In this document: piece by piece, positions 1 to 64,000 of the stretch | Position numbering within the stretch: the stretch's first letter is position 1 | Layout of the letters: the number at the start of each line of letters is the position of its first letter | Origin: Phaffia rhodozyma | Lineage: Eukaryota > Basidiomycota > Tremellomycetes > Cystofilobasidiales > Mrakiaceae | Assembly: GCA_014706385.1 (NCBI GenBank) | Contig: JACGZH010000004.1 | Coordinates: 1,488,001 to 1,552,000 of the forward strand | Direction: 5' to 3' | Length of the DNA: 64,000 bases | Program-made: the position numbers and the translations under genes | The notes under the pieces: model-generated | Told to the model about the DNA's origin: nothing | The model's database searches: none | Seen by the model: only the letters and a program-made list of their open reading frames with translations

Positions 1-425
1 ACTGTTCCAGAGAGATCTCTCATTACAGCTTTGAACCGTCTGCCGTAGGGAAGATGAATGCTTCTATTCTCCTCCCAAGTAGGATCTTCTTTTTGAAGGA
101 TTGTACGTAGAAGTTGAGCAATCTCATCGAACGATGTTGGATCACCATTCGCATCGACGGAGGAGAGAGCTGAAGAAGGAGGCTCTGCAAGTGTATCAGT
201 GGTGTTATTGAGTGTAGTGGAGGAAGAAGAGGCTGCCCAACGAGACGAAGAAGAGAACATGTCTGCGCTAGATGAGCCTGTTCCTTGAGTCGGGACAGGA
301 GTATCAAAGGGCGGAGTGGAGAGAGAGAAAGAAGAGGAAGAGAAAGATGCATTGGGCAAAAGGCAAGAAGGAGAGCTCGGAGCTGTTCGAAGCACTGAAC
401 GAACGGTCGACGCCGATCTGAGCAT
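1..425 (-). CDS. 5' part of an unidentified gene, possibly mitochondrial
   Basis: An open frame runs without a stop from an ATG at 425-423 to the window edge (about 141 codons, 3' end missing). The N-terminus is basic and hydroxylated (MLRSASTVRSVLRTAPSS), as in a mitochondrial presequence. A Ser/Thr/Pro-rich low-complexity stretch follows, and then a more ordered region (about residues 100-141) with motifs such as FDEIAQLLRTIL and LPYGRRFKAVM. I do not recognise the family. The steady open frame, the ordered end and the presequence-like start argue for a real gene. The reverse frames over the same bases are leucine/serine-rich shadows. Confidence 0.5.
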   Translation of the reverse strand, partial: MLRSASTVRSVLRTAPSSPSCLLPNASFSSSSFSLSTPPFDTPVPTQGTGSSSADMFSSSSRWAASSSSTTLNNTTDTLAEPPSSALSSVDANGDPTSFDEIAQLLRTILQKEDPTWEENRSIHLPYGRRFKAVMRDLSGT

Positions 426-594
426 GGCTAACGATGAGACAGAACCGGTGGATGAGAAGCGTGTGTGTTGTGCGTAATACGAAAACGATTGAAGGATTTC
501 TAGACAAAAAAGAAAAGGCGTTGCCAGGGGTGTGACAAAAGTTGCAGGGTTTGTAGGCGGAAGGAATTGCTAGTAGACAACCTGCGACGGGTCA

Positions 595-984
595 TTAGGA
601 ATCCAAGCAAATAACTCTTGTCTTCATTACAGTTGAGTTCTCCGCCCGTTTACTCTGGCGGGCGACTCTGCCTAGACGCGAGGGCTGGCGTGCCGAGTCG
701 TCCTTCACAGGATGGCCCTCGGCCCCAGTCAAATCTTCATCCTCCAGGCCATCAGGCTTGGTCTCGTCCGGAGAGCGGCAACGCTTCATCGGAAGGATGG
801 GTCCCTCTACTCCCAAGGCAGACAGGTCGCCCGTTGGCAGAGCTCGACATCGTGGAGACGTTGCTTGGAGACTTTCTTTTTCCTCTCTCCTTATTCTTCT
901 TGCTTTTTCTCTAACAATCCCTTTCCCAAGCTCTGCTTCCCTCTGTTCAAACTCTCTTAGCTTCCTATCCTTTCTCGTCCCCAT
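595..984 (-). CDS. small hypothetical ORF, doubtful
   Basis: The frame has 129 codons starting at an ATG near 982. It is rich in Arg, Lys and Glu at the N-terminus (RKDRKLREFEQREAELGKG) and polar throughout. No family is recognised, and three overlapping frames on the plus strand are also open. It sits between the truncated gene at 1-425 and a copia remnant, so it could be a small gene, leader sequence or noise. Confidence 0.2.
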   Translation of the reverse strand: MGTRKDRKLREFEQREAELGKGIVREKARRIRREEKESLQATSPRCRALPTGDLSALGVEGPILPMKRCRSPDETKPDGLEDEDLTGAEGHPVKDDSARQPSRLGRVARQSKRAENSTVMKTRVICLDS

Positions 985-1481
985 GGTCTCGTGTGCACAG
1001 TAGCAAGCCGTTTCTGACTCTGGCTCTGGTACAGGGAGTCAGTTGCCCGAGGAGGGTCAGACATCTAGAGGATTGGAGTTGCGTCCAAGTGGTGACTTTC
1101 AAATAACTAGAATAAGAAGCTTGCTAAATTTATCAGACCATGAGCCTGGCTTAAGCTGCTTCCAGAAACTATCAATACCACCAAGGACATGATGAAGTAC
1201 TTTGTTGTCAACCCACCTGACGACTTTGTTGAGTGGGAACGCTAAATTGAATTTCATTTCCTTGTCATAATAAGGGGTGAGGCCTGGCAGAAGCAGAGAC
1301 CAATGGCACTGAGGGCGCAAATGAAAGAGGATAACATCAGAACATTCTCTCAAGACGGTTCCCTGACAACCGATCATGTCACTCATGCCGACAGTTCGAA
1401 CATGTCATAGCCGAACGTTGAAACCAAAGGATCAATGGTGGATGTTAGAGGAACAATACTCACAATTATTGAGGAGATAAT
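985..1481. other. intergenic, nothing recognised
   Basis: No gene, RNA or repeat could be supported here. A 95-codon minus-strand frame at 1099-1386 has no recognisable motif. The copia-derived sequence becomes readable only from about 1482. Confidence 0.4.
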
Positions 1482-3444
1482 ATGACTGACAACAAGCCTT
1501 CTGGCGAAAATACTCATGAAAACGTTGCTGTATCAAATGAAGCATCCATCTGCTCTGTTCAACACAAAGAAAGTGTCTTTCAAGTGATACCGAGAAATGT
1601 GGATAGCGCAAAAGAAGACTACGAAATATAATTTGACTCTGGTTGTTCTAAATCAATCTTTAGCAGCAAGAGCTGGTTCAGTCCAGACACACATCGTCTG
1701 GCGAGAAAACAGATCATCCTCGGTGACGGAAACTCGATCTGGTCGACTAGAGTGGGAGATGTCGAACTGTCAACAGCGACTGATACAATCATCATCAAGC
1801 ACTATCTTCATGTCCCAGAGATCGCAGGCAACCTGCTTTCGGTCTCTCAACTGGACGACGAAGGGTACAGCGCTGAGTTCAGCAACAGCACATGCATCAT
1901 CAGCTAAGAGGGAAGAAACATACTCACCATACCGAAAGAACACAAGATGTTTGCAATCGTGCTCGAATGACAAGGAGCAATGGGAGCAGCGGAAGCAATG
2001 GAGTCCTCAGAAATACAAGAAGTATAACAAGTACAAGAGATACTGCAGTAAAACAAAAAGGTTCGCCGATCAATCTGATGACCGCGCACAGACGGATGGG
2101 ACACATCAACATTGACGCCATCAGACGGACAGAAAAGGCAGACAACGGACTCACTCTCCACCTGGAGACAAGAAGCTCAGATGCGAGGCATGCAACGTCG
2201 GAAAGGCAAAGCGGTCGTCGTTCAAGCCGACTGGAACGGTCTACACAAAACCAGACGACCAACCCGCACACTCCCAAGCAGAACGGCGAGGCAGAAAGAG
2301 CTGTGCGCACCATCAAGGATGGCACACGCACCATGCTTGCTGATGCCGGACTGCCCAAGGAGTTCTGGGGACTGGCCGCCAAGGCGTTTGTGTTCACCAG
2401 AAACAAGTTCTGAGTGCAGAAAGTACAAGGTATACCTGAAGAGCGCTGGACGGGCAAGAAAGTAGACGTCAGTCGGCTTCGTGCGTTCGGCTGTACTGCT
2501 TTCTACCACATACCGAACGCAGACAGAAAGCATGCACTGTCGCCAAAGGGTAAGAAGGCAGTCTTTGTCGGCTACGGCGAAGAAAACGGAGTGAAAGGAT
2601 GGAAAGTATGGGACGAAGCGAAGGCAAAAGTGATCTCGTCAGCGAGTGTCAAGTTCTGGGAAGACGACTTCCAGAGACAGAGATCGACTAACGTGATGGA
2701 AGACAGCGGGATCCCGTTCGATCAGCCGTGGACAGCAGTCTCGGCTGTGAGAGAAATGACTCCAGTTGCAACCACCCGGCATCAGCCGACCTATCCTTCT
2801 GCGCATCCTTCGCTCTATCCTCCCAATCGATATACTCCTGTTCCCCATCCAGTCAAGGCGAAAAGTCCTGATGCAGGTAGCCAGGATGATGGATCTAATG
2901 GATCTGATGAGTCTGACTCGGATTATCACAATCAAGAAGAGGAGGAGGAGTAAGATGAAGTAGAGGAGGAGGACGATGATGTTGAAGAACGGGAGGGAAA
3001 AGAGGAAGGGCGAGACAATGTTGTTGAGGATCAAGTCGTTGGAGTTGCAGAAGAAAATGCAGCTGACAACAATGTGGAAGAAGAAAGTGAGGCTGTTCAA
3101 GAGGAAGAGGAAGAAGATCAAAGTCCGATCGAAACAGAGGTAGTGTCAGCAGATGAGTCAGACTCGGAAAGCACCGCCATCTATGAACCTCGAACGACTA
3201 GAATAGTGCCTACTGATGTTATAGTTCCAATTCAAACAGACTCAATGATGGAACCTACTTTGGTTGTTGCTGGATCTGTTGTTGAACAAGAAAAGGCAAC
3301 AGAAAACGTACCAGAAGACATTGCAATCAGTAGATCAGTCACTTGGATTCCAGAAAAGAGCTATACTCCGATTCCGATCGAAGTGCCTGGAAAGTACAGG
3401 AACAGACTCATTGGAACAGCCAGCGCGCCAGTACTTTGAAGGAG
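1482..3444 (+). mobile_element. degenerate Ty1/copia element, family A, internally deleted
   Basis: This is a decayed copia pol. Around 1630-1900 a shifted frame shows a retropepsin start (DSGCSKSIF) and the LLSVSQLDDEG motif that follows it in copia proteases. At about 2090 the GAG-pre-integrase motif appears (AHRRMGHINIDAIRR). Then, with no integrase core between them, the integrase end appears (TPKQNGEAERAVRTIKDG, about 2265-2315), followed by RAFGCTAFYHIP near 2480 and an acidic low-complexity linker to about 3440. There are several frameshifts and stops, and the D..D..E core and reverse transcriptase are absent. Related remnants in the window are at 20.1-21.8 kb (RT/RNase H) and 32.6-33.0 kb. 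Confidence 0.8.
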
Positions 3445-3731
3445 CTCTCGGACACCTGTTCCGGTGCGGAGATACTCGAGTTCTGGTCCAGGACATGGAA
3501 GACTGGCAATGGGATCTGTTGAATAGAAAAGACGGAAGAGGTAGAAGAATAACCCAACGTCCTCCACTCGTTACCTAGACGACGAAAGCTACAGTGTATG
3601 TACAGATCGTCACGTTCAACATCACAATTCAACGCAGGCTGCAAAACCTCAACATATACTACAAACCCTCGACATGAACGGCTTGAAACACAACAAAGAC
3701 TGCTTTAAACCCACATTCAAAGCTGAAGAAT

Positions 3732-4007
3732 ATTACTGAAATAAAAGGGTGAAAATGGACTTTTCGTTCTGGCACTTGTTCCCAATCAAGTCCTCACTGG
3801 TTTCCCAGACCATATACACACCACCCAGGTGTTTCAGTAAAATGGATTGAGAAACCAGGAAAACAGAAAGGGAACCTGCTAGAAAATTTATAGCTTTTCG
3901 GAGAGAGAGGCTTGGGACTCCGCGCAAATAGAGGCAGGCAGATGATGTCTCAAGAAGAAACATCAAATGACAGATGAAATTATGTCAAGACTGCTGAAAC
4001 TCCAACA
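3732..4007 (-). repeat. tRNA-associated LTR-like repeat, copy 1
   Basis: Read on the minus strand it begins TGTTGGAGTTTCAGCAG and ends near TTTTATTTCAGTAAT. It carries a TATA-like CTATAAA, as an LTR promoter would. The same sequence occurs at 13347-13540 and 37509-37793. Its TGTTGGAG end lies 57 bp upstream of the tRNA-Arg at 4065. No internal coding region belongs to it here, so it reads as a solo LTR; clear target-site duplications were not found. The 77-codon minus ORF inside is also open in copy 3 but matches nothing I know. Confidence 0.7.
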
Positions 4008-4064
4008 GCGAAGATGCTCAACCACAAGAACATAGTAGGTTACACCACTTGCTGATTGTCAACA

Positions 4065-4136
4065 GCCTGGCTAGCTCAATGGTAGGGCGTCAGACTTCTA
4101 ATCTGAAGGCTGCGGGTTCGAGTCCCGCGTCGGGTT
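4065..4136 (+). tRNA. tRNA-Arg (anticodon UCU)
   Basis: Full cloverleaf: acceptor GCCTGGC pairs with GTCGGGT (some G-U pairs), anticodon stem TCAGA/TCTGA with loop CTTCTAA (anticodon TCT), T stem GCGGG/CCCGC with loop TTCGAGT. There is no intron. A run of T residues (4141-4145) just downstream fits Pol III termination. It is identical over 72 nt to the tRNA gene at 13221-13292. Confidence 0.95.
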
Positions 4137-4661
4137 CTTACTTTTTGCTAATTTGTATACATAATAACTTCAATTCCTTCCATGGTCTATCTTTTTCGGT
4201 GCTGCTTTGCTCTAGAGAACATTTGACAACAAGTTTTGAAGTTAGAGCAAAGAGTACACAGAGTATGACTTGGATTTGTTGCTCAATAGAGAATAATCTA
4301 TCGAGAGGGTAGCACATGTTTATTCTAGTCAAGAGGGTATAAAGAGAGACGTGTTATATACATACTACCGGATCTAGAGCAGTCTAAAGCAACAACCGGG
4401 GTTTGACAAGACATTATCCGAATGATGACGAAGATGAATAGACACAAATAAGAGATATGTAGCAGTTGGGATTTGGTGGTTGTTCTTCGTGGTGAAACAG
4501 AGAGAAAGACTGTGTATGAGTGATGGACTTAAGTCAATGAAACCATGCCACATGTGTATGATGTTCAGAAACAGGATGCCAGACGTCAGTCAAGGAGCCT
4601 CTAGAGAACATCATCCAATATTCTGACAAACAACTATCTGATGCAAAAAACACACCTGAAC
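4137..4661. other. intergenic between tRNA-Arg and the next gene
   Basis: Apart from the Pol III T-run right after the tRNA, only the presumed 3' flank of the minus-strand gene ending at 4662 is present. No repeat or further RNA was recognised. Confidence 0.5.
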
Positions 4662-7600
4662 CTAATTCTTTCGAACAGCGGCATCTTTTTTCTTCTTGCC
4701 TAATCCTCCCCAACTTTCTCGAACGAGAAGGAACATTGCTGTTGAGCAAACGACGTCCTTTAGCTGATCGGCACTAAGGAATCCACTATCATTTATACCT
4801 TCCACTGGGAAGGGATTCATTGGGTATGGCATTCGAAGTTGGGCGAGGACTAGAGGCAAGGGAAAAAATCAGTTAGATGTTGCGAAATAGCTCAACTCAT
4901 TTTCAAACAAAGGAGTACTAAGGTGGAGAAACCACTAACTCTTGGGATGGTGCGGCGCGGGGCTGAGCTTACCCAGGAGTATTCTATCAGTACTTAACCC
5001 TGAGTTTCCAATACCAGCTCCATTTGAGATTGCATGGACCGAGGAAATTCGTGTGATATAGCATAACCAAGGGGTCTCCGAATCCTCTGGATCATCGTCT
5101 TCGTCTTCATCTTCTGCTTCGGCAGGTTCACTTTTGTCATCATCTAGAGGGCTTGATAAGGGTCTACCTCGGTTTGAGCTCGGTGATTCAGGAACCTGTA
5201 GATTCACCTCGCCCTTGGGCGAGGGAGTGACATTCGAGCGCAAGCTGCTGGAATACGGGCGGAGGGCATTTGATGCACCTGGTAGATTCACACGATTGGG
5301 AGAGGAGGACGGACGCTCGGTTTGTGATGATACCCTACGGGGAGGAGTAGCTGGCCCAGCTGAGCTTTGTGAGGGAAGCGATGCAGCAATATTGGAAGCT
5401 GATACTCGTCGGGTCGAAGTGGGTCGAGAGTTGCAATCAGCGGAGAGTTTATCAGTAGATGAAGATCGTCCTCGGACCCATTCGAATCGGACAAGGGATA
5501 CCGGTTTGAGAGAACGGGGATCTGGATTATTGGCGGGCGGGCGGATAGAAAATGAAGTATCGCTGGGTGAAGGAATAGGAGAGTGAGAAAAAGAAGGTAG
5601 GGTGTTTGAGATGGCGGCAAAAGACCAGACGTCTCCTGGTGTGGCCCACTTGCTGACTATCCAGCTATGTTAAGCCGGTACATAAACGAGGGTTCGATCA
5701 TTTCAGTTTGAATAACATCTATACTATGGAATTCAAAGCTAAAGTACAAACGTTATTGAGGTCTTACATATATGCAGATGGTCTTCCGCTTGTCTTCATC
5801 CCTTCGAGCGGAGGTTTAACTATCGGACTCGTACCAAGTGTGGGGGCACCGAGATATGGCGCCCTTTTATTGGACCCTCCTCCAACGACTGCTTCATTCA
5901 CTGCCTCTGTGACGGCGGCTGATAGCGGAGCCGTGAACGATGACCTGGACGACCTAGCTCTTTGTTCGCTGCTCGTTCTAGGCTCCTTTTCTCCAAGAGA
6001 GAAGGATGAAAAAAAATTACCCGAGCTACTAACTGCTCGCTCACCTCCTGCTCTAGGCCCATTCTTTGAAGGGGTCTTTCTGAAAAGTTTCCCTAGGAAC
6101 CGCTTGGTCGTTCCTCCGTTTTCTTGCATTCCAAGTGGACCCCGGTTCAGCTCGTCAAGCGCACCAGCCGAGAGTGTCGACTCGAGAGATATTCGGGGTG
6201 ACCCAGTGTCTGAGGGTGAGGTCGATAGCTTCCGGGTGGAGGTTAGTTGAGGTGAAGCTGGATAGACTGCAAGCGACGTGGACGAGAGCGGCTGGTATTG
6301 CAGGGTATTGGACGAAGGAAGTGGAGGCCAATGCTCGATGGGCTCAAGAGATCCAAAAGAGGATATCTCCAGATTGCGCTTGAAAAACTAGATGAACGAT
6401 ATTTAGAAATCAAGAACGAGATTTGATGCACATCACCCTTGAGAAAAACTGGAAATATTTACTCTTGCTACTTTGGCATCAGTTCCAGCATCCGACTGTT
6501 ATGCACACAACAAAGAGTCAGTATCTAGAGAAGCTTGAGAAAAAACAAGCAGATAGACTTACTATGTTGCATGCGATGACCGTCTGAAGGCGAAAAAAAG
6601 TTGAGCATGGTAGCCCATCATAGTTAGCGAAAAAGGTCAATACATCAAGGAAAGCGAGCAGACCTACATGGCAGTTGAGGTTGTAGAGCGGAACAATTCT
6701 CTTCAAACCTGATGAACCTCCGATAGTACCTGATGTGCTGGTGCTGATCACGCTGTTGGTACTCTTGACACTCGGACTTCGGCTAAGGGCATGATCTTCT
6801 GGTGTCTCGAGCTCCTCGACATCGTTTGAATTTGGGTCAGTGGGTGGATACTCACCAGCAGGCGTTGTGGCATCATGGGAAGACAATCGGTGGGATTGAA
6901 CGGATGGGGCGGTAGATTGGCGGGAAGTGATAGGATATAGGGAGTTTATCTGATGAAGAGCACAAACCCATTGAGTTTGTTCAGAAAAATGTCTTGCAAA
7001 CGAGATAGAAAACTAGGACAACGTAAATAAGAATAGGAACAAGACGAGAACTAACACTTGTTCGGCGGGGGTTGGGCGTAGGTGGTGACGGAGCGACTAG
7101 TTGGCACTGGAAGTTTAGAGGATGGGCTTTGCTCGTGGGAGGCGGTCGTACAAAAATCAATGTCTGGAGAACAAACATAAACATGCGGACCGAAGCCGAC
7201 CAGATGACTCGTCAGCGGGTTTCAGGCTGACAAATACAAAACATGTACGGCGAAGGGAGGAAATCTACCTCAAACGCTGCCGGCTTACGTGCTTTTTTCT
7301 TACTGCCCGAGCCACCATCCTTTCGAGCGATAGATTGTTGGCTCGGACCGGAAGGCGAGCAGAGATCAGAAGTAGATACCCGGTTGGGAGCCTGAAAGGA
7401 CTGATCATGGTTAGAGAGCTGGCTATGAGAGGTCGAAAGTGAAGTTGAGGTCGACGTTCTCGAGGGTGGTTGAGAGCCAGAGCGACGGGGCTGACGACTA
7501 TCAAGAATCTCTCCTTCATCACTGGTCGAGTGCGAGGAAATACCTGGGGACGTGTTTGGACTTGTGCTAACACTGGTACTTGTATTCGTGCTCGCCCCGC

Positions 7601-7709
7601 TGGTGAGACCATGATTGGCGATGTTGTTCCCGGGCCGAGGGACGACGGGTGCGGTTGGTGGCCGAGGCACCGTTGTTGTGCCGGTAACAAAGCTGAGGAA
7701 GCCAGACAT
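4662..7709 (-). CDS. conserved-looking hypothetical protein, 794 aa, 8 exons
   Basis: Exons: 7709-7269, 7163-7056, 6949-6668, 6583-6563, 6495-6463, 6387-5768, 5664-4973, 4849-4662. All junctions keep frame with GT-AG signals, and two exons are only 21 and 33 nt. The N-terminus is Ser/Thr/Pro-rich (MSGFLSFVTG, then low complexity to about residue 140). Ordered blocks follow: LIFVRPPPTSKAHPLN, RIVPLYNLN, SDAGTDAKVARFF, GSLEPIEHWPP, a basic FLGKLFRKTPSK, SAYIWIVSKWATPGDVW, VSLVRFEWVRGRS, and a C-terminal ILLVLAQLRMPYPMNPFP block ending in a lysine tract. The ordered blocks resemble a conserved fungal protein, but I cannot name the family. No membrane segment or signal peptide is seen. It is divergent from the METTL14-like gene, with a shared 0.9-kb upstream region. 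Confidence 0.75.
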
Positions 7710-8624
7710 TGTAAGCGGACACGAGCTGTGTGTATGTGTGTGTATGTGTGCGTGATGTTCGACGTGGTTACTTTCGGATAAGCTCTGAATGTGTACAGGT
7801 GTCGAACAAAAAAGAAGATAAAGTTTAACGAGGGGAAGAAACGGAAGATAGATGATGGATCGAGTTAGGGAACAGGACAACGGAAGGAAAAGATGGTGGG
7901 ATGCGAGACGAAACAAAACACCTACCCAGAGAATTCGTCACACGCTTGACAACGACACGGCAGACTCAAGAAGGGAGCGAGAAAGTTATATTGTAGAGGT
8001 ACACAGGTATTTAGTGGACAGAAGAGACACAACGTAGAAGAGACACAGCCAAGAAAAGAGATACACAGTGACAAACAAACACTCGATGGTACTTACCTCA
8101 CTGTAAAAAGTGGGCTCACTTCCCCGCAGGCTTGAGGGAAAGGAGAAGAAAGATCGGCTACGGCCTTGCTCGCTTCCGACCCGGCCTTCCCTCGTTTTTC
8201 TCTCCGAGGCTCTCGCCCTTCGACGCGTCAACGTGTTTGACTATATGCGCTCTTACGCTGTTTTGAGTAGATGACTACTATGATATTACTAGACTACTCA
8301 AAACTGTCATGGCTCATCCATATAACAACAGCGAGAGTTGAATTACAGCCCGTCCTAATAAACCATTACACCGGGATATAGACACGGAAAAACACACAGA
8401 TACATGTATCATTCTTGGTCAATAACAATGACATTTTTAGGCCTTAGCACACTCGGATCGTTTCTTACGTCATTATCTCATCGGACCATCTCGGAAGATG
8501 ATTGTTACATTTACCCCGAGGTTACGAGTGACATTTTGATCGTCAACTGGCCTTGTTCCGCACCTCCCTTCAGTCATCACCCTCTGCTGATGGAAAGTTG
8601 GAAGAAGAACATCTAATACATTCC
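7710..8624. promoter_or_regulatory. divergent intergenic region
   Basis: It separates the minus-strand 794-aa gene from the plus-strand METTL14-like gene, so it should hold both promoters. Visible are a TG-rich stretch near 7726-7752 and one ACGCGT (MCB-like) site at 8222-8227. No coding frame here is convincing. Confidence 0.4.
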
Positions 8625-10741
8625 ATGACCACTCACAAGAACTTATCTACACTCGTCCATATCCCCGACAGCTCAACCATAGGAAAACACCAGACATTAC
8701 TTAAGAGAGTCGCTAAACATAGGGCACGCAGGGCAGATCTGCTGATACCGTCTTCTCGTTCACTTCCCAAGCCCATCTCCCCTCCGGCCTCTACGCCCTC
8801 ATCGAAAGATCAAGTGGACGAGATTTCATTAGTCTCTCTGCACGTTCCTCAGGCAAAAAGAGCAAAATATGAGGCATACTATCCAACATATTCTTGGGAA
8901 GAAGAGACTATTCGGAATGATCTTCCAGCCAGGTATGCCCTTAGCGGCGAGTGGGGAGGCAACTTTATCTATGGAGCCGACGAAGCCGAGAGATGTGACG
9001 AGTAAGTGCACGAGGCCTGGATGTTTTATTTTATTCTATCTTTCATATGTATGTTGTGCTCAATCAACGCCTTTTCCTTGCTTTTCTTAGATATCCGCGG
9101 CAAAAAAAGTTGCTTCATTTAAAAAAAGAGCAACTTGATCATGTATCACATCCACCCTACTGGCTCTCTCTTCCTCTACCCAAGCTTTCGTCTTCTCCTC
9201 GTCTGCCTCAAACTTCCTCTCTCAATCAAGTCCTACTCTCTTCTCTCGCTCCTTCCAAATTTGACTCGATCCTGATTGATCCGCCTCCGTCTCTTTTGTG
9301 GGAGGAAATTGTCTCTCTTCCCATCCGCCAGTTATCGGCCGATCCTTCCTTTGTCTTTCTCTGGGTTGGCTCCGGAAATCAGGATGGACTCGAGAAAGGC
9401 AGAGAGGCTCTCGCCACTTGGGGGTTCAGAAGATGCGAAGAGATTGTCTGGGTAAAGTCAAATAGGTGTCAGGCACCCGGTTCCGGGGTGAGATTTTCTC
9501 TAATAATATATGGCTCCTAATTTATCTACTTGTTCCTTCCTGATGGCTAAATCGTATTCATCACCTGAACCACAATTTCAAGCACGATCCGCCTACGTCG
9601 TCCATTTTCGTCAACACAAAAGAGCATATTCTAATGGGCATCAAAGGTACTGTTCGTAGAGCAACGGACGGTTGGTATGTTCACACCAACGTATGTTCAT
9701 TGTCAGTTGTTTATCCCAATCTTCTTGGTCTTCTTTGTCTTGTTGAATCAACTACGTCCCTTCTTTGTTTCAGGTGGACACAGACGTCATTGTTTGGGAG
9801 CCTCTGCAGGTCAATTCATCTACGAAACCACCTGAGATACATACCCTGGTAGAAAACTTCTGTATGGGCACCAGGAGGTTGGATCTGTTTGGTACCGAAT
9901 CCCAAGCAAGGCCAGGCTGGGTTGTCGCCGGCTTTGACACCCCTGGGATTGAAAAAACTATCTCGGCCTTTGATAGAGAAACGTGGGAGACAGCCGCCAA
10001 AATTGATGGCAAGTTTGTTGTACCCACCACAGCTGGTGCGTCTCTCTGCGCTGCATTTCTGAGAGGATATTGTGTAGATTCACAAGAACCAGTGTCTCAT
10101 CTTGTTTCTTTGATATTTTTCTACAAATAGAGGTTGAAAATCTACGTCCAAAATCGCCAACCCGGACAAACAACAGAGATAAAGGCGCTCCGTCTGGGAC
10201 GAATTCGCAGCAACCCTGGTACTCTCAATCAAGAACGGGGATACCAAACGCCGGATGTATCCGACCGATAGATAATACAGGTATCATCTATCAGCCAGGT
10301 GGAACGGCATCAATTGGATTCTTTCCGGACCAACCAATGCCATCTAACATAAGTGGGCTCCCCAATATGGCTATGAGTCCAGGTGACCATATGAGGATGG
10401 ACATGAATATGGGTATGCCAGGCATGGGATTGGACACGGCGATCGGATCATCGGGCATGAACATCAGAATGAACTCAGGAAGTCAGCAAGGGTTCTCTCA
10501 CCCTCTCTACCTTCAACAACAACAACAGCAGTTGGCCTTTCCTTCAGCACCTTTTCACCAGTCGCTCGGCTTCAATCCACTATACGCCACTTCTCTAGGC
10601 CAGGGTGGAGGTATATATGGTAGCGTAGTGCCAGGTTTAGCATTCAGCCAGAATAGAGACTTAAGCTCTGACCAGACTCAGCAAACGCAACTGATGATGA
10701 TGCTCATGTTGCAGCAACAACAACAACAACAACAACGATGA
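8625..10741 (+). CDS. METTL14: METTL14/Kar4-type MT-A70 family RNA methyltransferase subunit, 584 aa
   Basis: Exons: 8625-9001, 9091-9487, 9583-9690, 9774-10035, 10131-10741, all in frame. The MT-A70 fold covers about residues 145-420: [76 protein letters not shown] and [10 protein letters not shown], in the order known from METTL14. In this family METTL3/Ime4 carries DPPW and is catalytic, whereas METTL14 carries EPPL and binds RNA. Here the motif is DPPP (about 189-192), so this is probably the structural partner, possibly with Kar4-like functions. The N-terminal 120 residues are basic and polar. The tail after about 420 is Gly/Met/Gln-rich with polyglutamine encoded by CAA repeats. The start is the first in-frame ATG. 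Confidence 0.88.
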
Positions 10742-11307
10742 TAGATGAGTGCGTTGCTCTATTTCGTCTATCTTTCGATTGAACAGATAAGCTGATTTTC
10801 TTCTTTCTTGCCTAATTGTTTGTTATCGTGGCACTGTTGGGAAAACTATAACGACATTTTTGGATTTGTTCGAAGAGATGCGCTATCCCAGCTGATCAGA
10901 CGATGACCTCGAAGACGGATAACTTATATCTCAATTTATTCGTATGAACTCATCATCGTGAGCGTATAAGCGACGAATAGTTTGTTCATCTCAAAATTCT
11001 AAACCGAAACCGACACACTCTCATCGATGTTCTACATTGTCGTGGCAATCAAAGAATCATTTAATATGATAGTGAAAGATAAGAAATCTATAAGAATATA
11101 TGGAGGACGCAAGACGTGTTGAGACATAAATAACCGCCACAGCGAGTGTCGCTCGAGAAATCGTGTGGTCGATGATGATGTAGATGGCTGTGTACCTGCA
11201 AAACAGATACCTTGAAATCACCAAGCTGACCTATCTCTGCAGTTTTTCCGGTCCCTTCCTTCTTTATACTAAATATCACTGAACAAGCTTCATTTGACAA
11301 AGAAAGA
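10742..11307. other. intergenic between METTL14-like and LIM genes
   Basis: This is the 3' flank of the upstream gene and the promoter of the LIM gene. Nothing else was recognised; the short minus-strand frame at 11088-11300 looks like noise. Confidence 0.4.
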
Positions 11308-12837
11308 ATGACTGAGTACTGCGCTGGCTGTCAGACCGCTGTGTATTTTGCAGAGAAGATCACAGGTCCAGGTCGAAGGGTGAGTATTCAAAGAACCATG
11401 TTATCTATCGCTCGCCCCTAAAATCACTATCTTACCACATCCGATCCGCATCCACATGCTCATACCTGAATTTGATCATTCTCTTTGAGGAGTCTAGTCT
11501 TATCATAAGCCTTGTTTGAAATGTATGAGCTGCAAGAAACGACTGGACTCGCATCTGCTGGTTGAACACGACGAAGAGGTGAGGTTCTACACTTTTCATT
11601 TCCCTAAATTGTCTTTCTCTTCCTTTTGCACTCTTGTATTGACCTGATGTCAATTGAGGGACTTGAAGCCCTACTGCAAAGGATGCCACGTTAAACTGTT
11701 CGGGTGCGTGATTAGTATTTGGATTGCTGGGGCTAACTCTGATCTTGAATACTCCATCCTGCTGATTCAGTTACATTTTTCTATATTGGCCGTCAACTAG
11801 AACTCGAGATCTTCGACAAGCAAACCATCCTTATACTACTGCCCCTTCTCCCTTGTCCTCGCCCATTAAGCCTGCTTCTATGAAAACCCCTTCTATCTCA
11901 TCCGCCCCACCTCCTTTTTCTCACTCGTACTTGCCTTCCACACAACCTCAGCCTAGACCTCCTCTTCCCAGCACGCCAAAACCTACGTCCTATACTTCCT
12001 ATCTTTCTTCTCGAACCTCACCTGTTATTCAACAAACGACAGAAACTAAACTGGAGACTGGGGCATCTCTTCATATGGATTCATACCGAAGAGAGTTTCA
12101 GCCAGCTAAGGAGCGGAGTACAGCTAGCTTGGCAGTCAGCAGTCAGACAAATAGTCCGGGGATGGCAAGAAGAGAATGGAGAGTAGAAAGTGCAACGGAC
12201 AAATGCGCAGGTTGTAGTAAGGCTGTGGTAAGTAATCTCATTACTCTCGAGTGAACAATCGGCCAAGTACTTATACAGTCAAATCCTAACTCATCTTCGG
12301 GGATTCTGGCATTCCTTTTCTTCTCGTTTTCTTAGTACTTTGCTGAACAGGTGAATGAATTGGTCAAATTTTGGAGAGACATGGTGACGACCTATCTGAC
12401 CATCCTGCTCATCTGCCCTATCTATAACTAGGTTGTAGCGCTGGGTTCGAAGTTTGTCTGTCCATATTGATTTTTTGCGATGGCTAAGGAATGGTTAAAG
12501 TTGACATTTTACCGCGTCTTTCTCGTTCCTTTCAGGTGGCACAAAGGCTGCTTGCGTTGCGTACGTCGATTCTCTTCCGGTTAGAACTAGGTTCAGAATT
12601 ATGGTCAACTCACTCTCGCTCCCTATCACAGTTCAAATGCTCCACTACGCTTCCTCCGTCAAAGGTCGCTGATCATGAGGGACAGGTTGTTTGCGCAAAA
12701 TGCCATGCCTCAGTCAGTGCCCGTGATTTATTAGCATTTGCTCTTTCTATGTTCATTAAGCGTCTTACTTATCTTCACGCTTGTCTGGTTGTCGGTGATT
12801 ACTTTAGAACTTTGGAGGAGGATATGCTATCAAGTGA
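11308..12837 (+). CDS. two-LIM-domain protein (CRP-like), 261 aa, 9 exons
   Basis: Exons: 11308-11379, 11498-11578, 11669-11703, 11801-12227, 12336-12350, 12432-12451, 12536-12560, 12632-12712, 12808-12837; the frame closes exactly. LIM1 spans about residues 5-75: CAGC, then HKPCLKCMSCKKRLDS, EHDEEPYCKGCHVKLFG, and the usual GTRDLRQAN extension. A Pro/Ser-rich linker of about 110 residues follows. LIM2 starts near residue 198 (CAGCSKAVYFAEQ), continues with WHKGCLRC and VCAKCH, and ends with a glycine-rich NFGGGYAIK. Cys/His zinc ligands are present in both. Such proteins act as adaptors at the actin cytoskeleton or in the nucleus; no partner is suggested here. LIM2 is built from exons of 15, 20 and 25 nt. 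Confidence 0.85.
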
Positions 12838-13220
12838 GGGATTGGGTTACGCCGTTTCGAAGGTCCATTCTGGCGCCCATGTGTTGATCTGTGGATATCC
12901 ATCTACACATGTCTGCTTGTTTGTGTTGAAAATCTGTCTACATGTTGTCCATGCAACCCAACGACAAATGAGGTTGTGTTTATACATATGGATAATGTCG
13001 AACGTACTCTGCGAGTATCTTGTGCAGAATAGTACTCTTCCAAATTATTGAAGAATCACTTTAAGGTCTTGTGTTCAAGTCTTCAAATCGATCAATTTCA
13101 CGAGCTCAGAAACCCGTATTTTCTTCAAAAACAAACTCTTCAGCCTAATGATCTTGGCGAATGAACCAACATATGGAGATGGTAAGTCGCAGAACATGCA
13201 ATGAAGAGAAAAAAAGTAAG
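12838..13220. other. intergenic between LIM gene and tRNA-Arg
   Basis: This is the 3' flank of the LIM gene meeting the 3' flank of the minus-strand tRNA. The plus-strand run of A residues at 13210-13215 is the Pol III terminator of the tRNA read on the minus strand. No gene was recognised. Confidence 0.5.
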
Positions 13221-13292
13221 AACCCGACGCGGGACTCGAACCCGCAGCCTTCAGATTAGAAGTCTGACGCCCTACCATTGAGCTAGCCAGGC
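13221..13292 (-). tRNA. tRNA-Arg (anticodon UCU), second copy
   Basis: It is identical over all 72 nt to the tRNA gene at 4065-4136, in opposite orientation, and intronless. The upstream flanks of the two genes differ apart from TCAACA next to the acceptor end, so this is not a recent large duplication. It marks the left edge of the retroelement block. Confidence 0.95.
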
Positions 13293-13346
13293 TGTTGATA
13301 CTGAAACTTGGCCTTGTTTTTTATTACGTTGATTGTGCTTAGCAAT

Positions 13347-13540
13347 TTTTGGGATTTCAGCAGTCTTGACATAATTTCATCTGTCATTTGATGTTTCTTC
13401 TTGAGACATCATCTGCCTGCCTCTATTTGCGCGGAGTCCCAAGCCTCTCTCTCCGAAGAGCTATAAATTTTCTAGCAGGTTCCCTTTCTGTTTTCCTGGT
13501 TTCTCAATCCATTTTACTGAAACACCTGGGTGGTGTGTAT
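13347..13540 (+). repeat. tRNA-associated LTR-like repeat, copy 2 (truncated)
   Basis: The plus-strand start is TTTTGGGATTTCAGCAG, matching TGTTGGAGTTTCAGCAG of copies 1 and 3 with a few changes. It keeps the CTATAAA element. It breaks off after GGTGGTGTGTAT at 13540, exactly where a copia LTR begins. Its 5' end lies 54 bp upstream of the tRNA-Arg. Confidence 0.7.
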
Positions 13541-15718
13541 TGAATATAGCAGTCTATAATAAAATGGGGAGCTCTTTGGGATATATTATCGGTGAAGTCA
13601 CTTGAACGAGAGTCCGGTTCTTCTCTCAGACTATATTTTCTGGTCTCTGGCCCTCTCAAACTGATATCTATCCTGATCCTCTCGATTGTTTCTTTGAGAC
13701 GATCGATTCTCCTTAAATAAACCTAACTCTAATTCTAATTCTAATTCTCTCAATCAACTTGCTCACTTTGTGTGTGTATCAGTTTGAGGGAATCAGTTTG
13801 AGAGAACTAGTAATCGGGTCTATCTATTGAGAAAACCTTTCTAGCTCAACGAGAGAAACACCATTGAGGCATTCGGAAACTGGAAGTACATTGTTGTCTG
13901 TATGACTCCACCATTAGAATATCACAAAGTGCTCCCTAATTTTATCATTTCTTGTTACTTAGTTTCATTTATTTCTAGTTTCATACAACATCATATATTC
14001 AATCAACTTGCTCACTGTGTGTGTGTACAATTGTTTGAGGGAATCAGGGAATCAGAATTAGAGAATTAGAACTAGGATCAGTCTTATCCAAGGAGAATCA
14101 GTTGTCTCAAACAAACAATCAAGAAGATCAGGATAGATTCCAATCTCAGAGAACTAGAGATCAGAAACTTAGTCTGAGAGAAGAATCGGTTGGCATTCAA
14201 GTGTTTTTCAACAAGTCGGTTTCCCCACCAAGTGCTCCCTATTTTATTATACACGACGTCGTTCGACCGGTTGCGCGCCCTTCGCTCGGTCCACCTGCTC
14301 GAAGGACCCGGCGGCGAGCTCAAGCTGTTCCAGAAGCTGATGGCCACTCGGATCGATGTCACGAAGGATATCCAGCCCCAGCTTGACGTGTTTGTCAAGA
14401 TCGTCAGCGACATCAGAAGGATCGGAGGTGAGCTCAAGCAGTTTGACCAGATCGGCGGCTTCATGCTTCTCCAGGCACTACCTAGCACACAAAACGCACA
14501 GAACATCGTCAGCAACATCCTCGGCCAGGTCGGCAAAGATGAACTCGGAAGGGACAGACCGTTGACGCTGGACTATGTCGTCAGCTCCATCAGCAAACAT
14601 GTCCAGGCGCTGTCGATCACTTCCCACGAGAATACACTCGGCAATGGCTACAGCGACCAGAGAGCGCTGGCTGCGATCTCGACCACTCGGCCGATCTGCT
14701 ACCAGTGTCAGCAGCCTGGTCACATTGCCTCCAGCTGCCCAGAAAGGATGCAGAACAGACAGAACCAAGGGAACCAAGGAAACGATCGACCGAACGGCGG
14801 ACGGGCAAGAGGAAGGAGATACTATGACTATCACAAGTCAAGCACACACAACACAGAGGACTGTCATACGCTCAAACAACAGCAGAGTCAGCAACATATG
14901 CAGCAACATATCCAGCAGTCCAACGATGTGATCGTCAGATCGACTCACGATCCGTCCTTTTCCGACTGCATCTTTTCTGTCACTCCCCTGCTTTCCCAGG
15001 CCAGACCGACTTTCCTTCTCGACTCGGGCTGCACACAGACCTGTGTGAGCGACCGGTCGATGTTCTGGTCATACGAGGACTACACCGATAGCATCTATGT
15101 CGCAAACGGGGCGCCTGTCAAAGTGATCGGAAAAGGCAGGATCCGGCTGCTCAGCAAGCCAGCTACCGGCGGTAAAGAACAGACGATCACACTCACCGAT
15201 GTGCTCCATGCGCCCGACATGTCTTCCAACATCCTTGTCTCCCTCGACCAGATCTGCCAGGTCGAAGGCGTGTCGTTCTCCGGTGATCGCAGCATCTTCA
15301 CCATCACACGAGGCCGAGACATCATCCTGACTGCTTCGGCCTATGCGCGCAACCTGTGGGCGCTCGATGTGGACGTGCTTGTTCCGAACATGGCTGCCTC
15401 GGTGACTGTTTCGCCCAAGGAGATCGAGATCGATCTGCTTCACAGAAGGATGGGTCACCCTTCTAGATCAGCTATGTATGACATTTTGTCTTATTCCCAA
15501 GCACTCAGCAAGAACATAAGCAAGCGAGACATTGACACATACTTTGCAAGAGGAATATGCACACCCTGTGTCGAGTGTCGACAGCACAAGACTCCGTTTC
15601 CGACGTCACAGACCATCATCGATCGACCCCTTCAGCTCATCCATACCGATATCCAGGGACCGATGCCAGTCGAGTCTGCCGGTGGAGCACGATACATGCT
15701 CACCGTGATCGACGAATA
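13541..15718 (+). mobile_element. Ty1/copia element, family B, 5' portion (LTR, gag, PR, start of IN)
   Basis: An LTR-like stretch runs from TGAATATAGCAGTCTA (13541) to TGTGTGTATCA (13781). The leader that follows, including a short coding start (MTPPLEYHKVLPNF), is repeated inverted at 19648-19817. A second partial LTR end lies at about 13995-14033. The long frame from about 14190 gives gag, a CCHC knuckle (CYQCQQPGHIASSC), retropepsin (LLDSGCTQTCVSD), GAG-pre-integrase (LLHRRMGHPS), the integrase zinc ligands, and the first integrase block (HTDIQGPMP). The frame stops because another repeat begins at 15719, inside VIDEY. Reverse transcriptase is missing. Confidence 0.85.
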
Positions 15719-16061
15719 TGTTGAGAATACTTGAATATGGTGCATTGGTTTTTGCTTATCATCTATGTACCTAAGCCTTAGCTAGCGCACTCTGCCAGCT
15801 GGCATACTTCTTTTCTTCTCCTTCCTTCTTTTTTTCTTTTTCTTTTTCTCCTTCCTCAGCATTTACCATAACTGTTTCGTCGGTGCTGAGGTTGGTTTTC
15901 TCCTGTCTTTATGTTGTTAACGCTTTCCATACAAATATGCTTACAAAACGATTGTCATTAGATTACTTTATTTTAGTTTCTCAGGTTCGTTTATAAATGT
16001 AGCATTTACCATAACTGTTTCGTTGGTGCTGAGATTACTTTATCTTAATTTCTCAGCAACA
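15719..16061. repeat. LTR-like repeat R, copy 1
   Basis: It begins TGTTGAGAATACTTG and ends TTTCTCAGCAACA, short imperfect inverted ends of the TG..CA type. A closely related copy is at 32200-32564 and a decayed one at 32052-32199. It sits exactly at the junction of two oppositely oriented copia fragments and interrupts both; flanking 5-mers do not match. It could be a solo LTR of another family or a short non-autonomous element. Confidence 0.6.
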
Positions 16062-19000
16062 CGAAACCGTATTTGCCGTTAGGTGCAGCTGGCCGCTCTT
16101 GACAGAGGCGATGGCGCCTTGGTTGTCTGAGCGTGTGAGAACAGTGGGCACGGTGAAGCCGAGCTGTTCGAGAAGCTGCCGGACCCAGATGAGCTGAGAT
16201 GCACCGTTGGACAAGGCAATGTACTCGGACTCCCAGGACGACTTGGTGATCGAGGGGATCTTCTTTGACTTCCAGTACACGACCAAGCCAAAGACATAGA
16301 TGAGAACACCGGTGACAGACTTCCGGTTCTCCTTGTCGCCAACATGATCAGAGTCCGTGTAGAGCTCGATGATGGGCCTCTCTCGTTCGAATCCAATGGT
16401 GAGGGTGAAATGCTTGGTGCATGCCAAGTAGGCAAGTACTCGAAGAGCGGCCTCCATATGGACTTGTCCAGGATTGGAGCAGAAGCGAGCGAGTACTCCC
16501 ACTGAGTAGGCGAGATCGTACCGGGTGCACGCCACAAGGTATGTGAGGCAGCCGACGAGTTCTTGGTATCGCTTCCTGAGCTTCTCGTCTGGTGTCGACG
16601 GCATGTCTGACTCCCACAGCTGGAGATCAGGCGGCATCGGGATCCGGCGGGGTGCGATCGAAGTGGATCCGAACCGGTCGAGTACCTCATCGATGTAGGC
16701 CTGCTGGGAGATGGATATGATGTGTTGTTTGCGGTTCCTAGTGAACTGCATGCCGAGCAGCTGGCCTGGGTTGAGATCGCCTCGGTCGTCGACTTCGAAC
16801 TCGCGCTTGATGTCTTCGAACACATCGGCCACATCGTCGGCAGCACCGGCGACTACAAAGTCGTCAGCATAGATCATGAGCATCACTCGTCTGTTCCGAC
16901 GTTTGCCGAGGAAGATGCACTTGTCGGCCTCGATAGGGATGAGTCCGATGGTAGCAAGATGGGCGGCGATCCGGTCGTAGAAGGCTTTGGGCGACTGACG
17001 AAGGCCGTAGATGGCGTTCGTAACGTAGCACAGGTCGTCTGGGTCTGGTGTGTAGCCTGGTGGAGGCTTCATCCAGATGGGATCGTCCAGTTTGGCATAG
17101 AGGAACGCGGTATTGACGTCGCCTTGACGGATCGTCAGGTTCTCGTGTGCGACAATGGAAAGGAAGATGCGCCGGGATGTGCCGTCAGCCACGGGAGAGT
17201 ATGTGTCTCCGAACGTGCCTTCGCGCTGCTCGAACCACCGGGCGACCCATCTGGCCTTGAACTTGGCCTCGTGACTGTTGGCCGTCGATGAACAAGTGAA
17301 GTCCCATCGACCAGACACGACCTCGGTAGCCTTGCTGTCGGCCTTTCTGATGGTCCACACGCGGAGCTTCTCGAACAGGTCCATCTCGGCCTTCATCGCC
17401 GCCTCCCACTCTACTCGGAAGGGACCACTGACAGCTTGACAGTAAGTGGCTGGAGGTGTGGATGGAAGCTGGCGTGTGCCGATGTCAATCAGGATGTTGG
17501 CCTGAGGCAGAGTACGAGAAAGCCGTGATGATCGTCGGAGAAGAAGTGGACGGAGATGAGTGCGTGGAAGAGCATGTGTGTCCTCGGCATTTTCACCGTC
17601 GTCGGTCTCGTCTTCAGAGATCACGAACTGATGGTCATCAGCCGTGCTTTTGTCAACGCCGCTCACATCAGCTGAGTGGCCTTCGGTAGACTCATCATCC
17701 ACGCGACCGAGTGGCTCGGAAGGGATGTCCTGAGGTAGCGCAGAAGGAGGATCGGTTAGGTCTGGAGTCCATAGCGGAAGTGATGTACCAGCAGCAGGAA
17801 GTGTCTTGGACTGACTGTAGTTGTCCTGGCCGTACTGATGTGCAGTTCGCATGGTCCAGTCCTCTGCGAAGATGACGTTCCGGGAGTATATGACCTTCTG
17901 GACGTTCCGCTTATGGACGAGACGGTAGGCCTGCTTGCCAAAGCTATCCTCGGACGGGCTGATGAACCAGCACGGGGTCGACTTTGACTGGTGCTTCTTG
18001 TGTTTTGGATTGTGTGCAAAAGCAGTGCAGCCAAGGACATGGATCCGATCGTATGTTGCAGGTCGGCCATGCCAGTGTTCATAGCGGGTCTTGCCAGTCG
18101 ATGGTCGCACGGTCCGAGCGAGAACATAGAGTGCATATGTCAACGCTTCGGCCCAGAACGAGCCAGGAAGGCCGTACTCCATGAGAAGGGCGGTGATCTT
18201 CTCCTCGATCGTCCGGTTCGTCCGTTCGGCCTTACCATTCTGCTGGGGAGTGTCAGGGATGGACGGCTGCTGAGTGATGCCGAGAGAGGCGAGCCAAGAC
18301 GTGAAGTCGTTCGACATGTACTCCCCGCCGTTGTCGCTGCGGATGGTGACGACTCGGTGACTTGTCTGGCGCTCGACCTGCATGATCCAGTCCTTGATGG
18401 CTCCGGCAGCATCGCTCTTCGACTTGGTCGCCCAGGCCCAGTGGTAGTCGGTGTACTCGTCTACCATGGTAAGCATGTAGCGGGCACCGCCAAGAGATGT
18501 ATGGGGCATTGGACCTTGGATGTCGGTGTGGACAAGCTGAAGAGGCTGGCTGATGACGGTACTGGACGCTGAGAAGGGCATGCGGTGCTGTCGTGATGTG
18601 ACACAGGGCACGCAGAACTCGCTGTCATAATATCTTTTGATGTCCTGTGAAGTGATGGACTTGTTGAGCACCTCTGGGTTTGACTTGACAAGAGCATACA
18701 TAGACATACAACAAAGGTGGCCCATTCGACGATGAAGCAGATCAATCTCTTTGTTCACCTGGCTGGTGACCAGGTGAGCAACAGCAGTCGGAGATCGCAC
18801 AGTGACATCAAGAGCCCACAGGTTCCTGCTGTATGCAGACGCAGTAAGGAAAGGCCCGGTCTGGTCACTGATCACGATCTCCTCTCTGTTGCCGGTGAAG
18901 GTGATCCCATCGGTCTGGCAGATCTGACCGAGGGAGACTAGAATGGTGGATGACAAGAGGGGGACATGCCATACGTTACTAAATGATACCTCGACCTGCT

Positions 19001-20115
19001 GACCGTCCGAGCGAGACTGACTTACCACGTTCACCGTTCCTTTGCCAACGACACCTAGAGACGCACCACTCGCAACGAAGAGCTCGTCGGTGTATGGCTC
19101 GTAGGTGGTGAAGAGCGATCGGTCATTGACGCAGGTCTGTGTGCAGCCAGTGTCAAGAAGGAAGGTGAACGGGTGGCTCAAGCTCGGACAGAGGAGGGAA
19201 AGCGCGTACGATTGAGGCGACTCGACTTGGTTCCGGCCGAGTACGACATTGGCCTGTGGTCTGAAGTATGTCTTGCCGGAGGAGTGTTGGTCCTTGGCGA
19301 AGCACTCGGATGTGTTGTGCCCGGATGACCGATGAAAGTCACAGTATCTGTTCGACCGAGTCTTGCCTTCGGTTGCCTTGGGGTTGTATGATCGAGGTTG
19401 TTTCGGGCAGTCAGCCGCGTAGTGAGACGACTGGCCGCAGTACAGACAATGGACCATCGGTGGAGTCACTGCCATGGCCGAGTGAGGCTGCTGGTTCTGG
19501 CAGCTCGCCATCGCTGTTGACTGTATGTCCTTGTTGTCCAGGATTCGATCGGCCACAAAGTCAAGAGTGAGCGGCCTGGGGTTCCGTGAGCGTCTGTGCC
19601 GACCTGGGCCTGTATATTGGATACCAGAGTCTCGCCGTGGATGGTCTTCGGTAATAAAATTAGGGAGCACTTTGTGATATTCTAATGGTGGAGTCATACA
19701 GACAACAATGTACTTCCAGTTTCCGAATGCCTCAATGGTGTTTCTCTCGTTGAACTAGAAAGGTTTTCTCAATAGATAGACCCGATTACTAGTTCTCTCA
19801 AACTGATTCCCTCAAACTGATACACACACAAAGTGAGCAAGTTGATTGAGAGAACCAGAAAGAAGAAGGAAAAAGAAAATAAACTAGCTACTGTATATAC
19901 AAGATCACCAAGATGCAAACGAAAGAGAAACGAGATGGAAGCAAGATAGAAAGAAAGTAGAACGGAAATGAAACGAGACAGAAGTGAGATAAAGATGATG
20001 TAGAAAAATAGAAATAATGTAGAGATGAAATAAAATGTTGAAGGAGAAAGCAAAGAGATAGAAAAGTGAACCAACTCGCATCACTTTACGGTTGATGTCT
20101 AGACTGCTATATCCA
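16062..20115 (-). mobile_element. Ty1/copia element, family B, with a 1.2-kilocodon open frame
   Basis: The minus-strand 5' LTR is at 20115-19818 (TGGATATAGCAGTCTA to TGTGTGTATCA), followed by a leader and one open frame from 19697 to 16053. In order: a shortened gag, a CCHC knuckle (CLYCGQSSHYAADC), retropepsin (LLDTGCTQTC), GAG-pre-integrase (LLHRRMGH), integrase (HTDIQGP, IRSDNGGEY, TPQQNGKAERTNRT), reverse transcriptase (KARWVARWFEQ, RQGDVNTAFLYA, LMIYADDFVVAG) and RNase H (YTDSDHVGD, NQGAIA). The frame has no premature stop, so the copy is young. The 3' end is lost: the frame breaks after HLTAN where repeat R begins, and no 3' LTR is present. Confidence 0.88.
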
Positions 20116-20129
20116 ATACTCCCACTCAG

Positions 20130-21796
20130 TCGACGATATCAAACGGAAAAAGGAACGAAAGGAAACGAAAAAGAATGAAAAGAAACGAGAAAGAAACGAA
20201 AGAGATCGGAGGAACGACGCAAGAGATGTCGAGGAATAAGTTCGAGACCAATCGCGGAAAATAAACGAGTGAATAAAATCAAAAAATCAAGCAAGAAAGA
20301 GATGAGGAAATAAACCAGGACGAAAACAAGAACAGGAAGATGAGAATTTAGTAGTAAAAAGAACAGAAAGAACAGAAAGAACCGGATGGAATCGGAAAGA
20401 GAACACCAAAAGATCCTTGTCTGGTCGACAAAGAGCAAAGATTGAGGATGCAAAGTGGTGAGCTTTTCTGGACTGGGCTGGAAAACAAACAAAAATTGAC
20501 TTGGAGAATATCTTCCCTTTTCACCCTGTTTCCTTTCTTCCCTCAGATCAACACAAGTCCCCCACCGACATCTTATCTCCCACCGTCTCCCACTATCTCC
20601 CACTATCTCCCACTGTCTCCCGCCACCTTTCCAGCTGCCTGCCTCATCATCTTCTTCTCCCGTCTCCTTTCAGCCCTCAGCCTCAGGATCTCCTCTCGGT
20701 CTCTCTCGGTGTCGGTCTCGGTCTCTCCCATCTGATGAGGTATGTCTTCTCCCACTGGAACGGCTATCTCGCCGTCGAGGCCCATCGCTGACCTGAACTT
20801 CTCGTATTTCTTTCGTGGCAGTGCTTTTGTCCCGATGTCGGCCACCATGTCGTCCGTTCGGATCCCGACGACTCGGATGGTCCCTTCCTCGACCTTCTCT
20901 CGGATAAAGTGATAGCGTACGTGGATGTGTTTCGATCTGGAATGGGTGTCTGGGTTGTTGGCTAACGCGATCGCTCCCTGATTGTCTTCGTAGATCCGAG
21001 TCGGCTCCATCGTCGTCACGTCGAGTGTTCCTGTCGGATCGGCCATGAAAGCAAGCACTTCCCGCAACCAGCCGACTTCCTTCGCTGCCATAGTAAGTGC
21101 CACGTATTCCGCTTCGCATGTCGATAGCACTACCATCGCTTGCTTCTTTGACGCCCAGCTGACCGCTCCTCCGTTTACCATCGCCACATAGGACGAGTGA
21201 CACCTTCTATCATCCACAACTGAAGCATAGTCTGCATCGGAATACACAGCAAGTGAGTGTACGGCTGTTCCATAGGTCAGCGAAAGAGCTTTGGTGGACT
21301 TAGCATAGGTCAGTACTCTCTGCAGAGCTTTCCAGTGTCTTGGTCCTGGGTTGGACGAGAACGATGCCAGTCTGGACACGGAGTATGCGAGGTCCGGCCT
21401 GGTGACCATGGTGAGCCAAAGGAGTGAGCCGAGAAGGCTGACATACGGCGTGTCCTTCATTTCTTCCTCCTCCTCAGCGTTCTTCGGTGACATCTCCTTT
21501 GAGAGATCGACAGACACCATGCCGGGTGTCCACACAGGGTATGTCTCCCTGTCTTCGAACTTCTTGACCATCTCTTCGATGTATGGTAGCTGATCGATGC
21601 TGACCGTGCGTTTGGTTCTGTCCCTGGTGACTCTGAGTCCCAAACAGAAGGCCATCTCGCCCATGTCCTTCATGGTGAAGTGAGACTCGAGTTCCTTCTT
21701 TACATTTCCCAACAATCGGCCACCCTTTTCGGCAAACAAACCGAGATCAACAACATATACTGCTAGATGAAGTTGTTCTCCATCTTTTCGAAGCAC
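20130..21796 (-). mobile_element. Ty1/copia element, family A, 3' portion (RT end, RNase H)
   Basis: The frame at 21796-20603 encodes the C-terminal half of a copia polyprotein. The RT active-site region reads YVVDLGLFA instead of the usual YVDD, so it is catalytically dead. GDMGEMAFCLG-type and RPDLAYSVSRLA blocks follow, then RNase H (YSDADYA, CEAEYVAL, EDNQGAIALA, RSKHIHVRYHFIRE). The 3' flank has a 10-bp tandem repeat (20575-20624). A purine/pyrimidine-biased stretch at 20130-20553 may be its decayed 3' LTR. The 5' side is cut off at 21797. Confidence 0.8.
20575..20624. repeat. 10-bp tandem repeat, about 5 units
   Basis: Units read CTCCCACTAT with one or two changes each. They lie just 3' of the family A copia frame (minus strand reading GTGGGAGATA) and could have replaced or extended its polypurine tract. 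Confidence 0.8.
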
Positions 21797-21978
21797 ATAG
21801 TGTCCGTGTTGAAATTACACAGCCGCGTTCAACGACACCGCATCCAGGTCACGTCTCATGTGGCGGGCCTGGCCACACTGCCCGGCTCACTGCCCAACTC
21901 ACTGCCTAGTCCGTCAAGTGACCATACTTTGCCGACCACATTTCTTTCTTTCCTGTTCATCGTCAAGTCCATGTGTTT
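21797..21978. other. unassigned spacer between copia fragments
   Basis: The sequence between the broken family A element and the left inverted repeat was not matched to anything else in the window. Confidence 0.35.
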
Positions 21979-22305
21979 TGCACAGCTTGCCGATGGTCCG
22001 TTTCTCACCGAATGTCGCCGTTCACATGATCGCTTTCGGCCGGAATAACTCCGCCCATCCTTCCCGGAGTGCACTCAGACCTGCACCATCATGACCGCAC
22101 AGCTGTGCTCTATCGTCCCATATCGTTATCTCATATCCTGTACTTTTTCGGCTTTCCTTCGCATTGACTCGGCTCCACCAGCCAGCTTGCTGTATATGAC
22201 TTCTTCCTTCTTCCTATCTCCTTCTTGCACCTCAGTCGTCACCAGAACTACAGTCTGGTATACTGAGTCATTCGTTCTGTATTTACTCTCGACAGAACTC
22301 TTAAT
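21979..22305. repeat. left arm of a 0.32-kb inverted repeat
   Basis: Its reverse complement recurs at 25538-25860 with very few differences by eye. The two arms flank the copia coding fragment 22344-25532. The minus strand of this arm carries a 60-codon frame (22308-22126) that is conserved almost residue for residue in the other arm. Confidence 0.85.
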
Positions 22306-22343
22306 CATATTAGATTAAGAGTCTGAGTACTCTACGAGCTAAC

Positions 22344-25300
22344 ATGCCAGATCCCATTCTTTCCACAGTGGGAGTGGAATCGACACCTTCTGAGGTCTCA
22401 CTTTATCGAGAACTCAGAAGCAACACACTCAGTAATATTATCCCCCTACCAGCCCCACATACTTCACAAGTCAACTACAAGATGTGGGAACGCCGCCTGG
22501 AATCGGCTCTGTTCGAGATGCGTTTGTGGGATCTCGTTTCTGGAGTACGATCCAGACCAAACGTGGCGTATCCCAAGGCACAAGCTGCCTGGGATCTTGA
22601 CGACCAAATCGCACGCAACTTCATCATATCTGTTCTCACAGACTCGGAGGGAGAGCGCATAAGTGAGTGTCTAACAGCTCACAAACAGATCGAAGTCCTT
22701 CGATCTGTTCATATGCAACAAGGCACCGTCGGTGTTTTTCAGGTTCTCAGCTCCGTCTGGAATATACGCTCCGAGACGGCTCCGAGTCTTCAAAGCCATG
22801 TCGACCATATCGGTCGACAACTTCATTTGACTGAACAGATCGCCGGCAAAACCATGACATACAATGAACTCTATGCTCTCATTCTTATCCGATCTTTACC
22901 CACTACCGCTCACGGACAATCCTTCGTGGCCAGCTTACCTGCTTTGGCAGGCAATGATGCTTTGGGTCATCCCAACCCATTAACATATGAATTCGTTTCT
23001 GGAGCCATCCTCCGCGACAAGCAACTTCGGAACACAACCAGGGCACTTCACAATAGCCGTGAGTCAACCTCTGCACTTGCTGTCACTCCTTCCAGTCCAC
23101 AATGTTCGTACTGTGGGGACTTTGGCCACTTTGCCAAAGCCTGCCCAGACAATCCCATCTCACAGACTGGAAGGAAGAGTGACAGTAAGTACAAAGCCAA
23201 GAAATTCTGCGACTTCCACAAGTCTTCCGGTCACAATACTTCAGAATGTTACGCAAGAGATCGACTTGGTTCAGGCAAAGGGACACCTCGTCCCCAAGCA
23301 AACTCCTTGTCGGCTCGAGATCCTGACGAGAATGACCAAACGTACGCTCATTCTATCATTCCACAGAATTTGTATCCCTCGTTCACCTTCCTTCTTGACT
23401 CTGGTTGCACACAGACTTGTGTCAGCGACAGATCCCTCTTCAGCACTTACGAGACCTACTCCGACGAGCTCTTCGTCGCGAACGGTGCTTCTCTGAGTGT
23501 CGTCGGGAAAGGAACGGTGAAGGTGGTTAGCAAGTCCTCTGTGGATGGTCAGGATATCGATGTTTTATTGAGTAATGTTTGGCATGTTCCAAAACTATCA
23601 TCTACCATTCTCGTTTCGCTTGGTCAGATATGCGACGTTGATGGTATCACCTTCAGTGGAAACAAGAAATAGATCTTGATCAGTAATCGTTCTGGTGTCA
23701 TTCTCACTGCCTCTGCGTACAGCAAGAATCTTTGGGCTTTGGATGTCACAGTCCGAACCCCGAATCTTGCTGCCTCGCTGGTTTCAGAACGAACTGAGAA
23801 AGAAATCGACTTGTTACACCGGAGGATGGGACATGCTTCTCTTACTTCTATGAAATCTCTCATGACATGTTCTGGTTTCTACAAGACAAAGGTGACACCG
23901 GAAGATCTGAAACACTACTTTGATAGAGGCATATGTGCACCCTGTGTCGAATCCAGGCAGCACAAAACACCCTATCCGACATCAAACACAGTCCATCTCT
24001 CAACCACTCCAACTCATTCACACCGATATTGATGGTCCCATGCCTCATGTGTCCTTCGGTGGAGCACGCTACATGCTCACCATCATCGACGAGTTCACTG
24101 CTTACCATTGGGCCTGGTCGGTCCATCAAGCTCAAAAGCGATACGGCATCCATCATCAAAGATTGGATCGCAAAAGTGGAAAGAGAGACCGTTTACAAGG
24201 TCAAGACAATTCGTAGTGACAATGGAGGTGAATATCTTTCAAACGACTTTGTCTCGTGGCTCGAAACCAAAGGTATCAAACAAGAAACATCGATAGCAGG
24301 AACTCCCCAACAGAACGGAAAAGCAGAGAGAGCAAACAGAACGATCGAAGAAAAGATCACTGCTCTTCTTGTCGAGTCCGGTTTGCCAGGTTCTTTCTGG
24401 GCAGAAGCTCTTGTCTATGCTATCTACATACTTGCCCGCACCGTTCGCAAGGCGAGCGGGCGGACAAGATATGAAGAGTGGTTTGGAAAACCACCTACCT
24501 TTGACCGACTTCGTGTTTTTGGCTGTACTGCATATGCGCACAACCCGAAACATAGAAAACACGAGTCAAAGTCAGTTTCTTGTTTGTTCCTTGCCCCATC
24601 AGAAGACACATTTGGAAAGAAGGCTTACCGCTTAGTTGACAAGCAGACCCTTCGAAAAATCATCTACTCCCGAGACGTCGTCTTCGACGAAGCTTGGACA
24701 AAACGATCAGAAGCGGAAGCTCATCACAGTTCCCAGTCAGACAAAGATGTCGATTGCAAGTCCAATCGAACGTCGTCCAATCCATATGAGAAACACAGTG
24801 CCTGACTCATATCTGACTCAGGATACACTCGATGATGAGCAATCGCCTATGACGGATGAGATCCAAGCAGACACGGAAGTAGAAACTATTGAACAAGACG
24901 CAGAACATCAGTTTGTGCAGTCTGAAGATGAAGAAGAAATTCCAGAACAAGAATGTCAAGAAATGCGAGACTTACGCCGATCACCTGTACATGAACGAGT
25001 TTCTCCGCCGCCGATCGTTCCCCGCCGCTCAGCTCGCCTGTCCCGAATCTCGAGACCAGTAGAGACATGTCCACAAGCAACCATTCTTGTGGATATTGGT
25101 TCTCGACTCCTCCCATCTCAGCCGCCAAAGACTTACAGACAAGCCCTTGGCGGGCCGTTTCGAACCGAGTGGGAGCTGGCCATGAGGGCCGAGCTTTCCC
25201 AGTTCGAAAAACTCAAGGTATGGACCTTGAGACCGGTCGATGATCCGGAGACGCAGGTTATCTCCGGTCGATGGGTCTATACCTGTGGGCCAACGTCAGA

Positions 25301-25532
25301 CAAAAACACTTGTAAGTTCAAGGCTCGCTGGGTTGCTCGTGGATTCGAACAGCTTGACGGCACTTACGGAGACACATACTCGCCCGTTGCAGACGGTACA
25401 TCCCGACGCATCTTTCTGTCGATCATAGCAAACGAGAATCTCACAATCAGACAGGGCGATGTGAAAACAGCACTCTTGTACGCAAAACTGGACAAACCGA
25501 TTTTCATGACTCCGCCACCAGGATATTATTAA
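22344..25532 (+). mobile_element. Ty1/copia element, family B, decayed gag to 5' RT
   Basis: The ATG at 22344 opens a 442-codon frame: gag, a CCHC knuckle (CSYCGDFGHFAKAC), a second Cys/His block (CDFHKSSGHNTSEC) and retropepsin (LLDSGCTQTCVSD). A single TAG at 23670-23672 ends it, and the frame resumes at once with ASAYSKNLWALD and LLHRRMGHASLTS. A frameshift near 24030 leads into integrase (IRSDNGGEY, TPQQNGKAERANRT) and another near 24750 into the start of RT (KARWVARGFEQL, RQGDVKTALLYA). It stops at TPPPGYY, before the YADD box, where the right inverted repeat begins. No LTRs of its own were seen. Confidence 0.85.
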
Positions 25533-25537
25533 GATTA

Positions 25538-25860
25538 AGAGTTCTGTTGAGAGAGAATACAGAACGAATGACTCAGTATACCAGACTGTAGTTCTGGTGA
25601 CGACTGAGGTGCAAGAAGGAGATAGGAAGAAGGAAGAAGTCATATACAGCAAGCTGGCTGGTGGAGCCGAGTCAATGCGAAGGAAAGCCGAAAAAGCACA
25701 GGATATGAGATAACGATATGGGACGATAGAGCACAGCTGTGCGGTCATGATGGTGCAGGTCTGAGTGCACTCCGGGAAGGATGGGCGGAGTTATTCCGGC
25801 CGAAAGCGATCATGTGAACGGCGACATTCGGCGAGAAACGGACCATCGGCAAGCTGTGCA
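25538..25860. repeat. right arm of a 0.32-kb inverted repeat
   Basis: Near-perfect reverse complement of 21979-22305. It starts at GATTAAGAGTTCTG, directly after the truncated copia frame, and ends at AGCTGTGCA, six bases before an LTR begins at 25867. Confidence 0.85.
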
Positions 25861-25866
25861 GATTTG

Positions 25867-26125
25867 TGGATGTAGCAGTCTAATCATCAACCACCGAGTT
25901 TTGCGAGTTGGTTCACTTTTCTATCTTGTCGGTTTCTCCTTCAGCATGTTATTTCACTTCCCTCTCGTCCTATTTCTTGTCCGTTCAGTTTTATTTCCAT
26001 TCTACTTTATTTCTATCTCATTTCTGTATTGGTGATGTTGTATATACAGGACTTGATTTGTTTTTTTATATTCATTTATTCCTTCTGGTTTGTCTCTATC
26101 AAGATACTCACTTTATGTGTGTACA
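25867..26125 (+). repeat. solo LTR-like element related to copia family B
   Basis: It begins TGGATGTAGCAGTCTA and ends ATGTGTGTACA, with internal blocks shared with the LTR at 19818-20115 (for example AGTTGGTTCACTTTTCTAT). No adjacent internal region continues from it. Confidence 0.65.
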
Positions 26126-29100
26126 TTTGGTCGAAAAATCAGTTGTTCAAAAATATCAGGATTGATCAATTGTATCGTCAACTTCAGAAACCAAGGAATG
26201 ATGTTTGTGTCGTGCATACACCGTCTTCCCCAAATTCGATATCATCATGTGGTTTGTGATTCCAGCATTATCCCTCGAGCGTCTCTATTGTCGTATACCT
26301 TTTCATTATTTGCTTCACTGAATGATCGTGCTCTGCTTTTTTTTGACCAGTTCATCTCTGACGGACACTTTTTCTTTAATTTTTCTTTTTCTATTCTAAC
26401 TTTGTACTTCCGTTATCCTGGCCTTTGAGTCCTTTTTTTAAACCTGGAATATAGTCATTACATACATATCGTGAATGTGGGGAAAATCTTCTAAAGATGC
26501 AAACCGACTTCAAATAAGGTTCTGTCTGAAGCAGGTTTTTCAATCTTCCACTCAAAATGAATTGCGGCGTGTGTCAAGATCAAAACTTCAAAAGAAATGT
26601 CATCAATCAAGTGATCTGTCAGGACTGCGAATTCATCATATCGTGAAGAGAGTCATAAGAACAAAATTTCCGAATGCTTTTCTCGATGTGGAGTTTTCAA
26701 GAAGGTATCATCGAATTGTCAAGATCTTCAACTCTTTTTACAATGTTTGTGTTTATGAGATATAATTTCTTTCTCAGACCTTGAGCTTTTCTTTATGAAC
26801 CGGCTTGATCCGCATCCGTCACCATTTCGTAGTCCAAGAGTCATGTTTTCATCAACTCGATAGAAAGTATTTCGTTTTGAAGCTTTGTTCATTGTATTGA
26901 GTTCAGGATTAACACGCACAACGATATCATTTTTACAAGTTCTATTATCAACACTAATCCCATGTGGTATGTGTTTTTTAAACGAGATATGTGTCATGAT
27001 TCTCTGATTCTAGTTGCTTAATTATGAAGTCGGACGTCAGTGGGCAGTGATTTATCCGTTTTCATGTTTTCTTCCCATTGCATATTCATCAATCTTTTAA
27101 TTTCTATGAAATTTGCCATCCGAACATCAGTCGGCTCTGTTCATGTGGACTCGGCAGAAAACTTTCAGCTCAATGAACTGTTAAAAACTGAACGATGTCG
27201 TCTATCAATCTGATTTATTGGCATTTTGTTGTAAATGTGTGAATACAGATTGAATTCCAAAACTAATATTCTCTATAAGTTCACTCCTTGATCTACATGC
27301 CTCATTGCTGTTCAAATCTTGCCTCCAGATAAAAATGATAAGCTCATATTTGAAATTTATTCATCTCGTTTATATGTCAATATCTATTTTGTGACACCAA
27401 CTGGGAATTCGTCAAATGTATATTTCAATTTTGATCATAGGTGAAACTTGAGGTCGATCAACAGCTTGATGTCATAAAACCATGCAATTATCATGCTCTT
27501 ATTATACAGGCTGAATCAGATGTGCTGAATTTGACGTAGCTAGTTGGACTTCTATCACTCCAACTCATTCCGTATACGGGAAATCAGCTACATTCCATTG
27601 ATGTCAGACATTGTGTGATTTGTGGACCCAGTACTCATTCAGAGCAGATGTCCAGCAGCACTCATGCTCTATAAGTGGTGCAAAATTTTCGATTCAATTT
27701 AAGGGCTTACAACAGGAGAGACTGACGACTCGGTTCCCAATCTTTGTTTGTCAATCTGACAAACTGCATCTCAATTGAGCTAATGTGTAACCAAATGAAC
27801 TTGACAAACTCTTCGTGGACTGTGTAGCTTTTTAAGCTAAATTGACCACAACTAATCACCGAAGTGTAACAATTGACGAGGCTAAGAGCTTCAATCAAAT
27901 GACTGGGCTGAGTACTGCATTTTGTTTATCACAAAAAAAAAATAATCAGCACGAGGTGCATAAACTTCTATCCTTGTTTTCAATTGTTTCACCTATCAAA
28001 AAACAGGATTGTTCGCAACAGTCCTTTTTAATCGTCTCTGAAGTATTCTGCTGTTATGTACAAATTGATGGAGTAAATGTGATTCTAATATATCCAAAAT
28101 TGATTTGAGAGTCAACGACTGCCCAGAGTGTGATTGACGTAGAATAAAGGCTTAGCATTGTCTTTCGTTCATACTTAAACCAAGACTTCGATATCATTGA
28201 CACACTTTTGATACAAAACATGTCTAGAACGACTCCATGTCGATCGAGATATGTTTGGAAAATTTCACAAAACTGTGTATACTCATGTCATCACATACTC
28301 CGTATATATCACTTCCCATACAGTATCTTCAATGAGTAAAAATACACATCTAAGATTACAAACACCCGTAGATCGACTTGAAAAAAAATGTATGAGCTTA
28401 TTTGTTCTTACAGCAGTAAACCCATTGATATCAAAGGCATTATAACACAATCATATCAGACAATATGAAGATGTGGAAGAACGGGAAAAGGGACAATAGT
28501 AGCATTTTATTTCTTCGTCCAAAACCTTCATGTGAGGATACTTGGTTGGTCGGGAAGTTCAGCGACTAACTCCCAACGCAGAATATCCATCAGTTGTAAA
28601 AGCTGATACTTCTGAGATCAAGGATAAAATATGCATGCATTTGAGATGTAAGTACATTATCAATTAGCTATGATAAACTGTGTAATTACAACCGTGTAAA
28701 AAGAACCCTCAATCGAAAAAAAAATTGCAGAAAAAAGCGATATATACTGGGTCAAAATTAGACAAGGTGACTACGAAATTCAGTCAAAGTTGATGTTACG
28801 CCAAAATAAACATTTTTCCTCACGACTGAGATATCTATATGAGCAAACCTGAGTTCATGTTTGTCGTTATGTTGAAAGCTTCCTTTTTCTCGAACGTTAT
28901 ACATCAAGGTCAGCCTTATCAGACCTTCAAAAGTTCAAAACGCGGAGTATAAAAAGACAATTTTACCTTTTGGTGTATTCTTCACTTTAAGATAAAATTC
29001 ACATGTCCAAACACATATAAATCTCGATTTTTGCTGATCTTCGGTGTTTAGATCATGTATGAGAAGTCGTTGTGTTAGATGGTTTGGGTCAACGATTTCA

Positions 29101-32051
29101 CAACAAAAGTAAAAGAGAATCGTATGCAGAGTGCTAAGTATGTATCGGGTCTGAAGAATTAATCTTTTAGTCAATAAAAGATGTAGTATAAACAGACCTC
29201 AAACATTCTGAGTACTATATATTTCGACCATTATGGACAATTTTTTCTCCTGGCCAGATGGTGAGACAATAAGAATGTACCATGAGCTTCGGGATGATTC
29301 AATGATAGGAGACAGCAGAACATGCTACTTGTGTTCATCAAGGTCTTATACGCAAATGAAGATTGATAACACAAGGAGAATTGTTTTTGTTCGAAACAAT
29401 CGAACATAATACTCATTTGATGGCAGCTGCTGTAGATATTTTGTTTAGCATACTTTTGATCATGAACTTGAAGCTGCAAATAAAACTCCAAACCTTAGAA
29501 TATCCGTATATGAAACACTGATACCCAAGACGTTGTGTCTACTCACAGATTATGATTCAAATACGGAACAGATCAAATTTTTTACAAGAATGCTACAAAA
29601 ACAAAGCATCTGGAAGCAAAATCGGGGGTTAGCCCTTGCTCAAAAGAAAATAACGTCACGCATGATCAATCAAAAATTGGGATCAAACTCAGGTTTTATA
29701 ACGCTGATGAACCACACAGTTTGCTTAAACAAAATGGACATTTTAGATATATAGTAGATTTTTACATCATGATGAATCAGAATATTACCAATCTAAAAAC
29801 ACAAACTGTGCATGAGGAAACTCTTGGAACATGACATATCAGGTCTGCCGTCTGATAATGACCGTTGCAAGTCGGTAGGTGATTTCTTCTTTTCGTTTTC
29901 TTTTTCAAACCATTTTCAAAGTTTCACTTCAACCTTCCTTCCAATTCATTCTGATCTAATCTTGCCCGGTTATGGGAATGTACCCACCGCTACGGTACTT
30001 TATATATCGAAGCCTTGCAATTATTTAATATATTTCTTTGTTGTCGAATCAACTTGTTTTGCTCTCCACTTTGTTGAGTCTATTTGCTTTGCCTCTACAG
30101 TAATGGTTGATCTAAATGATTACATTCCTTTGTCTTGAGACTATCAATTGATTGCAGAAAATGAACCGAACTGTCAACAAGACAATTGAATTAAGCGAAC
30201 CAGAAAAGAAAGACGTACTACACGAGTAAAATGAGCATATCGCCCAAACATTCAAAACCATGAACTGTAAAATGAGGTCATTCTTGATTAGATCAAAGAT
30301 ACTATGTATCATTGAAAGTTCTGTTCTTCAGAGAATTCGGCAAGACCAACACAGTGAAGTATGGTTTTCCAGGGCAGGCGATATTTTTGTTTGAATCATC
30401 AGCATTGTTGAATTCCACTGAACAGGAACTTTAGACAACGAGCTTTCAAGGTAGATAAGGGACTTTGTATTTGTTCACTTCACTGACTTTACAATATCGT
30501 TTAACTTTTGGCTTGAGTGTGAATAGTGATGAGTTTTGTGTTTGCAGTATAATGATTCGGCTCATGAAATGTGATTTGAGCATAGAACTTGATCTTCATT
30601 GTTTACAATTTTGATACCTACAACTTAGAGAGATATGCTCAGATCAATATCGCAGATCAAAAACATCATTCTTTCAAGCATTATCAGAATGTGCATATTC
30701 ATTTCGTTGAAAATGTTAATGAAACAATCTGCCGGCAAAGACGAAGAAAGGTTAAACATGGTGTAAATTACTCATATTGTCATGGGACGTGTGACCATGA
30801 ATCGATAGAATTTGGAGTCAGCAGCAGTATTTACTTGAATCAACCTATTCTACTTCAAGTTTGTGATATAGCGTACATATGTTCATTCAGAAACTCAGCG
30901 ATCATTCTCATATCAAAACAGGCTCTGTATTATCATACATTCTCCTTTGTTTATTTAAACTCAAAAGCAAGTTGAGCAAAGCCACGCATTTGACATATCC
31001 TTTTAAATCAGTCGAAATCCGATACATTTGCATAAACTCATCGCTTGATTTGAGATCGCTTCATACCTCGTCAGACCTGAGCTTCAATTACATGTTAGAA
31101 TGCAGTAAGGACATAGAAATCATTTGCAGATATGATGTTCAGCTTTGATTCATTAGGAGGAACGCCGTGTTCCGCATCGTTTTGATTATATTGATTTCGC
31201 TCAAGTCACCATCGTCAACCATGTTTTTTATGCATGAAGAAAACAACACATGGAAATCTGCTCAGAGGAACTCTTCCTTCTCATGTGCTATCCTTTCGAA
31301 GTAGACCCAAACTCAGTAGCTTAACAAGTGACCTGTCTGCCATGTAAGTAAAAATTTCACTAACCATTTCATTTGCAGTATATTGTTAGATGTGCCTGAT
31401 CTCGGGCACTGAACTTGATAGAAGAGAGGTATGATCGAAGGCAAGTGTTATATATATATAATTGATTGGACAAGCCCTCTTTGATGTACAATTGAGTGTG
31501 GAGTATATAGTTTTTCTCATTCAAACCAAATCCTCTTCGACTGCCTTATTGAGCAGATCACACTAAATGATATCGTTCGCGTTTCACAACATGATGATAA
31601 CTCACGATTCTCAACATTACAACTTTGTTAGACTTTCGACAAGAGCACTATGGAGTTTCGACTTTTAGAAGTTTTTGAACAGTTATCGAATGGTGGTACG
31701 AGTTTATGAATCAAATTCGAGGAGTAACTAGATTCAAAAATACATAAAAGTCCACAGACCAAGGACAATTATGATGAATTTTCAATAAGCAGTTTGACCA
31801 TACTGTGGAAAGGAACATAATGAACTTGACTGAAGGAGTTATATAAAGGTTTAAGACAAAAGATAATCATCAAAAAGTACAAAGAAAAACAGCAGTACAG
31901 TAATTGTTTCTCCTTGCTCACCAGGCAGAGATGAAACAAAGAAAAGGGGGGGAAGAAGCACAATGAAGGTGCATATAAGATCTTGAAGCTCGGACAGTAG
32001 AAGAACTATTTGTGAACATAGCATGCAGACGCATGAAACGTTGACAATTCT
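26126..32051. other. AT-rich gene-free core, about 5.9 kb
   Basis: This is visibly more AT-rich than both flanks and holds only short frames with no recognisable protein motif, no clear splice-linked exons and no tRNA. No tandem satellite was seen by eye. It is flanked by copia LTR sequence on the left and decayed repeat R on the right. It may be heavily mutated transposon DNA, centromeric core DNA, or both. Confidence 0.6.
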
Positions 32052-32199
32052 CGAAAATGATACATTGGCTTCTGCTGATCATATATGTATTTAAGACGTA
32101 GCTAATGAACTCTACAAGTAGGTTTCCTCCCTTTCTTTTATTCTTTACATTCTATCCTTTCCTTAACATCATCGGCCAAATCTATTTTTAACCTACTGA
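32052..32199. repeat. decayed partial copy of repeat R
   Basis: The stretch from about TACATTGGCTTCTGCTGAT to CTACTGAT parallels the first half of repeat R (GTGCATTGGTTTCTGCTTA and onward) with many changes. It abuts the better copy at 32200, giving a tandem arrangement. Confidence 0.5.
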
Positions 32200-32564
32200 T
32201 GTCGAGAAGACTTGAATATGGTGCATTGGTTTCTGCTTAATGCCTATGTACCTCAGCCTTAGCTAGCGCACTCTGCCAGCTGGCATGCTTCTTTTCTTCT
32301 CCATCCTTTTCTTCTTTTGACTTTTCTTTCTCTTTTTCTTTCTCATATTCCTCCTTCCTTAGCATTTACCCTGATTGTTTCGCCGATGCTGAGGCTGGTT
32401 TATACCTGTCTTCATGTTGTTGATGTCTCCCATAAAATATGCTTACAAATCGACTGTCATTGGATCATTTCATCTTCATTTCTGAGGTTCGTTTATAAAT
32501 GAAAGCATTGACCATAACTGTTTCGTTAGTGCTGAGATTATTTCATCGTAATTTCTCAGCAATA
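32200..32564. repeat. LTR-like repeat R, copy 2
   Basis: It begins TGTCGAGAAGACTTG and ends TTTCTCAGCAATA. It aligns along its length with 15719-16061, including the block TAGCTAGCGCACTCTGCCAG. As at the first locus, the bases just beyond the 3' end (AAACNGTATTTGC) are also shared, so the true boundary may lie about 15 bp further. Confidence 0.65.
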
Positions 32565-32579
32565 CTAAACTGTATTTGC

Positions 32580-32997
32580 AAATAAGTCCGTCGACCGCCG
32601 TTTCTGTCTGTCTGATTGCGCCAATGTTGATGTGTCTCATCTGTCGGTATGCAATCATCAATTCCAGAGGAGATCCTTCATTTGTTTGTCTTTTGTTTAT
32701 TTGTGTTGTACCTGTGTTTGTTGTTTGTGTCCCCACTACTTCCGTCATTTCATTCATTACTTTGGTTTGTTTTGAGGGTTTTGTTGGTTTCATTTTTTTT
32801 GTTTGTGTGGGTTTCGGTACTTCTTTGATCTCCGGTGATCCTTTTCGCTCGAGCGCAACCGCATACATCTGGTGTTTCTTCGGCACGGTGAGTATGTACC
32901 TATTGTTTCGTCTGATGGTGCATACGCTGTTGCCAAAGTCGGTGTGAGGGCGAAAGGGCTCGGCAACCGTTTGTTGAGACTTGGTTGGTTTTAACAT
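32580..32997 (-). mobile_element. family A copia remnant (protease end and GAG-pre-integrase)
   Basis: The minus-strand frame shows YILTVPKKHQMYAVALE, a Lys/Thr-rich spacer and AYRQMRHINIGAIRQTE. These match the corresponding parts of the element at 1482-3444 (ILTIPKEHKMFAIVLE and AHRRMGHINIDAIRR). Only this piece remains between repeat R and the gypsy LTR. Confidence 0.7.
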
Positions 32998-32999
32998 TT

Positions 33000-33352
33000 T
33001 CAGATGAGGATGTATGTGGAAAGCTCAGGCTCTCGAGGATTTAGGAAGATGCCAAAGTCATAGGCATAGGTGTAATGATAGACAGGACGAAGACACTTCG
33101 AACGAAGATGACAGAGTCCAAACCTGACAGGAGTGAAGAGAGAAAAGAGGGAAAAAACTATGGGGAAAGGGAAAGCGACGAAGTACTTGTATCTCCCCGT
33201 CGCTCGGCATGTATGCAAGCCCGAAGGGATGCAAGACGGAAAGGATGCATACAGGTATCGAAGTGTGAAAACTACAGAGGGTAGCAAATACGTATTGTTG
33301 AGATGGTATGCAGATACATACAAGCATATACTACTCGGTCTGATCCCTGACA
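33000..33352 (-). repeat. probable 3' LTR of the gypsy element, truncated
   Basis: After the gypsy stop codon, the minus strand reads a polypurine tract (AGAAAGGGGGATAC) and then TGTCAGGGATCAG at 33352, the usual layout of a 3' LTR start. It runs to about 33000, where the copia remnant begins. No matching 5' LTR was found upstream of the element. Confidence 0.5.
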
Positions 33353-33393
33353 GTATCCCCCTTTCTAGGCGGAGAGAACGGAGAGCAAAGAGA

Positions 33394-36300
33394 TCACGAC
33401 GACGAACGACGCATCTGATTCTGCAATCCGAAAGCGTGTTGTTGGACGGCAGCGCGTTTAGCAGCATTGATGGCAGACGTGGGATACTTAGCATAGAATT
33501 CCAAGACGGTAGGGTCATCATCCATCAGTTCATCGTGAGAGATCCACTGATCTTCGCTCGCATCGTATCCTTCCCATCGGATAAGAAACTGTAGCCGTCT
33601 TCGGAAGAGGCGAGATTTCAGTATTTTCTCGACATGCCATAGCTTATCACCATCATCAGCGACGATCGGGTCTGGAGGTGGGGCTATCTGTCTTGCTGGC
33701 AGTGTATTGGGATAGTACCGTTCGAGAAGGGATACATGGAACGTCGGATGGATATGCATGGTCGATGGGAGAGCCAGTCGAAATGCAGAATTGCCGACGG
33801 CTCGAATGATCTTGAAAGGACCAAGTAGCTTGAAATCGAGTTTGTCACTCGGACGGTCAGTTTTTACATTCACCCGCTTGAGAAGCACTAGCTCGCCTGG
33901 CTTGAATGGAGGTGCTGGTGTTCTATGTTCGTTCGCATACTTTTCCTGGAGATCTTGTGCGATCGACATGCCCGAACGACAGAACGCTAGCGTCTTTTGC
34001 ACATGCATCACATGGTCCTGGGCGGCTGGGTTTGGTCCCTCCCGGATGGTGGCTGAGAAACGGGGATGGTAGCCATAGTTAGTATAGAGTGGGGTGATGT
34101 TAGTTGTGGTGGAGATCGTGTTGTTATAAGAGAACTCGGCCAACGATAATCGTTGTGACCAGTCGATCTGTAAATAGTCAGTGTACGCTCGTAAGTACTG
34201 TTCGACGACCGAGTTGATCCGTTCTGTCTGTCCATCCGTCTGTGGATGGAACGAGGTGGAAAGGTTCTGCTTGATATCAAGCTGTGAGCACGCCGCACGC
34301 CAGAACGCGGAAGTAAACAACGTGCCTCGGTCGGAAACAATGTCTTTCGTTAGGCCATGAAGTCTGTGGATGTTTTTCTCAAACAGCACGGCAAAGTCAC
34401 TGGCCGAGTCGGTCGTCATACAATGAATAAGGTGTGCCATCTTGGTCAGTCGACAGACGACGACGAGGATGGCATCCAGCCCGTCTGACGCAGGAAGATC
34501 AACGATGTGGTCAAGTGAGATCGAAGTCCAAGGTCGGTCTGGAACAGGCAGTGACTGCAGAAGACCATACGGCCGATGCCGGCGAGGTTTCGATCGTTGA
34601 CAGATATCATAAGAACGAATGTAGTCTCTGACGAACCTGGATATGTTCGGCCAGTAAAAGTTGCGGGACAACAGTTCGAGCGTCTTGTACCGACCGTAGT
34701 GACCCGCTGAGGGGTGGTCATGACACTGTTTAAGAATGTCAGTCTATAAGTCTTGGTCATCTGGAACATAGACCAAGCCTTGATATAAAATTAGTCCGTC
34801 AGGCTCAAGAGTGAGTTTCTTGAGTTGTTTTGTCAACTGGACGGGAGCTTGACGAGAGGGGTTCTTGAGAAAAGGGAGGAGTTCGGTCAGATAGTTGTCA
34901 GTCTGATAACCTGCTTTCACGCGAGTCGCAATATCCGACGTTGCGCTATCCGTAATATTTTCCAAGGCATTTTCTGGGTTATTGTCTGCTGAGTCTTCCA
35001 TGGCCCCGTCCGTCTCGAAAGGTGATACCTCGACTGGTCGTAGCAGCAACTGGGGAGCCTCGTCAGATGCTCGAGCGTTACCCCCCTCTGTATAGTCGTG
35101 CCGTCGAGTGAAAGCACTTACTTTGGTGTTTTTCTTCCCAGGACGAAAGTTAAAGACATACTTGTACGAGTTCAGCACCATCGACCATCGTACTTGTCGT
35201 CTGTTGAGCATTTTGGTCGAGTGGAAGTACTGCAGGTTTTTGTGGTCAGAATAGATCTGGATAGGATGCTGTGATCCCTCAAGATCGTGTCGCCAGACCT
35301 TGAAGCTATCGACGATCGCCAACAGCTCCTTGTCATAGATCTCATAGTTACACTCAGCTGGGTTCATCTTCCTCGAGTGGAACGCAATCGGCCTAGACCT
35401 TCCATCAGTGTCTGGCTGCGAAAGAACACCTGCGATAGCAAAGCTTGAAGCATCAGTTTCGAGTGAGATCGGCTTCTCTGGGTCAAAGTGTGCTAGCACA
35501 GAGGCCGAGGCAAACGAGTTCTTGAGTGTCTCGAACGCCTTTCTTGCACTTTGGTCGAATGAAAACCGCACATCCTTCTTCCGCAGTCGAGTCAGTGCGA
35601 CACAAGTACGAGAGTAGCAAGCAATGAACCGCCTGTAAAAGTTGGCGAAGCCCAGGAAGGCTTGTAGTTGTTTGATCGACGTCGGCTCCGGCCAGTCAAG
35701 CACGGTTTGTACTTTACCCTTGTCCATCGTGACGCCGTGGTCAGACACCACAAAGCCGAGAAACTCATAGTGATCTGTATCAAACTCGCACTTTTCGAGC
35801 TTGGCGTACAGTTTATGATCCCGCAGGCGAGACAGCACTTCTTTGACATGTTCTTCATGCTGAGAAGGGTCAGCAGAAAAGATCAGGATATCGTCCAGAT
35901 ATATGATGACAAAGTCGTCTAGTAGATCCCGGAAGATGTCGTTCATAAACTCCTGAAACGTTGCAGGCGCATTGGTAAGACCAAAGGGCATGACGAGCGA
36001 CTCAAAGTGTCCATAGCGAGTGCGAAACGCCGTCTTCCACTCGTCTCCCTCCTTGATTCTTACCAGATTGTATGCGCCTCGCAAGTCGAGTTTGGTGAAG
36101 ATACGAGCTTGACGGAGACGATCGATTGATTCACCGATCAACGGCAAAGCCGCATGGTTCTTGATGGTGATACTATTCAGCTTTCTATAATCCACACAGA
36201 GACGCAGACTGCCATCTTTCTTTTTCACAAACAAGATCGGTGATCCGGCAGGCGACTTCGAGGACCGGATAAAGCCTTTTGCAAGGTTCTCGTCCAGCCA

Positions 36301-37180
36301 TTCCCGGAGTGCAATCAGTTCAGTCTCGGACAGAGTGTACAAGGCCCCAAAAGTGGGACGTGTGTTAGGTTCTAGCTCGATCGAATGATCATACGGTCTG
36401 TGAGGCGGTAGTTTGTCAGCTTCCTCTTTGGAGGAGACGTCTGCAAGCTGCATATATTTTGATGGAACTGTCGAGGACGTGACCGAGGTGACAGGAATGG
36501 AAGATGAAGATAAAATATAATTAAGAGCAGCGTTTGTGTTTGAGGCCGGTCCAGATGTTAGTTTTGAAACACACTTAGTCTGACAGTCAGTTGGCGTTTT
36601 TGGATCAGAAACGGGAATCGGAATGGAAACAGGGTGGTTGGGAGATTGATGACGAGGGATGATGATGTTTTTGTTATAATCAATATCAGGATTGTTTTTT
36701 CGATGCCATGGAACACCCAAGATCACTTCGACCGAAGAGATCGCAGCCAGATGTAAGGACACCGACTCAGTGTACTTCCCGAGCCCAAGCTCGCCAGTCA
36801 CGATGGAGTCAATCGGACCGGTCGTCAACGGCGTCCCGTCAACTGTGACCGCCTGACGAGGAACAGGAATGGAACGGACTTTGCAAGCAAACTCGTCAGC
36901 GAACTTGTTTATAAGCTTGGTGTCGATTAAGTTGAGCTGTGAGCCAGAATCCAGCAACACCCGTACAGAAATTGGTGTCTTGCCGATGAGCAAGGTGGCC
37001 GAGAGAATGACTCGTCTTTCAGCGCTTCTCACGGAGCAGTCGGAGATAAAGAAGCGAGGTGGATCAATATGTGGAGAATCAGCATGGGAAGACTCAGCGT
37101 AGGAAAAATCAGCGTGGGAAGGATCATCAAGGGATGAATCTCTAAAGAGATTCACAGTTTGTTCTGCAAGAAAGAATAAT
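33394..37180 (-). mobile_element. Ty3/gypsy chromovirus, pol intact except one stop; gag missing
   Basis: The frame 37155-34744 encodes protease (VLLDSGSQLNLID), reverse transcriptase (RLCVDYRKLNSIT, FVIIYLDDILIFSA) and RNase H (LETDASSFAIAGVLS). A single TAG at 34746-34744 follows DQDL. The same frame then continues through integrase: zinc-finger HCCC-type region, DHIVDLP, VSDRGTLFTS, FHPQTDGQTERINS. It ends with a chromodomain (VEKILKSR, LQFLIRWEGYDASEDQW). Gag and a 5' LTR are absent: the open frame starts just before protease. Chromodomain elements are known to be guided to heterochromatin in other fungi, which fits this location. Confidence 0.88.
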
Positions 37181-37508
37181 TGTATTCTAACTCAGCACAC
37201 AAACAGTCTTCTGTGAATACTGAGGAAAGGAAAAAGAAGAGAAGAGAAAAGCAAAAGAAAAAGAAAAAGAAGAGAAACAAAAGTGTCGAGCACAGATATA
37301 AGTGAGAACCCAACGTGCTTGGATAAGAAGAAAGATAAGAAGAAAGAAGATAAGACGACACTAAGAGAAACAGCCAGGATGGAAGAAGATATCTGCCAAG
37401 ATGTTGACTGAGACAGAATCAGTCGAAGATGAAACAGAAGGATTGTAGGAAATAAACCTAACATACTGAATTCGAACGAATCATTCCAACACTCATCACC
37501 TAAAGATG
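37181..37508. other. spacer between gypsy fragment and LTR-like repeat
   Basis: Purine-rich and without a gene. It could be a residual leader of the gypsy element or of the element that owned the adjacent LTR-like repeat; this could not be decided. Confidence 0.35.
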
Positions 37509-37793
37509 ATTACTGAAATAAAAGAGTGAAAATGGACTTTTCGTTCTGGCACTTGTTCCCAATCAAGTCCTCACTGGTTTCCCAAACCATATACACACCA
37601 CCCAGGTGTTTCAGTAAAATGGATTGAGAAACCAGAAAAGAAAAAAAAAACAGGAAGAAACCCGCTAGAAAATTTATAGCTCTTCGGAAAGAGAGCCTTG
37701 GGACTCCGCGCAAACGGAGGTCGGAAGGTGATGTCTCAAGAAGAGATAACCAATTACAGATGAAATTATGTCAAGACTGCTGAAACTCCAACA
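37509..37793 (-). repeat. tRNA-associated LTR-like repeat, copy 3
   Basis: It aligns with copy 1 end to end (TGTTGGAGTTTCAGCAG to TTTATTTCAGTAAT on the minus strand), differing by scattered substitutions and a short A-rich insertion. Its TGTTGGAG end lies 60 bp upstream of tRNA-Ser. It does not match the LTR at 33000-33352, so it is probably not the 5' LTR of the adjacent gypsy element. Confidence 0.7.
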
Positions 37794-37853
37794 AAACCCA
37801 ACACGGAATCCGATTTTACATATTGGAATTCATGTGTGGTTCAATATGTATGA

Positions 37854-37949
37854 GGCCGTTTGGCGGAGTGGTCTAACGCGGTAGCCTTGAATTCAATTTT
37901 AGATAGCTACTCTTCTCTGAAGGCGTAGGTTCAAACCCTACAGCGGTCG
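37854..37949 (+). tRNA. tRNA-Ser (anticodon UGA) with a 13-nt intron
   Basis: Class II tRNA: acceptor GGCCGTT/AGCGGTC, anticodon stem GTAGC/GCTAC, anticodon TGA, long variable arm CTTC-TCT-GAAG, T stem GTAGG/CCTAC. The anticodon loop is split after position 37 by a 13-nt intron (37892-37904), the canonical eukaryotic position. A T-rich terminator follows. It marks the right edge of the retroelement block. Confidence 0.93.
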
Positions 37950-39981
37950 ATTTTTCTTTTGCCAAATTTTTTCACCACACAGTTTGTATATCGCCAGACT
38001 GGCTGTTGTGAGCTGAAAGTGGACAAAAGAACGTACGGGAACTTAACATAGGTTTCCTCGAGTATGACGGGATCAGGTGAATATCATGCGTCTTGACTGT
38101 TTCTCAAATTTCGGATTTTTACGATATCAGCCGACGATATCTGAAGTCCATGTTCTTCATCAGTCTCGCATTTTTCCGTCTCTCCTTACTTCTACCTTCC
38201 CTTTTCTTTTAGCTCTGACCAAGACTGTTTAGTTGTCGAGAATTTCACTATGGTCAGACCTTAGTCAGTATACAATGGAAGGTTCAGTTGGTCGTGGCTG
38301 TCTTTCTTGGTGCCCGTCAGGACACATGCTCCTTCTCTTTTTCTATCTTGGCTTCCACGTTTCGTCTCTTATCTTCGCACATACGTTCCATGTTCCGACT
38401 CTGGCTTCGTTCTGTCTGCTCTTCACTTTCTTTTCATTGTGTCGTCTTCGTCGATGTTCTATTCTTCACCTTGTCTGAGCCTTCATTTCTCTCACGTTAG
38501 TCACCAAGGTTCGTCCGACATCGCTGCCATCTTTCCATCTTTTGACTGCTCGTCGGTAGCCTACCTGTTCCGCCGCAGCTGGATATGTCTCTTTCCGTCT
38601 TGTAGGCTTGTGTATACAATGGTGGCTTCCACTCGCATCGTTCTGAACGCTCAGATGGAATGAACATTTCCTAGCCGACAGAAACATCACTACCAAGGTC
38701 TCAACAGCATCCTAGTCTACAGACGTTGCATCCACGTTTGCGCCCACCAAACCGTAGTCGACAGCCCACACACAGAGCCCCTCTTCATCCCGATGACGAT
38801 GCAAAGGGATGCGAAGAGCCTATACTTGTTCGCCTACCTCACCTTTTCCAAAACACACGTCGGTAGCTTAGTTTGTCCCAGCTCTTTCTGTCACCTCACC
38901 CACAGCATCCTCCATCGAGATCATAGCCAACTCGAGAGCACATATAGTACGCCGTCTTGATCCAGATGAAGACTCTACTCTTGACGATCACATCCAAACG
39001 TGTTCACTCTGTTGAAAGACCGGCAGCTTAGCCCAACACTCAGCGAGCTGACCAAGATCGTCCGAACAACAGTCTCGAAGCATCGCTGCATGATCGTAGT
39101 CGGACACAACCTGCACACGGAAAGCACTTGATCAGTAATCGGATACATCATCCATCAGCATCGTAACCGAAGAAAAGTGACTCACGTGCCCGCGTCAGTC
39201 TGGCTTGGAACACAAGAAGGCGACAAGGATAGATGAGACTGACCACCACAAGGGCCGTGAGGCATGGAATGCATGTGTCAGCCAGCTCGGCTCGATCCTC
39301 GACACAGATCTATGTGCGATCAGGCCGATGCTCAGTGACCGCCAACCACGTTCGGAGTCGGGCCACTCGATGCCTCTGATGACGTATACTTTCTGAAAGA
39401 TCCCCCATGTTTTACTTACATCGACGATTCGGTTGTTGTCATTTCAGACATCAGGATCGGAAGACAGTGGCTCCGGTCTCTCTACAAGTAGGCTATGGTA
39501 GGCCAAGGCTGATGACGAACAACACATGAGTACGGGCAAGCTTGGCATGGACTCTGCTAGACTTGACAACCGAAGAACAAAAGGACAAACCACAAGATAT
39601 ACATTGCCAGGATCATGGAGGGATTCGACTGCAACATCGCCTTCTGTGAAGGTCACTGTGATTGGCGATCTCACTGTGTATCTAGGATTAATGCAATGAC
39701 TCATTCATTGGACTGTCTCGAGACAGTTTGGTGTTTATGTGATGATATTTGTATAGAGGAGGTTTTCTTGAAGGATTGGAGATAAGTGAAACTCGAAGAA
39801 AGACGATGGTAATAATTCGATGACGCAACCTCGATGAAAGGAAGGAGAAGATCGATACAACATCAGAATCCGTAAAGAAACCTCTGAAGAGACTTTTTGA
39901 AGCAGAAGTATAGGTCGATCCCGAACTCGCACAGATCACACTCAATGACATTTGATTTGAGTTCACAGACCTATCATCAAC
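37950..39981. other. 2-kb region with no supportable gene
   Basis: Several short open frames occur but none shows a recognisable family or splice-linked continuation. Base composition from about 38.2 to 39.7 kb resembles coding DNA more than the AT-rich core does, so a decayed gene or transposon is possible. One frame near 39415-39450 reads FTYIDDSVVVISD, loosely like a reverse transcriptase box. Confidence 0.35.
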
Positions 39982-40884
39982 ATGTCTTCTCATCCACTTC
40001 AGCCCTTCGTTCTGACGCTGTCGCTAGATTCACGAACAGCCAGTTCTCTCACCGCCCTTCGAACAAAGTACTTTCCAGCCCATCGGAACCACCTTTCCTC
40101 GCACCTGACATACTTTCATGCCCTTCCAGCAGCTCGGAAGTCAGATATTGTAGCCGATCTGTTGCATCTTGCCTCGGTCACCAAACCCTTCGAGATCATA
40201 ATCGGACCTCCATTTATGATGGGAGCTGGAGTAGGAATTAACATCAAATCAACCCAAGATAAACGTATCGAGGCGGTTCATGACAAGCTCCTTCGGAGAT
40301 GGACCACAACAGAAATCGCGCTGACAGGGCAAGATAAGAGAAAGCTAGGCAGTCCTCATGCCACAGTGATGAACAAATGTTCAAAAGAAGAAGCCGATGC
40401 TTGTTATGAACAGGTCACTAAAACTTGGAAGGATCGGAAAGGACAAGCCGTTGGATTGCAACTCTGGGAGTATCAGAAAGATGGAAGTTGGAAATTTCTT
40501 CACGACTTCAACTTTCGTAAGCCTTGTCTAAGTTACGTTGTGCCGATCATTCTCTGAAGTGATGTACCCTGATTTATATGTGATATCAACTTGGCGTTCC
40601 TCTCTGCAGAAGTTGACTCGAGCAATGAGACCAAAGAAGATCCCTCAGCGGACATGAACAAGCTCGACATATCGACTCCTTCTCCGAAAGAACATTGTAA
40701 ATCGGAGAAACAGAATGATTCCTCGTCTTCTAACCGCCATAGGAAGATCAACGAGCCCAGGTTTAATAACGAGCCATCTCGGAAGAAGAACCATACTTAT
40801 AATGACCGGCATCAACCACTAGATGACAATGGACCCAAAAATTCGACCGATGAAGGACACTGTGGTAATCTATCCAAAAAATAG
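39982..40884 (+). CDS. 2H phosphoesterase (2'-5' RNA ligase-like) protein, 269 aa
   Basis: Two exons, 39982-40516 and 40610-40884, are joined in frame by a GT-AG intron. The first 180 residues carry the two H-x-T motifs that define the 2H phosphoesterase superfamily: HLT at 41-43 and HAT at 126-128, with the usual spacing. They are embedded in LTYFHALP and LGSPHATVMN. Such enzymes act on cyclic phosphate or 2'-5' linked nucleotides; the substrate here is unknown. The C-terminal 90 residues are hydrophilic, Ser/Asn/Lys-rich and probably disordered. It converges on the asparaginase gene (270 bp apart). The 2-kb gene-poor stretch to tRNA-Ser lies upstream. Confidence 0.75.
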
Positions 40885-41154
40885 CAACTGTCTCATGAAG
40901 TCCCACTAGAAAAAAGAGGTGCTTGGTTCGACAGTTCTGCACCAGCTCTCAAACCGTTGGACAGGTCCTGGATCATTTTGCCTTAGATCAGTCTCATGAG
41001 AACGATGTTGATCTGAAAAGAAGCGTTGGCTATGTGAAGTTTGGAAGCAGGTTGTCTAACCTATCCGAGTCATGTTGAGGTCTTGGCTCACAAAGCTACC
41101 ATATGTCTTTCGTCACAATCATGATCCTTCATATATACATTTTTGGTCATTTAG

Positions 41155-44100
41155 TCAAGGACTCCACAAATCGATCAGGGTCTGATCGTGGTTTTGAGCA
41201 GCCAGCAGAGCCATGGCCCGTCGTTTTCCTAAGTCAAAATATCCCTCGTCGACGTCACTTCCAGCAAAGAGCGCACCAGCCGCCTTCAGAAGAGCAACAC
41301 ATTGCTTATGAGCTTGTCGGGCAGCGTAATACAAGGGGGTATGACTATAATTGGATGAAATGACACATCCAAGAATTGATAAGTCACCAAATTGTTCGAG
41401 CCTAGGAATCATCGCTTTCATGTTATGCAAGGGGAAAAAAATTACGAACCCCAGCAAATCCCTACAATGCACAATAGCTCCTCTCTTCAACAGTACTTCG
41501 ACCGCTTTTTCGCTCCCATGCAACGCAGCTACATGAAGCAGACTCATTCCGACCTCGTTGGTCGTGTTTGCCGGATTGACAGGTGGAGGCGACCTGCGAT
41601 CTTCAGGCCGAGCGTACTTCCTCAGCAGATCCTCAAGCACCTCAGGATCATTAGACATGGTGGCTCGGAGAAGAAGGTGAGGTAAGATTGCGGATTCAAG
41701 GATAACAGATGAATCCGGCGCGCGGGACCAAGACGCAACGGGATCTTTTCCATCTAAGAGGGAGGTTTCCATCGTGGCTGAGTCACTCGTCAATTTGGGA
41801 AGGCCAACCGATTTGAGGGAAGTATTGGACGAAGCAAGTTGGGTAGCATGTGTAAGAAGCTCCTGGAGTCTCTCGAGCGAATGAAACTCAGAGGGAACCG
41901 TTGTATCATCCTGCGGGATAGATATTTCGCCTCGAAGGGGAATACTGATAAGTCGACGAACTTGTTCGACTGTAAGATCTGGTTTTGATAGTAGATAGGA
42001 CAACTTTGCGAGAGCACACTAAAGGAAGGAAACTCAAAAAGGAGATTGAGATTAGCTAGATTGAACCCTGTTGTCTTGAAACAATATGGAGATTATAAGG
42101 CTCACTTCAGTTGTCATGTCTAGTCTCAACATTTATACAACGTGTGAAATTTGAAGAGGTTAGAAATTTGATGTATGTCGTGCCACTCGTGACTCAATGA
42201 TGTGAAGCGTAATATAAACTTACCTCCTCCAGCAACAACGCCTGCGCGCTCCAAAGCGTATCCTCCAGAATAGATTTTGCTAACAAAACCCTTAGCGCAT
42301 TGTGTAACGTTTACTACAACAATTCCGTTCTTCTTCGTAGCAATTCTCAACTCGTTCAATATGTCTGTCAATACATTGAGTGAAGAATTCGAATTTCAGA
42401 TACAAAATTTCAACAAACGAGATGAGGATATCACAAGACAATGTACCTTCTCGTTCAGGAGCATTTCCAGCACCAAATGTCTCCATGACAACTCCTCTCA
42501 GTTTGGGTGTGTGTCCCGAATTAAGGAAAGAATGGAAAAAGGAGGCTGATATTCCTGGAAAGATTGTCAATATAGCTGATAGCGAAAGAGAGATGCCGAT
42601 GCTGATGAGCACATCATACGAGAATGTTTACTTGTTTGTGCCAACTCGGCAGGTTATTACAGATCACTTACCGACCTCGGAACACATATCTGAATCGTTG
42701 AAGGATTTCGTCCCATACAGGAAAACACGACACGTCAAGCGATGGCACGGCAACATCACAGGATGATGCGAATGCTTACCTCTATGGACTCTAAATGGAG
42801 CAAGAGCTTTAGGCCTCAAAACCGCATTCCAGTTGACTTCCAAATTGATACCAACTTTTTAATCAACCCAGAGACGAAAAAGAGAGGATTAAATATCAAG
42901 TAAAGCTCTAGAATTGATTGACATTCATCTTGCCTACCTTTGACTAAAGCTCCAGGACTACCCTCGCTAGCGAATGCATCGAAGCCATCGTTGGAGACCT
43001 TGAATGTTCGGTTTCCTCTCCAAACATTACCGTTGAAAAACAATCCTACCTCCGGGATAGTGGGAAATGTTCCAGAGACGATTAGTCCTCCGAGCAGATT
43101 TTCGTATGCATCGTTTCTTAGCTGAGAGATAGGAACTATGATGATTGTGCAGATCGTAAGAGCCATCAGTCGCAGATAATCGAAACGGACTAGAGAAATG
43201 GTTGTTACTTTGAGCCCCGGTGATGATGACAGGTTTGCCCTGGAGAAAGATGTATTGATGCAAGTCAGGAACAGATTGTTACGACAGACAGTAAATTTTG
43301 GCGCACTTACTAGATCTTCTAATAGGAAACTCAGAGCGGACGCCGTGTAGGACATGGTATCCGTTCCGTGGAGAAGAAGAAACCCATCGAAGTTGGCGTA
43401 ATTGAGAGAGATGTCCGTAGCCAATCGAATCCAGTCTGTATGGATTTAAAAGAACAACTGAAGGTCAGTTACAATATGAGACGAGCAAAATATGTTTTAC
43501 TTGCCTTTGTTGGATACGTTGGACGAGTCAATTAATGGTGAATACTGTGTTGAGAAGCATTGCGATCAGACACAAATGCCGTACTTGATTTTGCCGCACA
43601 CAAATATGTTTTCATCTTTATGCCGACGGTGAGAAACCTACCTCGAGGATACAGTATCGAATCCTTCGTCCACTCTTGTCGACAGGCGGAGTGACCAAGC
43701 TATCTACCCACCTCTCTTCGAACCTCACGCCGTCTTTGTCCACACCATCTGCCTCGTTCCCTGGTTGATTGGTCGTGATGCCCTCAGGACTGTCGGCAAG
43801 AGAGCTTCTAACGAGGAAGGAGTGCTGCAAAGGAGGCGGGGAAGCAATGGTGCTGGCTTTCGAAGCGGAAGCAGCAGAAGACCAGTGTTGAAAAGCAGTT
43901 GAGGATCCAGTGTGGGAGAGAAGCTGTGAGAGTATAATTGAAGGCATCATCTCAGTGGGTCGTATCAGCTTGACAATTGAGGAGTATGGATTGGACAAAC
44001 GGAGTCTCCTGAGGGATCATGAAATCGACTTTGAGCTCGAAGAGTTGCCTAAAGATCGTTGGAGACTGAAGGTGAGGTTTGTCGTACAAAAACTCGAAAG

Positions 44101-44362
44101 GATATGATGAGAGTAACTCAAACGATCAACTTACAGTCAAAAACCCGGGCTCCGGAACATATCTTCGTTTGATTCGTTCCAATTTTGAGAAGCAAGATGT
44201 GAGGACAGTTGAGTTTCAAATATATCTCATCAAGGGAGTGAACAAGTGAGGTAGACGGAAGCCTAACCAGATAGTCAAGATAGAAACTAACCCATTAGCA
44301 GAATGAAGCATTCCGATGGTTCCACCGGTATACAAAATCAGAACAGTTGATTCCTCAATCAT
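41155..44362 (-). CDS. cytosolic-type L-asparaginase with C-terminal ankyrin repeats, 652 aa, 15 exons
   Basis: Exons: 44362-44292, 44162-44135, 44048-44001, 43923-43642, 43544-43505, 43435-43311, 43239-43209, 43135-42938, 42854-42780, 42689-42672, 42575-42447, 42364-42224, 42119-42106, 42018-41450, 41344-41155; every phase agrees. The asparaginase domain opens with LILYTGGTIGM (catalytic Thr near residue 12-15), then GYVPEPGFLT and RFHDPSGDS. LLLHGTDTM (second Thr-Asp pair, 181-182), PVIITGAQ, LRNDAYENLLGG, TIFPGI, METFGAGNAP and VVNVTQCAKG follow. After about residue 400 come ankyrin-type repeats (MSLLHVAALHGSEKAVEVLLKR split by neighbours, HTPLYYAARQAH). The architecture matches the animal and fungal ASPG-type enzymes that hydrolyse asparagine. 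Intron 5 starts with GC. Exons of 14, 18, 28 and 31 nt occur. Confidence 0.87.
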
Positions 44363-45103
44363 TTTTTTTTGTCTTCTAAGCTGAAGAATAGAATTGTGTG
44401 AAGATGGAGAGGGACAGATTGACGTTGAGGAAGAGAATGAGACCACCGCAAATATTATTTCAAGTAGAAGAGTGAAAAGAGAAGAAAATAAGAAATAATT
44501 CGATGTTAGTTTTCGAACGCGACCGTTACGCTAAAGCAGATAAGATTAAGATTAATCTAAATCACCATGCACAGAGTAGTTTGGACAACAACCAGCATTA
44601 CTATCAATAATGTACCAGAGAACTATTATACATTCGAAGCTCAATGGGACAAATTCAAAGCAAACGAATTCAAGAAACTAGAAACACCCAAGGCAAGAAG
44701 AGAGGTCATTGAATGTCCGATTATTTGTACTACTTGATAGAAAAAAAGAAAGAAAGAAGATTAAAGGATTAAACGTTAAGATGCATATCAAACAGAACGA
44801 GTCAAGATCATAAAGGAAAAAGAATGGAAGAGGACGACACAAGAATGAACAATCAAATGCCGGAAGAGACGTGACGTAAGGTCCGAGTGTTTTCGCTACA
44901 GAGGAAAGAAGAGGAGGATGAGGAAGATTGTTTTCAAAAATGGAGGAATGTCAGGTGGCAGCGTGAGTATGTTGGGAAAATGATTAATTAAGTGGAACAG
45001 AAACTATGCGAGACATGCGAAGCACAATATACTGCGTTACGCAAAGAGTAGATATAAGACGGGAGGTCGAAAGACTCGAAGAAAAATGCGCCACGACACC
45101 CGA
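44363..45103. other. intergenic between asparaginase and TRP-like genes
   Basis: This is the promoter of the minus-strand asparaginase gene and the 3' flank of the minus-strand TRP-like gene. Nothing else was recognised. Confidence 0.45.
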
Positions 45104-48100
45104 TCAGATGGGTCTTTCAGGGCGGTGAACGATGAACGAGCTTTTGATTGGAGGAGATCCAGCAGCGTCGACCGGCAAGATATCCCCATAGCCTATCGAT
45201 GCCTGCTTTCCAAGTGATATGTCTGTGGGTGTCCGAGACAGTGATGTGGAAGCAGTCTGGGATTGAAAGGTTTGCCTCTTGGGCCGGATCACCTTGAAGC
45301 TTCTTACCACCGGCTGACCTTCAGAAGTAGTCGATGGTGAAGTCTCAGCAACACTTAGCCCAACGGCATTAGGTCCTGAAGGCATCTTGATCGATTCCTC
45401 TCTATTCAAGTGGGCTCGTTCCTTCGTTTTTCGGCTACCAAAGGGCCATTTAGAGGTTGCGGCTTGTCCAGGTGGAGGGGAACCCAGCTCAGAGTCGAAA
45501 TCAGAGTCAGAGATCTCGTCCTTGGGGTTGCCGGGGTTTTTTACGAACCATGAAGAACGCTTTGGTTTCTGGAAGGATTCTGCATCTTCTTCCTCATCGT
45601 CTGCTTCATTTGGAACAGGCATAGATGATATGGGTAAAGGTCTGATAGCGAAGCCGCTTTGAGAAAATGATGGATTTGATCCGGGTTGATATGACGTATT
45701 GAAAGTTCGGGACAATTGATTGTTACCTGAAAGAGCCGGCTCGCTCTTTTTTCGATAATGATCTGATGGGCGAGAGTACAGACCATGCGTTCCTGAACTA
45801 TCCGGAAGGAACATCATAGAGGACGGTGTGCCCGAGTCGGATGCGGTGGCAGACTCGTTATAGTACTGTTGGTGGCTTGTCGAGGTATCAAGAGTTTCTT
45901 GTCCGTACAATAACCCCTGGTAGGGGCCAGGAGAAGCAGGAGGAGAAGTCTGCTTCAAAGAGTATGGTGTCTCATAAGCTGCTCTTCCTCCTCTCACCAT
46001 AGAGAACCCTCGCTGAGGAAGTTGTGTGGAGGGCGAAGGAGAATCTGGCGGAACAGCTGTCGAATACTGCCTCTGATGTCGCAAAGGTGAGTACTCCGAC
46101 GAAGGTTCCGTCGTTCCTCCATAGTCGATCAAGGGCGGCGGTCTCCAGCCACCCATGATGAAACCTGTCTCGGTTTCGTTCGAGAAATCCTGAACCAATC
46201 TAGGAAAGTAGCTCGAGTCATCGGTTCCATCAAAATTGGTGGCCGGGGTACGGGCGGGGGTCATACTCATGCTCGAACGGCTAAGGTCGAGCATACCTTG
46301 CTGGCTGGGCGCTTGTGAATGTTGACTGAAGTTGTCTCCAGCTCGAGGTCGGAAACCCTGACGCCGGTTCTGACGTCTTCTACCGGAAGAACGGATCAGA
46401 CTGTCACCGCAACAGCTGGCTTTGCTAAAAGCACCGAGGATACCACTATCGTAAGGGTCGGCCGAATCATCAAAACGCGCGCGAACGATAAGTCGGACGA
46501 GAGCTTCGATAAGTTTGATGATGAGGGCGAGGAGATATAACAAAAACACAACGGCTTGAATGACCACCACAGCGTAAGCAATCCAAGTGGAAGCGAGATT
46601 TCCGATATTAATCTAAGAACAGTTAACGTTGCAATGAAGAAAAGTGGCGGATAGAATGAGCTCGTTGATTAGACCGATCTTTTCGCTACTTGGAAGAATG
46701 GTGAACTCACAGCTTGACACAAGATAAGTACTAAAATCATAGTGATTGTTCTGAGCACACCAAACATAAAACTCATAGCCCCCATACTAGCTCCCAGCCC
46801 CCATGGTAACCAAACAGCCGTCATGAGACCTACCGTGATTTCTTGAACAAGCAAGATAATCACCTGTGTTGTGCCGCTCTTCTGTCCAGCCCCAATGACA
46901 ACACCTGCTATAAAGCTGGCGGCCATGAGAACGGTCGCATATAGCTGGGAACCTTCTCCAAATACGTTGTAAAGTGGACCCAAGGCAAGAAGAGTCCGAG
47001 TAGCATCATAAAGCTTTGGCGAAGGCGTGGTAGCCAAACGATAGCTGAGGTAGACTGGGATCGCAATTAGAATCAAGATGAAGAATACGGCTGCCAGGGC
47101 AATCGAGGTAGTGGATGGAGAATTTGCTGTGGAAGCGAGGTAAAAGTGGTATGTAGTGAACGCCGTAAGAGGACCTTGGAAGAGGAGGAAGACTCTGATG
47201 AGGTTGCCTGTCGACGAAAGCCACAGCCAACAGTTCATAGTCAAGTCAGCTTGCTGTGCTTAACAGACTTGTTCTGCCCTTTGCAAAAGGGAAAATGATC
47301 AATGAACGAGCCTTGTAGAGAGCTAGCATAAAACGCGCCCACATCCCCCTTGACGCTGAACTTCCACCACTGCCTCCTTGCTGGAGACGCTACAGCCCGA
47401 TCCATCCTCCCGCCCCCTATTTTGACTGGCGACTTTCCTCTTCCTTTATGTTCGTACGCTCCTGCTTCCCCATCACCGAGCTCTCTCAACGGCCGTCCGA
47501 ACATTCCGGGAGACGTAGGCGGACTCCCAACACCTACAGACATCCCTCCTCCCTTTCTTGCCATGCTTGAATTCAAGAACGCGCCCACGCCATGTACGAC
47601 CCAGACGGCCAAGGAGATTACGATGATCGTCGCAATTGCAAGCAGAAACAAAGCTGCGCTCATCGGGAACAGATCGGTTGGCCGAATCCCGACCAGAAAC
47701 GCGTACTTGTCCATTCCAGGCGAATGGCCTCTCATGTTGAGAAACACATTAGGTAGGCTTGGATCGAGATACAACGCTGAAGATGAATTGTTCATAGTGG
47801 AGGCAAATGTCGACGGAGGGTCGTATGGTGAGCTAAGATCAAATGGGTCAACAAGTTTCGAGAAGGCATCGGTGCCTTGAGTGAAAGTTACATTTCCAAC
47901 CAAAGACGCCCAGGACCCTCGAGTTGCTATCGGGTAGACAAAGTCCGGCCAGAGAACAGCGATCTGGCTGAGGAACGAACAATACTGGATGTGATATATT
48001 ATATCTCTGAACCCAGGCGTGACTATCAGGATGAAGAGACCGTGGACGAAGTTAGACATATAGACGGATTTCCTCGTATAGAGCTCTTATGGACATAGCT

Positions 48101-49216
48101 AATAGACTCACCAAATCGAAGCAGCGACGGACTCGTCACTAGTACGTCCCCACTAACCGCACTCATCACAGCCGTCCCCAACACTCGACTCCACTTCCGC
48201 TTGACCCCGGCGGACACAGCTGCCGAGCTTGACCCTCTTCTGTCACGTCCGTGGCCTGTACCGGTCTGATGGGCCGCACTTTTGCCGACCCGCTCACTTT
48301 CACTCGTTGAAGCAGCACACCAACTTGCGAACGCTCTTCCGCCCCATAGGACCGCCCAGTAGCCTACGGCTATTCCGACGGGGATCCAGAGTACGAGCCT
48401 GTAGTACCACCCGTCAGGATAGTACGGTGTCATCTCCAACTCTACACAGGCGAGCTCATTTGGGTTAGGGTATGCAGTATCGACAATTCGGACTTGAGTT
48501 CGGAGGGTGGTGAGCGGATAGATAGAGTTGAACGGTAAACTCAGGTTGAGTGCGACCGGGCCAGAGGGAATTATACAAGTCTCCACGTCGTCTGTAGATG
48601 TTGTAGGTGCAGGAGAAGGATGAAGAGAGTAGCACAACGAAGAGGCTGAGGTCAAGACCGGGGACGATAAGAAGGTCGTGGAGGTGAACAGAGTGGCCAG
48701 CTTGTCAGTGGTGTTATCGAATCCACTGACGACCTGTTCGAAAGAACGAGGTATGGAGAGAGGGTAAGTATGAGGACCCCATTGATGTGATAGGAAACAT
48801 ATACACCAGAGGGGGAACAGCCACGGGCTTGATTCCATCCTGTCCTTGTTTCTTGAATCTCGAAAGTGAAAGCGTGACAGACTGACCTCTGAAGAGGACC
48901 CAATGAGATCGACTCGAAGAAGCTCACTCCCTGACTCCCTTTGAGGGCCCAACAAGCCATCAGAGTTCTTCCCAAACTGAAAATAACCCTGAGTGAACTG
49001 AATAGGAGAAGAGTTGATGGACGTATGACCAACACATGATGTGAGCGATAGTTCCAGCGGAGCCGCTACCACTACCCGAGGGACACCGTTCAACAGATAG
49101 ATGGAAACGATCACTAGGAATGCATGCAGGAATCGAAAGATGCTGGACGACGAGGCGAAGTGTGGTTGAGGTTGAGAGGAATTTAAACGGAAGGAGGAAG
49201 AACCCGATCGAGCCAT
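45104..49216 (-). CDS. fungal TRP/Flc-family membrane protein, about 1222 aa
   Basis: Exons: 49216-48887, 48733-48112, 48022-47312, 47207-46711, 46612-45104. The N-terminus has a signal peptide (hydrophobic FLHAFLVIVSIYLLNGV) and a lumenal/extracellular ML-like region. A membrane segment follows (LWIPVGIAVGYWAVLWGG). The TRP-like core has GFRDIIYHIQYCSFLSQIAVLW, LFPMSAALFLLAIATIIVI, LIRVFLLFQGPL, ALAAVFFILILIAIPVYL and further segments to VVVIQAVVFLLYLLALI. The last about 400 residues are a cytoplasmic Ser/Pro-rich tail. Yeast relatives (FLC1-3, YOR365C, fission yeast pkd2) act in calcium homeostasis and cell-wall integrity; the exact role here is not shown. Intron 1 (153 nt) is also open in frame, so retention would add 51 residues. 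Intron 3 has a GC donor. Confidence 0.82.
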
Positions 49217-49878
49217 AACTTTGTTGGATCGACTGGAGGGGGAACAAGAAAGACAATATGTTCTTCTAGACGAGCTTGGCCTGGTACGTTCTACAAGAAA
49301 CGGTGGCTGGCCGGCATGGAAAAGCAGAGACAGACGAAAGCTAGTTTCTAGCTGGGTGAGAAGGAGGCGATGTCGGGGCAAATTATGGGTCGAGTTAGGC
49401 TCGTTAGCTGGTCGGAAGAATACAAGCTACGACTAACTTTCGCGTAACATATATACACAAACCACGTCATACAAATCGGTATTCAGAAAGCAACTCATGG
49501 CATCAGTTTGAGAAACCAGTAAACTTTCGAGCAGACTTACACCTATATAGATAGAACTTGGAAAAGAAGAACAAGAAGAAGAGATAGAACGGAAGAGTAA
49601 AGAGACAGAAGAGAAAGGCAGAAAGGAGAAAGGAGAAAGGAGAAAAGAAAAAGAAGAGAGAAGGAAGCATAGATCTCGGGTCATGAGAAAATATATGCAT
49701 ACGACGGAGGGCGAGCACAACGGCAAGAGAGGCAAAATAGAGAAGAACGCGCGAAGGATAGAAGACACAACAAAGAAAGCAGGGAAATCGAAAAGGAAAA
49801 TAAGGATACGTGGCACATCTCGAAAGGTATTCAATTTGAAATGTAAACCAGACAGGAGGAAGGCTTTTCTTCCCTCTC
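49217..49878. other. intergenic between TRP-like and cyclin genes
   Basis: This is the upstream region of the TRP-like gene and the 3' flank of the cyclin gene, both minus. It is purine-rich on the plus strand around 49560-49680. In-frame upstream extension of the TRP frame to 49381 exists, but the signal peptide favours the ATG at 49216. Confidence 0.45.
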
Positions 49879-51362
49879 TCAAGCACACCCCATCTCCCAT
49901 CTAGCTCGTTTCCACTCTGCCTCGATCTCATTATCCGGGGCTCTCCTTTTGCCGGCACATTTTCCTCTCGGCCACGTGGCACCACCACCACCTCGTCGAG
50001 GACCGTCAATGAAGGTCTGTCCGCTGCTGGGAGTTCGCAAGAGCTCATCCTCGGAAGAGCTTGAACCATCCCCAGTCGACAAGCTCGGAGCATCCTCATC
50101 TTCGTCCGAATCTTGTGAATCCACTTCCGAGGCCTTGATCTCGAGCGAAATGAGTGGAGGGGCAGCGATGGCATATAAAGCGTCTTGGATGTTAGCAGGC
50201 GAAACGCAATCCACAACCTGGGTGGATTGAGACACAGAATCTCGTCCAACCCAAAGCGACCACGAGAGTAGGTTGCCCAACTCGGTCTCACCCGTAGAAA
50301 TCTCTTGAATCTGAGGTTTCATTCGGATTCGACAGTGATTCTTGATAGATCAGTCACAAGCAAGGAGCAGATGGATCGAAAGTAAAGCAAGATAGACATA
50401 CTTCTAGGCCAGAGAGCTTCTTCCAAGCTTTGTTGGAGTACACCCGGTCGTGCAAGAACTTTTGGGCGAGAACAAGCGAGGACAAAAAGGTCCGTCTTGG
50501 GCAGCCGAGAGTACCTTGCTTCGCACCGGGAGTAGACAACAAACTTTGAGCTCGCTGAGATTTCAACCGTAGATCCGTCTGTTAGACCAAAACGACATAC
50601 TATCCAACCGAGGTAACGCCATGAAGGGTCGAAACATACCTCGAGATACCAGCGAGCAGCCCGAAGCGTTCCACAGTTGGAACGGCTTCGGCGAAGGATC
50701 TCATTAACAAACGTTCGGAGAGGAATTGCCTCGTTGTCTTCCGAAGAAGAAACGGAGCACTCGGACGAGGCTGGCCAGATGGAAAGAAGAAGGTCGATAG
50801 TAGAATCTAAAGACCAGGAATTGGTCAGAAAGATCAATAATAATCAACCTCTGCAAAAATTCAAGCGATCCATCTGGCACGAGCATCACACAGATCCCCA
50901 TCTCCACCAGACACAGAGTCGACGAAGAGAAAGATACTCACCAACAAGCCTGTCAGCCTCTTCCTTCTTTCCACATCGCTCGTGGACCGCGGCTGATCCA
51001 GCTGATCCTTCAGACGGACTCTTTCTCAGGTCTTGTGAATCGACTGAGGAAAAGGACGAGTGAGAGGCGAGCGCGGTAAGCTGTCGAGGCCGGTAAGGTC
51101 GCTGCTGCAGGGATTGCACAGGTTGAGCGAGGGGGATAGGTTGTCGATGTTTGGGCCACTGACACTTTGGGGGTTGATCAAGTGCAGAAGGCAAAGACTG
51201 GGTGATAAAGGGGACTGAGTTCGAAGAAGAAGAAGAAGACGACAAAAGAGCGCGATTGGCCTCGTCCCCAGAAAGGGTCAAGGCCGGTACGGTGGATCGC
51301 CACTGATCGATATCAATCCGATGCTGGGACGACGTAGAAGATAAGGGGCGAAAGGCCGTCAT
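49879..51362 (-). CDS. Pho85-type (Pcl1/2-like) cyclin, 398 aa, 4 exons
   Basis: Exons: 51362-50942, 50806-50640, 50578-50402, 50310-49879; the sum is in frame. The cyclin box spans about residues 140-270: LLLSIWPASS, LRTFVNEILRRSRSNCGTL, ARWYLE, CPRRTFLSSLVLAQKFLHDR, YSNKAWKKLSGLE, ISTGETELGNLLSW and LWVGRD. This is the pattern of PCL-type cyclins that activate the Pho85/CDK5-like kinase in G1 and phosphate signalling. The 140 N-terminal residues and the C-terminal about 130 residues are Ser/Glu-rich and low in complexity, including an acidic SQDSDEDEDAPS block; phosphorylation or proteolysis control is plausible. Confidence 0.82.
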
Positions 51363-52734
51363 CTTTGAAGGGAGAAGAAAGAAGGGATGGAAGGTTCTTC
51401 TTCTCTTGAGGGGATGCGACTATAAAAGAGACCTTCTTCTAAGCCGAGCGAGGCTAGGGCTGAGGTGGAAGGGGTTTGTTTGAAGGGGGGAGGGTGTTTA
51501 GTGGGGAGAATCAGGATGGCGAAAGTAGGGCGGAGAAGATATGTTGAAAGTTTTAAGGAGAAGAGTGTGAACGAGAGGGACGGATGGGTTGCGAAAAAAG
51601 TGTTTGTTAGCAAAGAGCTTTGTGTGAACAAAAAGTTGGATTGAAGAGTGTAGAATTGATTGGCCAGTGGCGTCGGTTTAGAGTCAGGTGGTGTTTTGGT
51701 TGTAGTGATAGTAGTAGTAGTGGCGTTCGATAAGGCAGCAGCAGTTGTCAAGACGGATTGGTTGTTCAATAATCTAATGGAAGAAAGACGCAACAATGGT
51801 GAAAGAGGTAGAGTTGAGCTGAACGATAGACTTCTTGACGGTGGCAACGGCGACGGTAGCAGGGGCAAAAGCGGTAGTATCCCGATGGGCAAACATGTTG
51901 GGCGATAAGCGAACGGTGGTGGTGGGAAGTGTGGAGGTGGGATCTGTCGGACCGTCACTTCCAATAGAAAGAAGATGTGGATGGCCTGAGAGAATTCTTA
52001 GGAGTAGAAGAGATGATAGGAGAAGACAGTAGAGAGGATGTATTGTCTGTCGTCGTCGTCGTCTTTTATTCGTCCGACGTCTTCTACAACGAGGGAGAGA
52101 AAGGAAAGAAGAAGAAAGACAGGCAACAAGGTGGTGGCTGGGATGTAGGTGGGGTCTGTCGTTATATTTAAATACTTGAATTCTATATAAGTGTACTTAG
52201 GTAGGAATAGCAAGGGGCAAACAAGGGTCTAGCCTCTGAATGACTCCCATCGCGGAATATTCTTTTCCTTCTCTCCTTGCGCGCGGCACTTGCGCAGGAG
52301 AAACCCAAGTCATTTCTCTCCCCATGGCGTTATCCTTTAACCCTCAGCGGTTAGATCTGGGTTGTGGACTCGTTTGGTCTATTTGATGTCCAGATCCATC
52401 TCATCCAACGATTCATCCATCGGCCGAATGGAATATACTCAGGTCTGTACATAATGACTTGCCTTGGGTTGCTCATTCTTCAGTCAAGTCATACAATACG
52501 CACATCTGCTCTCGTCTCGGTGTCTCTTCTTCCTCTAAATTGAGTTCATTCATAGCCGTGCAATCGTATGTCACGTTCACTACAGGTCTCGGTTGATTGT
52601 CGAATATTCTTGCAAGTTCATGTACTGTACATTCGACATATGACGTGCACACATACACATAAACATATGCCCTCTTTCTATCCAATCTTTCTTTTTTTCT
52701 TCCTTACTTTTCAGATGAGACACAGTCATCGAGA
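51363..52734. promoter_or_regulatory. cyclin upstream region
   Basis: About 1.4 kb separates the cyclin start from a TTC microsatellite and the 3' end of SEY1. Several frames are open over 51360-52170, but they are proline/serine- or glycine/valine-rich low complexity and the longest lacks an ATG at its start. I regard this as promoter and leader sequence. Confidence 0.4.
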
Positions 52735-52784
52735 ATTTCTTCTTCTTCTTCTTCTTCTTCTTCTTCTTCTTCTTCTTCTTCTTC
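52735..52784. repeat. (TTC)n microsatellite, about 16 units
   Basis: Uninterrupted TTC triplets form the longest simple repeat in the window. It lies about 130 bp beyond the SEY1 stop codon. Confidence 0.95.
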
Positions 52785-52915
52785 ATTTGATACTTCCTGA
52801 TTAAACCTACAGTTTACTTCTCCAAGTATGCACCGTCCTGTACGAGGAAGATAAAAGACACGACAGAATACGAGAAGAGGGAGGAAGTTCAGTCATAAGC
52901 TTGAAACCCGTCGGG

Positions 52916-55900
52916 TCATGGCCGACCCCAAGACACAAACACACATACCGGGCCACTTTTCAAGCCCTCCGCATTCTCGACCGCAGGCACCAAAATCGGC
53001 TCTCGTCGTTTTTTTACCGAAGCGGTCTGGTTATGAGCTCCCGGTCGGCTCGCACTATGGGCGTCCTCGGAAAATATCTCCTTCATCTTCTCCACTCCAA
53101 GCCGTTGAACCTGAGTTGATACCATTTTTTGAGCCAAAGTGTCAGCCACGCCATCCCTTTACGTTGTTCGCCATACCCAAAGTGGAATACAAAGAAACCT
53201 GCGAACCTCCTTGTACACGGCCGTCACAACCTGAACGAGAGGTCCAGAGAGTCCAAACTTATGCACAAAGTATGCAGACACGATCAATATGAGCAACGTC
53301 GAGAAGTACAACGGATTTGTGATCACCGCCATGAACTCGTTGAATCTGTTCATGTTTTTAATAAAAGATATATATACGCCACACAAGTCAGAACGTTTGA
53401 CGTTGTCAAAAATCGAAACAGATGAACGTACCCAAGGAAACACAACGCTCCCCAAACCCAAACTGGGATCATCGCTCGGCTCACCACCATACTCCTCTTG
53501 GCTTCCACATACAGCGCATCCGCCTCCCGCCGGAACTTTGTCTCTAAGTCGGCCTCCTTCGTCGGTGTCAAAATCGAGAGCGAGTTCTCAAAATCAAATT
53601 CTGCGTCCGGATCAGACAGCGATGACGCCGGACTGTCCGACGAGATGTTAGAAGGTAACAGCGACGGTGCCGTCGGCAATATCCGGGCATACAATGGAAG
53701 CAAAACAAGCGTCTGAACAGTCATCCAGCTTCAGTCCCGGGTATCTATCGAGAGATCTAGCTATTGCCCTAGTGAACGGTCAAAGGAGAGAAAAGACTGA
53801 CCTCTTCCTTTGCTTTCTTGAACGCGTCATCTATGTCATCCTCAGGTTTCCAAACCCTCGGCACACCAGCGGCGTCGTATCTGAATCGTTCCTCGAACGC
53901 CACCCGGAGCTTACTCAAAAGAACAGTCTCGCTCGTCTGTTCGTCCACCTTGGACCGAAGCGCTTGCCATGCGCGCCGGCGAAGCGTCGATAACGATGCC
54001 GTATTCTCAGATGATGTGCAATTGAAGCCTATGAGGATGTAAAACGAAAGCAGTGAGCGACTGATGTTCAGACAGCTATTTGATGAAACCGTGCTTACTC
54101 TTTGCCTTGGTCAGGTAGGTTGATTCAGCCCGCTCGAGTGTTTCAGAAAATTGAGAAAGAATCTTGTCCCACATCTGGGGAGTGGGCTTATTGAGCAAAA
54201 ATTCGATTGGCTCGGCTAATTGCTTTTTGATATTTCTCTATATTAATCCATTGGATGACAAGGGATTAACAAGGATATGCACTCAAATCGGCTATACGTT
54301 TGAGTTTCACCAAGGGGCATAAACAGAGTGGACATACCTCAATCGAATTGACCATCCTCTTTGTCTCATCAAATCGGCATTGGTCTCCGATTAGAGTAAT
54401 GTCCTCCTTTAGCAACGCAAACTCGTCGTCGTACTGCCAATCAGTATCATCTAGCCTGACCTCTGTATCATTAGCGCACACGTATACAAGGACCATCTGT
54501 CAGCGCTGAATTGGATTCTGCAAGCTGAAGTATGAGGTGTGAGTATTCAGACTGACCTTCGGCTCCTTCTCGGAAAGTATTTTCTGCCCGCTCTCTGCTT
54601 GTCTGGACGACCGCACCAAAATCGTACTCTTTACCCTTGAGCGCTTCTTCAATCCCCTGCTTGAAGTCGCGGACGACCACTTTGTGCAAATTCTTAACGT
54701 GCCCAAGGAACAAAGGTGAAAGACTAGAGTCGAGCGACTGGATGAGATCGATCCGCTTGCGTTGATAGACTCCAACGTGGTATCGAGACGCGTCTCGGTC
54801 GAAATGCGCTGATTATACGACGAACAATGGCCAACGAAACAATCAGCTTACTGAACTGACAGATGATGAAGACAACATCAAGCAGTTTTAGGAACTAACC
54901 CAATGCAGCTTGCTTCCAGCTTGACATCAATAATCCTAACCCATCGACCACATTACCACTCTCAACCTGCCTTCGGATAGTCTTTACTGATGACAGAAAC
55001 GCCTCGGTTGCCACCGCAGCGATTTCGTCGCACCGGAACTGGGCGAGTAGCTCTTGCTGTGTAGGGATATCTAAATCCGCATTCGATTGGACTTGATCCT
55101 GTTGAGCAAGAGAGGACAAAAAGCAACATGCGGTCCGCTTGATGAGTAAATCCCGGCCATAACAAGTTTGTCACGATCGTATAAGACGAATGGCTCACCC
55201 AAATACCCTCCATGTAGAACGCCACACCATCCGCCGGGATCCGCTTATGGTAAATAGGTTTAAAGACATAGTCCTCTCTAGATTGGTCTAGGAATCGGCC
55301 TCGAAGATCGGACACGGCCTCCTCAAATTGAGTGGGCATAAGTACTTTGTGGGGAAGGGTAGTGAATGCTAGATCAAAGTAATCGGTCAGAAGGCTAGAC
55401 TCGAGAGCTTCGGGCTGAATATCAAGGATGATGATAGACCACAGAATATCAGTTATAGGCTAGTTAAGTGAATAGATGCAAAAACTGACCTTGGATAAAG
55501 AGTGCCAGATCTTCTCCATATCTTGTCGGAGTGTGGCCTCCAAGTTGAGCAATGGAGTGGAGCCAACGTGGTCTCGAATGACGAACATAAGCAATGTCTT
55601 TTCTTTGCCACTACAGCGATGATCATATGAAGCCACATGTTAATGAGGCTGATTTTCTTTCTAGACCATGCAGGATGTACATAACCTTGCTTACCTTCCT
55701 CGAGAAGTACCAAACAAGCCAAGATTGACTTCGAACACTGTCTTGAGAAGTCCCATGTTTGCCCCTTGATAAAGACCGCTGTTTGTGAAATAGAGTAAGT
55801 TCCATTAACACCTTCTTAATCTTTCGAGAACGGATAAAAGGATACGTTGACGCACACTTGGTGTTCCCACAGATTGATGAGGAGAACTTCGGAGGATGCC

Positions 55901-56895
55901 AACGAGAAGAGAGCAGACTTGCGCTCGAAGTCCTACAAGAGTAGTGTACGAATTGTTAGGGCCCTCTCGATTAGACAGGAAAGAGAACAACTGACCTGAT
56001 CTTCTCCTCTTTCTCTGCCATCTGTTCCCTCGACATCCATCACCATGATTGGTCCGTCTTTCGCCTTGCACATCCAGATGCCTTGAAGGATTATTCAAAG
56101 AGAGAAAAAAGACAAGATGAGAAAACTTCAGAAGCCAGGAAATCTCAAAGTCGCGCGCGCGAAATGAGCGCGCGTACCTTTCGTGGTTTGTTTTCTCGCC
56201 TTCTCGTCCATTACATCGAACGTTGTGCCAAACAGTCTGTTTAGTAGTGTGCCTGAAAGTTTTTCCCCAAGATTTGGAAGCAAGTTTCAAATCAGGATGA
56301 TGTTATGAATCAGTCTTACTTAGACAGAGCCAGATGTATTCCATGAGTTGTGGTCCAACCAGATACGAACTCTTTCCAGTTGACTGAGATCCAAAGACGG
56401 AGACAACGTCATAACCAAACCCTTTGTTGACCAGACCCCATCGGCTGATAGCAGGCGTCAGTTCCTTACTGTATAACAGAAGTTTGGGGTCGTCAGGATG
56501 TATGAGATATGGACAAGAGGATGGTCAATATAAGTACGAGACGATGAATAAGATGAACGTGGGATTATGAACGTCGAGTTCGCACTCGAGTCCAATTCAA
56601 TATACAAGACGGTATCCGATCTTAGACTTGAGTAGTGAACTTGCCTAAACACTTTATCTTCGTCGATGATCTGTATTCTTTCTTTGCTGCTCTTCTCTTC
56701 CATGAACGGCTTGGTATCGGTCGATAGTGATGCTGATGACTGTGTTGATGGTGGAGTACCATCCTCCCCGGTCAGGGACGCTTTAGCTTGCTGAATGGCC
56801 TCTTTAGCTTCTGCAGATGCGTTTGAAAGGACGTTCTGGAGTTCTTGAGATCCCTCTGAGAGAATTTGTTGAGAGGACGAGATGTTCATCTCCAT
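52916..56895 (-). CDS. SEY1: SEY1/RHD3-type dynamin-like GTPase of the ER, 872 aa, 16 exons
   Basis: Exons: 56895-56645, 56468-56371, 56252-56178, 56081-55996, 55932-55856, 55778-55695, 55610-55490, 55414-55199, 55098-54900, 54808-54557, 54462-54338, 54237-54099, 54028-53802, 53712-53432, 53345-53199, 53156-52916. The GTPase domain has P-loop GSQSTGKS (110-117), [31 protein letters not shown] (G3) and LLMFVIRDH (G4 RD type). A long helical middle follows ([27 protein letters not shown]). Two membrane segments (about 728-744 and 752-772) form the hairpin typical of atlastin-like proteins, then a cytosolic tail. Family members fuse ER tubules. Intron 1 uses AG/GCAAGT, a GC donor. The promoter is shared with MTO1. 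Confidence 0.93.
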
Positions 56896-57273
56896 GTCGG
56901 GCGATGAAAAGGACGAAATGTTTGGAATTTGATGAAGAAAAAGAGAAGAAGTTCAGATAGAATTGTCGATGGGGGAGAGAAAGTAAGAGAAGATAGATGG
57001 AGGAAGGCGTATGGTTACGCGTGTGATCACGCGTGTGGTAACCGATATGAATAAACACGTGATCTGTGTTACCGTGTTCATAGGCTACTTCCAAATCTGG
57101 GACTTGACCCAAGAGAATGGTGACTAACCGGCGTATCCACTTACCGCTCGTTTTTTTTCTACTCTCATTTCGACAACTTTCTTGATCAGCCACTCCTTAC
57201 AGTTTCGTTGTCGGTCTCTCCTCTCTTTCGTTTTTCTTTTCTCTTCCTACACCCAGGAAGGTTTCTTTCAGGG
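56896..57273. promoter_or_regulatory. bidirectional SEY1/MTO1-SUV3 promoter
   Basis: The 378-bp divergent intergenic region contains two ACGCGT boxes (57017-57022, 57029-57034) inside an imperfect palindrome 57013-57043, and one CACGTG (57056-57061). ACGCGT is the MBF (MCB) site in yeasts and CACGTG is bound by bHLH factors such as Cbf1 or Pho4; use of either site here is inference. Confidence 0.55.
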
Positions 57274-60200
57274 ATGCGGATGATTTTACGCTCCGTTCCT
57301 CGGATTCCTCCACCTAGACTGTGCATTCCGTCGCTCCGATCGGGCTATTCCATCGTCCCTTCTCTCTCCTCTCCGCTTACTTCCGTTGCTGATCCCATCC
57401 CGCCATCATCCACTTACGACGTGCTCGTCATCGGCGCTGGACATGCAGGATGTGAAGCTGCGGCAGGTGCTGCCAGATCAGGTGCCAAGACCGTCCTCAT
57501 GACCCAAAGACTGGATACTGTTGGCGAAATGAGCTGCAACCCTAGTCTCGGTGGCGTAGGAAAGGGCACGCTTGTCCGAGAGGTTGATGCACTAGGCGGA
57601 CTGATGGGCCAAGTTGGAGGTGTGTCCCAAAATTCCTTTTCCTTAGACGCGCTTATATAAAGGCTGACTGTTGTTCTTCATTCTTTCTTTTAGATAAATC
57701 GGCCATCACATTTCATCTTCTAAACACGTCGAGAGGACCGGCCGCTTGGGGCTACCGCGCGCAAATGTCTAGAATTCAATACAAGCGCCATATGCAGGTT
57801 GCCTTATCCAAAGTCAACAACTTGGATCTCAGGCAAGGCTCAGTTCAAAATATTCTCTGGGAAGATGATGGAGATCAAGGGAAGAAGAAAATCACAGGTG
57901 TTGTACTAGGTAAGCCTTAGAGTCAGGGCCATACGATGTTCTGACAATTATATTATGGCTAACCTGAATGCAACCGTCCATTACGCAGAGTCGGGTCAAA
58001 CAATCAACTGTTCTCAGGTGGTCATATGTACTGGCACATTTCTTGGTGGAGAGTTCGTCGCACACACACTTTTTCTCTAACGATATCAATATAGAAGGGC
58101 GATCTTGTTCACGTTGTATCTGATCTCTACATTTATAGAATCCACCTGGGTCTCGATTCCTATCCAGCTGGTCGAATATCTGAACCCCCTTCGTCCCCGT
58201 CCCTTTCTCAGTCTCTCCGATCAATGGACTTCTCATTGGGTCGACTGAAAACTGGTACACCGCCTCGTCTGGACGGGAAGACCATCAACTATTCTACTTT
58301 GGATACACAACAACCTGACGGATTGAATAGTCGCGCGTTTAGCTTCTTGCACGAAGGTAGAAATGGACTTGCAGAAGCTGGGGTAAATTTGGAAAATCAA
58401 ATTCCGTGCCATCTGACGTATACCTCCGAGGAAACCAGTCGGATCGTCCGCGACAATCTTCACTTGTCTATACATATCAAAGAAACAGTCCGTGGACCGA
58501 GGTACTGTCCTTCTATAGAGTCCAAAGTGATCAAACACCCCGAGCTTAGCTCGCATCGAATTTGGCTCGAGCCTGAGGGTTACCCCGAAGAAACTGGTAC
58601 TTGCTCGTTTCAAAGAATGTGGCTTATAGATGGACAAGTACTGATATCTATACCAACCCATCTATTCGACACTTGTAGATTTAGTATACCCAGCAGGTTT
58701 ATCGGTTACCATGCCTGCTGACATCCAGGAACGAGTGCTTAAGACCATCAAGGGACTTGAGGAGGTCAAGATGGTCAGCCCTGGCTATGGTGTTGAGGTG
58801 TGCTCACCTTTCGTTCCTTTTTTATTTGCAAGTGCGCAAGAAACCCTAATTTTGATTCATCTTTTTTCTTTATTAGTACGATTATGTTGATCCTAGAGAA
58901 TTGAACACAACACTTGAAACTAAACGGGTCACGGTATGTCTTCTAGCCTCTGTTTAGGCATATCTTATAGAATCTAAACCGGAAATGTCTTGTTTGGTTT
59001 GTTTGGATGCCAATATAGGGCCTCTTCCTAGCTGGCCAAATCAATGGAACGACTGGATACGAGGAAGCCGGCGCTCAGGGCTTAGTGGCTGGAGTGAATG
59101 CAGGCTTGGCAGCTCAAGGTATCACTTTCTAATCTTTCCTTACGACATCATGTATGTATCATCTCTTGGAACGTTATTTCTGATCCCATACATTTGAATT
59201 CACTGTTCGTGTAGGCAAACCTCCGATGGTTCTCAGCCGTTCCGATGGGTTCACTGGGGTGATGATTGATGATCTAACTTTAAGAGGAGCGACCGAACCT
59301 TGTATGTATCTTAACATGTCGTCTCGGCGGCTCTGTATAGATTGAATCTCTGATGTCCTTGGTCCTCGTGATGCTTTTATAGATCGAGTGTTTACGTCTC
59401 GATCAGAATTCAGAATCTCTCATAGGGCTGATAACGCTGATCTTCGTTTGACACCCAAGGGTATGTGTTTTCAGCCGTGTTCTGCGACGCTCAACTGAGA
59501 CAGCCTAGAGATCAGGATTATTTAATAGCATATGCGTGTGTTTGTTACTTAATCACAGGTTACGCACATGGAGTTGTGTCTGAAGAACGATGGGAACGGT
59601 TTTTGACCCTACGATCGGAGATGGAAGTCACTAAACGACTCTTGAAGGAGACCACATTTGCTAGCCGAGAGACTGATGTTCAGCCCAACATATCCACAGG
59701 CAAGAAGACGTACGTTTGTTCCGTATTCTCTATACCTTCACACCGGAGACTTGTGATAGCATTCATGTGGGAATGCTTCGCTTATCGAACCATGTGCTTT
59801 ATTCTGGTTGGCGATAAATCCAGTGCATGGGAGCTGCTAGGGCCGGCAGACTCCTCTCGCTCAGACGAGAGTATTTATACTTCCTTCCCTGAGCTGGCCT
59901 CAATGGAGCCTATCGTGCGGGATCGAGTAGGAATAGAGAGTGAGTTCGATGAATACCCATTGGTCTTACGGAAGTCCCTTACTTCAGGACATGTTCAATT
60001 TGATTTTAATCTCGCCAATATATCTACTCTATTCTCCGAAACAAAGAACTATACGAGAATACTCTATTGAGACAAGCAGAAGAAATCAGCAATTTCAATA
60101 GCGAAGAAGACTATCTGATTCCCTCTGAACTGGACTACACCTCTATCCGTGGTCTGTCGGACGAGGTCAAAGAAATTTTCATTCGATCGAATCCAAAATC

Positions 60201-60360
60201 GATAGTAAGAAAATTTCATGTAGCACTCTTGTTCAACGTATCATCATCTTACCGCTGTCTCTTATGAATCTTATTTTACAAACAGGGAGTTGCAAAGAGG
60301 ACGCAAGGCGTTACTCCTATGTCCATCCTGCTTCTGATGAGTGAAATTATGAAACTTCGA
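57274..60360 (+). CDS. MTO1: MTO1/GidA tRNA-modifying flavoprotein (joined in frame to SUV3)
   Basis: Exons: 57274-57619, 57694-57909, 57989-58052, 58139-58596, 58679-58797, 58877-58933, 59019-59118, 59215-59301, 59383-59460, 59559-59709, 59824-59939, 60047-60204, and the start of 60286-61811. It begins with a basic presequence. The FAD-binding site is [12 protein letters not shown] (residues 52-63). Family blocks follow: [86 protein letters not shown] and RTQGVTPMS near residue 660. With MSS1/GTPBP3 this enzyme makes the 5-carboxymethylaminomethyl group on mitochondrial tRNA U34. About 675 residues, the usual length, are reached at 60360, but there is no stop: the exon runs on into the SUV3 homologue. 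Confidence 0.92.
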
Positions 60361-62947
60361 GCCGTATCCTCGTCAAGAATCTCTATACCCGACCATTCAT
60401 TCAAGTCTACGACTTCATCTTCATTCACAACAAATCGACCGTCCTTTATCGGCAATTCCTCTTCGCATCTCAAGACTGCACCGTCAGTTCGTGCCTTCTC
60501 GACGTCCCTACCGCTTGCTTCAAAACACCGAAAACGTTCTTCTGATCAAGGAGGGAGAAAGAAATATAACCCATATCCTTCACGATACCAAGGCAGTTTC
60601 CGAGTTCCGCCGGTCGAAGTTGCACCAAGGCATGCACCATCCACCAAACCCGAGGATATGCGGGCTTTGCTGCTAGATGCTCTTCAAGATATCGACGATC
60701 CGGATAGTCGACTGGTCAGGCGGCTTAAAGAACTACAACTTTCTTCGGCAGATGCTGTTACTATTGCCAAAAAGTTTGCCGAAGAAGTCAAACCAGAGCT
60801 GGAAGAGGACGCTTACATTGATACTTGGCAGTCGACTTGGGAGATTCAATCGCTTCGTCTGGATTTTGAGAATTTTTATATCGATTCTCGTGGCCAGTCT
60901 TGGGATAAGGCTATCCAAATCTGCTTGATGCATCGATTATTAGACTGGGCATCTGCAATCCATTTAGGCGTCACCGTCACCACTCACTCTGGAGTTTCAC
61001 TCGCCGCCATCCAGCAGTTGTACCGAGTTGCTGTTGCGACCGACTTTCGAAACCCAGCTGATCGATATCCGGAGGCCCGAGCTTTGAAACGACAGATCCA
61101 TCTTCATGTGGGACCAACAAATAGTGGAAAGACGTATAATGCCCTTCAAGCGCTTATCAAGAGTAATCGAGGATTCTACGCTGGTCCACTGAGACTGTTA
61201 GCCCACGAGGTTTGGGAAAGAGTCAACCGAGGGGATATTGCTGGGATGAATGGTGTCGGCCGGTCGTGTAACCTAAAAACGGGTGAAGAACTTCGAATTG
61301 TCGATCCGCTTAGCACATTGTCGAGTTGTACGGTAGAGATGATTAATCTTGGAACCGAGATCTCGGATGTAGGTGTATTAGACGAGATCCAACTCATCGG
61401 AGATGTCAATCGAGGAGGAGCCTGGACTTCTGCTGTTCTTGGCTGTTGCTCTAGGGAGCTTCATCTTTGTGGAGAAGACACCACGGTCGATCTTATCAAG
61501 AGGATAGGGGCCGAAACTGGAGACGATGTCATTGTTCATCGGTACAAGCGATTGGCGCCTCTTACGATCAGCGACAAAGAGCTTGGTGGCTGGAAGAACA
61601 TCAGGAAGGGAGACTGTGTCATTGTTCTTAGCCGAAACGGTATTTTCAAGACTAAGGATGAGATTGAGGCGGAGACCGGGTTGAAGTGTGTGGTTGCGTA
61701 CGGGATGTTGCCTCCAGAAGTTCGATCCGCTCAGGCTAAAATCTTCAACGATCCGGACAGCGATTATGATGTGTTAGTGGCAAGTGATGCGATTGGTATG
61801 GGACTAAACCTGTAAGTTCCATCAACCTGACTCTAAAAAAGAAACCGTAGTTGTACATCCCTCACCCTGAGCGAATATATTTGGGCATTTCTCTTGTTTG
61901 AACAGTGTTATCAAACGAGTTATCTTTACTTCATTAACTAATTACCTTGGGGAGCCTCTTCGAACGTCTCAAGTTAAGCAACTCGGTGGACGAGCCGGTC
62001 GATTCGGTCTTCATGGGAAGGGGGTCAGTGGCGAGGTTACTACTCTAAACGCTGAAGATTTGCCGATCCTGCATGAGGTCTTCCCTTCCGAGATTCCTCC
62101 TATAGAGCGAGCTCGACTTGGGTTCCAAGCTTCCGATATAGCGAAGCTTTACCGAGTGCTAGGTCATGATGTTCCTCTGGAGAGGATCGTCACGCTGATC
62201 TCCGAACTCGCACGAACAGGGCCAAACTACATCATTGAAGACCCCAAGACTATCCAAAAAGTTGCGCCCATTATCGATCGATACGGGGCGGATCTCAGCT
62301 TGGAGCAGAAATTGCTGATCGCTGATGCTCCGGTGAACCTGAGAGATCCGCTGGTGGAGTACTGGTTTGCCCAGTTTATCACCGCGCATGCGGTGGGCAA
62401 GCGAATTTCTGATCTCAAAGGTCTGCTTCAGACGGGCACGTTGATCGAGACGTTTGAGCGACTTAAAGTACGACACGCTACGTTCCTCAATGATCAGTAT
62501 ATCCTCGCTGAAGGTTCGGCCAAACCGAAATCGAGAACTGTAGAGATTACGTCGAATGAGGTTGCTCAGTTGGAACTTCTTCACAACATCACTACCGCTT
62601 ATAACTGGCTCTCCTTCCGACTACCGTTAACGTTTTGTAAGCCGCAGGAGGCGAGAGCGCTTCAGGCAGAGCTAGAGATTTTGTTGGACTTTGCGCTTGA
62701 GCTCGTTGGCGGTCCTCTTTCTAACGCTGGTAAGAAAGGTCAAGGCGGCAGAGGAGTGAAGAAGGGCTTGATGGCGAAGTTGTCGATGAGACAGTTGGAA
62801 GCAAAGCAGCTGGCAAAGGATTTGGCCGAAGAGAACAAGATCAAGTTCTATCGACCCGGTGACGAGGAAGATTTGAAGAACCGGGCCCAGTTAAACCAGC
62901 TTCCTATCTCTAGTGCAGAAGTGGAGAAGCTTTCGAGCTTGATGTGA
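60319..62947 (+). CDS. SUV3: SUV3 mitochondrial RNA helicase (no stop between it and MTO1)
   Basis: Exons: (60286-)61811 and 61906-62947. As a separate protein, starts at 60319 or 60349 would give 844 or 834 aa. The Ski2-like helicase core has GPTNSGKT (Walker A, about residue 255 from 60349), LDEIQLIGD (DEIQ box, about 345), VASDAIGMGLN and QLGGRAGRFG (motif VI). A SUV3 C-terminal domain follows, then a lysine-rich tail (KGQGGRGVKKGLM). Upstream of the core are a Ser/Thr-rich linker with presequence-like RAFSTSLPLASKHRKRS and the SUV3 N-terminal helical region. SUV3 unwinds RNA for the mitochondrial degradosome. Whether it is made as its own transcript or as the C-terminal half of an MTO1-SUV3 polyprotein is the key uncertainty. 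Confidence 0.92.
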
Positions 62948-63232
62948 TTAGATTAGTTGAGTATATGACATGTATAACTAGCGTTTTCGCACACCCTCAA
63001 TATGTTTTTCTGCAAGAATACTCTGAAAAGAACAGGTCATTTTATCAACATTTTTAATTTATTTTTATGAACAAGATTCGTCCCTTGAGAAAATATAGGC
63101 AAAAAACAACCTCCAAAGACAAGTGTCAACACTAAAACGGAGAAATTAACAAGGAAAAATGTCACAAGCCAGTGGTCTAGAAAGCAAAATAGGAGAGGTA
63201 AAAGCTCTGATTCCATCTTCTTTCCTTTTCCC
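62948..63232. other. intergenic between convergent SUV3 and aconitase genes
   Basis: This is a short AT-rich region shared by the two 3' ends. No gene was recognised. Confidence 0.5.
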
Positions 63233-64000
63233 TCACACTGCAGCGGCCTTTACCTGTCGGACTAAGTTAAGAGCCGATCCGGCCCGGAGCCAGTCGACCT
63301 GATCCTTACTCATGGTGTGTTTGGTAGGAATTTCGAGAACCTGACCGTCCGGCTTGGTAACCTTCAAAGAAATGACCGTTGAAAGGTCTCCAGCGACAAG
63401 CGAGGAAACACCGATGGTCTCGACCTGATCACCAGCAGAGATGAGAGAATAATCGGCCTTGTCGGCGAACCAGAGTGGGAGAACACCTTGCTTCTTCAAG
63501 TTGGTCTCGTGGATTCGAGCGAACGATCGAGCAACGATCAACGATCCACCATAGAACCTAGGCTGTAAAGCGGCGTGCTCTCGAGCAGAACCCTCTCCGT
63601 AGTTATCGTCTACAACGAGCATCCAAGGTTGGTTCTTCGACTTATATCGTTTGGCAATATTCGGGATGGTGTCTTGTCCATCCTCATCACGGGCAACGTT
63701 AACTTCTCCACCCTCATCGTTGACAGCGGTGATCAAGAGATTTTCCGAGATCAGACGCAAGTGTCCCTTGTACTTTAACCAAGGACCGGCAGCGCTGATG
63801 TGATCAGTGGTGCACTTTCCCCGGACACGCATCAGGCACTTCATGGTCGGCAACTCGGAAGGTCCAGCCTCGAAGAACGAAGGGAAAGGGGCGAGGACCT
63901 CAAGTCGGGTTGAATCAGGAGCGATGGCGATCGGAGTGTCTGGCTGAGGCTCGGGTGAGGGTGTGGGGGAGTAGGAAAGATCACCGGGTGTGAAACCACC
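63233..64000 (-). CDS. aconitase-family hydratase, C-terminal part (runs off the window)
   Basis: The frame is open from the window edge to a stop at 63233 (about 255 codons). It contains the swivel domain of mitochondrial aconitases: KCTTDHISAAGPWLKYKGHL, NYGEGSAREHAAL (active-site Ser/Arg loop), RSFARIHETNLKKQGVLPL, and the C-terminal WLRAGSALNLV. Aconitase converts citrate to isocitrate. The segment between GHL and NYGEGS differs from the main TCA enzymes (short VARDEDGQDTIPN), so an Aco2-like or lysine-pathway paralogue is possible. The cubane-cluster cysteines lie outside the window. Confidence 0.9.
   Translation of the reverse strand, partial: GGFTPGDLSYSPTPSPEPQPDTPIAIAPDSTRLEVLAPFPSFFEAGPSELPTMKCLMRVRGKCTTDHISAAGPWLKYKGHLRLISENLLITAVNDEGGEVNVARDEDGQDTIPNIAKRYKSKNQPWMLVVDDNYGEGSAREHAALQPRFYGGSLIVARSFARIHETNLKKQGVLPLWFADKADYSLISAGDQVETIGVSSLVAGDLSTVISLKVTKPDGQVLEIPTKHTMSKDQVDWLRAGSALNLVRQVKAAAV

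Follow-up and report, generated by a model that had tools for sequence, protein, structure and literature searches.

The question raised by this locus is whether the homologues of MTO1 and SUV3 that lie end to end in the red yeast Phaffia rhodozyma (also known as Xanthophyllomyces dendrorhous) are one gene or two, and, if they are one gene, how two mitochondrial proteins could be obtained from it. All positions given here refer to the window, the whole stretch of 64,000 nucleotides that was analysed. The answer that we consider probable is a single fused precursor: the presequence of MTO1 would direct its import, and a cut near residue 720 would separate the two proteins in the matrix.

Gene structure

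Upon removal of 13 introns, the locus provides 4518 nt encoding 1505 aa, from the ATG at 57274 to the TGA at 62947 without a stop (Table 1), exactly reproducing the structure that was proposed in the earlier note. The introns are all of the GT-AG type (13/13) and measure 74-114 nt, and because the length of nine of the 13 is not a multiple of three, the open frame requires their splicing. The same note had described the exon starting at 60286 as carrying the end of MTO1 and continuing into SUV3, and indeed this exon 13 holds both and is open for 508 codons. The SUV3 half constitutes 55% of the coding sequence and contains only one of the 13 introns (P 0.0005 under uniform intron positions), a scarcity that points to a once separate SUV3 gene.

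Table 1. Features of the MTO1-SUV3 locus (positions in the window; residues in the 1505-aa protein)
Feature	Position	Strand	Remarks
Pyrimidine-rich stretch directly 5' of the MTO1 ATG, promoter/leader-like	57144..57273	+	40-mer at 57215 is 93% C+T
Exon 1: MTO1 start ATG; Arg-bearing, presequence-like N-terminal segment (residues 1 to ~45)	57274..57619	+	motifs GAGHAG (54-59; FAD-binding) and SCNPSLGG (87-94)
Exons 2-12, MTO1 half	57694..60204	+	GT-AG introns between; TIGR00136, PF01134, PF21680, PF13932
Exons 2-6	57694-57909, 57989-58052, 58139-58596, 58679-58797, 58877-58933	+	
Exons 7-12	59019-59118, 59215-59301, 59383-59460, 59559-59709, 59824-59939, 60047-60204	+	
Intron 12, last before the junction exon	60205..60285	+	multiple of 3, yet in-frame TGA at 60265-60267
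Exon 13, 5' part: region of the last MTO1 helix, residues 651-671	60286..60348	+	GC 0.48
Stops in the two unused frames at the expected MTO1 end	60335..60352	+	60335, 60338, 60350 (one frame); 60342 (other); none in the used frame
Junction: presequence-like segment, residues 672-774, early part rich in S/T and K/R	60349..60657	+	Met672 is a possible start of free SUV3
RAFST, residues 719-723, proposed site RA/FST of the mitochondrial processing peptidase (MPP)	60490..60504	+	cut after 720; Ser722 would be the SUV3 end once Phe is removed
Exon 13, remainder: SUV3 N-terminal region, DEXQ-box helicase domain	60658..61811	+	GPTNSGKT (926-933), DEIQ (1016-1019)
Exon 14: remaining helicase C-terminal domain, Suv3_C_1, SUV3_C, stop TGA	61906..62947	+	QLGGRAGRFG (1184-1193)

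Completeness of the two halves

Residues 48-669 form a complete MnmG/MTO1. The curated equivalog model TIGR00136 (mnmG_gidA) is matched over this range at its positions 1-610 of 616 (E 3e-207; score 689.8 bits, cut-off 524.85), accompanied by matches to PF01134, PF21680 and PF13932. The homology ends at residue 669-673, up to which five of the seven PDB MnmG chains can be aligned; the other two are shorter chains, with ends at 597 and 612. Like MTO1/MnmG, the Phaffia protein thus combines a near-full model match with the FAD-binding glycine motif GAGHAG and with the two conserved Cys motifs, SCNPSLGG and GPRYCPS (328-334). Unlike MTO1/MnmG, it has no stop after the C-terminal helix and goes on into SUV3. 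Family membership predicts a role, together with an MSS1/MnmE partner, in the 5-carboxymethylaminomethyl modification of the tRNA wobble uridine U34. With respect to this partner, an exon-by-exon genome search retrieved MnmE/MSS1-like pieces at C10:1495876-1496800 that score below the family cut-off, and the model of the MnmE helical domain had no match in the genome search.

The helicase and C-terminal domains of SUV3 occupy residues 907-1424. They follow each other in the proper order and all score above the cut-off: PF22527 at 907-1070 (E 3.7e-57), PF00271 at 1090-1193, PF18147 at 1278-1321 and PF12513 at 1380-1424. This half aligns with human SUPV3L1 (E 4e-91) and with the Suv3 chain 6f4a_B of the PDB (E 2e-83). 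The set DEXQc_Suv3, Helicase_C, Suv3_C_1 and SUV3_C is therefore shared with SUV3/SUPV3L1, the difference being that the Phaffia SUV3 presequence sits within a longer protein. As judged from the family, this half would act as an RNA helicase in RNA turnover, with an RNase II-type exonuclease as its partner. Nine matches to the RNB domain were found at three places in the genome, and a DSS1 may be among them.

A second copy of MTO1 or SUV3 was not found when the genome was searched exon by exon and the best candidates were scored. More specifically, five of the six genomic matches to PF01134 fall within the locus and the sixth, on C12, is weak and covers model positions 1-41 only, while the protein encoded by exon 13 matched nothing but itself in its own genome. 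Since no second copy was found, the locus most likely supplies both proteins. The scan for relatives of the exon 13 protein elsewhere confirmed 0 of 10 stretches from viral contigs and 0 of 253 from prokaryote genome contigs.

The junction

The homology to MTO1 ends at residues 669-673 and the presequence of SUV3 could begin at Met672 (60349). The halves thus adjoin in one frame and leave no space for a stop, a 3' UTR, a promoter or a 5' UTR; because they abut in this way, MTO1 is without a stop of its own. A Ser/Thr linker followed by a presequence-like segment had been described at this position. The presequence-like tract was recovered, and of a separate linker there is hardly any: as the tract begins at about residue 671-672, directly where MTO1 ends, the two descriptions apply to one and the same segment.

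The openness of the frame is by itself only moderately improbable, as 100 stop-free codons beyond the MTO1 end occur in 9.1% of random sequences of the local dinucleotide make-up and in 0.7% of those of the regional make-up. Stronger evidence is provided by the abutment in one frame, the completeness of each half and the lack of a second copy in the genome search. Codon usage gave a divided picture. The raw codon score does not support coding of the junction: it amounts to -0.26, -0.05 and 0.09 nats/codon for residues 672-697, 697-722 and 722-772, respectively, compared with a minimum of -0.04 and a mean of 0.31 for known coding windows, and another frame scores higher in three of the five 30-codon windows that start at 676-736. 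The composition of a presequence may explain these low values. The score that is restricted to synonymous choices lends modest support, in that the junction codons are closer to the usage of the gene than random synonyms (0.7% of 5000 draws reach the observed value). At 0.48, the GC content of the junction is close to that of the SUV3-coding part of exon 13 (0.49) and exceeds that of intron 12 (0.33) and the 3' flank (0.32), yet this is weak evidence given a value of 0.45 in the 5' flank. With one AATATA in the junction and one at the true 3' end, poly(A)-type hexamers failed to tell the two apart.

A candidate MPP site between the halves

The longest acid-poor tract of the whole protein covers residues 671-760 (window starts 671-711) and lies at the junction. 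Of the four sites of the type R-x-[FYL]-[AS] in the protein only the one at 719 lies within this tract, and the stricter pattern R.F[HS]T occurs once, against an expectation of 0.017. Windows of 18 residues at Met662, Met668 and Met672 were not amphipathic (moment 0.05-0.07 versus a mean of 0.22). According to the description of MPP cleavage in PMC10450427, FHT and FST form the most efficient combination at P1'-P3', and Arg is found at -2 or -3 in some 80% of presequences. The sequence RA/FST, which has Arg at -2 and Val at -3, matches this preferred type of site. The same source reports that designed sites of the FHT/FST type are cut in polyproteins inside yeast mitochondria, and that the shortest designs with Lys at -3 were cut poorly until Lys was replaced by Arg (PMC10450427). 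The engineered polyproteins (e.g. RGGGRRAFHT; PMC10450427) share with the Phaffia protein the F-H/S-T at P1'-P3', the Arg at -2 and, as proposed here, an internal cut between joined proteins; in contrast, the Phaffia site is natural and carries Val instead of Arg at -3.

Explanations for the joined frame

Three options had been raised in the earlier note, namely a fusion enzyme that is processed within the matrix at an internal presequence, a shared gene with an internal SUV3 promoter, and readthrough with alternative ends. The last of these found no support in the sequence, since the frame lacks a stop that could be read through and every intron candidate scores below the weakest real intron. 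Alternative splicing that would give MTO1 its own stop had been part of what the note listed as refuting the fusion, and the 5' portion of exon 13 offers no credible site for it. Among GT..AG pairs of 45-400 nt with a donor at 60290-60899 and an acceptor before 61100, which were scored and of which the best 25 were listed, none exceeded 9.7 bits (best pair 60487-60688), against 12.0-19.7 bits for the 13 introns, whose scores are flattered by the fact that the matrices were trained on them. An internal start is unlikely, and is the strongest of the remaining alternatives. It implies a long fusion mRNA plus a short SUV3 mRNA from a promoter in exon 12 or intron 12, with translation starting at Met672 or at Met662/668, and it can coexist with the fusion. 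An additional start is conceivable because Met672 has an A at -3; moreover, the tract that follows is acid-poor and basic as in an ordinary presequence, a TATAT is present at 60019 (none occurs in 56952-57274, 5' of MTO1), and the scarcity of introns suggests that SUV3 was formerly separate. Intron 12 also contains, at 60226, the most pyrimidine-rich 40-mer of 60050-60349. Its C+T fraction (0.725) is below that of the stretch 5' of MTO1 (0.93), a contrast that weighs little as two exonic 40-mers reach 0.82 and 0.88. Even with an internal start MTO1 would have no stop, and therefore the fusion mRNA must exist if MTO1 is made at all.

A stable bifunctional enzyme appears quite improbable. In this case MTO1 and SUV3 would remain linked in the matrix, entirely or in part, and the wobble modification of mitochondrial tRNA would be coupled to RNA surveillance or intron turnover by the helicase. 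Such an enzyme would agree with the completeness of both halves, with their origin from families that act on mitochondrial RNA, and with an MTO1 end that presumably tolerates a large tail, but the preferred-type MPP site in the acid-poor tract between the halves speaks against it. Least probable of all, and in our opinion very much so, is an assembly or sequencing error, where a missing, extra or false base masks the MTO1 stop of two separate genes that overlap or lie very close together. Both unused frames contain stops exactly at the expected MTO1 end (Table 1), and thus a one-base error could have produced the fusion. Such stops are, however, common near any given place, there is no homopolymer of at least four between 60286 and 60521, and even with a stop SUV3 would begin a few bases further on, without room for a 3' UTR, a promoter and a 5' UTR.

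The cleaved fusion is the option that is best supported, given the missing MTO1 stop, the missing splice escape and the internal MPP-type site. As read from the sequence, the complete MTO1 and the complete SUV3 would constitute one gene, transcribed into a single 14-exon mRNA and translated into a 1505-aa precursor of ~166 kDa. The MTO1 presequence would direct its import, after which the matrix MPP would take off this presequence and also cut the former SUV3 presequence at RA/FST. The two cuts would yield free MTO1 and free SUV3.

Relation to known precursors and implications

The fusion of two genes is frequently a sign that their products cooperate or that equal amounts of them are required. 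Joined mitochondrial precursors as such are already known, and the combination of MTO1 and SUV3 would represent a new pairing of the Arg5,6 kind; Friedl et al. 2020 is reportedly the primary paper on the internally cut Arg5,6. In Saccharomyces cerevisiae this protein is a tandem precursor for which internal cutting by MPP has been demonstrated, and Etp1, Rsm22-Cox11 and SPAC22A12.08c of S. pombe, as well as Atp25, are mentioned beside it as composite precursors (PMC8847149). The Phaffia protein resembles these in that two complete mitochondrial proteins share one nuclear reading frame, which opens with a presequence and has, between the two proteins, a presequence-like tract that carries an MPP-type site; it differs in its partners and in that cleavage is proposed from the sequence. 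The open-access literature that was searched, by titles and abstract openings, contained no description of an MTO1-SUV3 fusion, in line with the earlier note, in which none was known either.

A natural MTO1-SUV3 precursor would extend the short list of precursors that are thought to be cut by MPP in mid-chain with a case from a basidiomycete yeast, and would tie mitochondrial tRNA modification to RNA decay, steps that are usually studied apart. If the two enzymes were in fact to remain joined, undermodified tRNAs or their transcripts could be passed directly to decay.

The predicted fused gene and its two halves

The splice model that we rebuilt from the sequence reads in one frame from the ATG at 57274 to the TGA at 62945-62947 and joins MTO1, the mitochondrial enzyme that modifies the tRNA wobble U34, to the mitochondrial RNA helicase SUV3. 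It comprises 14 exons, 4518 nt including the stop and 1505 aa, and the 13 introns are each of the type GT..AG, with a size of 74-114 nt. The same intron number, coding length and approximate protein length had been given in the earlier note, and the exon that was described there as free of stops from 60286 onwards (exon 13) indeed proved open. The chance of a stop-free run of 100 codons is 0.09 with the local and 0.007 with the regional composition, a figure that is by itself too weak and would not carry the fusion claim. The claim follows instead from the two halves being complete and abutting, together with the fact that a second copy was not found.

The MTO1 half is complete. Positions 1-610 of the 616 of the curated MnmG equivalog model correspond to residues 48-669 (689.8 bits versus a cut-off of 524.85). 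The half also includes the GIDA domain, the C-terminal bundle (613-668) and the first C-terminal helical domain, along with the FAD motif and two Cys motifs. Five of the seven PDB MnmG chains listed align as far as residue 669-673 and are matched to 2-10 residues from their own ends (e.g. 3cp2 to 639/649 and 2zxh to 635/637); the alignments of the shorter chains 8zu0 and 3g05 end at residues 612 and 597, respectively. The SUV3 half, likewise complete, has matches to SUPV3L1 of human and to Suv3 in the PDB (chain 6f4a_B) and contains Walker A, DEIQ and motif VI besides the domains in the table.

Features of the predicted fused gene and its protein (window numbering)
Feature	Residues	Positions	Strand	Remark
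Junction exon (exon 13)		60286-61811	+	open over 508 codons
R-A-F-S-T, candidate MPP site	719-723	60490-60504		inside the acid-poor run with window starts 671-711
DEXQ-box domain	907-1070
Helicase_C	1090-1193
Suv3_C_1	1278-1321
SUV3_C	1380-1424

Copy number and origin

In an exon-by-exon search of the 19.77-Mb genome (15 contigs) for best candidates, in which short exons can be missed, no second copy of MTO1 or SUV3 was found; exon 13 as query returned its self-match only. PF01134 gave five matches at the locus and one weak partial match elsewhere. Of the five CYP61 primers tabulated for Xanthophyllomyces dendrorhous in PMC3552872, the two that were compared with this genome each have a single exact match, in facing orientation and separated by 2.9 kb, in agreement with Phaffia rhodozyma (= X. 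dendrorhous) or a very close relative as the source. MnmE/MSS1-like pieces are located on another contig (C10) with scores below the family cut-off, the MnmE helical-domain model had no match in the genome, and RNB-domain matches occur at three places. Considering these pieces and the RNB-domain matches, both pathways may be present, the evidence for MnmE being partial.

The introns are divided very unequally: the MTO1 half has 12 and the SUV3 half one, a split with P 0.0005 under uniform placement, which fits two genes of separate history. The fusion would have arisen when MTO1 lost its stop; since both other frames carry stops within 60335-60350, two adjacent genes could have been merged by a small indel.

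The junction

Homology to MTO1 extends as far as residue 669-673, and a SUV3 presequence possibly begins at Met672 (60349). The junction between the halves lacks an in-frame stop as well as intergenic space, and a separate MTO1 end is possible only by an alternative splice or poly(A) event. Candidate introns (GT..AG, 45-400 nt, donor within 60290-60899) scored at most 9.7 bits, versus 12.0-19.7 for the 13 introns, on which the matrices were trained and which they therefore favour. Retention of intron 12 would make MTO1 stop at an in-frame TGA, with loss of the last helix.

The GC content is 0.48 in the junction and 0.49 in the exon's SUV3 part, whereas intron 12, the 3' flank and the 5' flank have 0.33, 0.32 and 0.45, respectively. 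By raw codon score the junction is weak: its three parts score -0.26, -0.05 and 0.09, while known coding windows average 0.31 and go down to -0.04 at the lowest; in three of the five windows with starts 676-736, the used frame is outscored by another. The synonymous-only score is highest in the used frame (0.021 vs -0.013 and -0.071) and is intermediate between random and the gene's own usage, being reached by 0.7% of 5000 random draws, with 9.1% of gene-usage draws at or below it.

Other features of the window

A cluster of copia-type elements and a Ty3-type element that also matches a chromodomain lie at 14178-23672 and 33394-37191 (three of three and two of two tested frames matched, respectively), and further frames at 20603-21814 and 23927-25532 look similar. 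The AT-rich stretch 26001-32000 between the retroelement groups (GC 35.5-36.1% vs 44.5-50% in the adjoining 4 kb on each side) is possibly a centromere-like region. Two tRNA-Arg (TCT) genes, equal in score and opposite in orientation (4065-4137 and 13220-13292), are part of an 88-nt, 100% inverted repeat, adjoined by a 98% pair of 192-nt arms. A third tRNA (37854-37949), matched by Rfam and not by ARAGORN, is perhaps intron-bearing given its length of 96 nt; it lies just past a repeat that also occurs before the tRNA at 4065.

Proposed processing of the precursor and alternative readings

When 50-aa windows (1456 in all) were screened for no more than one acidic residue, starts at 106-110, 117-122, 671-711 and 1152 qualified, the run 671-711 being the longest by far. 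The motif R.F[HS]T, which the candidate site for the mitochondrial processing peptidase (MPP) matches, occurs once in the 1505 aa, with 0.017 expected. According to PMC10450427, FHT or FST is the most efficient P1'-P3' combination for MPP, Arg is found at -2 or -3 in 80% of presequences, and polyproteins in yeast mitochondria are cut at short designed sites of such type; with Lys at -3 the shortest designs were poorly cut until Lys was replaced by Arg, whereas longer Lys designs were well cut. The candidate site resembles the designed ones in Arg at -2 and F-S-T at P1'-P3', but has Val at -3, which counts against it. Amphipathicity was absent from windows that begin with Met662, Met668 or Met672, which counts against an internal presequence.

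The alternative readings are not all mutually exclusive. SUV3 may have a further promoter of its own inside the gene, which would be compatible with the fusion; in line with it are the A at -3 of Met672, the TATAT at 60019 and a stretch in intron 12 that is moderately rich in C+T. The pyrimidine stretch preceding MTO1 is stronger (0.93 vs 0.725), but exonic stretches also reach 0.82 and 0.88. An assembly indel possibly underlies the apparent fusion, against which stands the absence of homopolymers of at least 4 nt from 60286-60521. The boldest reading, a stable uncut MTO1-SUV3 enzyme, is opposed by the MPP motif between the halves.

The MTO1-SUV3 pairing was not found in the open-access literature searched; tandem precursors as such are a known kind. 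Internal cutting by MPP is described for Arg5,6 of S. cerevisiae in PMC8847149, which also names Atp25, Etp1, Rsm22-Cox11 and SPAC22A12.08c as composite precursors that were searched in silico for internal MPP sites. Most likely, a single fused precursor is imported by means of the MTO1 presequence and cleaved behind residue 720, which would yield MTO1 with a tail of ~47 residues and a SUV3 of 784-785 aa (~87 kDa).
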